From positions 1 through 64,000 of the forward strand of contig NZ_JADOEL010000011.1 in NCBI RefSeq assembly GCF_015645465.1: a DNA stretch of 64,000 nucleotides, given 5' to 3'. Positions within the stretch are counted from its first letter, which is position 1. The number at the start of each line of letters is the position of its first letter. This document shows, one piece after another, positions 1 through 64,000 of the stretch. Source of the stretch: Herminiimonas contaminans. GTDB lineage: Bacteria > Pseudomonadota > Gammaproteobacteria > Burkholderiales > Burkholderiaceae_D. The notes beneath the pieces were generated by a model. The model ran no database searches. It was given only the letters and a program-made list of their open reading frames with translations, and was not told where the DNA came from. The position numbers and the translations under genes are program-made.

Positions 1-53
1 GGCATCATTTGCCGCAGAATGGCTTCCTTGCGTTCAGCTGAGTAGCGCTTCAC
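1..53 (-). CDS. Transposase OrfA, N-terminal 17 residues (partial, IS3-like)
   Basis: A GTG start at 53 opens a minus-strand frame reading VKRYSAERKEAILRQMMP before the window ends. This resembles the first residues of small OrfA transposase subunits of the IS3 family, where a basic YSAERK start precedes a helix-turn-helix. The rest is outside the window, so neither intactness nor the OrfAB frameshift can be judged. The similarity is from memory of the family. Confidence 0.5.
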   Translation of the reverse strand, partial: MKRYSAERKEAILRQMM

Positions 54-120
54 TATCTGTCTTTTGCTCCGCCCCCTCTATGATTTCAATAAATCAGATG
101 ACGCGACAACTATCCTGACA
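1..120 (-). mobile_element. End of an IS3-like insertion sequence (partial)
   Basis: The reading frame of the MFS transporter at 121-434 loses family similarity abruptly at about position 120. On the minus strand the foreign DNA begins TGTCAGGATAGTTG, a plausible terminal inverted repeat starting with TG as in IS3-family elements. A transposase reading frame starts 67 bases further in. Only the left part of the element lies in the window, so the second inverted repeat and the target duplication cannot be seen. The family call rests on the first residues of OrfA and on the layout. Confidence 0.6.
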
Positions 121-434
121 CAGGGGGTAATCATGATGCGGGCTATCCACAGGCGCGCGCCCATTTTTTGCAAAATGATATTGCTGGGTACTTCAAACAT
201 GATGTAGCCGATAAAAAACAGGCCGGCACCCAGTGCATATATTTCCTCGCTGAAGTTGAGGTCGCCCAACATTTGCAGCTTCGCCAGGCCGACGTTGATT
301 CGATCCAGATAGGCTGCCAGATAGCACAGGCAGAAAAATGGCACGATGCGCCAGGTTACTTTGCGATAAACATCGGCCGTCTTTTCTGAATCTGCTACCG
401 ATGTTGGTAAACCTTCCTTGTATTGGTATGACAT
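121..434 (-). pseudogene. ACS-family MFS transporter, N-terminal fragment cut by IS
   Basis: The first ~104 residues are typical of the anion:cation symporter branch of the MFS (phthalate, tartrate or nicotinate-type importers). Transmembrane helix 1 carries YLDRINVG, and the loop and helix 2 carry FIGYIMFEVPSNIIL and KMGARLWIARIMIT. A full protein has about 430 residues. Here the frame runs into the insertion sequence and stops at 78 after 14 foreign residues, so the transporter is almost certainly inactive unless the remainder lies beyond the IS. It was probably the substrate importer of the neighbouring pyridine pathway (NicT-like by position). Its upstream region carries a NicR-like and a TetR-like box. 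Confidence 0.8.
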
Positions 435-606
435 CTCCGCTCCTCATCATTCTTGTACTTGCATAGCATTAGATTTCTTGATGTCCAAGTGTACGTTCGT
501 TTTTACGTTAATTTTGGACTGACTTTTTTCTTGCTTCGGTGCGTCTCCTCCATCATCCCAATCAACGATTCCCCGGTTTTTCAAGGTCAGCAGATTAGGC
601 GATTTA

Positions 607-624
607 ATTAGTGTACACACCATA
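607..624. promoter_or_regulatory. Weak NicR-like operator
   Basis: ATTAGTGTACACACCATA matches the palindrome at 793-810 at 12 of 18 positions and has GTGTACAC at its core. It lies 173 bases upstream of the MFS start. It is the weakest of the four related boxes and could be chance in AT-rich DNA. Confidence 0.35.
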
Positions 625-657
625 AATAATAAAATAAAGAATCTTCGTTTAAATTAA

Positions 658-673
658 TTGAGTATTCGCTCAA
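658..673. promoter_or_regulatory. TetR-type operator box
   Basis: TTGAGTATTCGCTCAA is a palindrome with five-base arms and matches 14 of 16 bases of the boxes in front of the Rieske operon (2897-2912 and 2919-2934). The shared sequence suggests that the TetR protein at 2077-2757 also controls the MFS gene and perhaps the porin. Confidence 0.55.
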
Positions 674-792
674 CTAATATATAAATGTATTTATGCCTTT
701 TATACATGTGGAAATGTTGTGTATTTGTGTATGTGTGATGATGCCGCTAAAAATATAAAAGAATTCTTGCTTTGCACTTTGTTTTGATTAAA

Positions 793-810
793 TATAGCGT
801 ATACGCTATA
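793..810. promoter_or_regulatory. NicR-like operator, perfect 18-base palindrome
   Basis: TATAGCGTATACGCTATA is a perfect inverted repeat 203 bases upstream of the porin start. Related sequences at 11319-11336 and 11507-11524 (14 of 18 matches each) flank nicE and nicC. The MarR-family NicR is the obvious candidate binder; this is inferred from the pattern. Confidence 0.6.
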
Positions 811-1013
811 AATTGATGTGGTTCGAAGTAGTGGGTTAGGTTCGTTCCGTGTCAGGTTCGTGCCATGGAAATGGTCTGTCGGCGTTGTTGTTTTATGGAT
901 GTGTTGAGCTTTGAGGAGTGATGTGGAAAATAATTTGGGCTAGATGCCTTAACTAAATCGCCTGGGCCTACTGTGCCTGGTCGATTCTGTTTCGCGTAAG
1001 GAGGAGGATGACT

Positions 1014-2066
1014 ATGACTAATAAAAATATATATCGTCAATTTGTGGCGAGTGGTTTGTGTGTCGGAGCTTTGTTGCTATCCGGTAATGTGGTGGCGCAA
1101 TCAGGTATTACCCTTTACGGTCAGGTTGATACCTATGTGGGTAGTGTGCAAGCGATAGGGCAGCAGAACAGGACCTCGCTGCTCGGTGGTAGTGGCGGTA
1201 TGCAAACTCCGTACTGGGGTATTAAGGGGACGGAAGACCTGGGTGGTTCGCTTAAGGCTATCTTTGCACTTGAATCCTGGTACCGGCCGGATACCGGTGC
1301 CTCTGCGCGCTACAACGGCGACAATTTCTTTTCCCGTAGTGCCTATGTAGGTTTGCAGGGCAGTATGGGTACCATCAAGTTTGGACGGAATACGACGCCT
1401 TACTGGATTTCGACCGTTACTTTCAATCCCTTTGCCGGTTCCTTTGCGTTTTCACCGGCGATCTATCAAAGCTATTTCTCCAATGGGAGCGTAGCTGCAC
1501 CTTTGCTGGGTGACTCCGGCTGGTCTAATTCGGTGGTGTACACCACGCCCAATATGGCGGGTTTGGTGGCGAATGCCATTTATTCCTTTGGTGAAGTGCC
1601 TGGCGATATGGGCAAGAACAAGGTAGGCGGCAACCTGTTGTATAAAAATGGTGAGCTAGGTGCCACGCTGGCATATCAACAGGTTGATTATTCCCAGGTT
1701 CCCGGCGATCTGGGAGTCGCCTTTGCCAAGCAAAAAGCACTGTTTGCAGGCCTGAGTTATGACTTCAAGGTCGTGAAATTGTTTGGTTATCTACAGCGCC
1801 TGGACAATAAGGTCAGTACCGGTGATTTGAAGCGTAATAGTGCGCAAATAGGTATTTCTGCACCGCTCGGAACAGGTTCTGTGCTGGCTTCATATGCCTA
1901 TATGAAAACCAAAGGGACTATGGAAAACAACCGCAATTCCTGGGCTATAGGTTATGACTACCCACTGTCCAAGCGCACCGATTTGTATTCGGCTTATTAC
2001 CGGGATTCGGTCAGTGGAATTGGCAAGGGTGACACGCTCGGTTTTGGTATTCGCCATTATTTCTGA
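1014..2066 (+). CDS. Gram-negative porin (trimeric, Burkholderia type)
   Basis: A 350-residue outer-membrane porin. A signal peptide ends near NVVAQS, followed by the family's first strand GITLYGQVDTYVG. Further marks are ESWYRPDTG, FFSRSAYVGLQG, FGRNTTPYW and a C-terminal FGIRHYF ending in phenylalanine, as required for outer-membrane insertion. Two ATG codons compete. The one at 1008 touches the Shine-Dalgarno AAGGAGG, whereas 1014 has a good spacing and is preferred. Its place next to the pathway genes and behind a NicR-like palindrome suggests uptake of the pyridine acid across the outer membrane, comparable in role to NicP; the substrate is inferred. Confidence 0.9.
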   Translation: MTNKNIYRQFVASGLCVGALLLSGNVVAQSGITLYGQVDTYVGSVQAIGQQNRTSLLGGSGGMQTPYWGIKGTEDLGGSLKAIFALESWYRPDTGASARYNGDNFFSRSAYVGLQGSMGTIKFGRNTTPYWISTVTFNPFAGSFAFSPAIYQSYFSNGSVAAPLLGDSGWSNSVVYTTPNMAGLVANAIYSFGEVPGDMGKNKVGGNLLYKNGELGATLAYQQVDYSQVPGDLGVAFAKQKALFAGLSYDFKVVKLFGYLQRLDNKVSTGDLKRNSAQIGISAPLGTGSVLASYAYMKTKGTMENNRNSWAIGYDYPLSKRTDLYSAYYRDSVSGIGKGDTLGFGIRHYF

Positions 2067-2076
2067 CGCGGTGCCT

Positions 2077-2757
2077 TCATTTGCGTACCGATTTGAAGAC
2101 GATGTCGACTATGTGTTCACCCCACTGGCTGCATTCTTCGGGTGCCATCAGATTTTTATCGAGGAAGGCACTCAGGGTATAGCGATTGGAGACGTAAAAA
2201 TAGCCGAGGCTCATGATTGAAATATAGAGATTCACCACATCGATATCGGCGCGGAAGAGTTTTTTTCTGACGCCGCTATTGATAGTGGTTTGGAGGATTT
2301 CGATGGCGGGTGAAAAAAGTTGATTTAGTGACTGGATTTTCTTTAGGTGTTTGCCTTTGTGCAGGTTTTCGGTGTTGAGCAGGATGATGAGTTCGGGATG
2401 GTTTTGGTAATAGTCCCAGATGAACAGGATGATGGCGCGCAAGGCTTCTTCCGGTTTGTCGAAGTTGAGTTCCAGCGCCTGTTCTGCTTCGATCAGTTTG
2501 CGATAGGCGTTTTCCAGTACCAGCGAGAAGAGTTTGTCTTTGCTGCCGAAGTGGTAGTAGATCAGGCTTTCGTAACATTTCGCCTGTTTGGAGATGCGTT
2601 CAACCGTGGCCCCGGTATAGCCTTTTTGTGCAAAGGTGAGTTCGGCGGCCTCGAGAATCGCGTCTCGTGTTGTTTGGGTTTTTCTGGGCCGTGGCTTGCG
2701 TGTGGAGGGCATGCTTTCTTCGGCCGATCGTGAAGAGGCTGAATGAATTTTTTTCAT
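2077..2757 (-). CDS. TetR/AcrR-family transcriptional regulator
   Basis: The protein has about 226 residues if started at MKKIHS; an inner ATG at 2712 is equally possible because neither has a strong ribosome site. The N-terminal helix-turn-helix is clear: DAILEAAELTFAQKGYTG, then VERISKQA and LIYYHFGSKDKLF. The C-terminal half is the ligand and dimer domain. It is transcribed away from the Rieske operon, and the 193-base gap holds a striking double palindrome at 2897-2934, the likely operator. The porin ends 10 bases beyond this gene on the other strand. The effector is probably a pathway substrate (inference). Confidence 0.88.
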   Translation of the reverse strand: MKKIHSASSRSAEESMPSTRKPRPRKTQTTRDAILEAAELTFAQKGYTGATVERISKQAKCYESLIYYHFGSKDKLFSLVLENAYRKLIEAEQALELNFDKPEEALRAIILFIWDYYQNHPELIILLNTENLHKGKHLKKIQSLNQLFSPAIEILQTTINSGVRKKLFRADIDVVNLYISIMSLGYFYVSNRYTLSAFLDKNLMAPEECSQWGEHIVDIVFKSVRK

Positions 2758-2896
2758 TGAAAGTCCGTTGATTGCGGTGCCCGGAAAGGGCGTATGCATT
2801 TCACATGATTTTGTATTTTGCCATCATACCCCAGATAAATGTTTGCTTCGTGTAAGGCTTTTTACACTCTGGGGATGTTTTCAAATTTTATTGAAA

Positions 2897-2934
2897 TTGA
2901 GTGTTTGCTCAATTAATATTGAGCAAACACTCAA
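2897..2934. promoter_or_regulatory. Double TetR operator before the Rieske operon
   Basis: Two 17-base arms (2897-2913 and 2918-2934) are perfect reverse complements with a four-base centre. Each arm contains TTGAGTGTTTGCTCAA or its complement, itself a palindrome with TTGAG and CTCAA arms. The layout offers two dimer sites in tandem. The site ends 16 bases before the start codon at 2951, so binding would block transcription or initiation. A variant box lies at 658-673. Confidence 0.75.
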
Positions 2935-2950
2935 ATATGAGGAGACAACA

Positions 2951-3979
2951 ATGAGTAACTACGTATTGGATACCTGGTACCCGATTGCCTGGTCGCGGGA
3001 TATTTCGCGAACACTGAGTGCACGCAAGATCGTGGAACAGGAAGTGGTGCTGTTTCGCACCGAGGCAGGCGGCGTGGTGGCAATGGAAGATGCCTGCCCA
3101 CATCGTCTTTTGCCTTTGTCCATGGGCAAGCTCAAGGGTGATGCTATTGAATGCGGTTACCACGGCATGACCTATGACTGCTCAGGCAAATGCGTGCGCG
3201 TACCCGGACAGGAGATTGTTCCGCCCAGTGCAATCGTAAAAACATATCCGACCCATGAAAACATGGGCCTGGTATGGATCTGGATGGGCAATCCGACCCT
3301 GGCAGATAAAAGCAAGGTCTTCGACCTGCCGCAATATCATGATCCGGCCTGGAGCAGCGCCGAAGGCGACGCACTGGAGATCAAGGCGAATTACCTGAGC
3401 CTGGCCGACAATCTGTGCGATCCGGCACACGTCAGCTTCGTGCATCTCAGTACCTTGGGCAATGCGGCCAGTGAAGACATTCCTGTCATGCACGAAGAGC
3501 AGGATGGAAAAATGCTGACCTGGCGCTGGATTATCGACGCACCGCCGATTCCGATTTTCAAAAAGTATGGCAATTTCAAGGGCAATGTCGATCGCTGGCA
3601 CTACTACCATTACTACGCGCCCAGCATAGCGATTATCGATTTCGGCAGTGCCGATACAGGCACCGGTGCACCTGAAGGGCGCCGCGATAACTGCATGCAA
3701 ATTTATGCCTGTCACTTCATGACGCCGGTCGACCAGGAAACGTCTATCGATCATTGGCTGCATGTCAAAAACTTTCCGGCCGACAGCACCTTGAATGCCG
3801 CCTTGTCAGCCGAGTTCCGGATTGCCTTTGCCGAGGATAAGGCAATTCTGGAGGCGATCCAGCGTAATGAAACGAGGCTGGCTACTCGCAAGACAATCAA
3901 GATTGCGATTGATGCAGCGCCGCGTCGCATGCGTCGTATGGTAGATGGCATGGTGGAAAAAGAGGTGCCTGCAACATGA
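2951..3979 (+). CDS. Rieske non-haem iron oxygenase, catalytic subunit
   Basis: A 342-residue oxygenase of the VanA/demethylase-like branch. The Rieske [2Fe-2S] ligands are Cys49, His51 (CPHR) and Cys68, His71 (CGYHG). The mononuclear iron site is Asp157, His160 and His165 in DPAHVSFVH. The start at 2951 follows GAGGAGACAAC; upstream codons of the longer frame cross the operator. It overlaps the next gene by ATGA, so the two are translationally coupled. Its electron donors are encoded at 5066-6634. The neighbourhood suggests hydroxylation or demethylation of a pyridine acid; PicB, the four-component 6-hydroxypicolinate 3-monooxygenase of Alcaligenes faecalis, is a candidate relative. The substrate is not shown by the sequence. 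Confidence 0.85.
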   Translation: MSNYVLDTWYPIAWSRDISRTLSARKIVEQEVVLFRTEAGGVVAMEDACPHRLLPLSMGKLKGDAIECGYHGMTYDCSGKCVRVPGQEIVPPSAIVKTYPTHENMGLVWIWMGNPTLADKSKVFDLPQYHDPAWSSAEGDALEIKANYLSLADNLCDPAHVSFVHLSTLGNAASEDIPVMHEEQDGKMLTWRWIIDAPPIPIFKKYGNFKGNVDRWHYYHYYAPSIAIIDFGSADTGTGAPEGRRDNCMQIYACHFMTPVDQETSIDHWLHVKNFPADSTLNAALSAEFRIAFAEDKAILEAIQRNETRLATRKTIKIAIDAAPRRMRRMVDGMVEKEVPAT

Positions 3980-5028
3980 ACGCTGTAAGTCCAAAAATGC
4001 CATTCCTGCTGGGCTGTAATGGGCGCGGGGTGCAGCGTTCTTCGCTGCAGCAGCCGATTTCGTTGAATGAGTTGCCGATCCATGAGCAATTCAGATTGGT
4101 CAAGGAGTCCGGAGTTTTTGATTACTTTGATCGCATTCCGCTGCGTAGCAATTTTGACGATTACGTTCGGGCCATTGAAGAATTTTCCTTGCCGGTGCAT
4201 AGCGCGAGCTGGTTCTATCGCCTGGGTGCGGATGAGGGTTTATTGATCGATAACCTGAAAATCTGCAAGGAAATCGGTGCGGCATGTCACAACATCATGA
4301 CCTTTACACATCATCAGGATGGCCATGTGCTGACAGATGGTGAAATCGTGGATCACTACCTGCAGGTGTATGACCTTGGGATGGCTTTGGGTGTAGAGCC
4401 GAGCTTTGAGCTGCACGTGAATATGTGGACCGAAGAATTTCTTCGTGTCGCGACAATTGCCGGAATGGTGAAGGAGCGCGGGATTCCATTCAATTTCACG
4501 CTGGATTACAGTCACGTCAATTTCAAAATCAATCAGCCGGCGGAGCTGGCATTGTCCGGCGTACAGGAATTGGTTGAGCAAGGAAGATTGATTCTGGATC
4601 CGTTCGAGCCGGGTTCACTCTGCGAGCAATGGCTGAATATGAATATCGTCAAATGGACGCAATTGCGCACGGTGGCACCGAATCAACCGGCAAATTTATG
4701 GCATCGTAATGAAGATGGCAGTTTCGCCCGAGGTATTCAATATCCGATCATTAAGCCGCAAACCGGTGAATGGCATTCACCGTGGAATGCCTACTTGCTG
4801 GAGCCTTCGAAAGAAGCGATCCGCAAGGTCTTGCGCTATCACATTACGCATCCGGAAAGTCCGCTCAAGTACATTACCACCGAGATGATTAATCTGCCCG
4901 ATTACGGCTTGGGCGCGAAGTACGACCTGTTCGAACAAAACGTTGCAGCGGCTCGTTTCATTCGTGCCGCCTGGGATGAGACCGTGGCCTTGCACAAGGC
5001 CGGCTTATTGGTTGGCTCCGGCATCTGA
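3976..5028 (+). CDS. Xylose-isomerase-like TIM-barrel protein in Rieske operon
   Basis: A 350-residue protein of the sugar phosphate isomerase/epimerase (AP endonuclease 2) superfamily. Possible metal ligands of that fold are visible: Glu145 and His147 in FELHVN, and Asp177 and His180 in TLDYSH. It starts inside the stop codon of the Rieske gene (ATGA), which argues that it works with the oxygenase. Such barrels usually isomerise or hydrolyse ring compounds, but here it may be a subunit or act on the oxygenase product. No sugar pathway genes lie nearby. The function is unknown; the fold call is fairly sure. Confidence 0.75.
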   Translation: MNAVSPKMPFLLGCNGRGVQRSSLQQPISLNELPIHEQFRLVKESGVFDYFDRIPLRSNFDDYVRAIEEFSLPVHSASWFYRLGADEGLLIDNLKICKEIGAACHNIMTFTHHQDGHVLTDGEIVDHYLQVYDLGMALGVEPSFELHVNMWTEEFLRVATIAGMVKERGIPFNFTLDYSHVNFKINQPAELALSGVQELVEQGRLILDPFEPGSLCEQWLNMNIVKWTQLRTVAPNQPANLWHRNEDGSFARGIQYPIIKPQTGEWHSPWNAYLLEPSKEAIRKVLRYHITHPESPLKYITTEMINLPDYGLGAKYDLFEQNVAAARFIRAAWDETVALHKAGLLVGSGI

Positions 5029-5065
5029 GCCGCAAAACAAATAAAAAATCCTGAGGATGCGAGAG

Positions 5066-6295
5066 ATGCAGAACACATCGCAACATGTAGTGATTATCGG
5101 GGCCGGTCATGGTGGCGGCAATATGGCCGCCTTGTTGCGCCAATATGGGCATACGGGGCCAATTACCCTGGTTGGCGAAGAATCCGTGCCACCTTACCAG
5201 CGACCACCATTGTCCAAGGCCTGGCTGAAAGAACAGCTGGAAATGGAAGACCTTTTCCTCAAATCGGAAAAATTCTATAGCGACAATCAGATCACATTGC
5301 GACTCAATAGCAAGGTGACAGAAATCATGCATGAGCAAAAAGCGATTCGGCTGGCTCATGATGAAGTGCTGACTTATGAGCATTTGATTATCGCCACCGG
5401 CGCCCGTGCCCGCATGTTGCAAATACCAGGGCATGAACTGGATGGCATTCTGTATCTACGCGATGTCGGGCATGCGCATCGTTTGAAACAGGCATTGGCT
5501 TCCGCCCGTCGCATAGGCATCATCGGTGGCGGTTATGTCGGACTGGAAGTGGCTGCCTCGGCGCGTGCACTGGGCGTGGAAGTGACAGTGATAGAACGCG
5601 AATCCAGGTTGCTGGCGCGCGTCGCATCCAGGGAAATCGCCGGCTTCTATAAGGAGCTGCATGAGAAGCAAGGCGTGGAATTTCACTTTGATAAAGAGAT
5701 CACTGCCTTTGACGGAAAAGCCGGCAAGGTCAGCGGCGTGGTTCTGGCCGACGCTACGGTTGTGGATTGCGATTTGCTGCTGGTAGGGATAGGTGCCATT
5801 CCAAATGATGATCTGGCGCGTGCCGCCGGTATCAAATGCCAGAATGGCGTGCTGGTCGACCTGGATGGCAGGACCAGTGTGCCGGATGTCTTTGCGATTG
5901 GTGATGTCACCATGCGTCCTTTGCCGTTCTATGACCGTTTGTGTCGCCTCGAAAGTATTCCGAATGCGATGGAACAAGCCAAACGAGCAGCTGGTGCAAT
6001 CAGCGGCCGTCCGGCCCCGGCCGATGAATTACCATGGTTCTGGTCTGATCAGTACGACGTCAAGCTGCAGATCGCCGGCATGCCTTTTGATGTTGATCAG
6101 GTGGTGATGCGTGGCAGCCTGGAGTCGGGACGCTGCACAGTATTTCATTTGTGCGGTGATCGCATACGGGCAGCGGAAGTATTAAATTCCCCATCCGATT
6201 TTCTGGCCGCGAAAAAGCTGATTGCGGCAGGCAGTGTTATCAAAGTCAGCCAGCTAAGCGATCCCGGTATTCCTGTGATGTCGGCGATTGCTTAA
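5066..6295 (+). CDS. FAD-dependent ferredoxin reductase
   Basis: A 409-residue NAD(P)H:ferredoxin reductase of the putidaredoxin-reductase/BphA4 type. The FAD-binding GAGHGGG is near residue 12, PPYQRPPLSKAW is typical of the family, the NAD-binding fold has IGGGYVGLEVA, and a second FAD motif reads DVFAIGDV. The ATG at 5057 directly abuts GAGG, while the one at 5066 has a nine-base spacing and is preferred. It would feed electrons from NADH to the ferredoxin encoded next and then to the Rieske oxygenase. It lies 37 bases after the TIM-barrel gene in the same operon. Confidence 0.88.
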   Translation: MQNTSQHVVIIGAGHGGGNMAALLRQYGHTGPITLVGEESVPPYQRPPLSKAWLKEQLEMEDLFLKSEKFYSDNQITLRLNSKVTEIMHEQKAIRLAHDEVLTYEHLIIATGARARMLQIPGHELDGILYLRDVGHAHRLKQALASARRIGIIGGGYVGLEVAASARALGVEVTVIERESRLLARVASREIAGFYKELHEKQGVEFHFDKEITAFDGKAGKVSGVVLADATVVDCDLLLVGIGAIPNDDLARAAGIKCQNGVLVDLDGRTSVPDVFAIGDVTMRPLPFYDRLCRLESIPNAMEQAKRAAGAISGRPAPADELPWFWSDQYDVKLQIAGMPFDVDQVVMRGSLESGRCTVFHLCGDRIRAAEVLNSPSDFLAAKKLIAAGSVIKVSQLSDPGIPVMSAIA

Positions 6296-6313
6296 TGATT
6301 ATTGGGAGGGAAA

Positions 6314-6634
6314 ATGGCGAACATTACATACATAGAGCATAGTGGTGCCAGTCACGTGGTTGAAGTTGAGGCTGGCTGGAGCGTCATGAAAGGTGCAGTA
6401 CGCAATGGCATACCGGGGATTGAGGCGGAGTGCGGCGGCGCACTCGTTTGCGGTACCTGTCATGTCTATGTCGACGAACAGTGGCTGGCGCGGACCACGC
6501 CGCCGGAAGATGCAGAAAAAGAATTGCTGGAATCGGTCAGCGCACCTTGCGGCAATTCACGCCTGTCTTGTCAGATGCTTGTTAGTCCTGAATTGGATGG
6601 CTTGATTGTGCGTATGCCCGAAGCTCAGGGTTGA
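6314..6634 (+). CDS. [2Fe-2S] ferredoxin, putidaredoxin type
   Basis: A 106-residue ferredoxin. Cluster ligands are Cys40, Cys46, Cys49 (CGGALVCGTC) and Cys86 (RLSCQ), the spacing of adrenodoxin/putidaredoxin-like proteins. The start MANITY at 6314 follows GGGAGG; the upstream ATG of the longer frame lies within that ribosome site. It ends the four-gene operon that begins with the Rieske oxygenase and completes a three-component electron chain. It faces the flavin-reductase-like gene tail to tail with 18 bases between. Confidence 0.9.
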   Translation: MANITYIEHSGASHVVEVEAGWSVMKGAVRNGIPGIEAECGGALVCGTCHVYVDEQWLARTTPPEDAEKELLESVSAPCGNSRLSCQMLVSPELDGLIVRMPEAQG

Positions 6635-6652
6635 TTCTCTGCTGTGGTTACA

Positions 6653-7267
6653 TTATTCAGGTCGGTACAATTCGAAATTGCCACTGGAGATGGTTTGCCC
6701 GTACCAGTCGCCACCCAAACGGGAAATCAGGTTCAGTTTGTCGTTTGCCAGCTTGCCATCCATCGCGATGAGTTCTTCTTCGATATGCATGGCAAGCACC
6801 TGGCCCAGAATGATATGACAGGATGGCGCGTCCGGTGGATAAGGGTGCATAGCCGTCATCCTGCATTCAAAACTGACCGGCGAGTTGGCCACGCGCTTGG
6901 GCTTGACCAAAACACTGTTTGTGTTTGCAATATCGCAAAGCGCAAACTCGTCAATTTCCGCAGCAAAGCTTCCTGATGTCTGGTTCATCGAGACAGCTTG
7001 TTCCAGGCTGACCAGGTTCACTACAAATTCTCCCGTAGCCTGAATATTGTTAACGGTATCCTTCAGACGGCCATCCCTTTGCACTAGTGGGGAAATCATC
7101 AGCGTCGGCGGCTTGCCCGTGATCATTTGAAAGAAGCTGAATGGAGCCAGATTGGCCGCGCCGTCTTTATTAAGAGTAGAGACCCAGGCAATCGGGCGCG
7201 GTGTAATCGTGGACGACATCCAGCGATAAGCGTCGCTTGCCGTCAATTTGGCGAAATCGAGGAACAT
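6653..7267 (-). CDS. Flavin reductase-like FMN-binding protein
   Basis: A 204-residue protein of the flavin reductase-like domain family (flavoredoxin/HpaC relatives). It shows the split-barrel features SSTITPRPIAWVST, APFSFFQ and an N-terminal LDFAKL. Members bind FMN and either reduce flavin for two-component monooxygenases or act as FMN proteins. None of the oxygenases in this cluster needs a separate flavin reductase: NicC uses its own FAD and the Rieske enzyme uses the ferredoxin chain. Its role is therefore unclear. It is divergent from nicR, and the 177-base gap contains a possible NicR half-site (ATAGCGTA at 7329). Confidence 0.8.
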   Translation of the reverse strand: MFLDFAKLTASDAYRWMSSTITPRPIAWVSTLNKDGAANLAPFSFFQMITGKPPTLMISPLVQRDGRLKDTVNNIQATGEFVVNLVSLEQAVSMNQTSGSFAAEIDEFALCDIANTNSVLVKPKRVANSPVSFECRMTAMHPYPPDAPSCHIILGQVLAMHIEEELIAMDGKLANDKLNLISRLGGDWYGQTISSGNFELYRPE

Positions 7268-7444
7268 GGTTTGCTTTCGTTCTGTGGTGAAGACGCTCCG
7301 TTGTTGGCTGCTACGGCCAAATTGCCGAATAGCGTAGACTAGGGCGTGCCGGGTCTTTCAAATCATCAGTACTTGCATCATACTTTGACATTGCTTTTCA
7401 CAACTGTCACTTTCAACCACGAAGCAAAAGATCGATATCGCATA

Positions 7445-7885
7445 ATGGATCAAACCAAAGCCACTTCTGACTATCACTTTGCAGACCAGATCGGTCATCT
7501 GCTGCGGCGCGCTTACCAGCGCCATACGGCGATTTTCCAACAGCATATTTCAGATTCACAACTTACGGCTGCACAGTTTGTCAGCTTGTGTGCTATCAGG
7601 GATCATGGCACATGCTCGCTGAGTGACATCGTGAAGGTGACGGCAATCGATCAGGCCACCATACGCGGCATTATTGAACGCCTGAAGGCCAGGAAGTTGA
7701 TTGTGTTATCGCACGATACGGAAGACCGCAGGAAGGTATTGGTCACATTGAGTGCAAGTGGCGCGAGCCTGGTCGGTGCGTCGGTTGCGCTGGCCGCCGA
7801 TATTACAGAGGCGACTTACGGCAAGTTGAATGCGGCAGAACGTGTGGCGCTGACCTTTCTGTTGCGGAAGATGATAGACGAATGA
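7445..7885 (+). CDS. nicR: MarR-family regulator, NicR-like
   Basis: A 146-residue MarR protein starting MDQTKATSDYHF. It has the winged helix around SLSDIVKVTAIDQATIRGII, recognition helix ERLKARKLI and wing HDTEDRRKVLVTLS. It lies tail to tail with nicF and carries the name of the known repressor of nicotinate genes in Pseudomonas putida (NicR) or Bordetella (BpsR) by context. Those respond to 6-hydroxynicotinate or a related metabolite. Related palindromes at 793, 11319 and 11507 are its probable targets. The longer frame from 7346 has no initiation site and reads through promoter DNA. The assignment to NicR rests on the neighbourhood. Confidence 0.8.
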   Translation: MDQTKATSDYHFADQIGHLLRRAYQRHTAIFQQHISDSQLTAAQFVSLCAIRDHGTCSLSDIVKVTAIDQATIRGIIERLKARKLIVLSHDTEDRRKVLVTLSASGASLVGASVALAADITEATYGKLNAAERVALTFLLRKMIDE

Positions 7886-7891
7886 GGTGAA

Positions 7892-7914
7892 ACAGGGCGG
7901 CCATGCCGCCCTGT
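7892..7914. terminator. Bidirectional terminator between nicR and nicF
   Basis: ACAGGGCGGC (7892-7901) pairs with GCCGCCCTGT (7905-7914) around a CAT loop. It sits between two convergent genes. The T-rich run after it on the plus strand is short (TTGTATTTG), so termination may be only moderate. Confidence 0.7.
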
Positions 7915-7933
7915 TGTATTTGCATTGAAAATA

Positions 7934-8566
7934 TCAGCTGCACAGGCCGGCGGTAGTAGCTTGCAGGGCGGCTTTGAGCGGCATCACTGAAGCATATTTC
8001 TGCGCCATATCGAACAGGTTTGCATCATGCGGTGCAATCGCCCTGTCACCCACGCAATCCGAGACTACCAGTGGTCGAAAGCCCCATGACATGGCATCGA
8101 CGACACTGGCGCGCACGCAACCGCTGGTGACGGCACCGGCCACCAGCAGTGTCTGTACGCCATGCTGCGTCAACCAGGGTGCAAGTGAGGTGCCGAAGAA
8201 GGCCGAGGGGACGGTCTTGCGCACTATTAGTTCACCAGCTGTCGGTTTCAGTTCAGGAACGATGGCGCTGGCAGGTGCGTCTTCGGTCAGACTTACCAGA
8301 CTGGGTACCTTGAGTCCAAAAATATTGTTATCCGCTGCATCGTCGGAAAATACAATGCGGCTATGCGCGACCGGCCAGCCTTGTTGGCGCGCATGGGCAA
8401 GTAAGTCTTTAGTTTGTTTAATGGCGGACTGGATATTGCCACCTCCGAATACCTGCGGGTCGGCGAAGCCGTTCACAAAATCGACAATCAATAAGCCGAA
8501 CGGGGCCTTGATTTCCAAAGCCTGGCCAAAGCCCTGTCGTTCGTAAGTCGTGATTTCCTTATGCAT
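7934..8566 (-). CDS. nicF: Maleamate amidohydrolase (isochorismatase-like)
   Basis: A 210-residue cysteine hydrolase that converts maleamate to maleate and ammonia in the nicotinate pathway. The isochorismatase-fold triad is visible as Asp29 (LLIVDFVNGF), Lys117 (VRKTVPSAF) and Cys150 (AVTSGCVRASVV). It follows nicX by 12 bases, so the order of transcription is nicE, nicD, nicX, nicF. N-carbamoylsarcosine amidases share the fold, but the surrounding nic genes make maleamate the expected substrate. Confidence 0.9.
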   Translation of the reverse strand: MHKEITTYERQGFGQALEIKAPFGLLIVDFVNGFADPQVFGGGNIQSAIKQTKDLLAHARQQGWPVAHSRIVFSDDAADNNIFGLKVPSLVSLTEDAPASAIVPELKPTAGELIVRKTVPSAFFGTSLAPWLTQHGVQTLLVAGAVTSGCVRASVVDAMSWGFRPLVVSDCVGDRAIAPHDANLFDMAQKYASVMPLKAALQATTAGLCS

Positions 8567-8578
8567 GATGACTCCTGT

Positions 8579-9631
8579 TCAAGCCAGCGTGTATTGAAAG
8601 TTATCCAGCACTTTTCCCTCTTGTACGACGGGCTTGCCGTCCAGCATGACGGTGCAGTGGCGTAATGGGATATCGATGTGGCAGGCGGTCGCGCGCTTAC
8701 CGCCAGCTTCGTTGTTCGGGCCAAACGAAAACAGGAAATTGCCTTCATAGGCGCGTGCATCCATACCTATCGTGGCTTCCCTGTCATACATTGCCAGCGT
8801 GGACCAATGTGCCCGCGGCTGCAGTCCCCAGCCTATATGCGACATGGCGTAGGCATCAGGATCCTTGAATGACGCCATATATTCATTCAGCAGTTCGGCA
8901 TCCAGCGCGCCGTCTATCTTGGTGACGAAGCCGTCCTTTACCGTCACATGTATCGCTTCCTGCACATAGCTCTTCATCGGCAACAAGATATCGCCGCGAG
9001 CTATGACGATCGTGCCTTGGGTGGCAAGCTCATTCGGCCAGGTCAGGACAAAGCCGCTGGGCCAGTGATCCCAGCGTCCGGGCTGATCGACGAAACCGTA
9101 TTCTTGAATGACAGGAAAATCGCCGAGAGGGCAACGCAAGTCTGTTCCTGCATCCGAGACGATATGCATTTCCCTGGCTTGTGTCATGAGCGCCGCTGCG
9201 GCGGCCACCCGTTTTTTGTCGTCCGGCTTCGGTGTCAGGCGTACCAATACTTCGGGCGGTTCCACTGCCAGCAGGATCTTGGCACCGGATTTGAGTATGT
9301 CGTGCTGTTCCGGAGAAAAGAGCAGGGTCATCAAGTCCAGGACCAAATCACTTTCCTTCAAAGCGGCGATGGCTGCCTTGTTGCCGGTCAGTGGCGTTGT
9401 CCCGAGGTAAGCGAGCGAATCTCGACTCAAGGCTTTTTCACCGTTGACGGGTGGCAGGTCAAGGCGGTTGACTACCGCCCCCAGCATGCCGGCCGCGATG
9501 AGTGCGGTCGATAAGGTTTGCGGGTGTGTTGTTGCACTGGTCAATACGGTTACGGTCTGGCCGGGTTCCAGTTTCGAGAGCGTAAGGACTTTCTTCCATG
9601 CCTCGATTAAATCGTGATCACTGACTGCCAT
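8579..9631 (-). CDS. nicX: 2,5-dihydroxypyridine 5,6-dioxygenase
   Basis: A 350-residue ring-opening dioxygenase related to M29 aminopeptidases. It cleaves 2,5-dihydroxypyridine to N-formylmaleamate. The iron ligands I recall for P. putida NicX (Glu177, His318, Asp320) fall at exactly these positions here: Glu177 in VIQEYGF, and His318 and Asp320 in ACHIDIP. His189 and His265, which I recall as active-site residues, are also conserved. The start MAVSDHD lies 32 bases from the nicD stop. The position-for-position agreement makes this one of the surest calls in the window. Confidence 0.95.
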   Translation of the reverse strand: MAVSDHDLIEAWKKVLTLSKLEPGQTVTVLTSATTHPQTLSTALIAAGMLGAVVNRLDLPPVNGEKALSRDSLAYLGTTPLTGNKAAIAALKESDLVLDLMTLLFSPEQHDILKSGAKILLAVEPPEVLVRLTPKPDDKKRVAAAAALMTQAREMHIVSDAGTDLRCPLGDFPVIQEYGFVDQPGRWDHWPSGFVLTWPNELATQGTIVIARGDILLPMKSYVQEAIHVTVKDGFVTKIDGALDAELLNEYMASFKDPDAYAMSHIGWGLQPRAHWSTLAMYDREATIGMDARAYEGNFLFSFGPNNEAGGKRATACHIDIPLRHCTVMLDGKPVVQEGKVLDNFQYTLA

Positions 9632-9663
9632 GGCATTTCCTTTGCAATGATGAGTGTAGGTGC

Positions 9664-10488
9664 TTAAAACCTGGTGCCGAGAAAGTCGCCAAATGCTGCG
9701 TAGAAACCGCTTTCGTCATCCCACGGAATCATGTGGCCGGCATTCTGTACGTGGGCGACCTTGACTTGTGGCATGAGGCTGCAGATTTCTTCGATGTCCT
9801 GCGGCATCAGGACATTGCCGCGACCCGCGACGATGAGTAAGGACGGTATCTTGATATGCGGAAGGTCCTGGTGGATGTCATCAGAATGAAAGCCATTAAA
9901 GCTTTCAATGACGGCGCGTTCATCGCAGGTATGCAGCCATTCGGCGCGCAGCTGTAATTGCTCCTGGCTCCAGCTGGGACAAAAAGTGCGCATCTGTTCG
10001 ACTGAACATCCTTCGCGCGCGTAGCGCATCGAGTCGACATACCAGGCCAGTTGCGACGGGTAGGCGCGCCGGCCGGGACCGGATACCGGTGGGTCTATCA
10101 TGACCAGTGACGTCAGTCCTGTTGCTTGGGTGCGCGCGGCGCGTATGCCGATGCGGCCGCCCATCGAATGGCCGACTATCGCATAGTTCCGAAGCCCGAG
10201 TGCCTTCGCAAATTCAATCACGTCTGTGGCCTGGGTCTCGAGGCTGTAATCCAGCTCTGCATTGGCCGAAGAGAGCCCGCGTCCCCTGACATCCAGGATG
10301 TAAGTATCAAAGTATTGACCCAAGCGCTCGCCGACAAAGCCCCAGGTGATGGCGGGACTGGTAATGCCGGGAATGATGATGATTGCATCGCGCTCGGCGC
10401 GTGCTCCCAGCTTGCCGCCATATCGGAGATAGTGTTGCCGTATGCCGTTGGCCTGGATATGGGCACCGTATAAAAAGGTAGTCGTCAT
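9664..10488 (-). CDS. nicD: N-formylmaleamate deformylase (alpha/beta hydrolase)
   Basis: A 274-residue alpha/beta hydrolase. The nucleophile elbow is GHSMGG with Ser108; Asp132 (MIDPP) and His252 (AGHMIPW) complete the triad. NicD hydrolyses N-formylmaleamate to maleamate and formate. I start it at MTTTFLYG (10488), which leaves 28 bases after nicE; the longer frame from 10548 would overlap nicE. The formate released may link to the general metabolism, not to the formamidase locus at 38 kb. Confidence 0.92.
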   Translation of the reverse strand: MTTTFLYGAHIQANGIRQHYLRYGGKLGARAERDAIIIIPGITSPAITWGFVGERLGQYFDTYILDVRGRGLSSANAELDYSLETQATDVIEFAKALGLRNYAIVGHSMGGRIGIRAARTQATGLTSLVMIDPPVSGPGRRAYPSQLAWYVDSMRYAREGCSVEQMRTFCPSWSQEQLQLRAEWLHTCDERAVIESFNGFHSDDIHQDLPHIKIPSLLIVAGRGNVLMPQDIEEICSLMPQVKVAHVQNAGHMIPWDDESGFYAAFGDFLGTRF

Positions 10489-10516
10489 GATGTCTGATGT
10501 CGCCTGGATAAGTGGT

Positions 10517-11269
10517 TTAGTAAGCGCCGGAGAGTAGGGCGCCGGCACCGGGCACGATAGGTTCGAGGTTCAGACGCTTGAGCATTGCGTAAGTCGTTGC
10601 CACCGCAGCTGTAATGACAGGTTTGCCGGTCATGGCTTCGACTTGTGCGATCACTGGTAACGATGGCATTTGCACGCATGCGGATAAAACAATCGCATCG
10701 ACATTCGAGGTATCCATCTGGGCCACGATGGCGGGAAGGAGGGCGGGGTCGTGGCGTCCGACTTCCAGGTTGTCCGGGATTTCGAGGGCGCGATAATCAG
10801 CCACTTCATAGCCTTCATGGCGGATATAGTCGACGACCAGTTCGGTCAATGGCTTCATGTAAGGTGCAACCACGACGATCTTCTTTGCGCCGATTACTTT
10901 CAACGCATCAATCAAGGCGCCGGCACTGGTAACGACAGGCGCATCCGCGCCATTGGCTGCAGTGTGTGCGGTCAGTCTTTGCTCGGATTGACGGTGGTAG
11001 CCACGCCCCATTGCCATGATCGCCACCAGGCAGGCATATCCCAGTACATCCACGCGCGCATCGCTTAGCTCAAGCGCGCAACGATCAGACTCGGCGTCCA
11101 TTGCTGCGAGCTCCTCTTTTACTACCTTCTTCATGCGCATACGGCTGGAATGAAAGGTGAATTTTTCTGGCCGTATCATTTGGCGTGCCATCAGCATCGC
11201 CGGTATTTCAGTCTCCATCGTGGTGTTTGAGCTGGGCACGATTTGTCCGATACGAAATTTATTTTGCAT
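10517..11269 (-). CDS. nicE: Maleate cis-trans isomerase
   Basis: A 250-residue Asp/Glu racemase-superfamily enzyme that turns maleate into fumarate, the last step of the nic pathway. The two active-site cysteines are Cys80 (LGYACLVAI) and Cys198 (VLSACVQMPSL), and VPSSNTTMETEIP marks the substrate-binding start. The start MQNKFRIG is supported by GGAG nine bases upstream. The longer frame from 11332 would put the NicR-like box at 11319-11336 inside the gene. It is first in the nicEDXF operon. Confidence 0.92.
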   Translation of the reverse strand: MQNKFRIGQIVPSSNTTMETEIPAMLMARQMIRPEKFTFHSSRMRMKKVVKEELAAMDAESDRCALELSDARVDVLGYACLVAIMAMGRGYHRQSEQRLTAHTAANGADAPVVTSAGALIDALKVIGAKKIVVVAPYMKPLTELVVDYIRHEGYEVADYRALEIPDNLEVGRHDPALLPAIVAQMDTSNVDAIVLSACVQMPSLPVIAQVEAMTGKPVITAAVATTYAMLKRLNLEPIVPGAGALLSGAY

Positions 11270-11318
11270 TTTTATGATCTCCAAGGTATTTGAAAGTGCT
11301 GCTGATTGATGCGGATTA

Positions 11319-11336
11319 AATAGCGTGTACATTATA
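11319..11336. promoter_or_regulatory. NicR-like operator for the nicEDXF operon
   Basis: AATAGCGTGTACATTATA matches the palindrome at 793-810 in 14 of 18 positions. It lies 50 bases upstream of the nicE start codon, a usual position for a repressor site. Confidence 0.55.
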
Positions 11337-11441
11337 ATTAATCATTTCAATCCACTTTGCAAGTTCAGAATTTATCCAGCGGAAAATTATTGGAATGATC
11401 GTTTTATTTCAGTACTTATATAGGATAGATGTATTTATTAA

Positions 11442-12731
<1,290 letters not shown>

Positions 12732-12762
12732 TCAGTCATTCACAAATTTTCATGTGTTAGCG

Positions 12763-12796
12763 AAAAAGGGGCAGCCGAAAAGGTGCCCCTTTTTTC
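12763..12796 (+). terminator. Rho-independent terminator after nicC
   Basis: AAAAAGGGGCA (12763-12773) pairs with TGCCCCTTTTT (12784-12794) around a ten-base loop and is followed by further T residues. It ends nicC transcription 32 bases after the stop codon and closes the nic island on this side. Confidence 0.85.
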
Positions 12797-12992
12797 TTGC
12801 CGACGGCTCTTTGCGTTCCTATTTGTAGCTTGAATATGACAGTTCGATGACGCAATGCCGGGGTCGATTGATGATTTCATTCAGTTGCACAAAAATTTGA
12901 ACTATTTATGCTGTGTACTTACCTAATTCATCCGCCGGAAAAAATCGAAACGCTTAATATAGTCATTAAGTAGCGAACGAAAGTGGGATGAG

Positions 12993-14522
12993 ATGGAAGT
13001 CGAACTGAAATTATTGATACGGCCGCAAGATATCCAGTCTTTCAAGAAGCATGTCTTGATCAGGAAATACGCGCAGGGCGCTCCGGTCGAGCAGAATCAG
13101 CTGGATATTTATTTCGATACCGATGATCACGATTTGAAACAATGCGCTGCGGGTCTACGGGTACGGCAAGTCGGTAAAGCCTGGACGCAAACATTGAAGG
13201 CCGGTGGGAGCGTCGTCAACGGCTTGCATCAGCGGCATGAATGGGAATCGGTGGTGCATCGTGCCGAACCGGATCTGTATGCATTGCGCAAGATGATAGA
13301 CGTGCGTGGTGCATGGGATCACTTGCTTGCATCACCGAAATTCGCAGCACGCTTGCGTCCCATCTTTACGACCACGGTGAGCAGGACGATCTGGCAATTG
13401 CAGCTGTCCAACGGCAGCGAAATCGAGTGCGTGCTGGACCAGGGCAATATCAGCCATGCAGATCGCAATGACGCGGTCAGCGAAGTTGAGCTGGAACTGA
13501 AGTCGGGCAAAGCATCGCATCTGTTCGGGTTTGCTCTGGAGTTGCTGAAGAAAGTACCGTTACGCATAGAGAATCTCAGTAAGGCCGAGCGCGGATATAT
13601 TTTGCACGCGCAGGAGAAGCCGGGTGCGGTGAAAGCTGAGAGTTTGCGGTTGTCGAAGAATATGACGATGAACCAGGCTTTCGCCACTATCGTCGAAAAT
13701 TGTTTGCGTCAGGTGCAGGCAAATGCGCCCGGTGTGATCGCAGCAGATAGCATGGAAAGCCTGCATCAGATGCGCATAGGGCTGCGCAGATTGCGCTCCG
13801 CTCTGAAGCTATTCCAGGAATTGATTACGCTGCCGGAAGACCTAAAGGAGGAGCTGGAATGGTTGTCCGATGCCATCAGTGCCGCGCGTGACTGGGATGT
13901 GCTGGCGACGAAGACGCTGGCAACGATCAGGACTGATGCGGTGGATGACGAGCTGGACGAGGTCAGGCAGGCGGCTTTGGCAAAAGCAGTGCTGCTGCAT
14001 CAGGTTGCCGCCTCGGCCGTTGACTCGGTACGCTACACACGTCTGATACTGAGTCTTGCGCATTGGTTGCAAGATGGGGCATGGCGTGAATCGCTGCCAC
14101 CGCTCAAGGGTAAGGATTTGCGTAAACGCCTGAAAATGTTTTCGCAGGACATGCTGGAGAAAGACCAGCAGCGCCTGAAGAAGCGTGGCCGCCAGTTGAA
14201 AGATGCAGATGCGAAAACACGCCACCGAGTACGTATAGCGGCGAAGAAGATGCGTTACGACACCGAATTCTTTCAGTCGCTGTATCCATCGCGTGAAACG
14301 AAAGAATACGTCGCTGCATTGGCTGATTTGCAGGATGGTTTGGGCAGCCTGAATGATATCGCGGTAGGTGATGAGTTGTTGTCGCAGATCGAGAAAGATC
14401 AATCTGAACTGACCGGCATCACCGGCTTTATCCGTGGCTATCTTGCCGCTCGTGCGGCGGAAGACGAGTGCAAGGTCAAGAAGTTGTGGAAGAAGTTTAA
14501 GGCCAAGCAGTTTCCTGAGTGA
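12993..14522 (+). CDS. CYTH-CHAD domain protein (inorganic triphosphatase-like)
   Basis: A 509-residue protein. Residues 1-200 form a CYTH domain opening with the EXEXK motif (EVELK at 2-6), as in tripolyphosphatases such as E. coli YgiF. Residues ~220-490 are an alpha-helical CHAD domain with repeated basic and histidine motifs (LHQMRIGLRRLRS, KTRHRVRIAAKKMRYDTEF), which binds polyphosphate. The pair suggests hydrolysis of tripolyphosphate or sensing of polyphosphate granules. It stands alone between the nic island and the DUF3455 gene. Fold assignment is sure; the in vivo substrate is not. Confidence 0.9.
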   Translation: MEVELKLLIRPQDIQSFKKHVLIRKYAQGAPVEQNQLDIYFDTDDHDLKQCAAGLRVRQVGKAWTQTLKAGGSVVNGLHQRHEWESVVHRAEPDLYALRKMIDVRGAWDHLLASPKFAARLRPIFTTTVSRTIWQLQLSNGSEIECVLDQGNISHADRNDAVSEVELELKSGKASHLFGFALELLKKVPLRIENLSKAERGYILHAQEKPGAVKAESLRLSKNMTMNQAFATIVENCLRQVQANAPGVIAADSMESLHQMRIGLRRLRSALKLFQELITLPEDLKEELEWLSDAISAARDWDVLATKTLATIRTDAVDDELDEVRQAALAKAVLLHQVAASAVDSVRYTRLILSLAHWLQDGAWRESLPPLKGKDLRKRLKMFSQDMLEKDQQRLKKRGRQLKDADAKTRHRVRIAAKKMRYDTEFFQSLYPSRETKEYVAALADLQDGLGSLNDIAVGDELLSQIEKDQSELTGITGFIRGYLAARAAEDECKVKKLWKKFKAKQFPE

Positions 14523-14711
14523 AATGCGGCAGCGTGCATGGCCTGATCTGGCCACGAGACGTCAGATTGGGTAACTAAAATAATTAAAAATATATTTTTC
14601 TGAACCTGCCTCCAAAACGGTTTCCCGTGGGTAGTACCTGTATCAACCGGATTATTGCAGTGGCGATAGTTCCTGTTGGTCACACTTATCCACTACAAAA
14701 AGGAAACCATC

Positions 14712-15245
14712 ATGAATAAGCTCCATTCCGTTGTCGTCCTGGCCGGTTTTGCCGCATTCTCCAGTGCATGGGCAGCCCCATTTACGCAAGATGCACTCCC
14801 TGCCGCAGTGCAGGTTCCTGCTGGTAATCATGTAGCGATGGAAACCGTCGGTGCCGGTACCATCACCTATGAATGCAAAGTTAAAAAAGACACGATGGAC
14901 CAGCATGAATGGGTATTTGTCGGTCCTGATGCCGTGTTGTCCGATCGCAGCGGCAAAGCAGTAGGCAAATACTTCGGTCCACCAGCAACCTGGGAAAGCA
15001 ATGATGGTTCGAAAATCACCGCAACCCAGCTGGCAGTCGCACCAGGCGGCACTGGCAACATCCCGCTGCAACTGGTCAAGGCCAACCCTGCCATGGGTAA
15101 CGGCGCGATGAACGGCGTGACCTTCATCCAGCGCGTAGCGACCAAAGGCGGTGTGGCACCAGCTTCGGCTTGCGCAGCAGGCAACCTGGGCGCGAAGGAA
15201 ATCGTCAAGTACCAGGCTGACTACATCTTCTGGAAAGCTATGTAA
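14712..15245 (+). CDS. Secreted DUF3455 protein
   Basis: A 177-residue exported protein. A signal peptide ends near SSAWAAP. The mature part has the DUF3455 pattern: VPAGNHVAMETVGAGTITYECK near the start, WVFVGPDA, YFGPPATWESNDGSKI and a C-terminal YQADYIFWKA. The biochemical function of the family is unknown. It starts at MNKLHS after AAGGAAACC. It lies directly before an ECF sigma/anti-sigma pair and may belong to its regulon; GAACC at 14602 and CGT at 14626 resemble an ECF-type promoter but this is weak. The 190 bases before it hold nothing else clear. Confidence 0.85.
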   Translation: MNKLHSVVVLAGFAAFSSAWAAPFTQDALPAAVQVPAGNHVAMETVGAGTITYECKVKKDTMDQHEWVFVGPDAVLSDRSGKAVGKYFGPPATWESNDGSKITATQLAVAPGGTGNIPLQLVKANPAMGNGAMNGVTFIQRVATKGGVAPASACAAGNLGAKEIVKYQADYIFWKAM

Positions 15246-15248
15246 TGA

Positions 15249-15285
15249 CAAGCTTGCCCGTCACAATTGTCGGCGGGCAAGCTTG
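15249..15285 (+). terminator. Strong hairpin between DUF3455 and sigma-factor genes
   Basis: CAAGCTTGCCCG (15249-15260) pairs perfectly with CGGGCAAGCTTG (15274-15285) around a 13-base loop. It begins two bases after the DUF3455 stop codon. There is no run of T after it, so it may stabilise the 3' end or attenuate readthrough instead of terminating fully. TATAAT at 15293-15298 follows and could be the -10 element of the sigma gene. Confidence 0.55.
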
Positions 15286-15346
15286 CAGCAGTTATAATCG
15301 GCTGACACGACTGTTAGCAGCCGATTACTTACTGGCGTATCTATCC

Positions 15347-15895
15347 TTGAACGAAGACTCCTTTGATTACGATGCCGCCTTGCGGGCTTGTGCCCGCGGT
15401 GAGCAAGAGGCACTACAACAGATCTACCGGCAGGACGGACCACGTCTGCTGGGTGTCGCGTTGCGCATAGTGCGGCAACGTGCATTGGCTGAAGATGTGT
15501 TGCATGACGCCTTCGTCAATATCTGGCGCAAGGCCGGCAGCTTTGATGCAGCACGCGGTGCCGGGCGTGGCTGGATACACAGCATAGTGCGACACCAAGC
15601 ATTGAATCTGATGCGTGATCGCCAGCAGGAGATATATACCGATGAAGATACGGTAGAAGCACTGGATGCGCAGCAGGGTGAGCATGCACATGATTCGTTT
15701 GAAACGCATGTCAATCTCGGCAAGCTGGATGACTGCCTGTCGCATCTGGATCACGCCAAACGCAGCAGCCTCTTGTATGCCTATGTTGACGGCTGTAGTC
15801 ATCGCGAAATTGCAGAGCGGATGAAGTCGCCGGTAGGTTCAGTCAAGGCGTGGATTAAACGGGGTTTGTTGGCCTTACGGGAGTGCATGGGATGA
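15347..15895 (+). CDS. ECF-type RNA polymerase sigma factor
   Basis: A sigma-70 family protein of about 182 residues. Region 2 shows GEQEALQQIYRQDGPRLLGVALRIV and DAFVNIWRKA. Region 4 shows LLYAYVDGCSHREIAERMKSPVGSVKAWIKRGL. The frame is open from an ATG at 15245, but that start would encode 34 extra residues across the hairpin at 15249-15285. I prefer the TTG at 15347; the exact start is uncertain. It overlaps the anti-sigma gene by ATGA, so the two are coupled. The order matches RpoE/RskA-like systems of proteobacteria. Confidence 0.85.
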   Translation: MNEDSFDYDAALRACARGEQEALQQIYRQDGPRLLGVALRIVRQRALAEDVLHDAFVNIWRKAGSFDAARGAGRGWIHSIVRHQALNLMRDRQQEIYTDEDTVEALDAQQGEHAHDSFETHVNLGKLDDCLSHLDHAKRSSLLYAYVDGCSHREIAERMKSPVGSVKAWIKRGLLALRECMG

Positions 15896-16593
15896 ATGAA
15901 TCGGATGAGGAGTTGCAGCAGCTCGCCGGTGAATACGTACTCGGCACGCTGAATGCTGCGCAACGCAGGGATGTCGAAGCTCGTCTGTCACGGGACGACG
16001 CATTGCGTCACGCCGTCGAACAATGGGAGCGACGTCTGATGCCACTCACCGCGATCCCTGAACCACAGGAATTACCACCACAGCTATGGCCGCGTATCGC
16101 AGCCAGCATCCGTCCCGCGACACGCGCGCTGGAATCCGGCTGGGCCGGTTTATGGAATAACGTACGTTTGTGGCGCTTCCTGAGTGCCGGCAGCATGGCC
16201 GCTGCCGTTTTGTTGGCAGTGCTAATGGTGACGCGTCCGGTTGCGACTGAAACCAAATTCATGGTGGTGCTGGTCGATCCGAAAGCACAGACACCGGGCT
16301 GGATCGTACAAGCCAAGCTGGGACAACAATTACAGTTGCAACCATTGGGCAAGGAAGAAGTTCCGGCTAACAAGTCGCTGCAATTCTGGACCAAGGGTGA
16401 TGGCTGGAATGGCCCGGTCTCGCTGGGTCTGGTCAGCCCGGGCAAGGATGCGACTTATACATTGGATCATTTGCCGCCTATGCAGGAGAACCAGCTGTTT
16501 GAAATCACACTGGAACCGGAAGCCGGTTCACCTATCGGTCGTCCGACCGGACCTATCCTCTACATAGGTCGCGCCGTCAAACTGACGACTTAA
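15892..16593 (+). CDS. Anti-sigma factor, RskA-like
   Basis: A 233-residue membrane protein. The N-terminal ~90 residues are cytoplasmic (QQLAGEYVLGTLNAAQRRDVEARL), a motif common to RskA/ChrR-type anti-sigma factors of proteobacteria. One transmembrane segment follows (MAAAVLLAVLMV). The periplasmic part contains the RskA C-terminal pattern LQFWTKGDGWNGPVSLGLV. No zinc HxxxCxxC motif is present. It should hold the preceding sigma factor inactive until a signal; the signal is unknown. It starts inside the sigma stop codon and ends just before a terminator. Confidence 0.87.
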   Translation: MNESDEELQQLAGEYVLGTLNAAQRRDVEARLSRDDALRHAVEQWERRLMPLTAIPEPQELPPQLWPRIAASIRPATRALESGWAGLWNNVRLWRFLSAGSMAAAVLLAVLMVTRPVATETKFMVVLVDPKAQTPGWIVQAKLGQQLQLQPLGKEEVPANKSLQFWTKGDGWNGPVSLGLVSPGKDATYTLDHLPPMQENQLFEITLEPEAGSPIGRPTGPILYIGRAVKLTT

Positions 16594-16625
16594 AAAAAAC
16601 AGGCGGCCTGCTTATGGCCGCCTGT
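16592..16625. terminator. Bidirectional terminator between anti-sigma and EamA genes
   Basis: ACAGGCGGCC (16599-16608) pairs with GGCCGCCTGT (16616-16625) around TGCTTAT. On the minus strand it is followed by eight T residues, a classic terminator for the EamA gene. On the plus strand only a short T-poor tail follows. Confidence 0.85.
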
Positions 16626-16632
16626 CTTCATA

Positions 16633-17574
16633 TCAAGCTTGGGCTTGCATCCTGTTTCCAAACAAAGGCTTCTGCACAGTCTGTGTCAGCAACACGCCTA
16701 TCAATGTCACGCCGCCACCGATTACATGGTAGGCATGCATCGCATCGCGCAGCCAGATCACAGCAAACAAGGCAGTCAAGACCGGCAGCAGGTTGATAAA
16801 AATGCTGCAGCGATTCGGCCCTAATTGTTTGACGCCTTCTATCCACAGGAAGGACAAGATAATCGACGAACCTATGCCCGCGTAGCCTATCAGCGGCAGG
16901 GTACGTGCATCCAGTTCAGCCGCGCCCGGCGGCAACATCACAAACATGGGCAGCATGAACAACAAGGCTGCGCAGGCTTGTATATAAATCGCCTGCCAGG
17001 CCGGTACGTTCATTTTCCAGTGCTTCAGCAAGACGCCATACAGCGCATACGAAGCTGCTGCGAGTAACATCAGCAAGTCACCGAGATGCACGCCCGAGCT
17101 GAGTGCGGCGGATAGACTGCCTTGCCCGACCAGGTAGAGGATGCCGCCAAACGAAAGTATCCCGCCGCCCAACATGCCCAAAGTGATGGCTTCACCCAGC
17201 ACCATCACGCTGAGGATGGCGGTCAGCAATGGAATCAGTGCGGTCACGATTGCCATATTGGTCGCGGTCGTACTTTCGGCAGCGCGGTAAGACAGGCTCT
17301 GGAACAAGGCCATCGCCAGCAAGCCGGACAAAGCCAGTTTCCAGAGATGACGACGGATCATCGCGCGGTTGCGCCACAAAGGCCCGAGCATGACCGGGCT
17401 CATCAGCAACAGTACCAGCACCAGGCGATAAAACGTGATCGCAGTCGGCGAGATCGCAGAGGCGGCGAGTTTGGAAACGATCACATTTCCGGCCCACAGC
17501 ACGATGGCAAAGAACGGATAAAGAAAGGCGGAAAACGCAGGCGTATGCGCGTTGCTACTAGGAGATGCAGACAT
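16633..17574 (-). CDS. EamA/DMT-family transporter
   Basis: A 313-residue inner-membrane protein with about ten hydrophobic segments and two EamA repeats (first near FYPFFAIVLWAGNVIVSKL, second near LGDLLMLLAAASYALYGVLL). The family exports amino acids, nucleosides or drugs. It is divergent from an AraC-type regulator, with about 100 bases between the two start codons, so the regulator probably controls it. The substrate cannot be told from the sequence. Confidence 0.88.
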   Translation of the reverse strand: MSASPSSNAHTPAFSAFLYPFFAIVLWAGNVIVSKLAASAISPTAITFYRLVLVLLLMSPVMLGPLWRNRAMIRRHLWKLALSGLLAMALFQSLSYRAAESTTATNMAIVTALIPLLTAILSVMVLGEAITLGMLGGGILSFGGILYLVGQGSLSAALSSGVHLGDLLMLLAAASYALYGVLLKHWKMNVPAWQAIYIQACAALLFMLPMFVMLPPGAAELDARTLPLIGYAGIGSSIILSFLWIEGVKQLGPNRCSIFINLLPVLTALFAVIWLRDAMHAYHVIGGGVTLIGVLLTQTVQKPLFGNRMQAQA

Positions 17575-17674
17575 AAGACACTCTCAACATTCTTGATAAC
17601 GGGAGTAAATTTTGCCCTGATCTGGCTAGTCGTTCGCGTGCTAATATGACTCAACTTATCGCAAAACTGACACT

Positions 17675-18442
17675 ATGGCTGACGCTACTCCCTATCAGGA
17701 TCTGGTCGGTTCGGATGCTCCTGCCGCCGCACTGGCCATCGATTACCCGCACGGACATGTGATTCCGCCGCACCGGCATGCTTATGCGCAGTTGCTGTAT
17801 GCACTGGAAGGGGTGTTGACGGTTGAAACGCAGGATGGACGCTGGGTGGTGCCGCCTACGCGTGGCGTCTGGTTGCAGCCGGATGTCGATCATCAGGTCA
17901 GCATGCGCGGCGACGTCAAGATGCGTACCGTGTTCGTGAATCCGACTTTCCTGCCCAATCTGCCGCAGCACAGCTGTGTGCTCGATATTCCGGTTTTGCT
18001 GCGCGAACTGATCGTATCGGCGATAGGCATTACGCCGGATCTGCAAGTCGGCACACGCGACTGGCATTTGCTGCATTTGCTGGTGATGGAATTGCGTTCG
18101 GTACCGGTCTTGCCGCTGTATTTACCTCTGCCAGCGGATAGTCGCTTGCGTGAGATTTGTCAGCAGACCATGCTGTATCCGGATGAGCAAAATACCGTGC
18201 AGCAGCAGGCTGAGTTACTCGGTATTTCCACGCGTACCTTCCACCGCTTGTTCCTGCGTGAAACCGGCATGCGCTACGGGCACTGGCGACAGCAGGCTCG
18301 GCTGTTGCTGGCGCTGGAAAGCCTGGCACGCGGCGACAAGGTGATCGATGTGGCACTTGAACATGGCTACAGTAGCCAGAGTGCGTTTGCGGCGATGTTC
18401 AAGAAACACTTCGATATTTCACCGAGTCGTTTTTTCAGCTGA
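17675..18442 (+). CDS. AraC-family regulator with cupin domain
   Basis: A 255-residue regulator. The N-terminal cupin shows HVIPPHRHAYAQLLYALEGVL and RGVWLQPDVDHQV. The C-terminal pair of helix-turn-helix motifs shows AELLGISTRTFHRLFLRETGMRYGHWRQQAR and VALEHGYSSQSAFAAMFKKHFDISPSRFF. It is divergent from the EamA transporter and faces dnaE2 tail to tail with 13 bases between. It likely regulates the transporter in response to a small ligand bound by the cupin. Confidence 0.88.
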   Translation: MADATPYQDLVGSDAPAAALAIDYPHGHVIPPHRHAYAQLLYALEGVLTVETQDGRWVVPPTRGVWLQPDVDHQVSMRGDVKMRTVFVNPTFLPNLPQHSCVLDIPVLLRELIVSAIGITPDLQVGTRDWHLLHLLVMELRSVPVLPLYLPLPADSRLREICQQTMLYPDEQNTVQQQAELLGISTRTFHRLFLRETGMRYGHWRQQARLLLALESLARGDKVIDVALEHGYSSQSAFAAMFKKHFDISPSRFFS

Positions 18443-18455
18443 TGCTATTTGCTGC

Positions 18456-21400
18456 TTACTGGAAGTCGCGGCTGGAGATGGAGAGCTCGCCGAGCAGCTC
18501 CGAGTGATCGACGATGCGTTTGGCGACCAGGTGACGCACATCGTCTTTCGATTGCCAGATGCCGTAGACAGTCATCAATTGCGCATTCAGGATTTCCTTG
18601 CGTTGTTTGTCGACCAGGTCGGGCCAGATGATGACGTTGGTGATGCCGGTTTCATCTTCCAGTGTAACGAACATGGTGCCTTTGGCGGTCGGTGGCCGTT
18701 GCCGCATGGTGACGATGCCGGTGGTGCGTGCCAGCTTGCGGTTGGCGAAGCCTTTCATTTCCAGTGCCGTTGATAAGTTCATTTGCTTGAGTCGTGGGCG
18801 CAGCAAAGCGAGTGGATGGCGCTGCAGGGTCAGGCCGGTACTGGCATAGTCGGCGATGATTTCCTGACCTTCACTGGCCGGTGGCAGAATTAATGGCGCT
18901 TCCACTATAGGTGCGTCGCGCAAAAGGGCTGGTGGTGGCAGCATGCCAGCAACTTCCCATTTGGCCTGGCGCCGATGTCCGGTCAGCGCGAGCAGTGCAT
19001 TGGCGCGTGCCAGTGCGCCCAGTTCATGCTGATCCAGTGCGGCGCGGCGTGCCAGGTCATCGGTATTGCTGAAGCTGCGATGGGTACGCGCCTCGACTAT
19101 GCGTTCCGCCGCAGCCAGCGATAATCCTTTGACCATATGCAGGCCCAGTCGTACTGCCGGATATTGCGCGTGTAGGTCTTCCATCGTGGAGTCAGTCTCG
19201 CTGATCATGATGTCGACCGGACGGACCGGTACACCATGACGTTTCGCATCCTGTACCAGCTGCGACGCGGAATAAAAGCCCATTGGTTGCGAGTTCAGCA
19301 GTGCGGCGAGGAAGGCGGCTGGTTCGTGGCACTTGATCCATGCCGAGACATAAACCAGCAGCGCGAAGCTGGCGGCATGCGATTCGGGGAAGCCGTATTC
19401 GCCGAAGCCCTTGATTTGTTCGAACAGGCGATCGGCGAAATCAGAGTCGTAACCATTCCGGGCGAGACCTGCCTTTAGTTTTTCGCCGTCTTTTTCCAGA
19501 TTGCCTTTGCGTTTCCATGCTGCCATGGAACGGCGCAAATCATCGGCTTCACCGGGAGTGAAATCTGCTGCGAGTACTGCAATTTGCATTACTTGTTCCT
19601 GGAAAATAGGAACCCCACAAGTGCGGGATAGCGCTTCTTTGATTTTTTCGCCGGGGTAAGGTACATCCTCTTTCTTCATGCGCCGGTTCTTCAGATAAGG
19701 ATGCACCATGCCACCCTGTATCGGTCCCGGCCTGACGATGGCGACCTGTATCACCAGGTCGTAATAACAGGTAGGACGCAGGCGCGGCAACATGGACATT
19801 TGCGCGCGCGATTCGATCTGGAAGACGCCTATGGTATCGGCGGCGCAAATCATTTCGTAGGTGGCGGCATCATCATCATGGATGTCTTGCAGTTCGAAGT
19901 CACAGCCACGCCGCTGGCTTATCATTTTCAGTGCACGCTGTATCGCCGATAACATACCCAGTGCGAGCACGTCGACTTTCAAAAAGCCGAGTGCATCCAG
20001 ATCATCCTTGTCCCATTCAATGACGTTACGATTTTCCATCGCGGCGTTTTCTATCGGTACCAGTCGCGCCAGACTGTCGTGCGCGATGACAAAGCCGCCG
20101 GTGTGCTGCGATAGATGGCGTGGAAAGCCGATCAGCGTTTGCGTTAGCTCGACCAGCTTTTGCACTATGGGCGAGTCCGGATCAAAACCGTTTTCCTGCA
20201 GGCGATCTGCGCCTATTTGTTTACCGTCCCACCATTTATGCGATTGCGACAGGCGATTGACCTGCTCAAAGTCCAGCCCCAGTGCCTTGCCGACATCCTT
20301 CATCGCCGAGCGTGGCCGATAGGTGATGAGGGCGGCAGTTAATGCGGCACGATGGCGGCCGTATTTGTCGTAAATGTATTGCATGACTTCTTCACGTCGT
20401 TGATGTTCGAAGTCGACATCGATGTCCGGCGGTTCATTGCGCTCACGGGAAATGAAACGTTCAAACAGGACACTGCTGCGTGACGGATCGACCTCGGTGA
20501 TGCCGAGGCAATAGCAGACGATGGAGTTGGCCGCCGAGCCACGTCCCTGGCACAGGATTTTTTTGCTGCGCGCGAATTTGACGATGTCGTATACCGTGAG
20601 GAAGTAAGGTTCATAGCGCAGTTCGTGGATCAGGCTGAGCTCATGTTCTATCTGCTTCTGGAATTTCTCCGGGATGCCATTCTTGTAGCGTTTTTGCGTC
20701 GCGCCTTCATAGGTCAGGCGACGCAGATAGGCTGACATGGTTTCCCCGGCAGGAACGATTTCTTTTGGATATTGATAGCGCAATTCTTCCAGCGAAAATT
20801 CACAGAGTGCAGCCAGCTTCAGTGTTTCTTCCAGCAAGGCAGCCGGATAAACCTGCGACAGCCGTAAACGTGAACGCAGATGCTGTTCGGCATTAGGTTG
20901 CAAATCCATCCCGCATTCGGCTATCGATTTGCTGAGCCGTACCGCGGTCAACGTGTCTTGCAGAGGTTTGCGCGAACGCACATGCATGAGCACATCACCC
21001 ATCGCGACCAAAGGCAACGTATGTTGCACAGCCAGTTCTTTTAATTGTGCATGCCAGTGCTCATCACCTGACCAGTGCAGCAGCTCAAGCGCTATCCATG
21101 CATGTTTGCTGAATGTTTGCCTGAACCATGCGGCTTGTTCGCTTAATTCGTCGTAACTGGCGCAGCGTTGTGGCAGCAGGATGGCGAGGCAATCCGGTAA
21201 GTGCATCAGATGTGCAGCGCTGGCATCAAGCTGGGCGTCCAGGTCGCTGCGATACAAGGTATAGCTGCCTTTCACCGCACGCCGTCGTGCCAGCGTAATC
21301 AGTTCGGATAAATTGCCATAGCCTTCCTTGTTCTGTGCCAGGAAGAGCAGTTTCGTGCCACAAGCCAGTTTGATTTCGCTGCCTATGATCAGATGCAGTT

Positions 21401-21587
21401 CGCGCTTTTTTGCTTCCACATGTGCGCGGACTACGCCCGCGAGCGAACATTCATCGGTAATCGCGAGGCTGCTGTAGCCGAGGTCGCAGGCGCGTTCTAC
21501 CAGCTCTTCCGGATGCGAAGCACCGTGCAGGAAAGTGAAGTTGGAGCGGCAATGCAATTCCGCATAGGAGGGCAGGCTGGGCAGCAT
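18456..21587 (-). CDS. dnaE2: Error-prone DNA polymerase DnaE2 (ImuC)
   Basis: A 1043-residue C-family polymerase. The PHP domain opens with ELHCRSNFTFLHGASHPEELV. The catalytic palm has PPDIDVDFEHQRREEVMQYI with its aspartates and RGSAANSIVCYCLGI. The C-terminal OB domain has TGIVTMRQRPPTAKGTMFVTLEDE. It performs mutagenic translesion synthesis together with ImuA and ImuB. It is the last gene of the cassette, 18 bases after imuB, and is controlled by the LexA box at 23906-23929. The length fits the family. Confidence 0.95.
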   Translation of the reverse strand: MLPSLPSYAELHCRSNFTFLHGASHPEELVERACDLGYSSLAITDECSLAGVVRAHVEAKKRELHLIIGSEIKLACGTKLLFLAQNKEGYGNLSELITLARRRAVKGSYTLYRSDLDAQLDASAAHLMHLPDCLAILLPQRCASYDELSEQAAWFRQTFSKHAWIALELLHWSGDEHWHAQLKELAVQHTLPLVAMGDVLMHVRSRKPLQDTLTAVRLSKSIAECGMDLQPNAEQHLRSRLRLSQVYPAALLEETLKLAALCEFSLEELRYQYPKEIVPAGETMSAYLRRLTYEGATQKRYKNGIPEKFQKQIEHELSLIHELRYEPYFLTVYDIVKFARSKKILCQGRGSAANSIVCYCLGITEVDPSRSSVLFERFISRERNEPPDIDVDFEHQRREEVMQYIYDKYGRHRAALTAALITYRPRSAMKDVGKALGLDFEQVNRLSQSHKWWDGKQIGADRLQENGFDPDSPIVQKLVELTQTLIGFPRHLSQHTGGFVIAHDSLARLVPIENAAMENRNVIEWDKDDLDALGFLKVDVLALGMLSAIQRALKMISQRRGCDFELQDIHDDDAATYEMICAADTIGVFQIESRAQMSMLPRLRPTCYYDLVIQVAIVRPGPIQGGMVHPYLKNRRMKKEDVPYPGEKIKEALSRTCGVPIFQEQVMQIAVLAADFTPGEADDLRRSMAAWKRKGNLEKDGEKLKAGLARNGYDSDFADRLFEQIKGFGEYGFPESHAASFALLVYVSAWIKCHEPAAFLAALLNSQPMGFYSASQLVQDAKRHGVPVRPVDIMISETDSTMEDLHAQYPAVRLGLHMVKGLSLAAAERIVEARTHRSFSNTDDLARRAALDQHELGALARANALLALTGHRRQAKWEVAGMLPPPALLRDAPIVEAPLILPPASEGQEIIADYASTGLTLQRHPLALLRPRLKQMNLSTALEMKGFANRKLARTTGIVTMRQRPPTAKGTMFVTLEDETGITNVIIWPDLVDKQRKEILNAQLMTVYGIWQSKDDVRHLVAKRIVDHSELLGELSISSRDFQ

Positions 21588-21605
21588 GATGTTCTGTGTC
21601 GCATG

Positions 21606-23120
21606 TCAGGCGAATAAGCCATGCAGGAACCAGCCCGAGCCATGGGTGCTGCTGGTAGTGCGCAAGCGGAAAATCCAGAGCAATACATGTTGTTCGTTTT
21701 GCGCAATGAAGTAATCGCGTGTGGCCAACGCGTCATCCCACCAACCGGACTCTATGCGCTCGGGGCCGGTCAGCAAGGTCAGCGGGCTTTGGTAAAAAGG
21801 TTTGTGTTGATGCGTGTGCAAGGCCAGTGGCTGTGGCAAGAGCCAGGTCGGTCGTACGCAATGCGGATGTGTATCGGCTACTGCATCGCGTGTATTACGG
21901 CGTGCCGCCTGTTGATAGCTGAGTACGCTGCTCATCACGCTTTTCTCCGGCCTGTGATCGGCAAAGACCGAGAGCTGGCGCACGGCCTCGTTGCCAAGTC
22001 GGCTTTGCAGACGCTCGACCAGACGTCCGGTATTTTCTGCATCCGAGCTCGGGGTCGGGAATAATTCGGTATTCGGCGCCGCCTGTGCGGTGATCTGATC
22101 TGCCTTCAGGCTGATCTCGATAACAGGTGCAATCAAGTCCAGCTGCCCCATGCGTTCACGCAACAGCAGCGCCAGGTGATCGATGTCGCGACTCGGCATG
22201 CCGAGCTGGATGTTGACCGCGGTGCTGCGATGATCGCGCTGTCGTGTGGATTCATGATGCAGATAAAGTGTGATGCCAGTGACGGCGGCATGGCGTGCAC
22301 TGAGCCAGCCTGTCAGTTGCAGCAGCAGGCGGCGTGCGGCAAACAGCAGGGCTTCGGTATGCTCGACACGCGCTGGTAATTCCAGTTTGACGTCGAAAAT
22401 GGCGGGCGCTTCAAACCACTGGTGTGCTTCTGCTTCGGTGCCGTAAGCCCGATCCAGTTCACTCAGCAGCGCCTGGCCGAAGCGACGCGCGACACCGGCG
22501 CGCGGCAATTGACGCAAGTCACCGAGACGGCGACAGCCTATGCCAGCCAGCGTATCCAGATGCGCTTGCGCATGGTCCAGCACATGCAGTGGCAAGGAAT
22601 CGAGCGCTGCGCTGATATCGCCATCATGGGCAAACACTTGTGTGATGCCTGCTGTTTGCGCGCGTAACCAGGCCCCGCCTGCAGTCGCGGCACTGGCCAG
22701 GCGTGCGTGCAGGCCGAGTTCCAGCAAACCGCTGAGTAATTGCGTGGCGATGCGTTGATGACCGCCAAACAGGCGCAGGCTGGCACCGACTTCGAGCAAC
22801 AAACCATCAGGACGTAATACGACATGTGGTGTGAAGTGCAGACTCCACAGCGCGGCTTCTTCCAGTGCCTTGCTTTCCTGCGCCGGATCGCGCGGCAACG
22901 CCTGCAAGTCAGCGGCCAGCGCGCGTGCACTGGCTTCCGAGTTGCCCGCACATATGCCTGCGTCATCCGCCAGTTGATTGCACCAGCCTACGACGTTCCG
23001 TTCGCATATGACGATGGGGACATGGTCATATGGATCCGGCTCGCAGGAGATATGCCTAAGCCGGCAACGGAGCGCGGCGTCGAGCGGCAGTTGCGGCAAG
23101 TGTAGGGCGATCCACAGCAT
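21606..23120 (-). CDS. imuB: Y-family polymerase-like protein ImuB
   Basis: A 504-residue protein of the ImuB branch. The start MLWIALHLPQLPLD replaces the catalytic DxD region of active Y-family polymerases, so it is expected to lack polymerase activity and serve as the hub linking ImuA, DnaE2 and the beta clamp. LLLEVGASLRLFGG and LAGIGCRRLGDLRQLPRAGVARRFG (thumb/HhH) are recognisable. It overlaps the end of imuA by 65 bases. Confidence 0.9.
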   Translation of the reverse strand: MLWIALHLPQLPLDAALRCRLRHISCEPDPYDHVPIVICERNVVGWCNQLADDAGICAGNSEASARALAADLQALPRDPAQESKALEEAALWSLHFTPHVVLRPDGLLLEVGASLRLFGGHQRIATQLLSGLLELGLHARLASAATAGGAWLRAQTAGITQVFAHDGDISAALDSLPLHVLDHAQAHLDTLAGIGCRRLGDLRQLPRAGVARRFGQALLSELDRAYGTEAEAHQWFEAPAIFDVKLELPARVEHTEALLFAARRLLLQLTGWLSARHAAVTGITLYLHHESTRQRDHRSTAVNIQLGMPSRDIDHLALLLRERMGQLDLIAPVIEISLKADQITAQAAPNTELFPTPSSDAENTGRLVERLQSRLGNEAVRQLSVFADHRPEKSVMSSVLSYQQAARRNTRDAVADTHPHCVRPTWLLPQPLALHTHQHKPFYQSPLTLLTGPERIESGWWDDALATRDYFIAQNEQHVLLWIFRLRTTSSTHGSGWFLHGLFA

Positions 23121-23850
23121 AGGTAGGAATATCGGAAATGGTTGTGCCTGACATGCGATTCGTGAGTGGCTGCCGCAGGATTTCAGGTATGGCGAGCGGC
23201 AGGATTAATGGTGCGGCGTGGACTGGCCCACGTCGTTTGATGAGTTCGACTGACATGCGGCCTGCTTTTGCAGGTTGGCAGACGATACGCAGCGGTGCGG
23301 GTGACGAAGTGTCTTGTGTATTGAGTGGACGAAAGACAAAGCTCAGGCCTTCACCACCAGCGGCTGCCAGTTGCAGGCGACGCAGATGATCGGTGCGTGC
23401 TTGCGGCAGCCAGCACAGCAGCGCACCGAAGCTGGCGCTTTTCAAGGTTTGTTCTATCGCCCAGATACGATCGGCGGGCTTGTCGGTTTCGATCAGGATC
23501 AGTTTCTTTAAGCGTATGCCTAACTCTTCCAGCGCAGCCGGATAAGGGATGTGCGGTGGCCCCAGCAGGATCACGGTTTTATCGGTTTGCGTGAGACGTG
23601 CGAGAGTCGGTGCGAGCAAGCGCAGCTCGCCTATGCCGGGTTGCGCCATGAGTAATTCAATCAATACGGAGGGTGGCCAACCGCCGTTCGGCAATTCACG
23701 GTCCAGTGCCTGGTAGCCGGATGGCACCGGCGTCGAACGGTAAGAACCCATTTGGTCGGCACGCCAGACGGCATCCGGCAACGATGGCGGAATTTCGGGG
23801 GCGGCGACAGGAGGGGCTAAGGATCGGGATAAGTGCAGGGCGGCAGCCAT
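23056..23850 (-). CDS. imuA: ImuA (RecA/SulA-like) translesion synthesis protein
   Basis: A 264-residue protein. It has the ImuA pattern STPVPSGYQALDRELPNGGWPPSVLIELL followed by GIGELRLLAPTLARLTQ, distantly RecA-like. A perfect ribosome site (GGAGG) precedes the ATG at 23850. It is first in the imuA-imuB-dnaE2 operon. ImuA interacts with RecA and ImuB in characterised systems. It is expected to be induced by DNA damage through the LexA box 56 bases upstream. Confidence 0.9.
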   Translation of the reverse strand: MAAALHLSRSLAPPVAAPEIPPSLPDAVWRADQMGSYRSTPVPSGYQALDRELPNGGWPPSVLIELLMAQPGIGELRLLAPTLARLTQTDKTVILLGPPHIPYPAALEELGIRLKKLILIETDKPADRIWAIEQTLKSASFGALLCWLPQARTDHLRRLQLAAAGGEGLSFVFRPLNTQDTSSPAPLRIVCQPAKAGRMSVELIKRRGPVHAAPLILPLAIPEILRQPLTNRMSGTTISDIPTYAVDRPTLAATAARRRAPLPA

Positions 23851-23905
23851 ACGACCTCCAAAGTATTGCTTGGCGATAAAGCTTCAGTTGATTTACATGT
23901 GTCAA

Positions 23906-23929
23906 TATACTGTATGTATGTACAGTATA
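23906..23929. promoter_or_regulatory. LexA box (SOS operator) of the mutasome operon
   Basis: CTGTATGTATGTACAG (23910-23925) fits the LexA consensus CTGT-N8-ACAG, and outer TATA extends the symmetry to nine-base arms. It lies 56 bases upstream of imuA. The rest of the 250-base gap to the GNAT gene holds no other clear feature. Confidence 0.9.
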
Positions 23930-24100
23930 AAAGCTTTGTTTGAAAAGGTGCGGATTTATTTGCTGAGGCTTGCCGGAATGCTATCGATGCTGTTGCCGCA
24001 TCCAGTTTGTGGATTCCACTTAGCAATATTTTTGCATCCGTTTTGCTGCTCGTTTTATGATGAGAGTCCGGCAACGTAACGACACGCGCGCAGACCATCA

Positions 24101-24691
24101 ATGAAACAACAGCTCATCCAGCCTGTGCTGACAGGCCCGACCGTAGAACTCCGTCCTTTGCAAAAAGAAGATGCCGCACAGTTGGTACAGGCTGCAGCCG
24201 ATGGCGACTTATGGAATCTAAAAGTAACCGTGATCCCGGGACCGGATAGCGTGGATAAGTACATAGGCATCGCACTGGAAGGACGTGAGCAAGGCACCGT
24301 CATGCCTTACGTCATCATCCGTCGCGATACCGGACAGATCGTCGGCAGCACCCGTTTCTGGAAGGTCGACCTGGCGAACCGCAAGATGGAAATCGGTCAT
24401 ACCTGGCTCGGCAGTTCTATCCAGCGTTCCGGCATCAATACTGAAGCCAAGTATTTGTTGCTGACGCATGCGTTTGAAACCATGCAGGCGATACGCGTGC
24501 AATTCACCACCGATGAATTGAATGAGAAATCACGCGCCGCGATTTTGCGCATAGGTGCGAAGCAGGAAGGCATAGTCAGGCATGAACGCATCATGCCGGA
24601 TGGCCGCAAGCGCAATTCGGTACGCTTTAGCATCATCGATACAGAGTGGAATGATGTGAAGGCGATGCTGGAACAAAAGATGGCGCGCTAA
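24101..24691 (+). CDS. GNAT N-acetyltransferase, RimJ/RimL-like
   Basis: A 196-residue acetyltransferase. It starts with the GNAT strand GPTVELRPLQKEDAAQLV, has GQIVGSTRFWKVD and the acetyl-CoA region IQRSGINTEAKYLLLTHAFE, and ends with NEKSRAAILRIGAKQEGIVR. The pattern is that of the RimJ/RimL group, which acetylates protein N-termini or small amines. It lies alone between the SOS cassette and a convergent TauE/SafE gene 11 bases away. The substrate is unknown. Confidence 0.85.
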   Translation: MKQQLIQPVLTGPTVELRPLQKEDAAQLVQAAADGDLWNLKVTVIPGPDSVDKYIGIALEGREQGTVMPYVIIRRDTGQIVGSTRFWKVDLANRKMEIGHTWLGSSIQRSGINTEAKYLLLTHAFETMQAIRVQFTTDELNEKSRAAILRIGAKQEGIVRHERIMPDGRKRNSVRFSIIDTEWNDVKAMLEQKMAR

Positions 24692-24702
24692 ACGGTGATA
24701 CG

Positions 24703-25455
24703 TTAAGACCCGCGCAGCAAGAGCCAGCCAAACCACAAGCCAACTGCCAGCAAGAGCAGCGCTACCATGCGCTGCAGTTGCGCCACATTCAGGGCAGCCG
24801 CCGCACGTTGTCCGGCGAAGGAACCGAGCAGCATCAGCACGCCACAGATCAGCGCAAGTTTGATATCGAGTCGTCCTTCCAGCGCATGCACGGTGCTACT
24901 CGCGATTGCAATCGGAAACTGTATGGCCTGCGCTGCGACGACGGCGAAAGGCAGCGGCTGACGCATCAACATCAATAGCGGCAGGATCAGCACCGGGCCA
25001 CCGGTACCAGTCAGGGCCGAACCAAAGCCGATTACAGCACCCAGCATAAACAGGCTGTGCGTGCTGAGGAAAGCAGCCGGAGTCGCCGCCACATCGAGCG
25101 GACGCAAACCGCGCCAGCCGGCAAATAAAACCAGCAGCATCACACCCAACATCAGACTACCTGCAGATAGCCAGTGCACGGTCAGCGCGCCACCGGCAGC
25201 ACCCAGCAAAGCACCACCCAGCAGCGGCAGGCAGCGTTGCAGCAACTCGGGCTGGCGTCGCATCGGACGCACAGCGGCGAGGGCGGGCAGGGCAAAACTA
25301 AGGGACGCAGCGGCGATTGCTTGTGGCAGCGGTATGCCACCCAGATGTGTCAGGATAGGAACCAGCAGCACGCCGCCGATACCGCACGCACCGATCAGTG
25401 CACCAGTCAGCAGGATGGCTGGCAGCATCAGGGCCGCGCTGGCCATGCTCAGCAT
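24703..25455 (-). CDS. TauE/SafE (TSUP) family permease
   Basis: A 250-residue membrane protein with about eight hydrophobic segments. The TSUP repeats show GALIGACGIGGVLLVPILTHLGGIP and GAVIGFGSALTGTGGPVLILPLL. Members export sulfite, sulfonates or related anions. No sulfur genes are adjacent. A second TSUP gene lies at 47177-47902. The start is uncertain between two close ATG codons (25455 and 25446). Confidence 0.87.
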   Translation of the reverse strand: MLSMASAALMLPAILLTGALIGACGIGGVLLVPILTHLGGIPLPQAIAAASLSFALPALAAVRPMRRQPELLQRCLPLLGGALLGAAGGALTVHWLSAGSLMLGVMLLVLFAGWRGLRPLDVAATPAAFLSTHSLFMLGAVIGFGSALTGTGGPVLILPLLMLMRQPLPFAVVAAQAIQFPIAIASSTVHALEGRLDIKLALICGVLMLLGSFAGQRAAAALNVAQLQRMVALLLLAVGLWFGWLLLRGS

Positions 25456-25645
25456 GTGCTGCTGGCTTTCAGGTGGGGTGCTGCTTTTGTCTGTGAAATC
25501 ATCCCTGTGATTATGCCAGAGATGAGTGACTGCACATGGCGTGTGGCTGATATTGCGCTGCTGATTTTTTCATGTCAGCATGCGTGAACTATCCCCATTC
25601 AAGAAGTATCGGGGCTGTGCATTTTTTCTTATTTTTTAAGTGTTT

Positions 25646-26626
25646 ATGCGGACGATACTTTTTCTTGGGCTGAGCCTTGCAGCTTCCTGCGCGTGGTCGC
25701 TGGACAGCAATATCCAGAATTCATTGGGCATGAAATTCGTGCTGATTCCGTCAGGTGAATTTGTCATGGGCAGCGATGAATCAGCGGAAGTGCTGGCGCA
25801 ACAGTATCCGCAATACGATCACAAACGTTTCGTCGAGTTGAGCGACGAAGGTCCGGCGCACAAGGTGCGCATTACCCATCCTTTTTATTTAGGCCAGTAC
25901 GAAGTGACGGTCGGCGAGTTCCGTCGTTTTGTCGAGGCTTCCGGCTATCAACCCGAATCAGAAGCTGATGGCACCGGCGGCTATGGCTATAACCCGGATT
26001 ACGATCCGGCCAAATCAAGTCGCGGCGATGCCTTTGAAGGACGCAATCAAAAGTACTCGTGGCGCAATCCCGGTTTCCCGCAAGATGAACGGCATCCAGT
26101 CGTGAATGTGACGTGGAATGATGCGGTGGCAATGTGCAAATGGCTGAGCAAGACGGAAGGGCGCACCTATCGTTTGCCGACTGAAGCCGAATGGGAATAC
26201 GCCGGACGCGCTGGTACCCGTACCCGTTATTACAGCGGTGATGATCCGCAATCATTGCTGAGTGCCGCGAATGTATTCGATGTCGATGCGGCGAGGAACT
26301 GGCAGCAATGGAAGAAGTTTGCGCTGGATGGGCCGGATGGTTTTGCCTTCACCGCACCGGTTGGCAGCTTCGCACCGAATGCTTTCGGCCTGTACGACAT
26401 ACACGGCAATGCCTGGGAGTGGACTGCTGACTGGCATGATGATCGTTACTACAGCTATTCACCGGTCGATGACCCGCAAGGACCCGCCAACGGCACGGTA
26501 CGCGTGCGGCGTGGCGGTTCCTGGCATACCTGGTCGTTCTATGCGCGCTCGTCGTATCGCAACTGGAATTCGCAGGATACGCGTTACACGCTGGTGGGCA
26601 TGCGTCTGTTGCGTGAGGCGGATTAG
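25646..26626 (+). CDS. Secreted FGE-sulfatase domain protein lacking catalytic Cys
   Basis: A 326-residue protein with a signal peptide (MRTILFLGLSLAASCAWS). The formylglycine-generating-enzyme fold is clear: NSLGMKFVLIPSGEFVMGSDE, VTVGEFRRFVEASGYQ, HPVVNVTWNDAVAMCKWLS, YRLPTEAEWEYAGRAG, NAWEWTADW and RRGGSWHTW. In true FGE two cysteines sit shortly after GGS; here these positions are Thr and Ala, so formylglycine formation is unlikely. It may be a binding or structural member such as those in other sulfatase-modifying-factor domain proteins. No sulfatase gene is near. Confidence 0.85.
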   Translation: MRTILFLGLSLAASCAWSLDSNIQNSLGMKFVLIPSGEFVMGSDESAEVLAQQYPQYDHKRFVELSDEGPAHKVRITHPFYLGQYEVTVGEFRRFVEASGYQPESEADGTGGYGYNPDYDPAKSSRGDAFEGRNQKYSWRNPGFPQDERHPVVNVTWNDAVAMCKWLSKTEGRTYRLPTEAEWEYAGRAGTRTRYYSGDDPQSLLSAANVFDVDAARNWQQWKKFALDGPDGFAFTAPVGSFAPNAFGLYDIHGNAWEWTADWHDDRYYSYSPVDDPQGPANGTVRVRRGGSWHTWSFYARSSYRNWNSQDTRYTLVGMRLLREAD

Positions 26627-26644
26627 CTGCTTGTCTGTTCAGTC

Positions 26645-27559
26645 TTATGCATGCGCGACTTCCGCTGCGATCAGCGACTGATGTACGCCCATCGCCGCCA
26701 TCACACCATCTGCCATCGCCAGCGTGATGTTGTGCGGCACACGTGCCGCATCGCCGGCGGCGTACACACCTGTCACGCTGGTGAGTTTCACGTTACTGGT
26801 GCGCACGATTAAACCCATAGGTGTTTCATCGAAGTCGCAGCCGAGCTGCGCTGTGAGCGGGCTGCTTTGCTCTGCCTGCACCGCCACGAAGAGTGCATCC
26901 AACTGAATTTTCCGACCATCGGCCAGGCGTAGTCCATCCAGCGCCGGGGATGCACCTTCTATGCTGATGACAGGTGTGGTCTCTATCTGCACCTTGCGTT
27001 TTCGCAGCAGGTTCAGTGCTTCATCATCCAGCTCGATTTTGCCATTGGTAAAGAGCGTGACATCACCCCAGTCGGCGACGATGGAGGCCTGGTGTACCGA
27101 CATCGGTACGCTGGCCAGCACGCCTATCTTGCCCTGATTGATTTCATAGCCATGACAGTAAGGGCAATGCAATACGGTCTTGCCCCAGCGTTCCGCCAGA
27201 CCTGCCAGATCCGGCAGGCGATCACTGAGACCAGTCGCCAGCAGCAAGCGTTTGCCTGCGTAGGTTTTACCGCTTTCGGTACGTATGCTGAAGTGGTCGC
27301 CGCGGTCTTCCGCCTGTGTCGCGTAGTCACTGACGAAAGACACCGTCGGATAAGCAGCGAGTTGTGCGCGTGCCTGCTCCAGCAATTCATTGCCCGGTGC
27401 GCCATCATGTGTAAACACACCATGTGAATGTGCGGCAAAGCGATTGCGCGGCTGGCCGCCATCGATGATGAGGATAGGGCGACGTGCGCGTGCCAGTTGC
27501 ATGGCGGCAGAGAGTCCGGCAAAGCTGCCGCCTATGATGATGGCGTCGTAGGTATTCAT
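26645..27559 (-). CDS. Thioredoxin-reductase-like FAD oxidoreductase
   Basis: A 304-residue pyridine nucleotide-disulfide oxidoreductase. It has FAD-binding IIIGGSFAGLSAAMQLARA, the redox pair Cys132-Cys135 in CPYCHGYE, and a second FAD motif GVYAAGDAAR. The CPYC arrangement is that of TrxR-like flavoproteins acting on low-molecular disulfides or unknown partners. It starts inside the stop codon of an Rrf2 regulator gene (ATGA), forming a two-gene operon behind the palindrome at 27999-28017. An oxidative or nitrosative signal is a reasonable guess. Confidence 0.87.
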   Translation of the reverse strand: MNTYDAIIIGGSFAGLSAAMQLARARRPILIIDGGQPRNRFAAHSHGVFTHDGAPGNELLEQARAQLAAYPTVSFVSDYATQAEDRGDHFSIRTESGKTYAGKRLLLATGLSDRLPDLAGLAERWGKTVLHCPYCHGYEINQGKIGVLASVPMSVHQASIVADWGDVTLFTNGKIELDDEALNLLRKRKVQIETTPVISIEGASPALDGLRLADGRKIQLDALFVAVQAEQSSPLTAQLGCDFDETPMGLIVRTSNVKLTSVTGVYAAGDAARVPHNITLAMADGVMAAMGVHQSLIAAEVAHA

Positions 27560-27999
27560 TTGTGCTCCTTTCCATGTGCGGCGTAATGCGGTGGCAATTT
27601 GATGCCCTTGAATAAATCCGCCAGCGTGATATTGGCCAGGCTGTTTGCGAACTGCGCTTCTGCTTCTGCGTAGGCATCATTCAATGCATTGCTGACCGCA
27701 CGTTCGAGCTGGCACACCGGCGCATCTGCTTCCAGTTGCAGCGGGACGGGTTCATTTAATGCGATATACACATCGCGCAAGGTGATCTCGGTGATGGGGC
27801 GCGCCAGTGTCCAGCCACCGCCGTGTCCGCGTCCGGATTGCACCAGTCCGTTTTCTCGCAGGCCAGCCATGGTGCGCCTGACCACGACCGGATTGGTTTG
27901 CAGGCACAGTCCCAATGCCTCGGAAGTCATGGGGTCGGCCTGGTGTGCCATGTGCATGAGCGCATGCAGGGAAGCGGATAATTTGCTGTTCTTTTTCAT
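27556..27999 (-). CDS. Rrf2-family transcriptional regulator
   Basis: A 147-residue regulator. Rrf2 features are LSASLHALMHMAH, MTSEALGLCLQTNPVVVRRTMAGLRENGLV, and the wing SGRGHGGGWTLARPITEITLRDVY. It lacks the three-cysteine cluster of IscR; only Cys32 and Cys96 are present, so a thiol switch as in YwnA-type members is more likely than an Fe-S cluster. The start MKKNSK lies at the edge of a 19-base palindrome, suggesting direct autorepression. It is first in the operon with the CPYC oxidoreductase. Confidence 0.88.
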   Translation of the reverse strand: MKKNSKLSASLHALMHMAHQADPMTSEALGLCLQTNPVVVRRTMAGLRENGLVQSGRGHGGGWTLARPITEITLRDVYIALNEPVPLQLEADAPVCQLERAVSNALNDAYAEAEAQFANSLANITLADLFKGIKLPPHYAAHGKEHK

Positions 28000-28017
28000 G
28001 TAACTATAATAGTTACA
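27999..28017. promoter_or_regulatory. Palindromic operator of the Rrf2 operon
   Basis: TGTAACTATAATAGTTACA is a 19-base inverted repeat with nine-base arms around one base. It begins at the first base of the Rrf2 start codon, so bound protein would block both transcription and initiation. TATAAT inside it could be the -10 element on the plus strand only. Confidence 0.75.
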
Positions 28018-28080
28018 ATATCGGATGCAAGTCAAGCAGGGAAAGTAAGTGAGGGAAATAGGGCGGGGTTTTGCTGGCTG

Positions 28081-28395
28081 TCAGCGGCTTCTGCACTTGA
28101 GCTGCGCTTCCAGCGCGTCTATACGTTCGAGCAAGTCCAGCGCCAGTGCGACACCCGGCGTATTGACCTCGAGGTCTTGCGCCAGGTGCTGCGCGACCCG
28201 CGCACGGCGTACGGCCGCACCGCTGAAACGCCATTCCTGTGGTTGCTGTCCGGCTGGTTCCAGTACGCCTTCCACCACCCAGGCGGTGATCAGTTCTTGC
28301 GGTGCATTGCAGGCATGCGACAGTTCGATCAGGGTCAGCGTCACATCATCATCAAGCAGCTGGCTTTCGCAGTAAATACTTGTGGTCTGGTTCAT
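28081..28395 (-). CDS. cbpM: Chaperone modulator CbpM
   Basis: A 104-residue MerR-like protein. It matches CbpM in length and in the pattern ELSHACNAPQELITAWVVEGVLEP, followed by ARVAQHLAQDLEVNTPGVALALDLLERID. CbpM inhibits the J-domain protein CbpA. It lies 12 bases after cbpA in the same operon, the usual arrangement. Confidence 0.9.
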   Translation of the reverse strand: MNQTTSIYCESQLLDDDVTLTLIELSHACNAPQELITAWVVEGVLEPAGQQPQEWRFSGAAVRRARVAQHLAQDLEVNTPGVALALDLLERIDALEAQLKCRSR

Positions 28396-28407
28396 GATGC
28401 AGCCTCC

Positions 28408-29352
28408 TTACAGCGATGCGCGTGGATTGAAGTCAAAGGCTTGCTGCAGCGTGCGATAAGCTTCTTTCGCTGCTTCGCTGTCGGCTGGCGGCAAGGCAAT
28501 GTTCAGTACGACATACAAGTCCCCAGCTTCCTTGCCCGGGATGCCTTTGCCTTTGAGACGCAATTTGCGCCCCGAACTCGAGTTGGCCGGGATCGTCAAT
28601 TCTACCGAGCCTTCCGGCGTCGGTACCTTGACGCTGGCACCGAGCGCGGCTTCCCACGGTGCGAGGGGCAGGTCGAGATACACATCGCGGCCGTCAACAC
28701 GGTAGCGTGGATGCGGACGGAAGGCGATTTCGAGGTAGAGGTCGCCCGCTTTGCCTTCGCCTATACCGGCGCCGCCCTGGCCAGCGAGGCGCAAGGTTTG
28801 TCCGGCACGTATGCCTTTCGGGATGGTGACGCTGAGTGTGCGTTCGCGCGTGGTGACGTGACCGTTTTCATCGACTACCGGCAGGCGCAGCGAGATGCTG
28901 CGCTCGGCGCCACGATAGGCGTCTTCGAGGTCGATCTGGACCTTGGCGTGGTGGTCTTCGCCTTGCGCATGCATAGCACGTCTGTGGCTGCGACCCCAGC
29001 CGGTTTGCTGGCCGAACATTTGCTCGAAATAGTCACCAAAGTCGCTGCTGTCGCCGAAGCCGGGATGGCCACCGCGACCGCTGAATTCAAAACCGGCATC
29101 GCCATTTGGTGGTGGCTGGAAGTCCTGGCCGTTTTGCCAGTTGGCACCGAGCTGATCGTAGGATGCGCGTTTCTCCGGATCTTTCAGGACTTTGTAGGCT
29201 TCACCCATTTCCTTGAAGCGCGCTTCCGCATCCGCTTCCTTGCTGACATCGGGGTGGAATTTGCGTGCGAGCTTGCGATACGCATTTTTGATCTCATCTT
29301 GCGTCGCGTCGCGTTTTACGCCCAGCGTTTCGTAGTAATCCTTGAATTTCAT
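28408..29352 (-). CDS. cbpA: Curved DNA-binding J-domain protein CbpA
   Basis: A 314-residue DnaJ-class co-chaperone. The J-domain is residues 5-70 with HPD in ARKFHPDVSKEAD. A Gly/Phe-rich linker follows, then the C-terminal substrate domains (VQIDLEDAYRGAERSISLRLP, GKAGDLYLEI, PWEAALGASVKVPTPEG). It lacks the zinc-finger cysteines of DnaJ, which separates CbpA from DnaJ. It cooperates with DnaK and binds curved DNA in stationary phase. A long open frame on the opposite strand (28177-29406) is its shadow. Confidence 0.93.
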   Translation of the reverse strand: MKFKDYYETLGVKRDATQDEIKNAYRKLARKFHPDVSKEADAEARFKEMGEAYKVLKDPEKRASYDQLGANWQNGQDFQPPPNGDAGFEFSGRGGHPGFGDSSDFGDYFEQMFGQQTGWGRSHRRAMHAQGEDHHAKVQIDLEDAYRGAERSISLRLPVVDENGHVTTRERTLSVTIPKGIRAGQTLRLAGQGGAGIGEGKAGDLYLEIAFRPHPRYRVDGRDVYLDLPLAPWEAALGASVKVPTPEGSVELTIPANSSSGRKLRLKGKGIPGKEAGDLYVVLNIALPPADSEAAKEAYRTLQQAFDFNPRASL

Positions 29353-29420
29353 GGTTACGACCTCGCAACTTGTTCAGGGAAAAAACTGTGTCTGCTTTCC
29401 AGGTAATCTCTATAACGTTT

Positions 29421-30116
29421 TTAAACTATCGTGCCGAAAAAGTCGCCGATAACAGATGTCACTATCATCGCCAGTGCACCCCAGAAGCCGACCCGCAAGG
29501 CAGCAGGAAGTAATGGCGCACCACCGACTTTGGCCGCCAGCGTACCAAGGCCGACCAGGAATAGCAGGGAGGTCAGGCCGAGTGCCGGTATCAGGATCGT
29601 ACCGGGCACCAGCAAGGCCGTCAGTAGCGGCAGTGCTGAACCCAGCGAGAAGGTAAGCGCTGAAGTAATCGCTGCCTGTACCGGACGTGCAGCAGATGCT
29701 TCATGTATACCCAGTTCGTCACGCGCATGTGCACTGAGCGCATCGTGCGCCATGAGTTGCTGTGCTACCTGTTTGGCCAGATCAGGGGTCAGGCCACGCG
29801 CGACATAAATCGATGCGAGTTCACGGTGTTCGGCATCCGGTTTGTCCAATAGTTCCTGTTGTTCGCGATCCAGCTCTGCCTGCTCGGTATCGGCTTGTGA
29901 GCTGACGGATACATATTCACCCGCAGCCATAGACATGGCACCTGCGACCAGTGCGGCGATGCCGGTCAACAGCATTTCATTGCGCGCCAGATTGGCGGAA
30001 GCGACCCCCAATAACAGGCAGGAGGTAGAGATAATGCCGTCGTTCGCGCCGAGCACTGCCGCACGTAACCAACCTATGCGGCCATTGAAGTGTTTTTCGG
30101 AACGATGATCAGGCAT
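29421..30116 (-). CDS. VIT1/CCC1-family iron/manganese transporter
   Basis: A 231-residue membrane protein. The family opening RAAVLGANDGIISTSCLLLGVA is clear, followed by AGAMSMAAGEYVSVSSQADTE. A charged cytoplasmic stretch (residues ~75-135, rich in Glu) would be the metal-binding domain. Two or three further membrane segments end the protein. Members move Fe2+ or Mn2+ out of the cytoplasm. It is separate from cbpA by about 70 bases. Confidence 0.88.
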   Translation of the reverse strand: MPDHRSEKHFNGRIGWLRAAVLGANDGIISTSCLLLGVASANLARNEMLLTGIAALVAGAMSMAAGEYVSVSSQADTEQAELDREQQELLDKPDAEHRELASIYVARGLTPDLAKQVAQQLMAHDALSAHARDELGIHEASAARPVQAAITSALTFSLGSALPLLTALLVPGTILIPALGLTSLLFLVGLGTLAAKVGGAPLLPAALRVGFWGALAMIVTSVIGDFFGTIV

Positions 30117-30311
30117 GGACTAGCTCCCTGTTGAATAGTTGTTATGCATGGTAACGGGCGTAACAGCAGGGCGCAACAGCGTTCTGACAGGAATCATGAT
30201 GGTGGCGACCCGCGGCTGCTTCAAGTCCTGCAGACTCGCGCATTTTTGATCCACATCAATCCATTCTCATTTCGCTTTGCTACAGTCAGCCATCACTATG
30301 AAAAGCGAAGG

Positions 30312-31484
30312 ATGATTGTGCTGGATACCGACTTTCCCAAATTGAAACTGAAGAATAAATTGCTGCTGCCTATCGTGCAGGGCGGCATGGGCGTTGGTAT
30401 TTCTGCACATAAGCTGGCTGGTAGCGTCGCCAGGCTGGGTGCTATCGGCACCATTTCCAGTGTTGACCTGCGTCGTCATCATCCCGACCTGATGGCGCGC
30501 ACTGATAAGACCCGCGACAAGGCATTAATCAATGAAGCCAACCTGATAGCACTGGATCGTGAGATACGTGCGGCGAAAGAGATCGCAGCAGGCAATGGCG
30601 TGATCGCCGTGAATGTGATGCGCGCGGTTGCCGAGTATGCCGCCTATGTACGGCAGTCTTGCGAGAGTGGCGCTGATGCGATCGTGGTGGGTGCAGGTCT
30701 GCCTATGGATTTGCCGGAGCTGACAGCTGAGTTCCCCGATGTCGCCTTGATACCAATTTTGTCCGATGCACGTGGTATCTCCCTGATCCTGAAAAAATGG
30801 ATGCGCCGCAAACGTTTGCCGGACGCTATCGTGATCGAGAATCCGCAATACGCCGCTGGTCACCTCGGTGCTGCCGGACTGGATAGTGTGAACGATCCGC
30901 ACTTCGCATTCTCGGTGGTACTGGAAGAAACGCTGCAGCTATTCAAGCAGCTCGGCCTGGAGAATGAAAACATTCCGTTGATTACTGCTGGTGGCATACA
31001 CAACCCGGAACAGGTGCGAGAGTTGTTTGCACTGGGTGCCAGCGCGGTACAACTCGGCACACCGTTTGCGGTGAGTACGGAAGGTGATGCGCATATCAAT
31101 TTCAAGAAAGTGCTGACGCAGGCGCAGCCTGAAGACATCGTCACCTTTATGAGTTGTGCCGGTTTGCCCGCGCGCGCGGTGAAGACGCAATGGCTGACGA
31201 ACTATCTCGACAAGGAAGCGAAGCTGCAAGGCAAGGCTGGTCCCAAGGAATGTACGGTCGGTTTTGATTGCCTGCATCAGTGCGGTTTGCGCGACGGCAT
31301 TGCGAAAGCCGGGCAATTCTGTATTGATACCCAGCTCGGTTTTGCGTTGAAGGGCGACGTCAAGCGCGGCTTGTTTTTCCGTGGCTCGGAACGTTTGCCT
31401 TTCGGTAGCGAGATCCGGCCTGTGCGCGAACTGGTCGATTACCTTTTGAATGGCGTCCTGCCTGCACCGCTGCCGAGCGTGTAA
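30312..31484 (+). CDS. Nitronate monooxygenase-family (NPD) protein
   Basis: A 390-residue FMN TIM-barrel protein. It has IVQGGMGVGISAHKLAGSVARLGAIGTIS near the N-terminus and AGGIHNPEQVRELFALGASAVQLGTPF near the C-terminal phosphate site. Members oxidise alkyl nitronates or reduce quinones. A cysteine-rich segment (KECTVGFDCLHQCG) is typical of one long subgroup whose substrate is unknown. The start may be ATG at 30312 or GTG at 30318, the latter with a better spaced AAGG. The frame from 30144 has no initiation signal. Confidence 0.85.
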   Translation: MIVLDTDFPKLKLKNKLLLPIVQGGMGVGISAHKLAGSVARLGAIGTISSVDLRRHHPDLMARTDKTRDKALINEANLIALDREIRAAKEIAAGNGVIAVNVMRAVAEYAAYVRQSCESGADAIVVGAGLPMDLPELTAEFPDVALIPILSDARGISLILKKWMRRKRLPDAIVIENPQYAAGHLGAAGLDSVNDPHFAFSVVLEETLQLFKQLGLENENIPLITAGGIHNPEQVRELFALGASAVQLGTPFAVSTEGDAHINFKKVLTQAQPEDIVTFMSCAGLPARAVKTQWLTNYLDKEAKLQGKAGPKECTVGFDCLHQCGLRDGIAKAGQFCIDTQLGFALKGDVKRGLFFRGSERLPFGSEIRPVRELVDYLLNGVLPAPLPSV

Positions 31485-31606
31485 ATTTTGCATGCTCATC
31501 CCGTTCGTATAACGGGGTGACGTGTGCTGACATCTGTTATATCCTCGTCCACAGGCTATCAAGCCAGTCCGCAGCCCAATGTTGGTTCCAGACAAGGATG
31601 GAGAGC

Positions 31607-33526
31607 ATGCGCAGGTGGCATAAGGTATTACTGTCGGTTGTAGTACTGCTGCTTGTGCTGGCGGCGGCCGGCGGCTATGCGCTGCAAAGACTGACCGATA
31701 GTACGCATCTCACTGAATTGGCGCGCAGCAGTCTCAAACAAAACTGGAATCGGGATCTGACCATAGGCGGCTTGTCGCTCGACTTGCTGCCATACCCGCG
31801 TTTGCGTGCCAGTGATGTCCGCATCTCGAATCCGGATTGGGCGCAAGACAAATATGCACTGCAGGCCGAAGACATACGGGCGCGCCTGGCACTCGCTCCT
31901 TTATTGCGCGGCGATGTGGTGGTCGAAGGTTTACTCATCAATGGCCTGACCCTCAATCTCGAAGTCGCAGCAGACGGCCGTCGCAGCTGGGACTTGCCTG
32001 TCACACGAAAATTGCGCACCTCCCAATTCGATCTGCTGGCCTTGCGTGCCGATGTCAGCAAGATCAATTTCCGCTCAGCTCATCAGGAAAGTAAAAGCTG
32101 GCAACTCGATACCTTGCGTGCGAAAGGTAGCAGCGGCCTGCGCAATCTGGTTTTCAATGGACGTCTGGTACGCGCACAGTACACGGTGCAGTTCAATGGT
32201 CAGCTCGATGATTTATCCGGTATGGGAACACCAGGCGCTGTCAGCAAGGGTGTACTGACTGTGCAGTCCGGACAGGCGCAAGCGACGGTGACAGGGCAGT
32301 TGCCGCTCGATAGTGCGTTACAGGCATACGATGTTGCGCTGGCAGTGGAAGCCGAGTCGCTCAAGGAGTTGTATGGTTACCTGCAGATAGATCGCACCTC
32401 TCCGGTACCGCTGCAAGCAAGTGTCAAGCTGCAGGCCAGCGAACAGCAGCATGTCTTTAAAGACTTGAAACTGCAGTTGGGCAAGCTGAATTTGAGCGGC
32501 GCAGGGCAGTGGAGTAAACAGAATGGCAGAACCAAGCTGAACGCCAGCCTGCATGCTGATCATATCGATATGAAGCAAACCTTTCTCGATATAGGGCAGC
32601 CGCCATTAGCGGAGAAAAAAGAAGGAGAGTTGTTTCGTGATAAGCCTCTGGCCTGGCCCTTGTTGGCCCAGGCAAATAATATCGATGCCAGGGTGGCGGC
32701 CGCGATAGACAATCTGAAGTTGCGTTCCGGCGTTGAGGTCGAAGGCGCCCAGGCAGATTTGCGCTTGCATGACGATACGCTGACCTTGCCCGAGTTCTCC
32801 GGCAAATTGCTGGGCGGTAGCGTGCATGGCGATATCGTGTTGGAAGGCAAGAAGCAGGCAGTCAAACTGAATCTGCAACTCAACGATACCTCGCTGGGTG
32901 CGATGCTAAAAGCCAGCGGCAAGGAATTGGTCGTCAATGGCGGTGCCATGAAAGTTGATGCGAAGGTCACGACGCATGGTAGTTCGATGAAGGATCTGGC
33001 CGCAGGCTTGAACGGCCCGGTCGAGATACGCATAGGCAGTGCGCAGATACTTTCTCCTGCGGCTGGACAGGCTGAGTTCTGGTTGACCGGATTGTTTTCC
33101 TCCAAGGATTCCAAGCGCATAGATATGGCTTGTGCCAGTGGCCGTCTGCCGTTTGTAGCAGGCGTGGCTAAAGGAGTGGGCATAGTCGGTGCCCGCAGCG
33201 ATGCCAGCCAGTTGCTGACCAGCGGACAGGTGAATTTGCAAAACCAGACCGTGGATTTGCGTGGCAAGGTCAGGGTGCGCTCAGGCTTTAGTCTGGGTAT
33301 CTCCAATTTCTCCGATGAAGTAAAGATAGTCGGTGCACTCGGCAAGCCGGAGCTGAAGCTGGATGAATCCGGTGCGCTGGGTGCGATTGCGCGTATAGGT
33401 GCGGCTATTCTTACAAGTGGTGTAAGCATAGTCGCGACTTCGATCTGGGATGGTGCGAATCCCAAGTCAGATCCTTGTCAGGTCGTATTTTCCTCGCGCG
33501 CGGCCAAAAAGCAGCAAAGTCGCTGA
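31607..33526 (+). CDS. AsmA-family inner-membrane protein
   Basis: A 639-residue protein with one N-terminal membrane anchor (VLLSVVVLLLVLAAAGGYAL) and a long periplasmic beta-rich part. The AsmA start reads LTIGGLSLDLLPYPRLRASDVRISNPDW, and the C-terminal AsmA_2 region runs through GSVHGDIVLEG to RVRSGFSLGISNFSDEVKIVG. Such proteins are thought to bridge the membranes and move phospholipids. The ATG at 31607 follows GGAGAG. It stands alone; the psd gene lies 400 bases downstream. Confidence 0.9.
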   Translation: MRRWHKVLLSVVVLLLVLAAAGGYALQRLTDSTHLTELARSSLKQNWNRDLTIGGLSLDLLPYPRLRASDVRISNPDWAQDKYALQAEDIRARLALAPLLRGDVVVEGLLINGLTLNLEVAADGRRSWDLPVTRKLRTSQFDLLALRADVSKINFRSAHQESKSWQLDTLRAKGSSGLRNLVFNGRLVRAQYTVQFNGQLDDLSGMGTPGAVSKGVLTVQSGQAQATVTGQLPLDSALQAYDVALAVEAESLKELYGYLQIDRTSPVPLQASVKLQASEQQHVFKDLKLQLGKLNLSGAGQWSKQNGRTKLNASLHADHIDMKQTFLDIGQPPLAEKKEGELFRDKPLAWPLLAQANNIDARVAAAIDNLKLRSGVEVEGAQADLRLHDDTLTLPEFSGKLLGGSVHGDIVLEGKKQAVKLNLQLNDTSLGAMLKASGKELVVNGGAMKVDAKVTTHGSSMKDLAAGLNGPVEIRIGSAQILSPAAGQAEFWLTGLFSSKDSKRIDMACASGRLPFVAGVAKGVGIVGARSDASQLLTSGQVNLQNQTVDLRGKVRVRSGFSLGISNFSDEVKIVGALGKPELKLDESGALGAIARIGAAILTSGVSIVATSIWDGANPKSDPCQVVFSSRAAKKQQSR

Positions 33527-33631
33527 CCTTGGCCATAGTCCAAAAGTAAAAGAAAAAAAGCTTAATAAATGGAATTGCAGCGCAACAAAAGCTATGATGG
33601 CGGCAGTTTTTGTTTCGTAATGGGGATGGCG

Positions 33632-33859
33632 ATGGCTACAATCGACGATATCGTCAGCAAGCAGAAGGAGGGCGCGCAGTTTGTCGTGTCGGCCCAGATG
33701 CTGCGACTGGAACCTGAAGAATTCGATACCCTGGTGCAGGTCTGGCTGGAAGATGGCCCGCCTGGATTCGAGCTGGCAGGTGTGCCACACCGTTGCTGCC
33801 GTGATGGCGAGTTCTATATCGACCGGATTACTGTCAGGAAAACCACCTCAGAAGAATAA
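33632..33859 (+). CDS. Small hypothetical protein before psd
   Basis: A 75-residue protein if started at MATIDD; ATG codons at 33569, 33620 and 33626 are in the same frame. It has no recognised family, signal peptide or membrane segment. Its composition is mixed, with acidic residues in RLEPEEFDTLVQVWLEDG and a CC pair near the end. It ends 60 bases before psd and may share its transcript. Confidence 0.55.
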   Translation: MATIDDIVSKQKEGAQFVVSAQMLRLEPEEFDTLVQVWLEDGPPGFELAGVPHRCCRDGEFYIDRITVRKTTSEE

Positions 33860-33919
33860 GGCGGAACAACCGCTACAATCACGCTTTTTTCCCGTTTATA
33901 CCTAATCACACTATTTATC

Positions 33920-34795
33920 GTGTCCAATCGCTTGCCTGTACTACCGCAATACCTACTGCCAAAAAAGGCCCTGACTGCCTTTGCCGGGCTGGTCGCGGGC
34001 GCCAAAGCGGGACGCCTGACGACTGCGCTGATACGCTGGTTCGTCGGCAAATACAATGTGAACATGACCGAAGCGGCGAATCCGAATATCGCCAGCTACG
34101 CCAGCTTTAACGAATTCTTTACACGCGCCTTGCGTTCCGGTGCGCGTCCATTGGCCGATGCCGATTTCATTTGTCCGGTCGATGGTGCGATCAGCCAGTT
34201 CGGCAAGATCGAGCAAGACCAGATCTTCCAGGCCAAAGGCCATAGTTACTCAACCACTGCGCTGGTCGGCGGCAATGCCGAACTCGCTGCGCAGTTCGAG
34301 AATGGCAGCTTCGCCACGCTCTACCTGAGCCCGCGCGATTATCACCGTATCCATATGCCGTGCGATGGTCGCTTGCTGCGCATGATTTATGTGCCGGGTA
34401 CTTTGTTTTCGGTGAACCCGACTACAGCGCGTGGCGTGCCGGGTTTGTTTGCCCGTAACGAACGCGTGGTGTGCTTGTTTGAAGGGCAGTCCGGCCCGTT
34501 TGTGCTGACCCTGGTCGGTGCGACTATCGTCGGCAGCATGCAAACCGTATGGCATGGTGTCGTCAATCCGCCGCGCCTGGATGCGGTGCGTGAGTGGCAT
34601 TACGACAAACAGTATTTACAGCTGAAAAAAGGCGAGGAAATGGGGCGCTTCCTGCTCGGCTCTACCGTCGTGATGCTGTTCCCCAAGGATACGCTGACCT
34701 TTACGGACAAGTGGCAGCCAGCCGCTGCAGTCCGCCTCGGCGAAGTGATGGGAAACGGCGTGCAGCCTGTGCCTGATCAGACTGGGCAGCAATAA
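33920..34795 (+). CDS. psd: Phosphatidylserine decarboxylase proenzyme
   Basis: A 291-residue membrane-bound decarboxylase that makes phosphatidylethanolamine. The self-cleavage motif LGST is in RFLLGSTVVML; its Ser becomes the pyruvoyl group. The Asp and His of the processing triad are in FICPVDGAIS and SPRDYHRIHMP. It starts with GTG. Length and motifs fit the proteobacterial type. Confidence 0.95.
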   Translation: MSNRLPVLPQYLLPKKALTAFAGLVAGAKAGRLTTALIRWFVGKYNVNMTEAANPNIASYASFNEFFTRALRSGARPLADADFICPVDGAISQFGKIEQDQIFQAKGHSYSTTALVGGNAELAAQFENGSFATLYLSPRDYHRIHMPCDGRLLRMIYVPGTLFSVNPTTARGVPGLFARNERVVCLFEGQSGPFVLTLVGATIVGSMQTVWHGVVNPPRLDAVREWHYDKQYLQLKKGEEMGRFLLGSTVVMLFPKDTLTFTDKWQPAAAVRLGEVMGNGVQPVPDQTGQQ

Positions 34796-34836
34796 GAAAA
34801 TAGCCGCTCGTTACACGCGTTTACCGGGTTGGTGGC

Positions 34837-35022
34837 TCAGTTGCCTTTGGAGGGGAAGGGATGGTCTTCATCCACCAGCCCCTTCAGTTTCTCTTCATTC
34901 TTGACTTCATCCGATAGCAAGCTGTGATCCGGATGCTTGACCTTACGCAGTTCTTCTACACTACTCAGTTTGCCGCTTTGCTTTTCCTCATCCTTGCTTT
35001 CGGTATTCCATGGCTGTGACAT
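34837..35022 (-). CDS. Small hydrophilic protein of unknown function
   Basis: A 61-residue, very charged protein starting MSQPWNTESKDEEKQ. AGGAG lies at a good distance before the ATG, which supports this start over the longer frame from 35271. It is rich in Lys, Glu and Asp, and has no membrane segment or known motif. It is convergent with psd. Its composition recalls stress-type disordered proteins, but no family was recognised. Confidence 0.6.
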   Translation of the reverse strand: MSQPWNTESKDEEKQSGKLSSVEELRKVKHPDHSLLSDEVKNEEKLKGLVDEDHPFPSKGN

Positions 35023-35171
35023 AAGAAACTCCTGATCAGGGTAAACGCTAATGGTAGTGGCCGGTGCGACTAACAGCTGTCGACAGGCCGATGCGAAACT
35101 TGCATGGAAACGACCTCTGCCTGCTATGCTAGGCAGACCATAAACTGAACGATCAATTGTACTGCAACAAC

Positions 35172-36101
35172 ATGAGCTTCCTGCTGAATCTGATAGAACA
35201 ATATGGACTGCTCTTTGTTTTTGGCAACGTCTTGCTGGAACAACTGGGTGCACCAATACCGGCTTATCCAACGCTGGTGATTACCGGCGCCTTGCTCGGG
35301 CGTGGTGAGTATTCGGCTGTTACGCTGTTGGTAGTGGCAGTGGTCGCGGCACTGATCGCTGACTTCGCCTGGTATATGGCCGGGCGTCGTTACGGCGGAC
35401 GCGTGATGGCGCGTCTGTGCAAAATTTCACTGTCGCCGGATTCGTGCGTGCGGCAAACCGAAGCCATGTATGTGCGCTATGGTCCGGCGTCCTTATTGGT
35501 GGCCAAATTCATACCCGGCTTTGCCTCGGTCGCCAGTGCGCTGGCAGGCGCGATCGGCACACGTCCGGCCAAGTTCATTATTTATGATGGCCTGGGTGCT
35601 GCACTGTGGTCGGGCTCGGCCATCTTCCTTGGTTCCTTATTCAGTTCTGCGGTCGCAGACTTACTGGATATCCTGGCGAGCCTCGGCAAATGGGGCATCC
35701 TGCTGGTGGCACTGGCATTTGCTGTCTATCTTGCAAAAAAATGGTGGCAACGGCATAGTTTCCTGAAGGATTTGCGCATGGCGCGCATTACGGTCGATGA
35801 GCTGGACCAATTGTTGAAGAATGGCAAGCCACCGACCATCATCGATGTGCGTTCCGGCCTGGCGCAGCAAAGCGGGAAAATCCCTGGTGCGATGGTGCTA
35901 TCAGATGATGACATCAGCGCGCTGGTCGTGAATACTGAGCTGGACTCGGAAGTCATTGTCTACTGTGCCTGTCCGAATGAGGCTTCTGCTGCACGTGTTG
36001 CGAAGAAACTGATGGCACGTGGTTATCGGCGGGTACGGCCGTTGACAGGCGGCATAGATGCATGGGTCGCAGCCGGATATAACATAGACGAATTCGTCTG
36101 A
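35172..36101 (+). CDS. DedA-family membrane protein fused to rhodanese domain
   Basis: A 309-residue fusion. Residues 1-205 are a DedA/SNARE-associated protein with LEQLGAPIPAYPTLVITGALLG, GRRYGGRVMARLCKISLSPD and FIPGFASVASALAGAIG, and about five membrane segments. Residues 215-309 are a rhodanese domain (VDELDQLLKNGKPPTIIDVR; active loop CACPNEASA; TGGIDAWVAAGY). DedA proteins flip polyprenyl phosphate or phospholipids; the rhodanese would lie in the cytoplasm and its role is unknown. ATG 35172 is preferred to an upstream TTG at 35157. Confidence 0.88.
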   Translation: MSFLLNLIEQYGLLFVFGNVLLEQLGAPIPAYPTLVITGALLGRGEYSAVTLLVVAVVAALIADFAWYMAGRRYGGRVMARLCKISLSPDSCVRQTEAMYVRYGPASLLVAKFIPGFASVASALAGAIGTRPAKFIIYDGLGAALWSGSAIFLGSLFSSAVADLLDILASLGKWGILLVALAFAVYLAKKWWQRHSFLKDLRMARITVDELDQLLKNGKPPTIIDVRSGLAQQSGKIPGAMVLSDDDISALVVNTELDSEVIVYCACPNEASAARVAKKLMARGYRRVRPLTGGIDAWVAAGYNIDEFV

Positions 36102-36122
36102 TTTCAGAATGGGAATCCCTAC

Positions 36123-36803
36123 ATGCTGATTCTTTTCTTCAAGGCGGCGATCCTGGTGCCCATCACCATGCTGCCCATCATCAATCCCTTCGGTAATGCG
36201 CCGGTGTTCGCCAGCCTGCTGGGCAATGTCAGTCGCGATGTAGAAAAGAAACTGGCACGCCAGGTCGCTATCAACTGCTTCTTCCTCCTGCTCGGTGCCA
36301 TGTTCATCGGCTCGCATGTGCTGATGTTCTTTGGTATCTCGATTCCTATCGTGCGTATCAGCGGCGGTTTGCTGGTTGCGTTCACCGCATGGAAGCTGCT
36401 CAACGATAACGGGCAGGATGCGATACGTACGCAGGTTGCGACCAATCCGATGGAGGCGTGGTCGGATGAAGAATTCAAGGTGCGCAGCTTTTATCCGATT
36501 AGTTTCCCGCTGACGGTCGGGCCGGGTGCGATTGCAGCATCGATTACGTTGGGTGCGAGTACACCGGCGCGTCTGCTGGATCAGGTGATTTCACTCGGTA
36601 GTGCTGCGGTGGGTGCCGCGATGACGGCATTCGTGATCTGGCTTTGCTATAACTCAGCCAACAAGATGGTGAAGATGTTGGGCCGACTCGGCACCATGGT
36701 CATGCTGCGTTTGTCGGCCTTCATCCTGCTGTGTATCGGTGTCGAAATCTTTTGGACTGGTGTGGTCGGCCTCCTGGTCGAGGCCGGGGTCGCGGTCAAG
36801 TAA
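36123..36803 (+). CDS. MarC-family membrane protein
   Basis: A 226-residue integral membrane protein with six hydrophobic segments. It has the family's MLPIINPFGNAPVFASLLG start and PLTVGPGAIAASITLG in the middle. The function of the family is not established despite its old link to multiple antibiotic resistance. It follows the DedA-rhodanese gene by 21 bases and may be co-transcribed. It converges with the AHSA1 gene. Confidence 0.88.
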   Translation: MLILFFKAAILVPITMLPIINPFGNAPVFASLLGNVSRDVEKKLARQVAINCFFLLLGAMFIGSHVLMFFGISIPIVRISGGLLVAFTAWKLLNDNGQDAIRTQVATNPMEAWSDEEFKVRSFYPISFPLTVGPGAIAASITLGASTPARLLDQVISLGSAAVGAAMTAFVIWLCYNSANKMVKMLGRLGTMVMLRLSAFILLCIGVEIFWTGVVGLLVEAGVAVK

Positions 36804-36828
36804 GCGATACCAGAGTCTTTTTTATCAC

Positions 36829-37365
36829 TCAGAAGGTAGCGGGAATTCGTTTTTCATATTCCGCTTCCAGCCGCGCATGCGTGGCCCAGAACTGGCGCGG
36901 TTGCTGCTGATTCAGGCGGTCCTCCAATATGCCCAGATGGATATGCCAGCCGCTGGAAACACTGACCATCTCTTTGCGATTCGGCAGGCGACTATGGGTT
37001 AGCGTGAGCAGGGTTTTATCGCCTTGCGCCTTGAGTTCAAAGCGTACTTCTGACGAGCGGCCATCGCGTTCATTCCATGTGAAGCTAAGCAGGTAGGGCG
37101 GTTCACAGGCGGTGACATGACCGTGCTGCCGGTGATTCGATTCATAAGGCAGGAAACGTTCCGGCGTGGTTTCGCTGGTCAGGTTCTTGAAGTTGAAACA
37201 GAGGTCGGCCGGGCCGCCTACGTGCAAGCCCATGTCGCCGGAAGCCAGCCAGGTCGCACGTTTGTCTGATTGCGTAAGGTATTCCCATACGACATCGACA
37301 CTGGCCGGTAATAGCTTGTTCATGTGTACGGTTGTGTTGTCTGTTGCTACGCCATATTCGTCCAT
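36829..37365 (-). CDS. SRPBCC/AHSA1-family protein
   Basis: A 178-residue START-like protein. It has KLLPASVDVVWEYLTQSDKRATWLASGDMGLHVGGPADLCF near the start and LLSFTWNERDGRSSEVRFELKAQGDKTLLTLTHSRLP in the middle, as in AHSA1 domains. It overlaps the stop codon of an ArsR gene (TAATG). ArsR-AHSA1 pairs are common; the ligand of the START-like cavity is unknown. Confidence 0.85.
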   Translation of the reverse strand: MDEYGVATDNTTVHMNKLLPASVDVVWEYLTQSDKRATWLASGDMGLHVGGPADLCFNFKNLTSETTPERFLPYESNHRQHGHVTACEPPYLLSFTWNERDGRSSEVRFELKAQGDKTLLTLTHSRLPNRKEMVSVSSGWHIHLGILEDRLNQQQPRQFWATHARLEAEYEKRIPATF

Positions 37366-37703
37366 TACTTTCTCCTTTTTTTCGCCAGTAATTCCTGTTC
37401 CAGCGCATCCAGGCGCTCGGTCCAGAATCCTTGATAAAAGCGCAGCCAGTCTTCGGCGGCGGCTAGTGGTGCAGCTTCCAATGTGCAGATATGCGAGCGA
37501 CCTTGTACGGTACGACTGACCAGTCCCGCATGTTCCAGTGCCTTGACATGCTTGGACGCGCCAGCGAACGACATTTCGAAAGGCGCAGCCAGCTCGCCTA
37601 TCGTGCGTTCACCGTCGGCCAGCAGGCGCAGCATCTGGCGTCGTGTCGGATCGCTCAGCGCATTGAAGACGGCATCGAGTTTTGAGGAATTTAATTCAAC
37701 CAT
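37365..37703 (-). CDS. ArsR-family transcriptional regulator
   Basis: A 112-residue winged-helix repressor. It starts NSSKLDAVFNALSDPTRRQMLRLLADGERTIGELA and has FEMSFAGASKHVKALEHAGLV as recognition region. It lacks the ELCVCDL metal-binding cysteines of ArsR or SmtB, so a metal is unlikely as effector. A perfect palindrome covers its start codon and a second one lies 40 bases upstream, indicating autorepression of the ArsR-AHSA1 operon. Confidence 0.88.
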   Translation of the reverse strand: MVELNSSKLDAVFNALSDPTRRQMLRLLADGERTIGELAAPFEMSFAGASKHVKALEHAGLVSRTVQGRSHICTLEAAPLAAAEDWLRFYQGFWTERLDALEQELLAKKRRK

Positions 37704-37712
37704 GTGGTTGAA
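37695..37712. promoter_or_regulatory. ArsR operator 1, over the start codon
   Basis: TTCAACCATGTGGTTGAA is a perfect 18-base palindrome that includes the ArsR start codon (37701-37703, minus strand). Its core AACCA-NN-TGGTT recurs at 37735-37750. Confidence 0.7.
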
Positions 37713-37734
37713 TATAGCACGGCAAAATTAAAAG

Positions 37735-37750
37735 TAAACCATTTGGTTTA
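37735..37750. promoter_or_regulatory. ArsR operator 2
   Basis: TAAACCATTTGGTTTA has seven-base arms around TT and shares AACCA-NN-TGGTT with the site at 37695-37712. The two centres are about 39 bases apart, nearly four helical turns, suitable for cooperative binding. Confidence 0.7.
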
Positions 37751-37805
37751 ATTATTTTTGTGCGGGGGTGAAGGGAGGTGCAGATCAGACAGCTTGGGCG
37801 GGATG

Positions 37806-37841
37806 GAAAAACTGCTCGCGTGCATGGCACACGCAAGCAGT
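37806..37841 (-). terminator. Terminator of the fmdA-fmdB-amiS operon
   Basis: On the minus strand ACTGCT-T-GCGTG pairs with CACGC-G-AGCAGT around a seven-base loop, then TTTTT follows. It lies just after the amiS stop codon. Confidence 0.75.
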
Positions 37842-37847
37842 GCAGTC

Positions 37848-38363
37848 TTACTTCAGTACGCCGTTAAGCAGCAGGAAGCCAGGCAGCCAGCCGGTGAAGA
37901 TGCCGCACAGCAAGGCAACCACACCAGTGATTTTGGCGATTTGCTTTTCTGCCACCAGCAGCAGGAAGAACATAAACCACAATACCGCCCATGCCGCCCA
38001 ACTCAGGCCGAACCAGGTGCCCCAGGTCGTGGTTGCGGTTTGCAGGGTTTCGATTGCGACCGGAATCGCCGTGATGGCTACGAACAGGCTGAACCAGCCG
38101 AGGCCGCGTCCATCAGCACCGTTAAAGCGATTGAAGGCGACCCAGAGGTAGGTGAAAGAAAACAGCAGGGTGAGTGCCGCGCCCTTGATAGATCCGGCAT
38201 CGGCATTGGCACCGAACGCCATTTGCAGCGAAATCAGCAGCGTGACGCCGCCGGAAAATACATTGATGACCCAGATTTCCTTGTCGCCTATGCGACCGAG
38301 TAGCCACAGGCCGTTGAGGCACAGGACTGCGCCTACGTAGAGTAGTGAAAGACCTAATAGCAT
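37848..38363 (-). CDS. AmiS/UreI-family amide or urea channel
   Basis: A 171-residue membrane protein with six hydrophobic segments. It has the AmiS pattern LLYVGAVLCLNGLWLLGRI, FSGGVTLLISLQMAFG and FTYLWVAFNRFNGADGRGLGWFSLFVA. Members form pH-gated or constitutive pores for urea and short amides. As third gene after formamidase it should bring formamide or acetamide into the cell. Confidence 0.9.
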   Translation of the reverse strand: MLLGLSLLYVGAVLCLNGLWLLGRIGDKEIWVINVFSGGVTLLISLQMAFGANADAGSIKGAALTLLFSFTYLWVAFNRFNGADGRGLGWFSLFVAITAIPVAIETLQTATTTWGTWFGLSWAAWAVLWFMFFLLLVAEKQIAKITGVVALLCGIFTGWLPGFLLLNGVLK

Positions 38364-38526
38364 GACATCTCCTTGCTGAACGAGGCAGCGATTTTAATTA
38401 TTTGACGTGCAAAAAGATAATAGGAAACTCATATACGCTCCATATCGATAGCCGTATGCGGAGCGGCGGGTTGGTGCCGGCGAACCTTACGGATTCGCCG
38501 GCGTCCCGTTCATGCCAGATCTGACC

Positions 38527-38874
38527 TCAGTGGCTGATCATCCATGGTCGCTTACCGGCGAAAGCCTTGTTGCCATTCGGCGCGACGATGGTGGATTTAC
38601 TCTTCTTGCCAGATGAAGAGCAGCAACTGCATCCGGAAGGATGCGCTTTGGATGCGTAGTTCTTGGAACTCATCGGTTCATGCGATGCTCTTTCGTTGGT
38701 GCTCATCGCATGTCGACGGGTTTCCGGCATCAGCGCCAGGCTCGGCGCGGACGACCAGGTACGGTCAGCCTTGGCCGCGCAGTGCGGGCAATCGATAGGA
38801 TCGTTGCGCGCAGCGATAGTGCGCACCGCTTCGAAGAAACCGCAGTCCTTGCAGACGTAATCGTAGGTTGGCAT
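38527..38874 (-). CDS. fmdB: FmdB-type zinc-ribbon protein
   Basis: A 115-residue protein with an N-terminal zinc ribbon: MPTYDYVCKDCGFFE, then IDCPHCAAK, giving two Cys pairs. It ends with a cysteine-rich tail (SGCSCCSSSGKKSK). FmdB accompanies formamidase in Methylophilus and has been viewed as regulatory. It starts 12 bases after fmdA. Confidence 0.88.
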   Translation of the reverse strand: MPTYDYVCKDCGFFEAVRTIAARNDPIDCPHCAAKADRTWSSAPSLALMPETRRHAMSTNERASHEPMSSKNYASKAHPSGCSCCSSSGKKSKSTIVAPNGNKAFAGKRPWMISH

Positions 38875-38886
38875 GACTTTCTCCTA

Positions 38887-40119
38887 TTACTTGAGATCGC
38901 GCGACAGAGGCATACCCATGCTTTTGAATTTCTGCACCACAGGGCCGGCAGAACTCGGGTTGATATCAAAGTCAAAGATCTGCGTTGGTAACCACAAGGT
39001 AGCGCAGGAGTTAGGAATATCAACCACGCCGCTGATGTGGCCTTGCACTGGTGCCGTACCCAGAATCGAATAAGCCTGTGCACCGGAGTAACCGAATTTT
39101 TTCAGGTACTCAATGGCGTTCAGGCAAGCCTGGCGGTAAGCGACGTTGACGTCGAGGTAATGCTGCTTGCCGTGTTCATCCACCGAGATACCTTCAAAGA
39201 TCAGGTAGTCGTTGTAATGCGGTGTGATAGGGCTAGGTTTGAAGATAGGATTCTTGATGCCATAGGTGGCCATGCCGCCTTTGATCACCGTGACCTTCAT
39301 GTGTACCCAGCCAGCCATTTCAATCGCGCCGCAGAAGGTGATTTCACCATCGCCCTGGCTGAAGTGCAAATCGCCGACCGACAGGCCTGCGCCTTTGACA
39401 TAGACCGGGAAGAAAATTTTTGAACCGCGCGACAAATCCTTGATGTCGCAGTTACCGCCGTGTTCACGTGGTGGCACGGTGCGTGCGCCTTCGGCTGCTG
39501 CCTTGTCGCGTGCTGCACCTTTCATTTTGCCCATGTGCGCAGTCGGTGCGAATGGCGCATTGGCCAGTGGCGGGACGCGATCAGGTTCGGTTGCGATCAG
39601 GCCGGTTTCACGCTTGTTCCATTCAGCCAGCAGCTTAGGATCTGGCAGGCAGCCGATCAGGCCAGGGTGGATAAGGCCTGCGTAGTTCACGCCTGGTACG
39701 TGGCGTGATGAGGTGAACATACCTTTGATGTCCCAGATCGATTTTTGCGCTTCAGGGAAGTGGTCGGTCAGGAAGCCGCCGCCGTTCTTCTTCGAGAAGA
39801 AACCGTTGAAGCCCCACATCGATTCCTGCTTGGCACCGATGTCGAGCAATTCGACGACCAGCAAATCACCTGGTTCTGCAGTGTGTACGCCGACCGGTCC
39901 GGTCAGGAAGTGGACGGTGGTGAGGTCAACGTCGCGGACGTCGTCGGCACTATCATTGTTCTTGATGTAGCCGCCGGTCCAGTCATATGTTTCGAGGATG
40001 AAGTCGTCGCCCGGGTTGACCCAGGTCGCCATCGGAATGTCCGAATGCCAGCGGTTATGGACATTCTCATTATCGTAGGGTGATTGATCCAGATCTACTT
40101 TAATCAGGGTTTCAGCCAT
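38887..40119 (-). CDS. fmdA: Formamidase
   Basis: A 410-residue enzyme of the acetamidase/formamidase family that hydrolyses formamide to formate and ammonia. Recognisable parts are IKVDLDQSPYDNENVHNRWHSDIPMATW at the start, GPVGVHTAEPGDLLVVELLDIGA, HPGLIGCLPD, HGGNCDIKDLSRGSKIFFPVYVKGAGLSVGDLHFSQGDGE and a C-terminal VVDIPNSCATLWLPTQIFDFD. It is first in the fmdA-fmdB-amiS operon and divergent from a sensor kinase carrying a permease domain, probably its regulator. Confidence 0.94.
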   Translation of the reverse strand: MAETLIKVDLDQSPYDNENVHNRWHSDIPMATWVNPGDDFILETYDWTGGYIKNNDSADDVRDVDLTTVHFLTGPVGVHTAEPGDLLVVELLDIGAKQESMWGFNGFFSKKNGGGFLTDHFPEAQKSIWDIKGMFTSSRHVPGVNYAGLIHPGLIGCLPDPKLLAEWNKRETGLIATEPDRVPPLANAPFAPTAHMGKMKGAARDKAAAEGARTVPPREHGGNCDIKDLSRGSKIFFPVYVKGAGLSVGDLHFSQGDGEITFCGAIEMAGWVHMKVTVIKGGMATYGIKNPIFKPSPITPHYNDYLIFEGISVDEHGKQHYLDVNVAYRQACLNAIEYLKKFGYSGAQAYSILGTAPVQGHISGVVDIPNSCATLWLPTQIFDFDINPSSAGPVVQKFKSMGMPLSRDLK

Positions 40120-40492
40120 GATGTCTACCTCTCAAAGTTATGTTTGTATGGATGGAACCCGGATTTCCCCGATGCTGACTATCCAGCGCGCGCGCACCTG
40201 GAGACTGCGATCCGAGCATTCCGAACCAGATAATGTATGGACTGTGCGTATATCCCAATACGTCAAACGGCGTACATGCAAAACTGCTGATGCTGCTTGC
40301 GGGATGGAAACTCACCTTGTGAAATATTTTCAATTCCTGTAATTTGAAAAAGCAGGCAGAATTTGCAGGAGACTATCGTTGACGATGTATGCGATATAAA
40401 AATCAAATAACGCGCATGAACGTGACGACAATTAAGAACCGGCTTGTATTGCGACGCAGCATTTGCAGCCTATCCAATTCTTCATCTAGCTG
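40120..40492. promoter_or_regulatory. Divergent control region of fmdA and the permease-kinase gene
   Basis: These 373 bases contain no supported gene. They must hold both promoters. An inverted repeat CGTAT-N6-ATACG lies at 40247-40262, and a further CGTCAAACGGCGTA follows it at 40261; the LuxR-type regulator at 43845-44792 could bind here. No sigma-54 promoter with the GG-N10-GC signature was noticed. The repeat is short and the link is inferred. Confidence 0.4.
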
Positions 40493-43400
40493 ATGGCCCA
40501 ACAAAAAATCTTTCGCATACGTCGCGAGTACAACCGATGGGTCGCCAACGAGTCGATTGAAGATTACGCATTGCGCTATACGCCGCGCCATTTCCGCAAA
40601 TGGTCGGAGTGGCAGTTGGGCAATGCCGCATTCGGTGCGGCATCCTTCCTCGCGCTGGAAGCAATCGGTGGGGCGATTGCACTGAACTACGGCTTCGCCA
40701 ATGCCGTCACTGCGATCCTGACGGTGATGCTGATTACTTTCCTGACTGGCCTGCCTATCAGTTACTACGCAGCACGTTACGGCATCGATATGGATTTGCT
40801 GACGCGTGGTGCCGGATTTGGCTACATGGGTTCAACCATCAGTTCGCTGATTTATGCCAGCTTCACCATCATCTTCTTTGCACTGGAGGCGGCGATACTC
40901 GCCGTCGCCTTGCAGATGTGGATACCGTGGCCGCTGTGGATCTGGTATGTGATTTGCGCGCTGTTTATCGTGCCGCTGGTGGCGCGCGGGATTACTTTGA
41001 TTTCGCGTTTGCAGATGTGGACGCAGCCGCTATGGCTGATACTGCTGGTCACGCCGTATATCGCGATCTACTGGAAGAAGCCGGAGGCCTACACCGAGTT
41101 TGCACAATTCGTCGGTGCGATTTCCAAAAGCAATAGCCTGGATCCCGTCATGTTTGGCGTGGCGGCGACGGTCGCGTTTTCACTGGTGGCGCAGATAGGC
41201 GAGCAGGTCGACTTCCTGCGCTTCCTGCCCGAGCGTACACCTGAAAACAAACGGCGCTGGTGGACTGCCATCATCGTGGCCGGTGCTGGCTGGATCATCC
41301 CGGGTGGTTTGAAAATGTTGGGCGGTGCCTTCCTCGCTTACCTGGTATTCCAGAGTGGCGTGCCTGCAGAGAATGCGATGGAACCAACACGCATGTACCT
41401 GCTTGGTTTTTCTTATCTGTTCAGTGATCCGCTGTGGATACTGGCAATCACTTTGTTGTTTGTCGTGGTGTCGCAGGTCAAGATCAACCTGACGAATGCC
41501 TATGCCGGTTCGCTGGCCTGGTCGAATTTCTTCGCGCGCCTGACACATAGTCATCCGGGGCGGGTGGTGTGGCTGGTCTTCAATTGCCTGCTGGCTTTGC
41601 TACTGATGAACCTCGGTGTTTTCGCCGCACTGGAAAACGTACTCGGTTTGTATAGCAATGTGGCAGTGGCATGGGTAGGTGCATTGGTCGCCGATCTGGT
41701 CATCAATAAACCGCTCGGCTGGAGTCCGAAAGGGATCGAATTCAAGCGCGCGCATCTATATGACATCAATCCGGTTGGACTCGGCACCATGCTCTTGTCC
41801 GCCAGTATAGGGATAGCTGCTTTCTCCGGCGTATGGGGGCACAAGGTTGCAGCCTTCTCGCCGTTCGTTACGCTGGGCATGGCCTTTATTGTTTCGCCTG
41901 TGCTGGCGTGGCTCACTCGTGGTCGTTACTATCTGGCGCGGCGTCCGACTGCAGTCGGTATGCCGGGACAAGCGGTGAAATGTGGCGTTTGCGATAACAG
42001 CTTTGAATCAGAAGACATGGCGCATTGTCCGGCATATGGCGCGCCTATCTGCTCGCTCTGCTGCACACTGGAATCGCGTTGCCATGACTTGTGCAAAAAG
42101 GAATCGCGTACTGCCGAGCAGGCGCAGCAACTATTGTCCGCCTTGCTGCCGAACGCCTTGTCGCATCTGGTCAACCGTCGCGTCGGCAACTACATGGTGG
42201 TGGTGTTGTCTTTATGCGCAGTCGGTGCTGCAGCGCTCGGACTGGTCTATGCACAGGAAATTTCTACACTCACTTCATTGAGTGATCGTGTACTGCTCGA
42301 CAGTATCTTCCTCAAGATATCTGCCGTGTTGTTGATCATCGTCGCTGTTTCCAGCTGGTGGGTGGTGCTTGGCAGTGAAGGGCGGCATCTGGCGCAGGAT
42401 GATTTGAACCGGCAAAACGAATTGCTGACGCAAGAGATAGACGCGCACCAACGCACCGATGCCGCCTTGCAAAGTGCGAAGGAAGCTGCCGAGTCGGCAA
42501 ACCAGGCGAAGACGCGTTACGTTGCCGGTATCTCGCATGAGTTGCGCTCGCCATTGAACAGCATCCTCGGCTATTCGCAAATCCTGCTGAAGAATGAACA
42601 GTTGGATGCCGCACCGCGTACCGCAATCCAGACCATACAGCGCAGCGGTGAACACTTGCTCGGGCTGGTGGATGAGTTGCTGGATCTGGCACGCATAGAA
42701 GCGGATCGCATGCGGCTGGAACCGACACCGATTTTATTTGCGGCCTTCCTCGATGATTTGCTCAGCATGGTGCGGCCACAGGCAGAAGCCAAGGGCTTGC
42801 GTTTGCAATACACGCATGGCGGCGACTTGCCGCATTACGTGCTGGCGGATGGCAAACGTTTGCGGCAGATATTGATTAATCTGCTGACGAATGCGTTGCG
42901 CTTTACCGATACTGGTTCCGTTACGCTGCACGTCGAATGCACCAGTGCATCCATGCGCTTCGATGTGATCGATACCGGCATCGGGATTGCAGTGCAGGAC
43001 AGGCAACGTATCTTCCAGCCGTTTGAACGTGGCGCTGCCGGACGCTTGCGTGGCGAGCCGGGTGCAGGGCTGGGACTGGCGATTACCGAGAAGCTGATCC
43101 TGATGATGAATGGCAGCCTCAACCTGATCAGTACGCAGGGACAGGGCAGTACCTTCGTCGTGCGTTTGCCACTGATGGAAATCAATGCTTTCGAAGCCTT
43201 GCCGCAACGCGATGTGATCGGCCATACCGGTGCCACGCGTACCTTGCTGGTGGTGGATGACCAGCCGGTGCAAAGACATATGCTGAGTGGCATGCTGATA
43301 CCGCTGGGTTTCAATGTGCGCGAAGCTGCCAGCGGCCATGAGTGCCTCGATTTGCTACGTGATTTTGTGCCGGTTGTGATCCTGCTGGATATCGGCATGG

Positions 43401-43870
43401 ATGGTATGGACGGTTGGGAAACGGCGCGTCATGTACGTGCATTCAGCGGAACCGATGTGCCGATTATCTTTGTGTCGGCTGATTTGTTTGAGAACGATCA
43501 GGAAAAATTACGCGCTGCAGGATGCCAGGACTTTGTCGGCAAACCGGTGCTGGAGTCGGAGCTGATGCTGGCCTTGCAAAGACAGCTGGGACTGGAATGG
43601 ATTTATGCCAGCACACCGCCGCTCGTGCCTGTTACCGAAGCGGTACCGGAAAGCTTGAGCTTCAGGCAACCTGCGATAGGGCAATTATTACAACTCACAC
43701 GCATGGGCCACGTCGCCGGTTTGCGTCGTGCGCTGGATCGTCTGTCGTTGACAGAAGACGCGACAGTCGTGGCATCCTGCAACGTAGTAAGATCATTGCT
43801 GGACCGTTTTGAGTTGGGCGCATTGGAGAACGCATTAATGGAGAATGAACGTGTCGCATCACCTGATTGA
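40493..43870 (+). CDS. NCS1 permease fused to hybrid sensor histidine kinase
   Basis: An 1125-residue fusion. Residues ~30-480 form a complete cytosine/purine-type NCS1 permease with about twelve membrane segments (FLALEAIGGAIALNYGFANAV, LTRGAGFGYMGSTISSLIY). Residues ~500-545 are Cys-rich (CGVCDNSFESEDMAHC, CSLCC). Two more membrane helices follow, then a short coiled coil, the HisKA domain with His682 (ISHELRSPLNSILG), the ATPase domain (RLRQILINLLTNALRF, GAGLGLAI) and a receiver with Asp966 (ILLDIGMDGMDG). It probably senses an amide or nucleobase through transport or binding and phosphorylates the next gene's product. The N-terminal start rests on MAQQKIFRIRREYNRWVAN. Confidence 0.9.
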   Translation: MAQQKIFRIRREYNRWVANESIEDYALRYTPRHFRKWSEWQLGNAAFGAASFLALEAIGGAIALNYGFANAVTAILTVMLITFLTGLPISYYAARYGIDMDLLTRGAGFGYMGSTISSLIYASFTIIFFALEAAILAVALQMWIPWPLWIWYVICALFIVPLVARGITLISRLQMWTQPLWLILLVTPYIAIYWKKPEAYTEFAQFVGAISKSNSLDPVMFGVAATVAFSLVAQIGEQVDFLRFLPERTPENKRRWWTAIIVAGAGWIIPGGLKMLGGAFLAYLVFQSGVPAENAMEPTRMYLLGFSYLFSDPLWILAITLLFVVVSQVKINLTNAYAGSLAWSNFFARLTHSHPGRVVWLVFNCLLALLLMNLGVFAALENVLGLYSNVAVAWVGALVADLVINKPLGWSPKGIEFKRAHLYDINPVGLGTMLLSASIGIAAFSGVWGHKVAAFSPFVTLGMAFIVSPVLAWLTRGRYYLARRPTAVGMPGQAVKCGVCDNSFESEDMAHCPAYGAPICSLCCTLESRCHDLCKKESRTAEQAQQLLSALLPNALSHLVNRRVGNYMVVVLSLCAVGAAALGLVYAQEISTLTSLSDRVLLDSIFLKISAVLLIIVAVSSWWVVLGSEGRHLAQDDLNRQNELLTQEIDAHQRTDAALQSAKEAAESANQAKTRYVAGISHELRSPLNSILGYSQILLKNEQLDAAPRTAIQTIQRSGEHLLGLVDELLDLARIEADRMRLEPTPILFAAFLDDLLSMVRPQAEAKGLRLQYTHGGDLPHYVLADGKRLRQILINLLTNALRFTDTGSVTLHVECTSASMRFDVIDTGIGIAVQDRQRIFQPFERGAAGRLRGEPGAGLGLAITEKLILMMNGSLNLISTQGQGSTFVVRLPLMEINAFEALPQRDVIGHTGATRTLLVVDDQPVQRHMLSGMLIPLGFNVREAASGHECLDLLRDFVPVVILLDIGMDGMDGWETARHVRAFSGTDVPIIFVSADLFENDQEKLRAAGCQDFVGKPVLESELMLALQRQLGLEWIYASTPPLVPVTEAVPESLSFRQPAIGQLLQLTRMGHVAGLRRALDRLSLTEDATVVASCNVVRSLLDRFELGALENALMENERVASPD

Positions 43871-44792
43871 TAATCCTGATGACCGTCCGGTGGTATTGCT
43901 GGTCGACGATGCTCCGAGCAGCCTCGGCGTACTGTGCGAAACACTGGAAGACGCCGGTTATACCGTGCTGGTGGCCTGCGATGGCGATACCGCCTTGCGT
44001 CGCCTGAGCCTGGTGACGCCGGACGTGATCCTGATGGATGCGGTGATGCCGGGTATCTCCGGTTTTGACGCCTGTCGACGCATCAAGGCGGATCTGGCGA
44101 CCAAACATATCCCGATTATTTTCATGACTGGCTTGTCGGATACCTCGCATGTACTCGAAGGCTTTGCTGCCGGTGGTGTCGACTACGTGGTTAAACCGGT
44201 GCGCGCACCGGAAGTGCTGGCACGTCTGCATACGCATTTGGGCAATGCCCGTATGGCGCGCTTCGCGCTGGATGCGATTGATGTGTCCGGCCTCGGCGTC
44301 ATTATGTTGAACAACGAAGGCAGTATCTCCTGGTGCTCGCCATGTGCGCGTCAGTTGCTGACACAGTTTGGTATCAATCCGGATGCATTGACCGTACCGC
44401 AATCGTGGTGGAAAGGCAGCAGCGGCATGGAGCTCGTGGCATCTGTCACCGAACCGGCCGGAGCCAGCCTGCTGGTGCGGAATATGGGTGCGGCAGGTAT
44501 GGATGAAATCATGTTGCTGATCGAGCTGAGCGGCAGTCACGCATTGCCGACCGGACGCCTGGCCAGTGCGGCGCTCACGCCACGCGAAACAGAAGTACTG
44601 TCGTGGCTGGCCAAAGGCAAGACCAATCGCGACATCGGTGAAATCCTCAAGATGAGCCCACGCACTGTGAGCAAGCATCTCGAACACATATTTGAAAAGC
44701 TGGGTGTGGAAACACGCTCTGCTGCAGCAGCGATGGCCAGTGCACAGGAAAGTGCCGACACACGCCTCGGCTCACCGAAGTGGCCGCATTAG
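43845..44792 (+). CDS. LuxR-type response regulator
   Basis: A 315-residue regulator overlapping the kinase gene by 26 bases. The receiver has DD at 21-22, phospho-acceptor Asp65 (VILMDAVMPG) and Lys near 117 (VVKPVRAPEV). A middle segment of ~100 residues looks like a degenerate PAS domain (GVIMLNNEGSISWCS). The C-terminal LuxR helix-turn-helix reads LTPRETEVLSWLAKGKTNRDIGEILKMSPRTVSKHLEHIF. It likely activates fmdA-fmdB-amiS. Confidence 0.92.
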   Translation: MNVSHHLIDNPDDRPVVLLVDDAPSSLGVLCETLEDAGYTVLVACDGDTALRRLSLVTPDVILMDAVMPGISGFDACRRIKADLATKHIPIIFMTGLSDTSHVLEGFAAGGVDYVVKPVRAPEVLARLHTHLGNARMARFALDAIDVSGLGVIMLNNEGSISWCSPCARQLLTQFGINPDALTVPQSWWKGSSGMELVASVTEPAGASLLVRNMGAAGMDEIMLLIELSGSHALPTGRLASAALTPRETEVLSWLAKGKTNRDIGEILKMSPRTVSKHLEHIFEKLGVETRSAAAAMASAQESADTRLGSPKWPH

Positions 44793-44896
44793 CAAGCAAC
44801 TAGTGTTGGACGGGCAGAGGCCTGCATATTGCATGCAGGCTCTCCTTCAGATCATCCGCGTAAAACGCTGCCCTTATCATCAACACTCCTGCATAT

Positions 44897-45013
44897 TTAA
44901 TCGACGGCCATGACCAGCATGGCCAGCGTGATGCTGACCGCGATACCTGCGGCAAACCATTTTTTCAGCCGTTTGCCTCGCTCTACCAGCTGTATGGCTG
45001 TTACGCGTTTCAT
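44897..45013 (-). CDS. 38-residue single-span membrane miniprotein
   Basis: The frame reads MKRVTAIQLVERGKRLKKW and then a hydrophobic stretch FAAGIAVSITLAMLVMAVD before TAA. Its ATG overlaps the stop codon of the upstream rnk-like gene (ATGA), the sign of translational coupling. A basic amphipathic start followed by one membrane helix is typical of bacterial miniproteins. No family was recognised. It is too short for usual gene finders. Confidence 0.6.
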   Translation of the reverse strand: MKRVTAIQLVERGKRLKKWFAAGIAVSITLAMLVMAVD

Positions 45014-45429
45014 GAGAGTGCGAGTTCTCCAATATTTGTATCCAGTGGCAAGACCTCAAGAATCTTGAGTTTCTCGACACGGTTGGATGGCAGGTTAACT
45101 TCGACTGTGCTCAATGCCTTGCGTCCGAGCAAAGCCAGGCCGATAGGCGTCAATGCGGAGATCAGTGCCAGTTGCGGATTCGCATCTTGCGGACAGACGA
45201 TGGTCAGCTTGCGTACTTCTTCGCTGCCGACCGGGCTGTACGAGATGGTCGAGTACAGGGTGACATAGCCTTTGCGCTGTACATCAACCGGCAGGATGAT
45301 AGAAGTCGAGATGATGTCGAGCAATTGCTCGCCTGCATTGACTTCAACTTCACCCATGCGCAGCAGGTGTTCGGCAATGCGGCTCAGGGTGGCGGCATCG
45401 TTTTGGGTCAGGTAACGTTCGTTTTTCAT
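45010..45429 (-). CDS. Rnk/GreA C-terminal-like protein
   Basis: A 139-residue protein starting MKNERYLTQND. The second half has the GreA/GreB C-terminal fold of the Rnk family (VTLYSTISYSPVGSEEVRKLTIVCPQDANPQLALISALTPIGLALLGRK). Rnk proteins bind RNA polymerase near the secondary channel as nucleoside diphosphate kinase regulators. The longer frame from 45576 lacks an initiation site. It overlaps the miniprotein at 44897-45013. Confidence 0.82.
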   Translation of the reverse strand: MKNERYLTQNDAATLSRIAEHLLRMGEVEVNAGEQLLDIISTSIILPVDVQRKGYVTLYSTISYSPVGSEEVRKLTIVCPQDANPQLALISALTPIGLALLGRKALSTVEVNLPSNRVEKLKILEVLPLDTNIGELALS

Positions 45430-45837
45430 TTTAGTAATAGCTCCGGGCCGATACGATAGATCGACCAAAAAATGGCAATTCAGTGCGGATGCCGACGGCA
45501 TCAACACAGCGTGGAATTTACGAGAGGGTGGCTCGGGAGCGATGTGGGTGGAACGAAGCTTCGTTCCTGTGGACACTCACCGAGCCTAAGGGAGGCAGGC
45601 GAGGTCTCTTACAAAAGATGACTGTGTGTACATCTTTGCGACTGCATGCACGGTGGTCGAAGCGCGAGCCGCGAGCAAAGTACGCACGCGCAACTCTTCC
45701 TTGTTCGGCGCAGAACTGATGCGTTTCGACAGGAAGGTTGAGGTGGTCATTGCAAGCTGTGTATGCAAGTTGGGGATAGGGTGAGTATAGCCATTTAGAA
45801 TATTCCGTCAACCCGGTGCCGTTTTACCAAGTAAAGA
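45430..45837. other. 408-base region without a firm gene
   Basis: Between the rnk-like gene and the phosphotransferase no ORF has family features. A 54-codon frame starting at 45750 (minus, MTTSTFLSKRISSAPN) is possible but has no ribosome site. The notable structure is a long imperfect hairpin at 45530-45586 with an inner perfect palindrome. The region probably holds the rnk-like promoter and leader. Confidence 0.4.
45530..45586. repeat. Long imperfect hairpin with inner 18-base palindrome
   Basis: GGCTCGG (45530-45536) pairs with CCGAGCC (45580-45586). Inside, GAG and TGT pair with ACA and CTC across small loops, and GGAACGAAGCTTCGTTCC (45550-45567) is a perfect palindrome. There is no T run on either side, so it is not a standard terminator. 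It could be a structured leader of the rnk-like gene or a protein site. Confidence 0.5.
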
Positions 45838-46632
45838 TCATTTGCCCAGTTCATGCATGGCCAGCTCGGCAACGCCAAGTGCGCAGTCTGGCTGCATGCC
45901 GTCTTCCAGCGACCAGGCGGCGGACAGTCCAGCGTAAGCCAGTATCCACTGCAGCAGGCGCTTGCGTTCGAGGGAGGTGGCCGTACTCACGACTTCCAGT
46001 TGGCGCCGGAAACGTACGGGCTGCACCGCGGTAGATGGATCGGGATTGCAAAAGATATTTGCGTAATCAAAGCCACGCTCTCCCAGCAACCCCTTGGGAT
46101 CGATAGCAAGCCAGCCGCGCGCGCCAAAATCGAGGATGTTGCCGTGATGGATATCGCCGTGCAGCACCACAGTATTCTGTGGTCGGCTCAGTATTTCACG
46201 TGCGACAGCCGCACTATGCGCATAAATCCCGCCATGCCTGGCAGCTGCTGGTTCCAGTGCCTGGAACCAATGTGCCAATGGCACCAGTTCAGGTAAAGGC
46301 TGCGGACGCGGTGCATGCAAGTGTGCTGCCACTTTGCACATGATCCGGCTGGCTTCATCGTCCTGGCCATGCATGGCCATCTCCGTCAGCGTGGTATTGC
46401 TTATTGCACGTTCCAGCAGAATGGCGTTGTCTTCACGTGCCAGCACACGCGCTGCGCCATCGCCGTTCCACCATTCCATCAGCAGGCCGCCGTTTTTCTC
46501 TTCACTAACTGTAGAGATCTTCAGCATGGCAGGCATGCCCGCCATGCGTACCGGCAGCAAGCTGCTGCTATGGGTGACGATCGCAGGGCCGTCGGAGATG
46601 AGCTGCCAGCGCTTTAAATATGGCTCGAACAT
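45838..46632 (-). CDS. Aminoglycoside phosphotransferase, streptomycin 6-kinase-like
   Basis: A 264-residue kinase. The catalytic loop is VVLHGDIHHGNILDFG and the metal-binding segment WLAIDPKGLLGERGFDYAN, close to APH(6)-type streptomycin 6-kinases. LLMEWWNGDGAARVLA is a further family motif. I start at MFEPYL (46632); MHFISM at 46647 is possible. As a lone chromosomal gene its true substrate may not be streptomycin. It is divergent from the Nudix gene. Confidence 0.82.
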   Translation of the reverse strand: MFEPYLKRWQLISDGPAIVTHSSSLLPVRMAGMPAMLKISTVSEEKNGGLLMEWWNGDGAARVLAREDNAILLERAISNTTLTEMAMHGQDDEASRIMCKVAAHLHAPRPQPLPELVPLAHWFQALEPAAARHGGIYAHSAAVAREILSRPQNTVVLHGDIHHGNILDFGARGWLAIDPKGLLGERGFDYANIFCNPDPSTAVQPVRFRRQLEVVSTATSLERKRLLQWILAYAGLSAAWSLEDGMQPDCALGVAELAMHELGK

Positions 46633-46728
46633 GGATATAAAGTGCAAGGAGATAAGCGCTGATTATGGCACGACAGATAGTCGCTACAATGATGGCTTCG
46701 TCCGCTGTAGCGTTAACTCCATCCGACT

Positions 46729-47184
46729 ATGCAAGCACCCGTAAGTACCGATAGCAGTAAACCAATCCCCATCGCAGCCGTGATTGCCGTGCTGATACGT
46801 GGCGATGAAATCCTGTTGGTCAGCCGCAAGAACCCGCCTGATGTTGGCTTGTGGGGTTTTCCCGGTGGGAAAATGGAATTCGGTGAATCGCTCGAACAGG
46901 CAGCAGTGCGCGAGCTGTTTGAGGAGACCGGTGTGCGCGGCGTCGCGCAACAGGTGCTGACAGCTTTAAATGCCTACGATCGTGATGCACAGGGTGAGTT
47001 GCGGCAGCACTTCATACTGGTCGCCGTGCAGTGTGCCTGGCAATCAGGTGAGCCGGTAGCGGCAGATGATGCAGAAGAAGCAGGCTGGTTCCGTTTGCAG
47101 ACTCTGACGGATGGCACACTTGCCCTGAGTCAGGATGTGCTGGAAGTGGCGCAGATGGCGCTACAGGCGCAAATAATTAACTAA
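46729..47184 (+). CDS. Nudix hydrolase
   Basis: A 151-residue protein with the complete Nudix box GGKMEFGESLEQAAVRELFEETGV (GX5EX7REXXEEXG) starting near residue 45. IPIAAVIAVLIRGDEILLVSRK precedes it. It resembles ADP-ribose or MutT-like pyrophosphatases; the substrate cannot be fixed. Its end overlaps the convergent TauE/SafE gene by eight bases. Confidence 0.9.
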   Translation: MQAPVSTDSSKPIPIAAVIAVLIRGDEILLVSRKNPPDVGLWGFPGGKMEFGESLEQAAVRELFEETGVRGVAQQVLTALNAYDRDAQGELRQHFILVAVQCAWQSGEPVAADDAEEAGWFRLQTLTDGTLALSQDVLEVAQMALQAQIIN

Positions 47185-47902
47185 ACGCAGCCCACAGCAG
47201 GGAAATGCCGGAACACAGCAGCAAGGCATCGAGCAAGTGCTGGAAGGCCTGATTGCTTAGCTTTAACACCACGGCTTTGCCGATGAACGTACCGGCCATC
47301 AGCGATGCGCCGACCAGCAAGCCTTTGATGAATATATCCAGCGGCATCGCACCAAATTCACGGAAGGTAATCACCTTGGCGACATACAGCATCAGCGAGC
47401 TGGCTGCTTCGGTGGAGAGGAAGGCACCTTTCACCAAACCGTAAGCGGTGAAGGCAGGGACGCTGAGCGGGCCGGTAGACAAGACCAGGCCAGTCAGGAA
47501 ACCGATGAGACCGCCTATGATGGAGAGCTGCCAGAGCTTGATCTTATAGTCGCGTGCCACCAGCCAGCGCCGCGCCGGTATCATCAGGATAAAGAAGATG
47601 CCGAGGCAGGTTTCGATCAGATGCGGTGGCAAGGCCAGCAGGGTGCGCGCACCGATTGCTGCAGCCGGGATGCCGGTGATGGAGTAAGCGGCAAAGGCGC
47701 GCCAGTCAACCAGCTTCCACCAGGCCATGACGCGGGATAGATTGGCCATGACAGCGGCGACGGCCATGATGGGTACTGCCTGTTTGGGCCCGAAGGTGTA
47801 GACCAGTACCGGCAGCAGCATGATGGAGGAGCCGGTACCGATAACGCCACTAATCGCGCCAGCCAGCAATCCGACCATCAGGACAAAAATGTAGGAGCTC
47901 AT
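47177..47902 (-). CDS. TauE/SafE (TSUP) family permease
   Basis: A 241-residue membrane protein with eight hydrophobic segments. The repeats show [28 protein letters not shown] and [26 protein letters not shown]. It is a paralogue of the gene at 24703-25455. The anion it carries is not known and no sulfur genes are adjacent. Confidence 0.87.
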
Positions 47903-48051
47903 GTTTTATATGGGTGGCATTCGTGAACGCTATGCGTTTCTTGTCGAATGTGTCCGTTATAGTAATGCAAGGCGGAAGTTTTAGCTGGGATGGTTGCTGC
48001 TGCAGAAGGCGGCACACAGGGTTAAACTCTCGCTACCTTAAAGAGATCGTC

Positions 48052-48501
48052 ATGAGCATAGTAGATAACAGAAAAGCATTTCACGATTACTTCATAGAAG
48101 ATCGTTACGAAGCAGGCGTCGTGCTGGACGGCTGGGAAGTCAAAGCCATCCGCGCAGGCCGGGTGCAACTGAAGGAAGCCTACGTCATCGCGCGCAACAA
48201 TGAAATCTTCCTGTTCGGTGCACACGTCAGTGCATTGAACAGCACATCATCGTTCTCACATCCGGAAGCGGTACGCACGCGTAAACTCTTGCTGCACGCA
48301 GCAGAAATCAAAAAATTGCTGAGCAAGGTCGACCAATCCGGTTTCACCATGGTGCCGCTCAACCTGCACTGGGTACGCGGTCGCGTGAAATGCGACATTG
48401 CGCTGGCCAAAGGCAAAAAAGAATACGACAAGCGCAACACGGAAAAAGACCGCGACTGGATGCGCGAACATCAAAAAATCATGAAGATACATCGTCGTTA
48501 A
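48052..48501 (+). CDS. smpB: SsrA-binding protein SmpB
   Basis: A 149-residue protein that delivers tmRNA to stalled ribosomes. It reads [42 protein letters not shown] at the start, [13 protein letters not shown] in the middle and a basic C-terminal tail [24 protein letters not shown] that enters the mRNA channel. AAGAG precedes the ATG. The tmRNA gene itself was not seen in the window. Confidence 0.95.
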
Positions 48502-48524
48502 GACGGGTCATCGCGAACAAAACC

Positions 48525-48980
48525 ATGAAGCTGAGATTCAGTCACATCGATATCCTGGTCGGCAATCTGGAAGAAGCCTGCGCCTATTACGCACGGCTAT
48601 TCAATGCGCAGATTTCAAAGACACTGGTCTGGCAACGCGACGGTTTGCATGTGCGCTACGCAGTCGTCCGTTGGGATGATGAACGTTTCATGCTGGTCCA
48701 GCCCATCAGCGGCAACCTCAAGGAATTGATGGATAGCAAAGGCGAGGGCACGATCTACCGGCATTGTTATACGACGCCGGATATAGAAGCTGCTTATGAT
48801 GAATTAGTCGCGATGGGCGTACAGCCGGAAAATGAAAACGGCAAAGCCCTGGCGCGTGACAATCTGAGTTCACCTAGCGGGACGCGCATTATCTGGTTGC
48901 CCAAGAAGTTTGGGAATTTCTCCATAGAGCTGCTGGAAGAGCAGGAGCTGGAAAAGTTTTTGGTGGAGGCGTTTGCGTAG
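48525..48980 (+). CDS. VOC-superfamily (glyoxalase-like) protein
   Basis: A 151-residue single VOC module: FSHIDILVGNLEEACAYYARLFN at the start, YRHCYTTPDIEAAYDELVAMGV in the second half and IELLEEQ at the end. His7 and Glu near the C-terminus could bind metal with a partner subunit. Members include lyases, dioxygenases and resistance proteins. It follows smpB by 23 bases. The function is unknown. Confidence 0.83.
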   Translation: MKLRFSHIDILVGNLEEACAYYARLFNAQISKTLVWQRDGLHVRYAVVRWDDERFMLVQPISGNLKELMDSKGEGTIYRHCYTTPDIEAAYDELVAMGVQPENENGKALARDNLSSPSGTRIIWLPKKFGNFSIELLEEQELEKFLVEAFA

Positions 48981-49175
48981 GCTGGCAATGATTTCAGCTG
49001 TAATCAGATGTAGGTATGGCTCCAGGTAATTCAAGTTTCCGCCAACCCAGTCGTTATACAAGTCATCCTCTATTCAATGTATGGATACATACATTAGATA
49101 AGCCAGCGAGATGATGTTGAGCCCTAGGTATAACGATCTGATGATAAAAATGACAAAAACAGCGGAGTCACCTTT

Positions 49176-50762
49176 ATGACATCCATGTCTGCATTGCAGT
49201 CTACGGTGTCGCGTTCCACGGCGTCGTCGACCACTACACAATATGCCGGTTCTTCCCGGGCATCGTCTGGCACGACTCAAGCGCAATCAGCCTCGACGCC
49301 ACAGCAGTCGACGATCGTCACACTAGGCACCAACTATCAGAATCTCGCAATAGATCCGACTTATTCGGTATCTGCTCCTATCTGGAAAGTGCGCTCGAAC
49401 GACGCCGTATCCACCCTCATGGGAGGGAATTTTTTCTCCTCATCTGTTAACAATCGCCTCAACGGCCTGGGCAGTGCATTGCTGGGCATGTTGAAGGATG
49501 GTGTGGATGGTTTTACGCAATCCGTCTCGCTTGCAAGCAGTGAGGCGGGGGCGATCACGTCTACCGGTACACAGCAGACTTCCTATCCGGCAGCCGAGAT
49601 AAAGCTGCAGATCCGGACGCAAAGCGGTATCGACGTCGAGATCGTCTTGGGTAGCGAGAATGATCGTCTGTAAGTCCAGATGCAAAGCAGTGGCGATTTG
49701 AGCGAAGCAGAACGTACTGCGCTGGGCGATATGGCCGCTGGATTTCAGAATGCTATCGATGGTCTGACAGCTAAGCCGCCGGTACTTAATCTTTCCGGCC
49801 TGACGAAGTTCGATACCAAGGTTCTGTCTTCGGTAGATTTTCAGTCCAGCGTCACGCTGGATAAGGATGGACCACAAAAGCTGGCCTTCCATGCAGACAG
49901 CACGACCAGGACTTTGAATGTTGATGGACCGGCGGGCTCCATGAACGTCAGCGTTGATATGCGTGATTCGTCGATCTGGGGAAATGGCAAACAGAGAGCC
50001 GCCGCCATCGATAGCTATCTGAAGCAGTTTGATAAAGCGGCATCGCGCGGCAATGCCGACAAGGCTCTGGTGGGCATGTTCAAGGATGCTTTCTCGCAGA
50101 TGAATAGCGACTATGTCGCGCCAACCCAGCAACCCAAGATTTCATTGGCAGACATCGATCATGCGATGTTGACCGGTCTGGCTGATTTCAAGGCATCAGT
50201 CAAAGAAGTGACGACGTCGCCGAATCCGAAGAATTTGAGTGAAGTCGATTCTTTTGCTTATGATGCATCGCAGACTACGCAGGTAGGCGGCATCAACCAG
50301 TTCAATCGCAGCATCTCGCAACAGCAACAATCGAATCTGAAGGCGAGTTATCATATGTCACTGGTGCCGGATGTGCCGCTGATACTCACCACCGACAACA
50401 AGTCGCAAAATTATTATTACAAGCAGATAGACGATACGGCTCAGAGCAAGGTAGGGATTTCCTATACCAAAGGCGTATTGAGCGAGGCGTATGCAGAGCA
50501 ATCAGCAAAACAATCAACCCGCACCACCAAGTATGAATTGGGCGTGTTGACGGATGATTCCACTACGCCATTCAATGCATCACAGAAACGCGACATACTG
50601 GAATCACTGAAGCCGCTGCTGGACGATTTGAAGAATGAAAAACCGTCGGCGCTGTATAACTGGCAGCAAAAATTACTCGAAGTGCACAGCGAGATACTGC
50701 TGAAATCTGATCCTGCCGATCTGAAAGACAAGGGCTGGAGTATTCCTGTTCCGCAAGCGTAA
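49176..50762 (+). pseudogene. Hypothetical gene interrupted by one in-frame TAA
   Basis: Two open frames, 49176-49673 (165 residues) and 49680-50762 (360 residues), lie in the same frame with a single TAA at 49671-49673 between them. The sequence flows naturally across the stop (EIVLGSENDRL, stop, VQMQSSGDLSEAERTAL). The second part has no ribosome site. The intact product would have about 528 residues, with a Ser/Thr/Gln-rich N-terminus and no signal peptide or membrane span. No family was recognised. Either the gene is dead, or two parts are made, or the stop is read through. Confidence 0.7.
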
Positions 50763-50778
50763 GGCGTTCGTAATAGTT

Positions 50779-51396
50779 TCAGAAAGCGGAAGCCAGTGCG
50801 ATTGCCTCGGCTTTTGCTTGTTCCAGCGTTTCTTGCGCATGTCCATCCCAGGTGTGCTCGACCTCTATGCTGAAGACTTCTGCTACGCCTATGAACTTCA
50901 GCCAGAAATCCATATAAGCAGCCTGGTGCTCGAATCCAGGATTCATTACGTCCTTGCCCTGGCTTTGACCACGGACGTGTATCACCAGCGCGCGTGCGAT
51001 GTTCAGCAAGGGGCCGTATTGCGTGCCATCGAAGCTGAATAGCATATTGCGCTGGCTGACCAGGTCTATCAACTGCTTCAGCTTATACGGATAAGAAAAA
51101 TTCCACATCGGTATGCCCAGCACGATGCGATCGGCCTGGCGGAAACGTTGTACCAATTTCTCTATACTGGTCCACGCAGCGTGCTCGGCGTCATTCAGCG
51201 CTTCATGCGCCACGCGTTTGTACTTGGCACCTATCGCCTGGCTGTCAAAGTCGGGTAGATGTTCTTCCCACACATTTAGCGTATCGACTTCCATCCCGGG
51301 AAATCTCTGGCCATATGCCTGGATGAAAGCATGGTTGATAGAGATGGACGCTGACTGCTCCCCGCGTGGAGAGCAGACTATATTTAACAAGCGCAT
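50779..51396 (-). CDS. azoR: FMN-dependent NADH-azoreductase
   Basis: A 205-residue flavodoxin-fold quinone/azo reductase. It opens LLNIVCSPRGEQSASISINHAFIQAY, with VLGIPMWNFSYPYKLKQLIDLV in the FMN-binding part and AYMDFWLKFIGVAEVFSIEVEHTW at the end. It reduces quinones and azo dyes with NADH. It lies 32 bases after the aceE stop on the same strand and could be co-transcribed. Confidence 0.9.
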   Translation of the reverse strand: MRLLNIVCSPRGEQSASISINHAFIQAYGQRFPGMEVDTLNVWEEHLPDFDSQAIGAKYKRVAHEALNDAEHAAWTSIEKLVQRFRQADRIVLGIPMWNFSYPYKLKQLIDLVSQRNMLFSFDGTQYGPLLNIARALVIHVRGQSQGKDVMNPGFEHQAAYMDFWLKFIGVAEVFSIEVEHTWDGHAQETLEQAKAEAIALASAF

Positions 51397-51428
51397 GGTG
51401 CATGTTCCCGATACAAGTTCAGTATGCT

Positions 51429-54101
51429 TTACACAGCAGCAGGATCAACTTTGTTGATGTCTATGCCGTAACGCTGTATTGCCTCTGTCAGCTTGGCGCG
51501 CGGTATAGTGCCGTCGTCCGCCAGTACTTTCAGTGCCGCCAGTACGACGAAATGCCTGTCGACCTCAAAGAAAGTGCGCAGGGACTCCCTGGTATCCGAA
51601 CGGCCGAAGCCATCAGTGCCCAATGCTATGTATCGCCTGTCGGTGATGAAGGGGCGGATCTGATCGCCGACTATCTTCATATAATCGGTTGCGATCACAA
51701 CCGGGCCGCGACGGCTGGCCAGGCATTGCTGTACATATGGGATGCGCATTTCTTCGTCCGGATGCAGCATGTTCCAGCGTTCCGCAGCGAGACCATCACG
51801 CCTTACTTCGGTCAGGCTGGTTGCGCTCCAGATATCGCTGCTGACGCCGAAATCCTGTTCCAGTAAATCTGCCGCGGCGATTACCTCACGCAGGATGGAG
51901 CCGCTGCCCATTAGTTGTACATGCGGAGCTTTCGCTTGCGGGTTCGCGTGTTCGCGCAACAGATACAGGCCTTTAAGTATGCCGGCCTCCGATCCTTCCG
52001 GCATGGCCGGATGTTGATAGGCTTCGTTGAGTAGCGTGATGTAGTAGTAGATGTCTTCCTGCTCTACGTACATGCGCCGCAAACCATCCTGAATGATGAC
52101 TGCCAGCTCGTAAGAGTAGGTCGGATCATAGGAAATGCAGCTTGGGATGACAGATGACAGCACATGGCTGTGACCATCATCATGCTGCAAGCCTTCACCC
52201 ATGAGAGTGGTGCGACCAGCGGTCGCGCCCAGCAGAAATCCGCGCGTGCGTGCATCCGCTGCGGCCCAGGCCAGGTCACCCACCCGTTGCAGCCCGAACA
52301 TTGAGTAGAAGATGTAAAACGGTATCGTCGCCAATCCATGATTGGCGTAGGCCGTGCCCGCGGCTATCCACGATGAGATGGCGCCGGATTCATTGATGCC
52401 TTCCTGCAGGATTTGTCCATCCTTGGCTTCCTTGTAGTAACTCAGTTGCCCGGCATCCTGCGGTGTGTAGAGCTGACCGACATAGGAATGAATGCCGATC
52501 TGGCGGAACAATCCTTCCATGCCAAAAGTTCTGGATTCATCCGGCACGATAGGAATGATGAGTTTGCCAAGATGCTCATCCTTTAGCAGCGCGGTCAGGA
52601 TGCGAACGAAGGACATGGTGGTCGAGACGCCGCGTTCGCCGCTACTTTGTAATTGACTGGCGAAGGCAGACAGCGGCGGTACTGGCAGCGCTTCGACCTG
52701 GCTGAAGCGAGCCGGGATGTAGCCGCCCAGTGCCTTTCTTCTTGCCGCGAGATAGTGTGCTTCCGCACTATCCGGCGCTGGTCGCAGGTAGGGCATGTCT
52801 TCCAGTTCTGCATCGCTGACGGGGAGGGCGAAGCGATCGCGGAAAGCGCGCACTGAGTCTGCGCTCATTTTTTTCAGTTGATGATTGATGTTTTGACCTT
52901 CTCCGGCTTCACCCATGCCAAAGCCTTTCACGGTCTTGGCCAGTATGACGGTCGGTTGTCCCGTGGTGCGCATCGCCTGATCGTAGGCGGCGTAGACTTT
53001 TTTCGGATCATGGCCGCCGCGCGCCAGTTTCCAGATTTCGTCGTCAGTCATATCAGTGACCAGTGCCAGCAACTCCGGATATTTGCCGAAGAAGTGCTGG
53101 CGTACATAAGCGCCATTTTGTGATTTAAAGGTCTGGTAGTCGCCGTCGACGCATTCCATCATGCGTCGCTGCAGCAGGCCGCTGCTGTCTTTCTCCAGCA
53201 ATCTGTCCCACTCGCTGCCCCAGATGACTTTGATCACATTCCAGCCTGCCGCACGGAAGGTCGCTTCCAGTTCCTGTATCACCTTGCTGTTGCCACGCAC
53301 CGGACCATCGAGGCGTTGCAGATTGCAATTGACCACGAAAATGAGGTTGTCCAGGCGCTCGCGTCCACCGAGGGAAATGGCGGCCAACGATTCCGGTTGG
53401 TCCATCTCGCCATCGCCGAGGAAGGCCCAGACCTTGCGTCCTTGCGGCTTTTTCAATCCGCGATATTCCAGATAGCGCATATAGCGCGCCTGGTAAGCAG
53501 CTGTAAGCGGGCCAAGTCCCATCGACACGGTAGGAAATTGCCAGAAGTCTGGCATCAGGCGCGGATGTGGATACGATGACAGGCCGACGCGGTCCGATTC
53601 GCGCCGGAAATTGTCCATCCGGGCTTCGTCTATACGTCCCTCTATGTAGGCGCGGCCATAAATGCCAGGTGCGGAATGGCCCTGGATGTAAACCATGTCA
53701 CCATCAAACTCTTCGGTGCGACCACGGAAAAAGTGATCGAATCCGACGTCATACATGACTGCTGCCGATTGATAGGTCGCAATATGGCCGCCGACGTTGG
53801 AATGTTTGCCAGCACGCAACACCATGACCATCGCATTCCAGCGCACGTAGGCGTTCAGGCGACGTTCGATGCCAGTATCACCAGGGTAGGCTGGCTGGCG
53901 CTGCCAGGTGATGGTATTGACGTATGGCGTCGTCACACGTCCATGCAAGTCGCCGTGCCGTGCCAGGTCGAGATCAGCCAGCTTGTCAAACAGATAGTGA
54001 GCGCGAGGGCGTCCTTCCACATCGATCACGGCATTCAGTGCGTCCAGCCATTCCTGCGTTTCTTGCGGATCGATATCGACTTCGGCTAACGGTTGATTCA
54101 T
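51429..54101 (-). CDS. aceE: Pyruvate dehydrogenase E1 component, solitary AceE paralogue
   Basis: An 890-residue homodimeric-type E1 that decarboxylates pyruvate with thiamine diphosphate. The cofactor site is FLGDGEMDQPESLAAISLGGRERLDNLIFVVNCN. YLEYRGLKKPQGRKVWAFLG and HAFRDRF-like segments are typical. The start MNQPLAEV follows GGGAG; MSEIF at 54128 is less likely. No E2 or E3 gene is adjacent, so it must use subunits encoded elsewhere or do another reaction. It is divergent from a MarR gene with two shared operator-like boxes. Confidence 0.92.
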   Translation of the reverse strand: MNQPLAEVDIDPQETQEWLDALNAVIDVEGRPRAHYLFDKLADLDLARHGDLHGRVTTPYVNTITWQRQPAYPGDTGIERRLNAYVRWNAMVMVLRAGKHSNVGGHIATYQSAAVMYDVGFDHFFRGRTEEFDGDMVYIQGHSAPGIYGRAYIEGRIDEARMDNFRRESDRVGLSSYPHPRLMPDFWQFPTVSMGLGPLTAAYQARYMRYLEYRGLKKPQGRKVWAFLGDGEMDQPESLAAISLGGRERLDNLIFVVNCNLQRLDGPVRGNSKVIQELEATFRAAGWNVIKVIWGSEWDRLLEKDSSGLLQRRMMECVDGDYQTFKSQNGAYVRQHFFGKYPELLALVTDMTDDEIWKLARGGHDPKKVYAAYDQAMRTTGQPTVILAKTVKGFGMGEAGEGQNINHQLKKMSADSVRAFRDRFALPVSDAELEDMPYLRPAPDSAEAHYLAARRKALGGYIPARFSQVEALPVPPLSAFASQLQSSGERGVSTTMSFVRILTALLKDEHLGKLIIPIVPDESRTFGMEGLFRQIGIHSYVGQLYTPQDAGQLSYYKEAKDGQILQEGINESGAISSWIAAGTAYANHGLATIPFYIFYSMFGLQRVGDLAWAAADARTRGFLLGATAGRTTLMGEGLQHDDGHSHVLSSVIPSCISYDPTYSYELAVIIQDGLRRMYVEQEDIYYYITLLNEAYQHPAMPEGSEAGILKGLYLLREHANPQAKAPHVQLMGSGSILREVIAAADLLEQDFGVSSDIWSATSLTEVRRDGLAAERWNMLHPDEEMRIPYVQQCLASRRGPVVIATDYMKIVGDQIRPFITDRRYIALGTDGFGRSDTRESLRTFFEVDRHFVVLAALKVLADDGTIPRAKLTEAIQRYGIDINKVDPAAV

Positions 54102-54184
54102 GAAGCTCTCCCAGAAAATTTCAGACATACAGAGGCAGCTCGCAACGAGGCGAACGCGGCTTATTGGCGATGGCAGAAAATGAG

Positions 54185-54196
54185 TTGCAATTGCAA
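54185..54196. promoter_or_regulatory. MarR operator-like box 1 (aceE side)
   Basis: TTGCAATTGCAA is a perfect 12-base palindrome of the form TTGCA-NN-TGCAA, 84 bases upstream of aceE. The same form recurs at 54234-54245. Confidence 0.55.
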
Positions 54197-54233
54197 TCGT
54201 ATGGATGGCAATCCTACAGTGGTATCATTTCAA

Positions 54234-54245
54234 TTGCAAATGCAA
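54234..54245. promoter_or_regulatory. MarR operator-like box 2 (marR side)
   Basis: TTGCAAATGCAA has arms TTGCA and TGCAA around AA. It lies 31 bases before the MarR start. The two boxes are centred 49 bases apart in the divergent promoter region. Confidence 0.55.
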
Positions 54246-54276
54246 TCGATATAAAAATAAATCATTAAGGAGCCCA

Positions 54277-54720
54277 ATGAATACGAACGAACCGGATCTG
54301 TGGTTCTCTTTTGTGCGTACTCATCGCGTACTCATCAAGGAGATAGAACGTCGTCTGGCGGACGTGGGGCTGCCGACGTATGCGTGGTATGACGTGCTGT
54401 GGGGACTGGAGAGCGGCAAGAACGGTACGCGGCGCATGCATGAATTGGCAGAGGCGCTTGCGATAGAGCGCTACAACCTCACACGTCTGATAGATAGGCT
54501 CGAACAGGAAGGATTGGTCACGCGTGCACGCTCGGCAGAAGATGGCAGGGCGGCTTACGCTACCATCACCACCGAAGGACGCGCGCTACGCAAGAAGATG
54601 TGGAAGGTATACGAAGCGACTGTCGCAGAACTTTTCCTTGCGCAGTTCAGTGATGAACAGCAGCGCTCCCTCGCGCATGGGCTGGATCAGGCAGCGCTTG
54701 CCGCGCGCGCCGCTGATTGA
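54277..54720 (+). CDS. MarR-family transcriptional regulator
   Basis: A 147-residue MarR protein starting MNTNEPDLWFSFVRTHRVL after TAAGGAG. The winged helix is GTRRMHELAEALAIERYNLTRLIDRLEQEGLVTRARSAEDGRAAYATIT. It is divergent from aceE and likely represses it and itself through the two TTGCA boxes between them. The effector is unknown; pyruvate-related or aromatic ligands would be guesses. Confidence 0.88.
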   Translation: MNTNEPDLWFSFVRTHRVLIKEIERRLADVGLPTYAWYDVLWGLESGKNGTRRMHELAEALAIERYNLTRLIDRLEQEGLVTRARSAEDGRAAYATITTEGRALRKKMWKVYEATVAELFLAQFSDEQQRSLAHGLDQAALAARAAD

Positions 54721-54746
54721 TGTAAAGCTGAACGCAGTTCCTGCGA

Positions 54747-55726
54747 TTATCCGATCCGTGCTTCGCTAGGTGGATGACCGATGATGCGTTTGAAGGCGCG
54801 GCTGAAGGAGGCTTCCGAATCGTAGCCGAGGCGACTGGCAACGGTCGCCATGCGCATGCCTTCATGTGCAATCCAGTAGCGCGCCTGGAACATCTTTACG
54901 CGCGCGACATACTTGGCTGGCGTATCGCCGACCGCATTGGAAATTTTTCCACGAAGCTGGAACGCGAAGCACCCATGACGCTGGCCAGTTCCGCGACCGA
55001 CCATTCGCGTTCAGGCTGATTGTGTATCGCAGCCAGCACACGCCCGATCTGCGGACAACGCACGGCGGCAATCCAGCCGCTGGCACCGCTGGATGCACAT
55101 TCAACCCATGCGCGTATGATGCTGGCTGCCAGCACATCGGCCAGGCGTGCCAGGATGCCGCAAGCACCAATACGATCGAGTGCCATTTCGCGCTCCATCA
55201 TTTCCAGCATGACGAGGACAGCAGGATCGCGTTGCGCCAGGTCGCAGGCACGCATGACATCCGGCATCATCGCCAGCAGTGGATGCAAGGGGTCGAGATT
55301 GAAGCGCATGACACCGCCGAACAGGATGTGTGCCTTCGTCTCATCCTCTGTCGTGATCTGATGCGTGGGCTTATCGTCATTCAGCAGAAAAAGATTTTCT
55401 GAGACGACGGTGCGGGCCAGCGCATCGATGTCGATAGTCGGGACTTCCGGCGAACTCGCCAGTACATGAAACATGCCACGCGGCAGGAGCAGGGCGTCGC
55501 CCGGATTCAGGCGCATCCAGTCTGTGCTCTGGGTGCGTATCCAGCAATTACCTTGCGCGATGAAGTGAAAACTGGCTTCCCGGCGCGACGGAAAGGCAAT
55601 TGCCCAAGGCTCATGCATGACGCAGCGGCCGTATTCAACGCCATCGAGGCGTAGGCCGAGCAGGATTTCAGTCAGGGTGTCGCGTGTGTCTTGCGCAGCG
55701 TTATTTGCATCCTTCATGCTCTTCAT
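54747..55726 (-). pseudogene. AraC-family regulator with a one-base frameshift
   Basis: The N-terminal part (from 55726) has a cupin-like domain (GDALLLPRGMFHVLASSPE) and the first helix-turn-helix (AELASVMGASRSSFVEKF). The frame then leaves the family. A second frame continues with SNAVGDTPAKYVARVKMFQARYWI and LGYDSEASFSRAFKRIIGHPPSEAR to 54747. Adding one T in the minus-strand run AAAAATTTCC near 54950 restores EKFSNAVGD. So the gene is frameshifted, either truly or by a sequencing error. It was the regulator of the divergent MFS gene. Confidence 0.8.
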
Positions 55727-55826
55727 TCCTTTTTGGACGAATAGTCATGATATAGGATTTTAATGACATGGAAAGTCCAGGGCCTTAATCGTAAGCTGTG
55801 CACTCTACAACTTTCCGAGTACCGCA

Positions 55827-57059
55827 ATGAATGAAGCAACTTGCGCTGAATGCCCTGATTCTCAATACGTCAGCAGCAACAGTGAGACCTGCAGCACCGC
55901 TGTGAGTAGCAGCGCCAATTGGGCAGGCATAGCCAGCTTGGCACTCGGTGTCTTTGGCCTGGTGACGGCGGAATTCCTGCCTGCCAGTTTGCTGACCGCA
56001 ATGGCCAATGATCTGGGTGTGTCCGACGGGGCGGCTGGTCAGGCGGTAACGGCGACTGCGCTGGTCGCGGCGGGTGCTGCATTGACGATTCCGCTTTTCA
56101 CCCGCAATTTTGACCGCAAGCGCGTGATCCTGGCGCTGACTACCTTGTTGTTGCTGTCGAATGTGCTGGCCGTCACGGCGGATACACTTTCCGTCTTGCT
56201 GGTCTCGCGCGTGCTGCTCGGCATAGGTCTTGGTGGTTTCTGGTCGATGGCGGCAGCGCTGGCAATGCGCCTGGTGCCAGATCATTTATTCGCACGGGCA
56301 ATGTCCTTGATTCTTACCGGCGTTTCTGTCGCCACCGTGGGCGCAGCACCTATCGGTGCGTATATGGGCAATTTGTGGGGCTGGCGTAGTGCGTTTGTCG
56401 CAGCCGGTATCGTGAGCGTGATTACCTTGCTGGTGCAGATCTTCGCGATTCCGTCATTGCCACCGAAGGACAATCCTAGCGTCAAGGTGATGTTTGAACT
56501 GCTACGCCGCACCAATATCCGGGTTGCCTTGTTTGCCGTACTGCTGGTGATTTCCGGACACTTCGCAGGCTTTACCTATATCCGTCCATTGATGGAGCAC
56601 ATCACGCATCTGTCGGTCAGCGCTATCTCTGCGGTATTGCTCGGTTATGGCATAGGTGGTTTCTTCGGTAACTTTGCCGGTGGCTTTATTGCCGAGCGCA
56701 GCGAGCGCTACGCTGTGGTGTGTGGCGGGGCGCTGATCGTTGTGCTGGCAGCGTCCTTGTGGATGGCGGGTAGTTCACCTGTGGTTGCGGCAGTCGCGAT
56801 TGCGCTGTGGGGTTTTGCGTTTGGTGCATTCCCGGTCGGCTTCCAGACCTGGATAGTGCGGGCTGCGCCGGATCAGGCTGAAGCCGCGGGTGGGTTGATG
56901 GTTGCTGCATTCCAGATCGCGATCGCCAGCGGTGCAATTGGTGGTGGCATATTGGTCGATCATGTCGGTGCGCTGGGTGGTCCAATCTTCGCGACTGTGG
57001 CGATTACCCTGGGTACTTTGCTGACATTGCGTTATGGTCCGCGTCCGGTAAGGACCTGA
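55827..57059 (+). CDS. MFS transporter, DHA1/AraJ-like exporter
   Basis: A 410-residue protein with twelve hydrophobic segments. It shows FGLVTAEFLPASLLTAMANDLGVSDGAAGQAVTATALVAA in the first helices, the A motif FTRNFDRKRVILAL and GLGGFWSMAAALAMRLVP. The class exports sugars, nucleosides or drugs. It is divergent from the frameshifted AraC gene, whose loss may change its control. Confidence 0.88.
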   Translation: MNEATCAECPDSQYVSSNSETCSTAVSSSANWAGIASLALGVFGLVTAEFLPASLLTAMANDLGVSDGAAGQAVTATALVAAGAALTIPLFTRNFDRKRVILALTTLLLLSNVLAVTADTLSVLLVSRVLLGIGLGGFWSMAAALAMRLVPDHLFARAMSLILTGVSVATVGAAPIGAYMGNLWGWRSAFVAAGIVSVITLLVQIFAIPSLPPKDNPSVKVMFELLRRTNIRVALFAVLLVISGHFAGFTYIRPLMEHITHLSVSAISAVLLGYGIGGFFGNFAGGFIAERSERYAVVCGGALIVVLAASLWMAGSSPVVAAVAIALWGFAFGAFPVGFQTWIVRAAPDQAEAAGGLMVAAFQIAIASGAIGGGILVDHVGALGGPIFATVAITLGTLLTLRYGPRPVRT

Positions 57060-57169
57060 CGCGTGGTGTTGCGGCGAGTAAATTAACGCTTGCCGCAACG
57101 CCTCTTTAAGCAAATCTTCATGCAGAATGTTCGTTTACTTCTTTCATAACCATGAACGACTGCTGAACG

Positions 57170-57775
57170 ATGCCGCTAACCACCACCGCATTAGCCTACG
57201 ATGAGCTCGCAGAACGTTGGCTGGACGATCGATTTGATCCGCTTAACGGGCTGACGCAACACGAGCGTGCATTACGCTTTCTGCCCGATGACGCTGAGGG
57301 ATGGGCGCTGAATGTAGGATGCGGCTGCAACACGCGATTTAATTCCTTGATGCGTACGCATGGCCTGCAGATCGAGGGCATAGACGTATCCGCTCGCATG
57401 ATAGAACTGGCGCGGGCAGCCGATCCTGCGTTGAGCCTGCACCATGCAGATGTCTGTAGCTGGCAGCCACCACGCACTTATCGCTTTATCGCCGCGTGGG
57501 ACAGTATCTGGCATGTAGCTCTGAAGGATCAGCGTGCGTTGATGTTGAAGCTGATGCATGCGCTGGATGCGGGTGGTGTATTTCTCTTCACTGCGGGTGG
57601 GCTTGATGCCGAGGGCGAGCACGTCGATGCGTATATGGGCCCTGAACTCAATTACAGCACGCTCGGTATTCCGGGCCTGCTCAAGGTAATAGCTGAAGCT
57701 GGTTGCGTATGCAAACACCTTGAGTTTGACCAGTATCCACAGAAACATCTTGCCGTTATCGTGCAACGGGTTTGA
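57170..57775 (+). CDS. SAM-dependent class I methyltransferase
   Basis: A 201-residue protein. The SAM-binding motif I is ALNVGCGCNTRFNSLM, with an unusual Cys-Asn instead of Gly-Gly-Gly. IEGIDVSARMIELARA is motif II and ADVCSWQPPRTYRFIAAWDSIWHV the post-motif. FLFTAGGLD ends the core. It resembles small-molecule methyltransferases of the methyltransf_11 or 25 group. No partner genes define its substrate. Confidence 0.83.
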   Translation: MPLTTTALAYDELAERWLDDRFDPLNGLTQHERALRFLPDDAEGWALNVGCGCNTRFNSLMRTHGLQIEGIDVSARMIELARAADPALSLHHADVCSWQPPRTYRFIAAWDSIWHVALKDQRALMLKLMHALDAGGVFLFTAGGLDAEGEHVDAYMGPELNYSTLGIPGLLKVIAEAGCVCKHLEFDQYPQKHLAVIVQRV

Positions 57776-57867
57776 GATGACAAGGGGTAGAGGGTTTATC
57801 TCTCCAGAGCTCCGACCCCTCGGCACGATCCGATACAGTGCAATCCCGATTTCGTTGTCATCTGCGT

Positions 57868-58188
57868 TCAATCCCTTTTGATTTCACGTGCCAGGACTTC
57901 GCCGGTACGACGATCAATCATCATTTTTACTTTGCGGTGCTGGCTGTCATAAGCAGTTACCTTGAGTAAGAGATCGCGTACTTCCGCTTTGCTGATCCGC
58001 AATCCTTGCGCGGTGACGCGGCGTTCCAGCTCTTCGTAGCTGAGCGTCTTTGCGGCAGGAATAGGCGTCAGCGTGTTTGCGCTTGTAACGGGTGCAGGTT
58101 GCGCTGACGCTGGTTTGGCTTGTACCGCAAAGGCAAGGGCCGCTAAGATGGCTACGATGACGGTGAATTTGATAACGTTCTTGTCCAT
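57868..58188 (-). CDS. PepSY-domain protein
   Basis: A 106-residue exported or anchored protein. Residues 1-30 form a signal/anchor (FTVIVAILAALAFAVQAKPA). A PepSY-like module follows (LSYEELERRVTAQGLRISKAEVRDLLLKVTAYDSQHRKVKMMIDRRTGEVLAREIKRD). The start MDKNVIK at 58188 has a GAGG site. It is divergent from another PepSY gene and a two-component system that probably controls both. Confidence 0.8.
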   Translation of the reverse strand: MDKNVIKFTVIVAILAALAFAVQAKPASAQPAPVTSANTLTPIPAAKTLSYEELERRVTAQGLRISKAEVRDLLLKVTAYDSQHRKVKMMIDRRTGEVLAREIKRD

Positions 58189-58270
58189 TTTGGAACCTCT
58201 TTTTTTAAGTCTGCCGGATTGGCAGTTCCCGTTATACGCAAGGCTTGCTGACATCTGTCTCACCAGTAGC

Positions 58271-58286
58271 GTCAGGTAAATGTCAG
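58271..58286. promoter_or_regulatory. Candidate response-regulator binding repeat
   Basis: GTCAG-N6-GTCAG is a direct repeat with an 11-base period, the form bound by OmpR/PhoB-type regulators. It lies between the two divergent PepSY genes, 25 bases before the start of the second. TATACT at 58299-58304 could be the -10 element. Confidence 0.45.
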
Positions 58287-58310
58287 CCAGGCTTTCTATA
58301 TACTGTTGCC

Positions 58311-58613
58311 ATGCTGAAAAAACTCTTCTTCCTGCTTTTCCTTTGCATCCCGATCGGGATGCCTTTGCTCGTATCGGGCAAGGACAAGGATCACGACGTC
58401 GCTTATGAAGCCTTGCAGCGCGGGCAGATTTTGCCCTTGTCGAAAATCCTGGCGCAAACCGCGACCCAGGTGTCCGGCGAAGTGATCAAGGTCGAGCTCG
58501 ATAGCAAGCGGCTCGAGTACAAGCTCAAAGTGTTGAGTGCAAATGGGCTGGTGCGTAAAGTGCGGGTCGATGCGCGCAACGGGACACTGCTGAGCATCAA
58601 AGACGATGATTGA
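58311..58613 (+). CDS. PepSY-domain periplasmic protein
   Basis: A 100-residue protein with a signal peptide (LKKLFFLLFLCIPIGMPLLVSG). The PepSY module reads AYEALQRGQILPLSKILAQTATQVSGEVIKVELD and ends YKLKVLSANGLVRKVRVDARNGTLLSIKDDD. It precedes the response regulator by 12 bases. PepSY proteins of such loci are thought to inhibit or sense; a role as periplasmic input of the kinase is inferred. Confidence 0.85.
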   Translation: MLKKLFFLLFLCIPIGMPLLVSGKDKDHDVAYEALQRGQILPLSKILAQTATQVSGEVIKVELDSKRLEYKLKVLSANGLVRKVRVDARNGTLLSIKDDD

Positions 58614-58625
58614 AAGAGATCGCTG

Positions 58626-59291
58626 ATGAGAGCCTTGCTGGTAGAAGATGATCCGGACGTTGGTCAGCACGTACACGATGCGCTGCAAGAAGCAGGCTTC
58701 GTGGTGGACTGGTCGCGCGATGGCAATGACGCCTGGTTCAAGGGCGACGTAGAGGAATTCGATGTTGCGATACTGGACCTTGGTTTGCCCCAGCTCGATG
58801 GCTTGTCGGTACTCAAGCGCTGGCGCGCTGCCAAACGTACTTTCCCGGTCCTGATCCTGTCGGCCCGCAGCAATTGGGCCGAAAAAGTGGAGGGCATAGA
58901 AACCGGTGCTGATGATTATCTAGGCAAACCTTTCGAAGTGGCTGAACTGATAGCGCGTACACGCGCGTTGGTGCGCCGTGCTGCAGGTCATGCCGATCCG
59001 GTCCTGACTTGTGGTGCACTGACGCTGGACACGCGCCGCATGACGGCGACGATAGACAAGCAGCCGGTGCGTTTATCGCCACTGGAATTCCGCTTCTTTT
59101 CATATCTGGCGCATCAGCCGGGTCGGCCGGTATCCGCCGGAGAATTGGCTGAACATTTGTACGGCGATAGTGACGGCGTTGATACCAATGCGATCGAAGC
59201 ACTGGTGCTGCGCATGCGCCGCAAGTTCGGTGCCGACCTGATAGAAACGCGTCGCGGCTTCGGTTACATGTTGTCGGGGTCCGGCGATTGA
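58626..59291 (+). CDS. OmpR-family response regulator
   Basis: A 221-residue regulator. Receiver: acidic EDD at 7-9, Asp51 (VAILDLGLPQLDG), Lys near 101 (GKPFEVAEL). The C-terminal winged helix reads LSPLEFRFFSYLAHQPGRPVSAGELAEHLYG and NAIEALVLRMRRKFGADLIETRRGFGYML. It resembles QseB/PmrA-type regulators. It overlaps the kinase gene by four bases and likely controls the two PepSY genes. Confidence 0.92.
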   Translation: MRALLVEDDPDVGQHVHDALQEAGFVVDWSRDGNDAWFKGDVEEFDVAILDLGLPQLDGLSVLKRWRAAKRTFPVLILSARSNWAEKVEGIETGADDYLGKPFEVAELIARTRALVRRAAGHADPVLTCGALTLDTRRMTATIDKQPVRLSPLEFRFFSYLAHQPGRPVSAGELAEHLYGDSDGVDTNAIEALVLRMRRKFGADLIETRRGFGYMLSGSGD

Positions 59292-60652
59292 GGGCGCATT
59301 CACTTCGTTTGCGGCTGTTATTGGCGGCAGCATTCGCGGTCCTGATTGCGATGCTGATCGCCTGGTTCGTGATGACCTGGCTATTTGCCCGTCATATCGA
59401 ACGACGCGTGGCGATGGAGCTGGAAAATGAAGCGATTATCCTGCTCGCCGACCTGAAGCTGGACGCCAGCCAGGAACCGCAAGTCGATGAAGGCCCTGCC
59501 AATCCCCGTTTCAACCTGCCGTCCAGCGGGCTGTATTGGCAAGTCAGCAATGCACAGGGTATGCAGCGTTCGCGTTCACTCTGGGACGAGTCATTACCGC
59601 TACCCACACCCGTGCCACCACTCAGCGCCTGGCGTACTCGCAGCATAGATGGTCCTTTTGGTCAGCGTTTGTTCCTGCTCGAACGAAGCATCTCGCTGTC
59701 GCCTGATACGCCGCCTATCCTGTTACAGTTGGCGCAAGACAAAGTGCTGCAATATGTGGCGCGCAAGGAATTTGGTCGCGACCTGGGTTTATTCCTCGCG
59801 ATACTGGGCGCGGTACTGATTGCTGCTGCGGCCTTGCAAGTCAGTGTCGGACTTAAACCATTGCGCAAATTGCGGCATGAATTACTCAATCTGCAGAGCC
59901 ATCCTGCGTCGCGCCTGACCGATACCCATCCACGTGAGATTGCACCCCTGATCGATGCGATCAACCGCCTGGCCGATGCACGTGAAGCCGACCTGACTCG
60001 CGCCAAACGCCGTGCTGCTGATCTCGCACATTCATTGAAGACACCACTGGCAGCACTGGAAGCACAGAGCAATCGCGCGCGCGCCGCCGGTGCCAGCGAA
60101 GCCGCTGACGGGATTGAGCATGCGATTAGTGCGATGACAGCCGCCGTGTATGCTGAGCTCGGACGTTTGCGCGTGGATACGGTGCGCAACAATCTCTACG
60201 CCAGTGCGTCATCACCGCAAGAAGCGGCGGAGCAGATAGTCGGTGTGATCGAACATACAGCGATAGGTGAGTCGCTCGTGTTCAATATCGACATTCCTGC
60301 ATCCTTGCGCGTGCCGGTGCCGCTGGATGATCTCAAGGAGTTACTGGGAGCGTTGCTGGAGAATGCCGCGCGCTTTGCCCGTAGGCAGGTTTGCATGCGT
60401 GGCCAAATGGCTGCGGATGGCAAGGTTGAATTGCAGATAGAAGATGACGGGCTAGGTCTGGATGCGGCCACACTATACACACTCCAACATCGCGGCAAGC
60501 TGGACGAAGCTGGCCCCGGTCATCAAGGTTTGGGGCTGATCATTGCGCGTGATTTGGTAGAAGCCACCAATGGCCAGATACAGCTTGCGCATAGTGCGCT
60601 AGGCGGTTTGAAGATATTGCTGACCTGGTCAGCGCCACAGCGGACAGACTAA
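59288..60652 (+). CDS. Sensor histidine kinase, PhoQ/QseC-like
   Basis: A 454-residue kinase starting with TTG inside the regulator stop codon. Two membrane helices (LLLAAAFAVLIAMLIAWFVMTWLF; LGLFLAILGAVLIAAAALQV) border a periplasmic domain of ~120 residues. A HAMP-like linker precedes His248 in AHSLKTPLAALEAQ, a variant box seen in PhoQ-type kinases. The ATPase domain has LLGALLENAARFARRQ and GPGHQGLGLIIARDLVE. The ligand is unknown. Confidence 0.9.
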   Translation: MRAHSLRLRLLLAAAFAVLIAMLIAWFVMTWLFARHIERRVAMELENEAIILLADLKLDASQEPQVDEGPANPRFNLPSSGLYWQVSNAQGMQRSRSLWDESLPLPTPVPPLSAWRTRSIDGPFGQRLFLLERSISLSPDTPPILLQLAQDKVLQYVARKEFGRDLGLFLAILGAVLIAAAALQVSVGLKPLRKLRHELLNLQSHPASRLTDTHPREIAPLIDAINRLADAREADLTRAKRRAADLAHSLKTPLAALEAQSNRARAAGASEAADGIEHAISAMTAAVYAELGRLRVDTVRNNLYASASSPQEAAEQIVGVIEHTAIGESLVFNIDIPASLRVPVPLDDLKELLGALLENAARFARRQVCMRGQMAADGKVELQIEDDGLGLDAATLYTLQHRGKLDEAGPGHQGLGLIIARDLVEATNGQIQLAHSALGGLKILLTWSAPQRTD

Positions 60653-60670
60653 TTTACGAGGTGACAGCAG

Positions 60671-61597
60671 TCACCAGATTATCTTGTCCGCTTCAGTTCT
60701 GTCGCGGCGATGGTTTTCAAATGCTTTCAGCATGAAATCGACCAGCGCACGCGTCTTGGCTGATAAGTGATTTTTGGTCGGGAACACGATGTAGATATCC
60801 GCCGTAGGGAGTTCCCATTCCTCCAGTACGACCCGCAACCTGCCTGAGCGCAGATAGGGTGCGATGTCCCATTCCGAGCGCACTACGATGCCATGTCCAT
60901 CCAGTGCCCAGGTAGTTGCGCATTCGCCGTCGTTGGCGCTGAGAGTGCCGCGTACTTTGACGGTTTCCTGTTTGCTGCCCGAGCTGAAATGCCAGCTGCC
61001 GTAGATCTCGTCGCTTTCACGCAGCAGGATGCAGTTATGGTTTTGCAGATCGCGCGGCACCAGTGGTACACCGTGCTTTTTCAGATAGGTAGGGGAGGCG
61101 CAGACCAGGCGACGATTGTCGGCGATTTTGCGCGCCGTGAGTCGCGCATCCGGTAACTGACCGAAGCGGATGTCGGCATCCAGCCCCTGTTCCACCAGAT
61201 TGACTGGCCGGTCGGTCAGGTGCAGCTGTACTTCGACATCCGGGTATTCACGTGCAAACACAGAGAGTTGCGGCGTGATGTGCCTGCGGCCAAAACCAAA
61301 GGTCGCGCTGACTTTTAGCAAGCCTTTGGCAGTAATGTTGCCACCGGAGATGCGTTGTTCCAGCGCTTCCAGTTCGGTCACCAGGCGTGCACCGTCTGCC
61401 AGGTAGATTTCTCCTTCCGGCGTCAGGCTGATACGGCGTGTGGTGCGATTCAGCAAACGCACGCGCAGGCGACTCTCGAGTGCCGCTAGTCGCTTGCTGA
61501 CCGAGGGTGGTGTGACGCCCAGTTCCTGCGCTGCTGCGGCGAGGCTGCCACGTTTGACCAGCAGGGCGAAAAAAGCCAGATCAGAGATACCGTCCAT
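60671..61597 (-). CDS. LysR-family transcriptional regulator
   Basis: A 308-residue regulator. The winged helix is FALLVKRGSLAAAAQELGVTPPSVSKRLAALESRLRVRLLNRTTRRISLT. The effector domain has FGFGRRHITPQLSVFAREYPDVEVQLHLTDRPVNLVEQGLDADIRFG. It is divergent from a Bug-type binding protein gene 100 bases away and may control it. The frequent tartrate/dicarboxylate context suggests an organic acid, which is a guess. Confidence 0.9.
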   Translation of the reverse strand: MDGISDLAFFALLVKRGSLAAAAQELGVTPPSVSKRLAALESRLRVRLLNRTTRRISLTPEGEIYLADGARLVTELEALEQRISGGNITAKGLLKVSATFGFGRRHITPQLSVFAREYPDVEVQLHLTDRPVNLVEQGLDADIRFGQLPDARLTARKIADNRRLVCASPTYLKKHGVPLVPRDLQNHNCILLRESDEIYGSWHFSSGSKQETVKVRGTLSANDGECATTWALDGHGIVVRSEWDIAPYLRSGRLRVVLEEWELPTADIYIVFPTKNHLSAKTRALVDFMLKAFENHRRDRTEADKIIW

Positions 61598-61697
61598 TGA
61601 TTCCCAAAACGACCGAATGAATTAATTGTGTGGAAATTATATCTGCCGTGATTACGAATAGCATCTGGTCTCATATAAAAAACAAATCGGAGACAAC

Positions 61698-62666
61698 ATG
61701 AAGCTTCCTACGCTTATCGCGGCGGTCTTGCTACCGCTAGGCCTGAGTGCCTCATTTGCACATGCAGATAACTATCCGACCCGGCCGATCCGTTTGATCG
61801 TGCCTTACGCCCCAGGCGGTAGTGCCGACATCGTGGCGCGCCGTATTTCCGACGAATGGGGCAAAGCGCTCGGCGGCAGCATGTATATCGAAAACAAGGC
61901 CGGTGCGGGCGGCAATATCGGCGTGGATGCCGTTGCCAAGGCAGAGCCGGATGGCTACACGATAGGTTTGCAGACAGTGTCGCTGGCGATCAATCCATCC
62001 ATCTTCCCCAAGATGCCGTACGACACTTTGAAGGATTTGGCGCAGATCAGCACGGTTGCGACATCGCAGCACGTACTCGTCGTCAATCCTAATTTCCCGG
62101 CGAAGAATGCCAAAGACCTGGTCGCACTGGCGAAGGCCAGCCCAGGCAAGTTTAACTATGGTTCGGCGGGCAGCGGCAGCACCTTCCACATGTCTGCAGA
62201 GCTGTTCAAATCAGTTGCAGCTGTCGACATCACCCACGTGCCTTACAAAGGTGGCGGCCCGGCTTTGATCGATACCATCTCCGGCCAGGTCGATATGTGT
62301 TTCCCGGTGCTGTCGGCAGCGGCACAGCATGTCAAAGCCGGTAAGTTGAATGCGATGGGCGTGACCGGGCCGAAACGTTCGCCACTGATGCCGGAGGTGC
62401 CTACGCTGGCTGAGGCTGGTGTGCCTGGTTATAGCTTTGAAACCTGGTTCATTGTTTTCGCTCCTGCGGCGACACCCAAGCCATTGATTGATAAATTGAA
62501 TGCGAGTCTGGTGAAGGCACTGAATAACCCGGTCTTGAAAGAAAAAATGATCAAGGAAGGTTTTGATCCCGAAACTTCTACTCCGGCTGAAGCCAGGGCG
62601 AAGCTGACCAGGGAACTGGCGAGCTGGTCCAAACTAGTCAAGGAACGCGGTATCACCGCTGAGTGA
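61698..62666 (+). CDS. Bug-family (TctC) periplasmic solute-binding protein
   Basis: A 322-residue binding protein with a signal peptide (LIAAVLLPLGLSASFAHA). It has the TctC pattern YPTRPIRLIVPYAPGGSADIVARRIS, ENKAGAGGNIGVDAVAKAEPDGYTI and GSGSTFHMSAELFK, and PYKGGGPALIDTISGQVD. It serves uptake of carboxylates through tripartite tricarboxylate transporters. No tctA or tctB lies near, so it is an orphan, as most Bug proteins of Burkholderiales are. Confidence 0.92.
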   Translation: MKLPTLIAAVLLPLGLSASFAHADNYPTRPIRLIVPYAPGGSADIVARRISDEWGKALGGSMYIENKAGAGGNIGVDAVAKAEPDGYTIGLQTVSLAINPSIFPKMPYDTLKDLAQISTVATSQHVLVVNPNFPAKNAKDLVALAKASPGKFNYGSAGSGSTFHMSAELFKSVAAVDITHVPYKGGGPALIDTISGQVDMCFPVLSAAAQHVKAGKLNAMGVTGPKRSPLMPEVPTLAEAGVPGYSFETWFIVFAPAATPKPLIDKLNASLVKALNNPVLKEKMIKEGFDPETSTPAEARAKLTRELASWSKLVKERGITAE

Positions 62667-62693
62667 TACATGGTCGGCTGTCATTGAGCACGG

Positions 62694-63398
62694 ATGCAGG
62701 CACAGACGTTGTGCCTGAATTGGTGGATACTTACGCTAAGTCTATCCATCCGGAGCAATAAAATTTCAGCCGACAAACTCAATGCGCAGGAACTGGCGCT
62801 TATCAGCGACATCACGCTGGATCACTATAATCAGCGTGCCGCAGATTTCTGGGAGGGCACACGTACACATGACGTGAGCCAGAACATCCAGGCCTTACTC
62901 AAACACATTACGGCAGCTGCGCCGTACACGATACTGGATCTCGGTTGCGGCCCGGGACGTGACCTTAAAACTTTCAGTGAAATGGGACATATTGCTGTCG
63001 GCCTCGACGGTTCCGCCGAGTTCGCGCAGATGGCGCGTGATTATGCGAAGTGCGAGGTGTGGCAGCAAGACTTCCTGCATCTTGATTTGCCGGATGCGCA
63101 TTTCGATGGCGTGTTTGCCAATGCATCCTTATTCCATGTGCCGAGTCAGGAATTGCCGCGCGTCTTGCGGCAACTATATGCGACGCTGAAAACCGGCGGC
63201 GTGCTGTTCAGCTCGAATCCGCGTGGTCAGAATGAGGAGGGCTGGAATCGAGGCCGTTATGGTGCTTACCATGAGCTGGCAAGCTGGCGCGCTTACATGA
63301 CGGCTGCCGGTTTTACCGAACTCGAACATTACTATCGGCCAGCCGGCTTGCCGCTGGAGCAGCAACCGTGGCTGGCCACTATCTGGCGTAAGGTCTAA
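62694..63398 (+). CDS. SAM-dependent class I methyltransferase
   Basis: A protein of up to 234 residues. Motif I is ILDLGCGPGRDLKTFSEMG, motif II VGLDGSAEFAQMARDY and the post-motif FDGVFANASLFHVPSQELPRVLRQLYATLKTGGVLFSSNPRG. The first ~30 residues of the frame (from 62694) do not look conserved, but no better ATG is in frame, so the start is uncertain. It resembles the methyltransf_25/tellurite-resistance-like group. It converges with the MFS gene at the right edge with a short overlap. Confidence 0.85.
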   Translation: MQAQTLCLNWWILTLSLSIRSNKISADKLNAQELALISDITLDHYNQRAADFWEGTRTHDVSQNIQALLKHITAAAPYTILDLGCGPGRDLKTFSEMGHIAVGLDGSAEFAQMARDYAKCEVWQQDFLHLDLPDAHFDGVFANASLFHVPSQELPRVLRQLYATLKTGGVLFSSNPRGQNEEGWNRGRYGAYHELASWRAYMTAAGFTELEHYYRPAGLPLEQQPWLATIWRKV

Positions 63399-64000
63399 GC
63401 TGTGGCCTTCACAGGTTTTTTGATCATGAATACGATCACGGCTGCAAACAGACAGGCGATGCCCGCTGCGTACAGGGCAGGGGTGTAAGCCATCAGGATG
63501 GTACGCGACAAACCTGCGCCATACGCTGCCACTGCGCCGCCGATCTGATGCGCGGTAAAGATCCAGCCGAACACCATGCCCGCTCTTTCCTTGCCGAACT
63601 CGGCACCCGCCAGCTTCACTGTGACAGGCACAGTGGCGAACCAGTCCAGCCCGTAGAACATCGCGAACAGCGACAAGCCATACAAAGTGAATTCCGAGTG
63701 TGGCAGCCAGATCAACGACAAGCCACGCAAGCCGTAGTACCAGAACAGCAGTTTGCGGTTGTCATAGCGGTCCGACAACCAGCCGGAAAGGATGGTGCCG
63801 ACGAAATCAAACGCACCCATCATCGCCAGTACGCTGGCAGCAGGAATCGCTGCCATGCCGTAGTCGCCGCACAGCGAAACGAAGTGGGTCTGGATCAGGC
63901 CACTGGTGCTCAGGCCGCAGATGAAGAAGGTACCGGCCAGCACCCAGAAAGTGCGGTTACGCGAAGCGCCGAGCAAGACACGGAATGGCTCCATCATGGT
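63395..64000 (-). CDS. MFS transporter, C-terminal half (partial)
   Basis: The frame runs off the right edge. The visible ~200 residues cover helices 7-12 of an MFS protein: FWVLAGTFFICGLSTSGLIQTHFVSLCGDYG, GAFDFVGTILSGWLSDRYDNRKLL (the A-like motif in the second half) and FGWIFTAHQIGGAVAAYGAG. It resembles the oxalate/formate or monocarboxylate-type permeases. The N-terminal half lies outside the window. The stop overlaps the methyltransferase end by four bases. Confidence 0.85.
   Translation of the reverse strand, partial: TMMEPFRVLLGASRNRTFWVLAGTFFICGLSTSGLIQTHFVSLCGDYGMAAIPAASVLAMMGAFDFVGTILSGWLSDRYDNRKLLFWYYGLRGLSLIWLPHSEFTLYGLSLFAMFYGLDWFATVPVTVKLAGAEFGKERAGMVFGWIFTAHQIGGAVAAYGAGLSRTILMAYTPALYAAGIACLFAAVIVFMIKKPVKATA

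Follow-up and report, generated by a model that had tools for sequence, protein, structure and literature searches.

Fusions of a transporter to a histidine kinase are already known from CbrA of Pseudomonas and from the Amt-histidine kinase of Kuenenia stuttgartiensis. According to the available parts of the publications, CbrA combines a permease of the LeuT superfamily, a small middle domain and a histidine kinase and is connected with the use of a nitrogen compound (PMC13022988), the Kuenenia protein joins an ammonium transporter to a kinase (PMC5764959), and CrbS/R and RpuS/R contain symporter-like sensor kinases with links to the utilisation of acetate and to the gene of a pyruvate symporter (PMC5715377, PMC9100948). 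CbrA has an SLC5 permease, a STAC four-helix bundle and histidine as ligand, and CrbS/R and RpuS/R likewise combine SLC5 with STAC and have other substrates, whereas the protein described here has a permease of the NCS1 type and a domain with eight cysteines (8-Cys domain). In addition, its kinase carries a receiver and has a LuxR-type partner, which distinguishes it from CbrA, and it differs from the Kuenenia protein in transporter family and ligand. The new elements are the NCS1-type transporter and the 8-Cys linker. CodB and Mhp1 share the fold of the sensor domain, but have no kinase.

Amide-responsive control of an amidase operon is described for AmiC-AmiR, which differs from the system proposed here in using a binding-protein sensor and an antiterminator; the same source, in its available part, reports that the fmdA-urtABCDE cluster of Pseudomonas veronii is without amiC and amiR and names FmdB as a positive regulator (PMC13209695). 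The fmdCABDEF genes of Methylophilus resemble the present locus in combining formamidase with amide/urea uptake genes and are induced by formamide and urea, but the available part of the text lists a "putative positive regulator" among the products and names no permease-kinase (PMC10781810). Among the matches listed, the open-access literature contained neither a description of an NCS1 permease-kinase fusion nor a named sensor for the fmdA-type formamidase operons of Pseudomonadota, in agreement with the sequence-only reading, which knew of no formamide sensor of such architecture.

The window, i.e. the whole stretch of 64,000 nucleotides from Herminiimonas contaminans that was analysed, contains a permease fused to a hybrid histidine kinase, a LuxR-type regulator whose gene overlaps that of the kinase by 26 nt, and fmdA-fmdB-amiS, which diverge from this pair across 373 bp (Table 1). 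Open reading frames and domains are as the sequence-only reading had given them; its interval, 38887-44792, encloses fmdA, the kinase and the regulator, but leaves fmdB and amiS just outside. FmdA exceeds the cut-off of its formamidase equivalog in NCBIfam (753 versus 500 bits), FmdB that of RPWMISH_prot (150 versus 120 bits), and amiS matches Pfam AmiS_UreI with 207 bits. A promoter search of 40000-40600 gave nothing sigma-70-like, and the fmdA/kinase intergenic region has no sigma-54-like pattern.

Table 1. Features of the locus (positions in the window)
Feature	Positions	Strand	Basis or location
amiS, AmiS/UreI-type amide/urea channel	37848-38363	-	Pfam PF02293
fmdB, zinc-ribbon protein	38527-38874	-	NCBIfam NF053663 and TIGR02605
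fmdA, formamidase	38887-40119	-	NCBIfam NF045496
Palindromic operator candidate TACGTCAAACGGCGTA	40259-40274		inside the 373-bp divergent intergenic region
Permease/kinase fusion gene, 1125 aa	40493-43870	+	ORF and translation, domains, fold
NCS1-fold sensor domain, residues about 23-482	40559-41938	+	CodB and Mhp1 as best structural matches
8-cysteine domain, residues about 494-541	41972-42115	+	conserved Cys pattern
Two further predicted helices, residues about 562-630	42176-42382	+	model; hydrophobic by eye
HisKA (phospho-acceptor His682) and HATPase_c	42506-43174	+	Pfam; SHELR motif
Attached receiver domain of the kinase (Asp966)	43247-43576	+	Pfam
LuxR-type response regulator gene	43845-44792	+	receiver and GerE (Pfam)

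Residues 1-656 were modelled with AlphaFold2 (mean pLDDT 75.4), and the fold of the permease part was taken from the structural matches of this model. CodB was the top match (Z 33.8 over 395 residues, rmsd 3.6), followed by Mhp1 (Z 27.1-29.5), in comparison to Z 24.4 for the best other fold among the matches listed and only about Z 21-22 for SLC5-type structures, and the modelled permease part thus has the NCS1 fold, at an identity of 14-15% to CodB and Mhp1 over the structural match. The "full NCS1 permease" of the sequence-only reading is therefore right with respect to the fold, but the sequence-family libraries barely recognise it: the NCBIfam cytosine permease matches weakly (E 5.6e-5; 22 bits versus a cut-off of 326), at E 10 neither Pfam nor NCBIfam gives an SLC5 family and Pfam gives no NCS1 family either, a search in which the HMMER filters may lose weak matches, and a PDB sequence search yielded little. 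Residues were mapped onto CodB by MAFFT because hhalign with CodB was too weak. Arg216 and Tyr285 of CodB, reported to be constant in diverse NCS1 members, are matched by either alignment to Arg243 and Tyr337, which are invariant.

The linker between permease and kinase was modelled, with modest confidence, as short strands around eight cysteines and one long helix. The cysteines span residues 497-534 in the pattern C-x2-C-x11-C-x7-C-x2-CC-x5-C-x3-C, and all eight are conserved in 151/151 matched stretches and 52/52 aligned rows. No Pfam family scored over its cut-off for this domain, and a fold search gave nothing at E 0.001 and only weak RING/FYVE/PHD-like matches. For the helices before the kinase the model confidence is low to middling. 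The 8-Cys domain and these helices are additional to the features of the sequence-only reading, as is the palindrome between the divergent genes. With the HisKA histidine, the HATPase, both receiver aspartates (Asp65 in the regulator) and GerE, the pair has the full set of a hybrid histidine kinase and its LuxR-type regulator. The C-terminal tail was dropped as a phosphotransfer (HPt) candidate; its histidine is a tyrosine in, for example, L068, L083 and L085.

Kinase and regulator are members of a family that is widely distributed, and the synteny check proposed in the sequence-only reading supports the amide link: amide/urea genes lie near 77/80 loci of the genome-contig set and 11/18 of the class sample, and formamidase, amide-ABC, urease or urea-ABC genes lie beside 54/56 loci of the phylum sample (one locus, L163 = L023, is counted in two sets). 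A further copy, on pSymB of Sinorhizobium meliloti 2011 (L220), adjoins genes of the urea-ABC type. Neighbour genes were marked by tblastn, and some predicted ORFs are spurious long frames in high-GC DNA. No amide/urea marker was present at 7/18 class loci, two of which (L124, L126) are cut by contig ends; the other five (L115-L118, L127) have about 5-8 kb of upstream flank without a marker. In 398 genomes the family occurs in 39 of the 40 with an FmdA over the cut-off and in 13 of the 358 others; among these 13, one is a short contig and the remaining twelve have a urease or urea-ABC context; the Fisher value of 1.4e-41 is overstated, because the genomes are related. Formamidase and urease contexts have switched at least six times across the family tree, in which the label "both" was merged into the formamidase type, as amide-ABC genes cross-match urea-ABC queries. 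The term "formamide sensor" is too narrow, because the same family adjoins urease and urea-ABC genes.

A palindrome of the form TACGY-N6-RCGTA is present in 96/108 formamidase-type upstream regions of relatives, compared with 0.15 expected from dinucleotide shuffles and 0/108 inside-gene regions. The value of 96/108 is partly fitted, because the pattern, first seen in L009-L011, was then broadened to take in regions of this set that it had missed (84/108 with the first form); a 7-mer search retrieved a TACGC form in formamidase-type regions that lack the first form. Only plasmid records, fetched later, serve as a later check, and in 4/4 in which a formamidase gene accompanies the hybrid kinase (L216, L217, L218, L227) the palindrome lies in the divergent gap; L227 has it also upstream of an aliphatic amidase, at a distance of 142 bp. 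In L218, a Klebsiella plasmid, the fmdA query finds nothing and the formamidase is of the unrelated AmiF type (NF009803; 602 bits versus a cut-off of 406), so that the formamidase has been replaced while sensor and palindrome have been kept. The palindrome is absent where the sensor bears another kinase (L175, L185, L221) and present in 2/11 regions of unassigned context. Urease-type members may use a different site, because the palindrome is infrequent in their regions (2/35 strict; 9/35 relaxed, 0.95 expected); the 7-mer search found no urease-type operator. It should be noted that the palindrome is not rare by itself, with 13 sites in its own genome versus 51 for the backward control, and that about 0.3 sites of the first form are expected in the window by chance.

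NCS1 proteins described so far suggest that the ligand could be a nucleobase, hydantoin or allantoin, the amide link then reflecting general nitrogen scavenging, and some standalone relatives of the permease part are indeed annotated as cytosine or allantoin permease. However, E. coli CodA, AllA, AllB, HyuA, RutA, RutB and SsnA had no match in the 80+18+56 loci at E 1e-10, a threshold at which remote homologues could escape, CodB Gln105 and Trp108 align (MAFFT) to Thr125 and Phe128 of the sensor, and formamidase, urease or amidase genes adjoin the standalone permeases in 9/11 regions. One of these permeases (L111, 8767-10446) diverges from the kinase and is itself followed by fmdA-fmdB, another (L112, 7589-9211) lies downstream of ureBC, and those of Klebsiella, Acinetobacter, Moraxella, Arthrobacter U41, Tsukamurella and Methylovirgula adjoin urease, formamidase or aliphatic amidase genes, whereas no amide or urea gene is annotated in the two that remain (Streptomyces L224, Arthrobacter L229). 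We regard a nucleobase-type ligand as improbable. The puzzle of a nucleobase-type carrier beside amide genes, raised by the sequence-only reading, is eased because the permeases form a clade of their own, in which most standalone members adjoin urease, formamidase or aliphatic amidase genes. MetT, an NCS1 carrier that has no kinase, has been reported to extend NCS1 substrates beyond nucleobases (available part of PMC13390362). That the system responds to general nitrogen or energy status, with the amide genes as mere neighbours, would fit one PAS-GGDEF-EAL and one PAS-PAS-kinase-receiver fusion of the sensor without amide genes in the flanks covered, but is very improbable in view of the FmdA co-occurrence and of a palindrome confined to upstream regions in the control made. 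Synteny, co-occurrence, standalone sisters and the conserved palindrome all tie the system to amide use, as the sequence-only reading had proposed.

According to the sequence-only reading, the fusion may sense its substrate by transport flux. A reading compatible with a transceptor for short amides or urea, and given somewhat less than even chances, is that the permease fold has lost its transport function and that occupancy by the same ligands, not flux, sets the kinase. Separate uptake genes (amide ABC, urea ABC or amiS) adjoin most copies, and with TM8 read ungapped by eye the invariant Lys330 replaces a sodium-coordinating Thr of CodB, as a lysine occupies the Na2 site of CbrA. Against this, the two computed alignments disagree about the TM8 sodium-site register and neither exactly matches the ungapped reading, standalone sisters, presumably carriers, have the same residues, and CbrA is described as a histidine transporter despite its lysine (both CbrA statements from the available part of PMC13022988). 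Because the TM8 register differs between these three readings, Lys330 was not assigned to the sodium site.

In view of the observed architecture, fold, neighbourhoods, co-occurrence and conserved site, we consider it likely that the pair is a two-component transceptor system for short amides or urea and that it switches on the utilisation of formamide or urea via TACGY-N6-RCGTA, where we infer the ligand and the direction of control. A formamide-like molecule or urea is the most likely cue because of the neighbour genes and a DNA motif common to many genomes. The ligand of the NCS1-fold domain would be urea, formamide or another short amide related to it, and the conformational change of the domain would pass through the 8-Cys domain and the two helices to the kinase, which, judged by domain content, would phosphorylate the LuxR-type regulator, perhaps via its own receiver. 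The regulator would bind the conserved palindrome in the divergent promoter region and thereby turn on fmdA-fmdB-amiS at this locus; in relatives its targets would be the amide-ABC/formamidase or the urease/urea-ABC genes.

With somewhat more reserve, we favour the wider view that an unrecognised NCS1 clade consists of urea/short-amide permeases, some at present annotated as cytosine/allantoin permease in urease clusters of Klebsiella and Acinetobacter, that members have been fused via the new 8-Cys domain to hybrid kinase, plain kinase, PAS-kinase and GGDEF-EAL outputs, and that the most frequent of these fusions is the formamide/urea sensor so far missing in Pseudomonadota, acting via the palindrome. 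The family provides a candidate sensor for fmdA-type operons, together with a DNA site from which its targets can be predicted. It also suggests a substrate for a clade of permeases whose present annotation is likely to be wrong, and adds one more transporter family, with a different linking domain, for the study of how the conformation of a carrier drives a kinase.

The window contains two divergent units: fmdA-fmdB-amiS, reading leftward, and the gene for a fusion of an NCS1-type permease to a hybrid histidine kinase (permease-kinase) with its response regulator gene, reading rightward, the last two genes overlapping by 26 nt. Open reading frames and curated-model domains agree on this arrangement, as the sequence-only reading had proposed. 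Herminiimonas sp. KBW02 is the closest relative among the matches listed, with a sensor region (the part before the kinase) that is 97% identical and an identical gene order, and the presence of fmdA-fmdB-amiS without an ABC transporter is common to the related loci L009-L011. Downstream of amiS lies a tandem of an ArsR-type regulator and an AHSA1 protein, which among the 80 GTDB loci was matched only in L009 and is therefore probably no part of the system. Elsewhere in the window, a DNA polymerase III alpha-type gene adjoins a weak impB/mucB/samB (Y-family polymerase) match, a pair that we take to be a possible imuB-dnaE2 mutagenesis cassette.

Features of the window and of related loci, with their coordinates
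Feature	Record	Position	Strand	Basis or remark
fmdA	window	38887-40119	-	curated model
fmdB	window	38527-38874	-	curated model
amiS	window	37848-38363	-	curated model
permease-kinase, 1125 aa	window	40493-43870	+	kinase domains by curated models
response regulator	window	43845-44792	+	domains by curated models
palindrome	window	40259-40274		operator candidate, pattern match
ArsR-type/AHSA1 tandem	window	36829-37703		
polymerase gene pair	window	18456-23120		
sensor fused to PAS-GGDEF-EAL	L116	5849-9520		
AmiF-type formamidase region	L218 (Klebsiella plasmid)	3900-13372		
second palindrome copy	L227 (Methylovirgula plasmid)	10536-10551		
palindrome match	L220 (urea-ABC type)	8292		
clade permease in urease cluster	L219; L222; L228 (Klebsiella, Acinetobacter)	9944-11551; 6959-8566; 6959-8566		annotated cytosine permease, hypothetical protein or allantoin permease

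Relatives were collected in a GTDB genome scan (80 loci, the best 80 of 176 relatives), in a class sample, where 18 of 369 genomes contained the family, and in a phylum sample queried with the standalone permease L112, where the family was found in 52 of 398 genomes. The kinase query also matched 55 of the 56 phylum loci fetched; these 56 exclude the window's own place and one locus equal to L113, and one of them, L163, duplicates L023 of the GTDB set. The fusions of the phylum sample have open frames of 894 to 1365 aa, and among the plasmid rows listed, public annotation calls the fusion mostly "ATP-binding protein", sometimes "response regulator" or hybrid histidine kinase.

The synteny that the sequence-only reading had proposed to check in other genomes held up: with 8-9 kb scanned per side where contigs allowed, amide or urea markers were found at 77/80 GTDB, 11/18 class and 54/56 phylum loci. 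The phylum loci carry formamidase with an amide ABC transporter (35), urease with a urea ABC transporter (7), urea ABC alone (5), urease alone (4), formamidase with amiS (2) or amide ABC alone (1), and of the two without a marker one is a 4.8-kb contig, the other a distant NCS1 protein. Seven E. coli proteins of nucleobase/ureide catabolism had no match in the 80 + 18 + 56 loci at E 1e-10. FmdA exceeded the cut-off in 40 of the 398 phylum-sample genomes, and the family was present in 39 of these 40 versus 13 of the 358 others (Fisher 1.4e-41, a value that ignores genome relatedness); urease- or urea-ABC-type loci account for 12 of those 13, and the remaining one is a short contig (L213). In a FastTree phylogeny with 101 rows, of which 90 were labelled formamidase or urease and 10 rows without marker were left out, the distribution of the two contexts requires 7 changes, at least 6 of them on well-supported branches, versus 21 in shuffles.

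An operator candidate was first noticed by eye in a comparison of the window's intergenic region with those of L009, L010 and L011. Within regions of up to 450 bp 5' of the permease-kinase or sister permease, its first form, TRCGT-N6-RCGTA, matched 84 of 108 formamidase-type regions. A TACGC variant was recognised among the regions missed, and TACGY-N6-RCGTA matched 96 of 108, versus 0.15 expected in dinucleotide-preserving shuffles and 0/108 inside genes, in a set that holds many close relatives, chiefly Variovorax, and on which this form was itself fitted. One window site, or the 13 sites in the whole own genome, would mean little taken alone. Members from other orders (L111, L119) and other classes (e.g. 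L182, L190) than the window's carry the palindrome as well, and in a later check all four plasmid records that combine the hybrid kinase with a gene for a formamidase had it in the divergent gap (Chelatococcus L216, Burkholderia L217, Klebsiella L218, Methylovirgula L227). The second copy in L227 precedes an aliphatic amidase gene by 142 bp, and that gene may be another target of the regulator. Among urease-type regions, the strict form was found in 2/35 and a relaxed form in 9/35 (0.95 expected); the match in urea-ABC-type L220 lies at the start of a urtA-like frame and is not clearly a promoter site.

The permease part had been described as a full NCS1 permease. Pfam listed no NCS1 family for it and NCBIfam matched cytosine permease weakly, but the predicted fold is of NCS1 type: for a model of residues 1-656, built from 28 aligned relatives (alignment A1; mean pLDDT 75.4), CodB ranked first among the structures matched (Z 33.8; rmsd 3.6 over 395 residues), followed by Mhp1 (Z 27.1-29.5), the first non-NCS1 fold reaching Z 24.4. 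The invariant residues Arg243 and Tyr337 align with CodB Arg216 and Tyr285, which are described as constant by its authors (PMC9379551). The CodB ligand residues Gln105, Trp108 and Phe204 are replaced in the alignment by Thr125, Phe128 and Leu231, which suggests that the binding pocket probably differs from that of CodB; the TM8 alignment was unstable, and hence nothing firm can be stated about the sodium site. The permease part is followed by a short eight-cysteine domain, whose cysteines are all conserved in 151/151 stretches (tblastn matches to the domain that translate without a stop) and in 52/52 rows of alignment A3, including the standalone, kinase-less permease of L111; in two other standalone permeases, of L112 and Klebsiella L219, the domain is shorter and lacks some of the cysteines. 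Pfam gave no family above its cut-off for this domain, and a fold search with its model, in which no match reached E 0.001, gave weak similarity to RING, FYVE and PHD-like folds. In CbrA the same position is occupied by STAC, which the eight-cysteine domain appears not to resemble.

In L175 and in Paracoccus L221, the latter having no palindrome, the same sensor is joined to another kinase, one that lacks an attached receiver, next to fmdA and amiS. It is joined to a PAS-PAS-kinase-receiver output in L115, and in L116 to PAS-GGDEF-EAL, not a kinase. The flanks examined of L115 and L116 contain no amide genes. The Klebsiella plasmid record L218 has the sensor, the regulator, urea/amide ABC genes (urtABCDE) and two palindrome copies, one strict and one relaxed, and its formamidase is AmiF, a nitrilase-superfamily enzyme unrelated to FmdA; the two formamidase groups are described as sharing <10% similarity (PMC10781810). 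This exchange of FmdA for an unrelated enzyme of the same substrate favours formamide as the shared theme. The L218 region lies near resistance genes and insertion elements, and 342 of the 531 plasmid records with a sensor relative are Klebsiella by name.

Judged by gene context, an amide or urea role would fit nine of the 11 regions examined that carry a standalone permease of the sensor's clade. The permease of L111, 53% identical to the sensor, is divergent from the kinase gene and is itself followed by fmdA and fmdB; others lie downstream of ureBC (L112), directly after ureDAB-(C region, with an insertion element)-EFG (Klebsiella), ahead of ureEFG-J-DABC (Acinetobacter, two near-identical plasmid contexts), divergent from fmdA-fmdB (Moraxella), near fmdB-fmdA (Tsukamurella), before an aliphatic amidase and, farther on, an acetate-CoA ligase (Arthrobacter U41), or with the formamidase-kinase-regulator set on one side and an aliphatic amidase on the other (Methylovirgula). 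No amide or urea gene was seen near the permease in Streptomyces and one Arthrobacter plasmid. Where annotated, these permeases are named hypothetical, cytosine permease or allantoin permease; for those in the Klebsiella and Acinetobacter urease clusters, a role as urea carrier seems likelier than the annotated names.

Both urea and formamide correspond to small fragments of the rings bound by known NCS1 carriers, and a narrowed NCS1 pocket for them would therefore be chemically reasonable. Among the open-access literature matches listed, there was no paper on an NCS1-kinase fusion, no formamide sensor of the permease-kinase kind and no NCS1 urea permease. A 2010 paper argues from genome context that amides are carried by a five-gene ABC transporter beside formamidase (PMC3098086), and in Methylophilus both formamide and urea are described as inducing the formamidase cluster (PMC10781810). 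CbrA has been described as carrier and sensor at once (PMC13022988). The permease-kinase, which may read either transport flux or ligand occupancy, most likely forms with its regulator a two-component system of the transceptor type, for short amides and urea.
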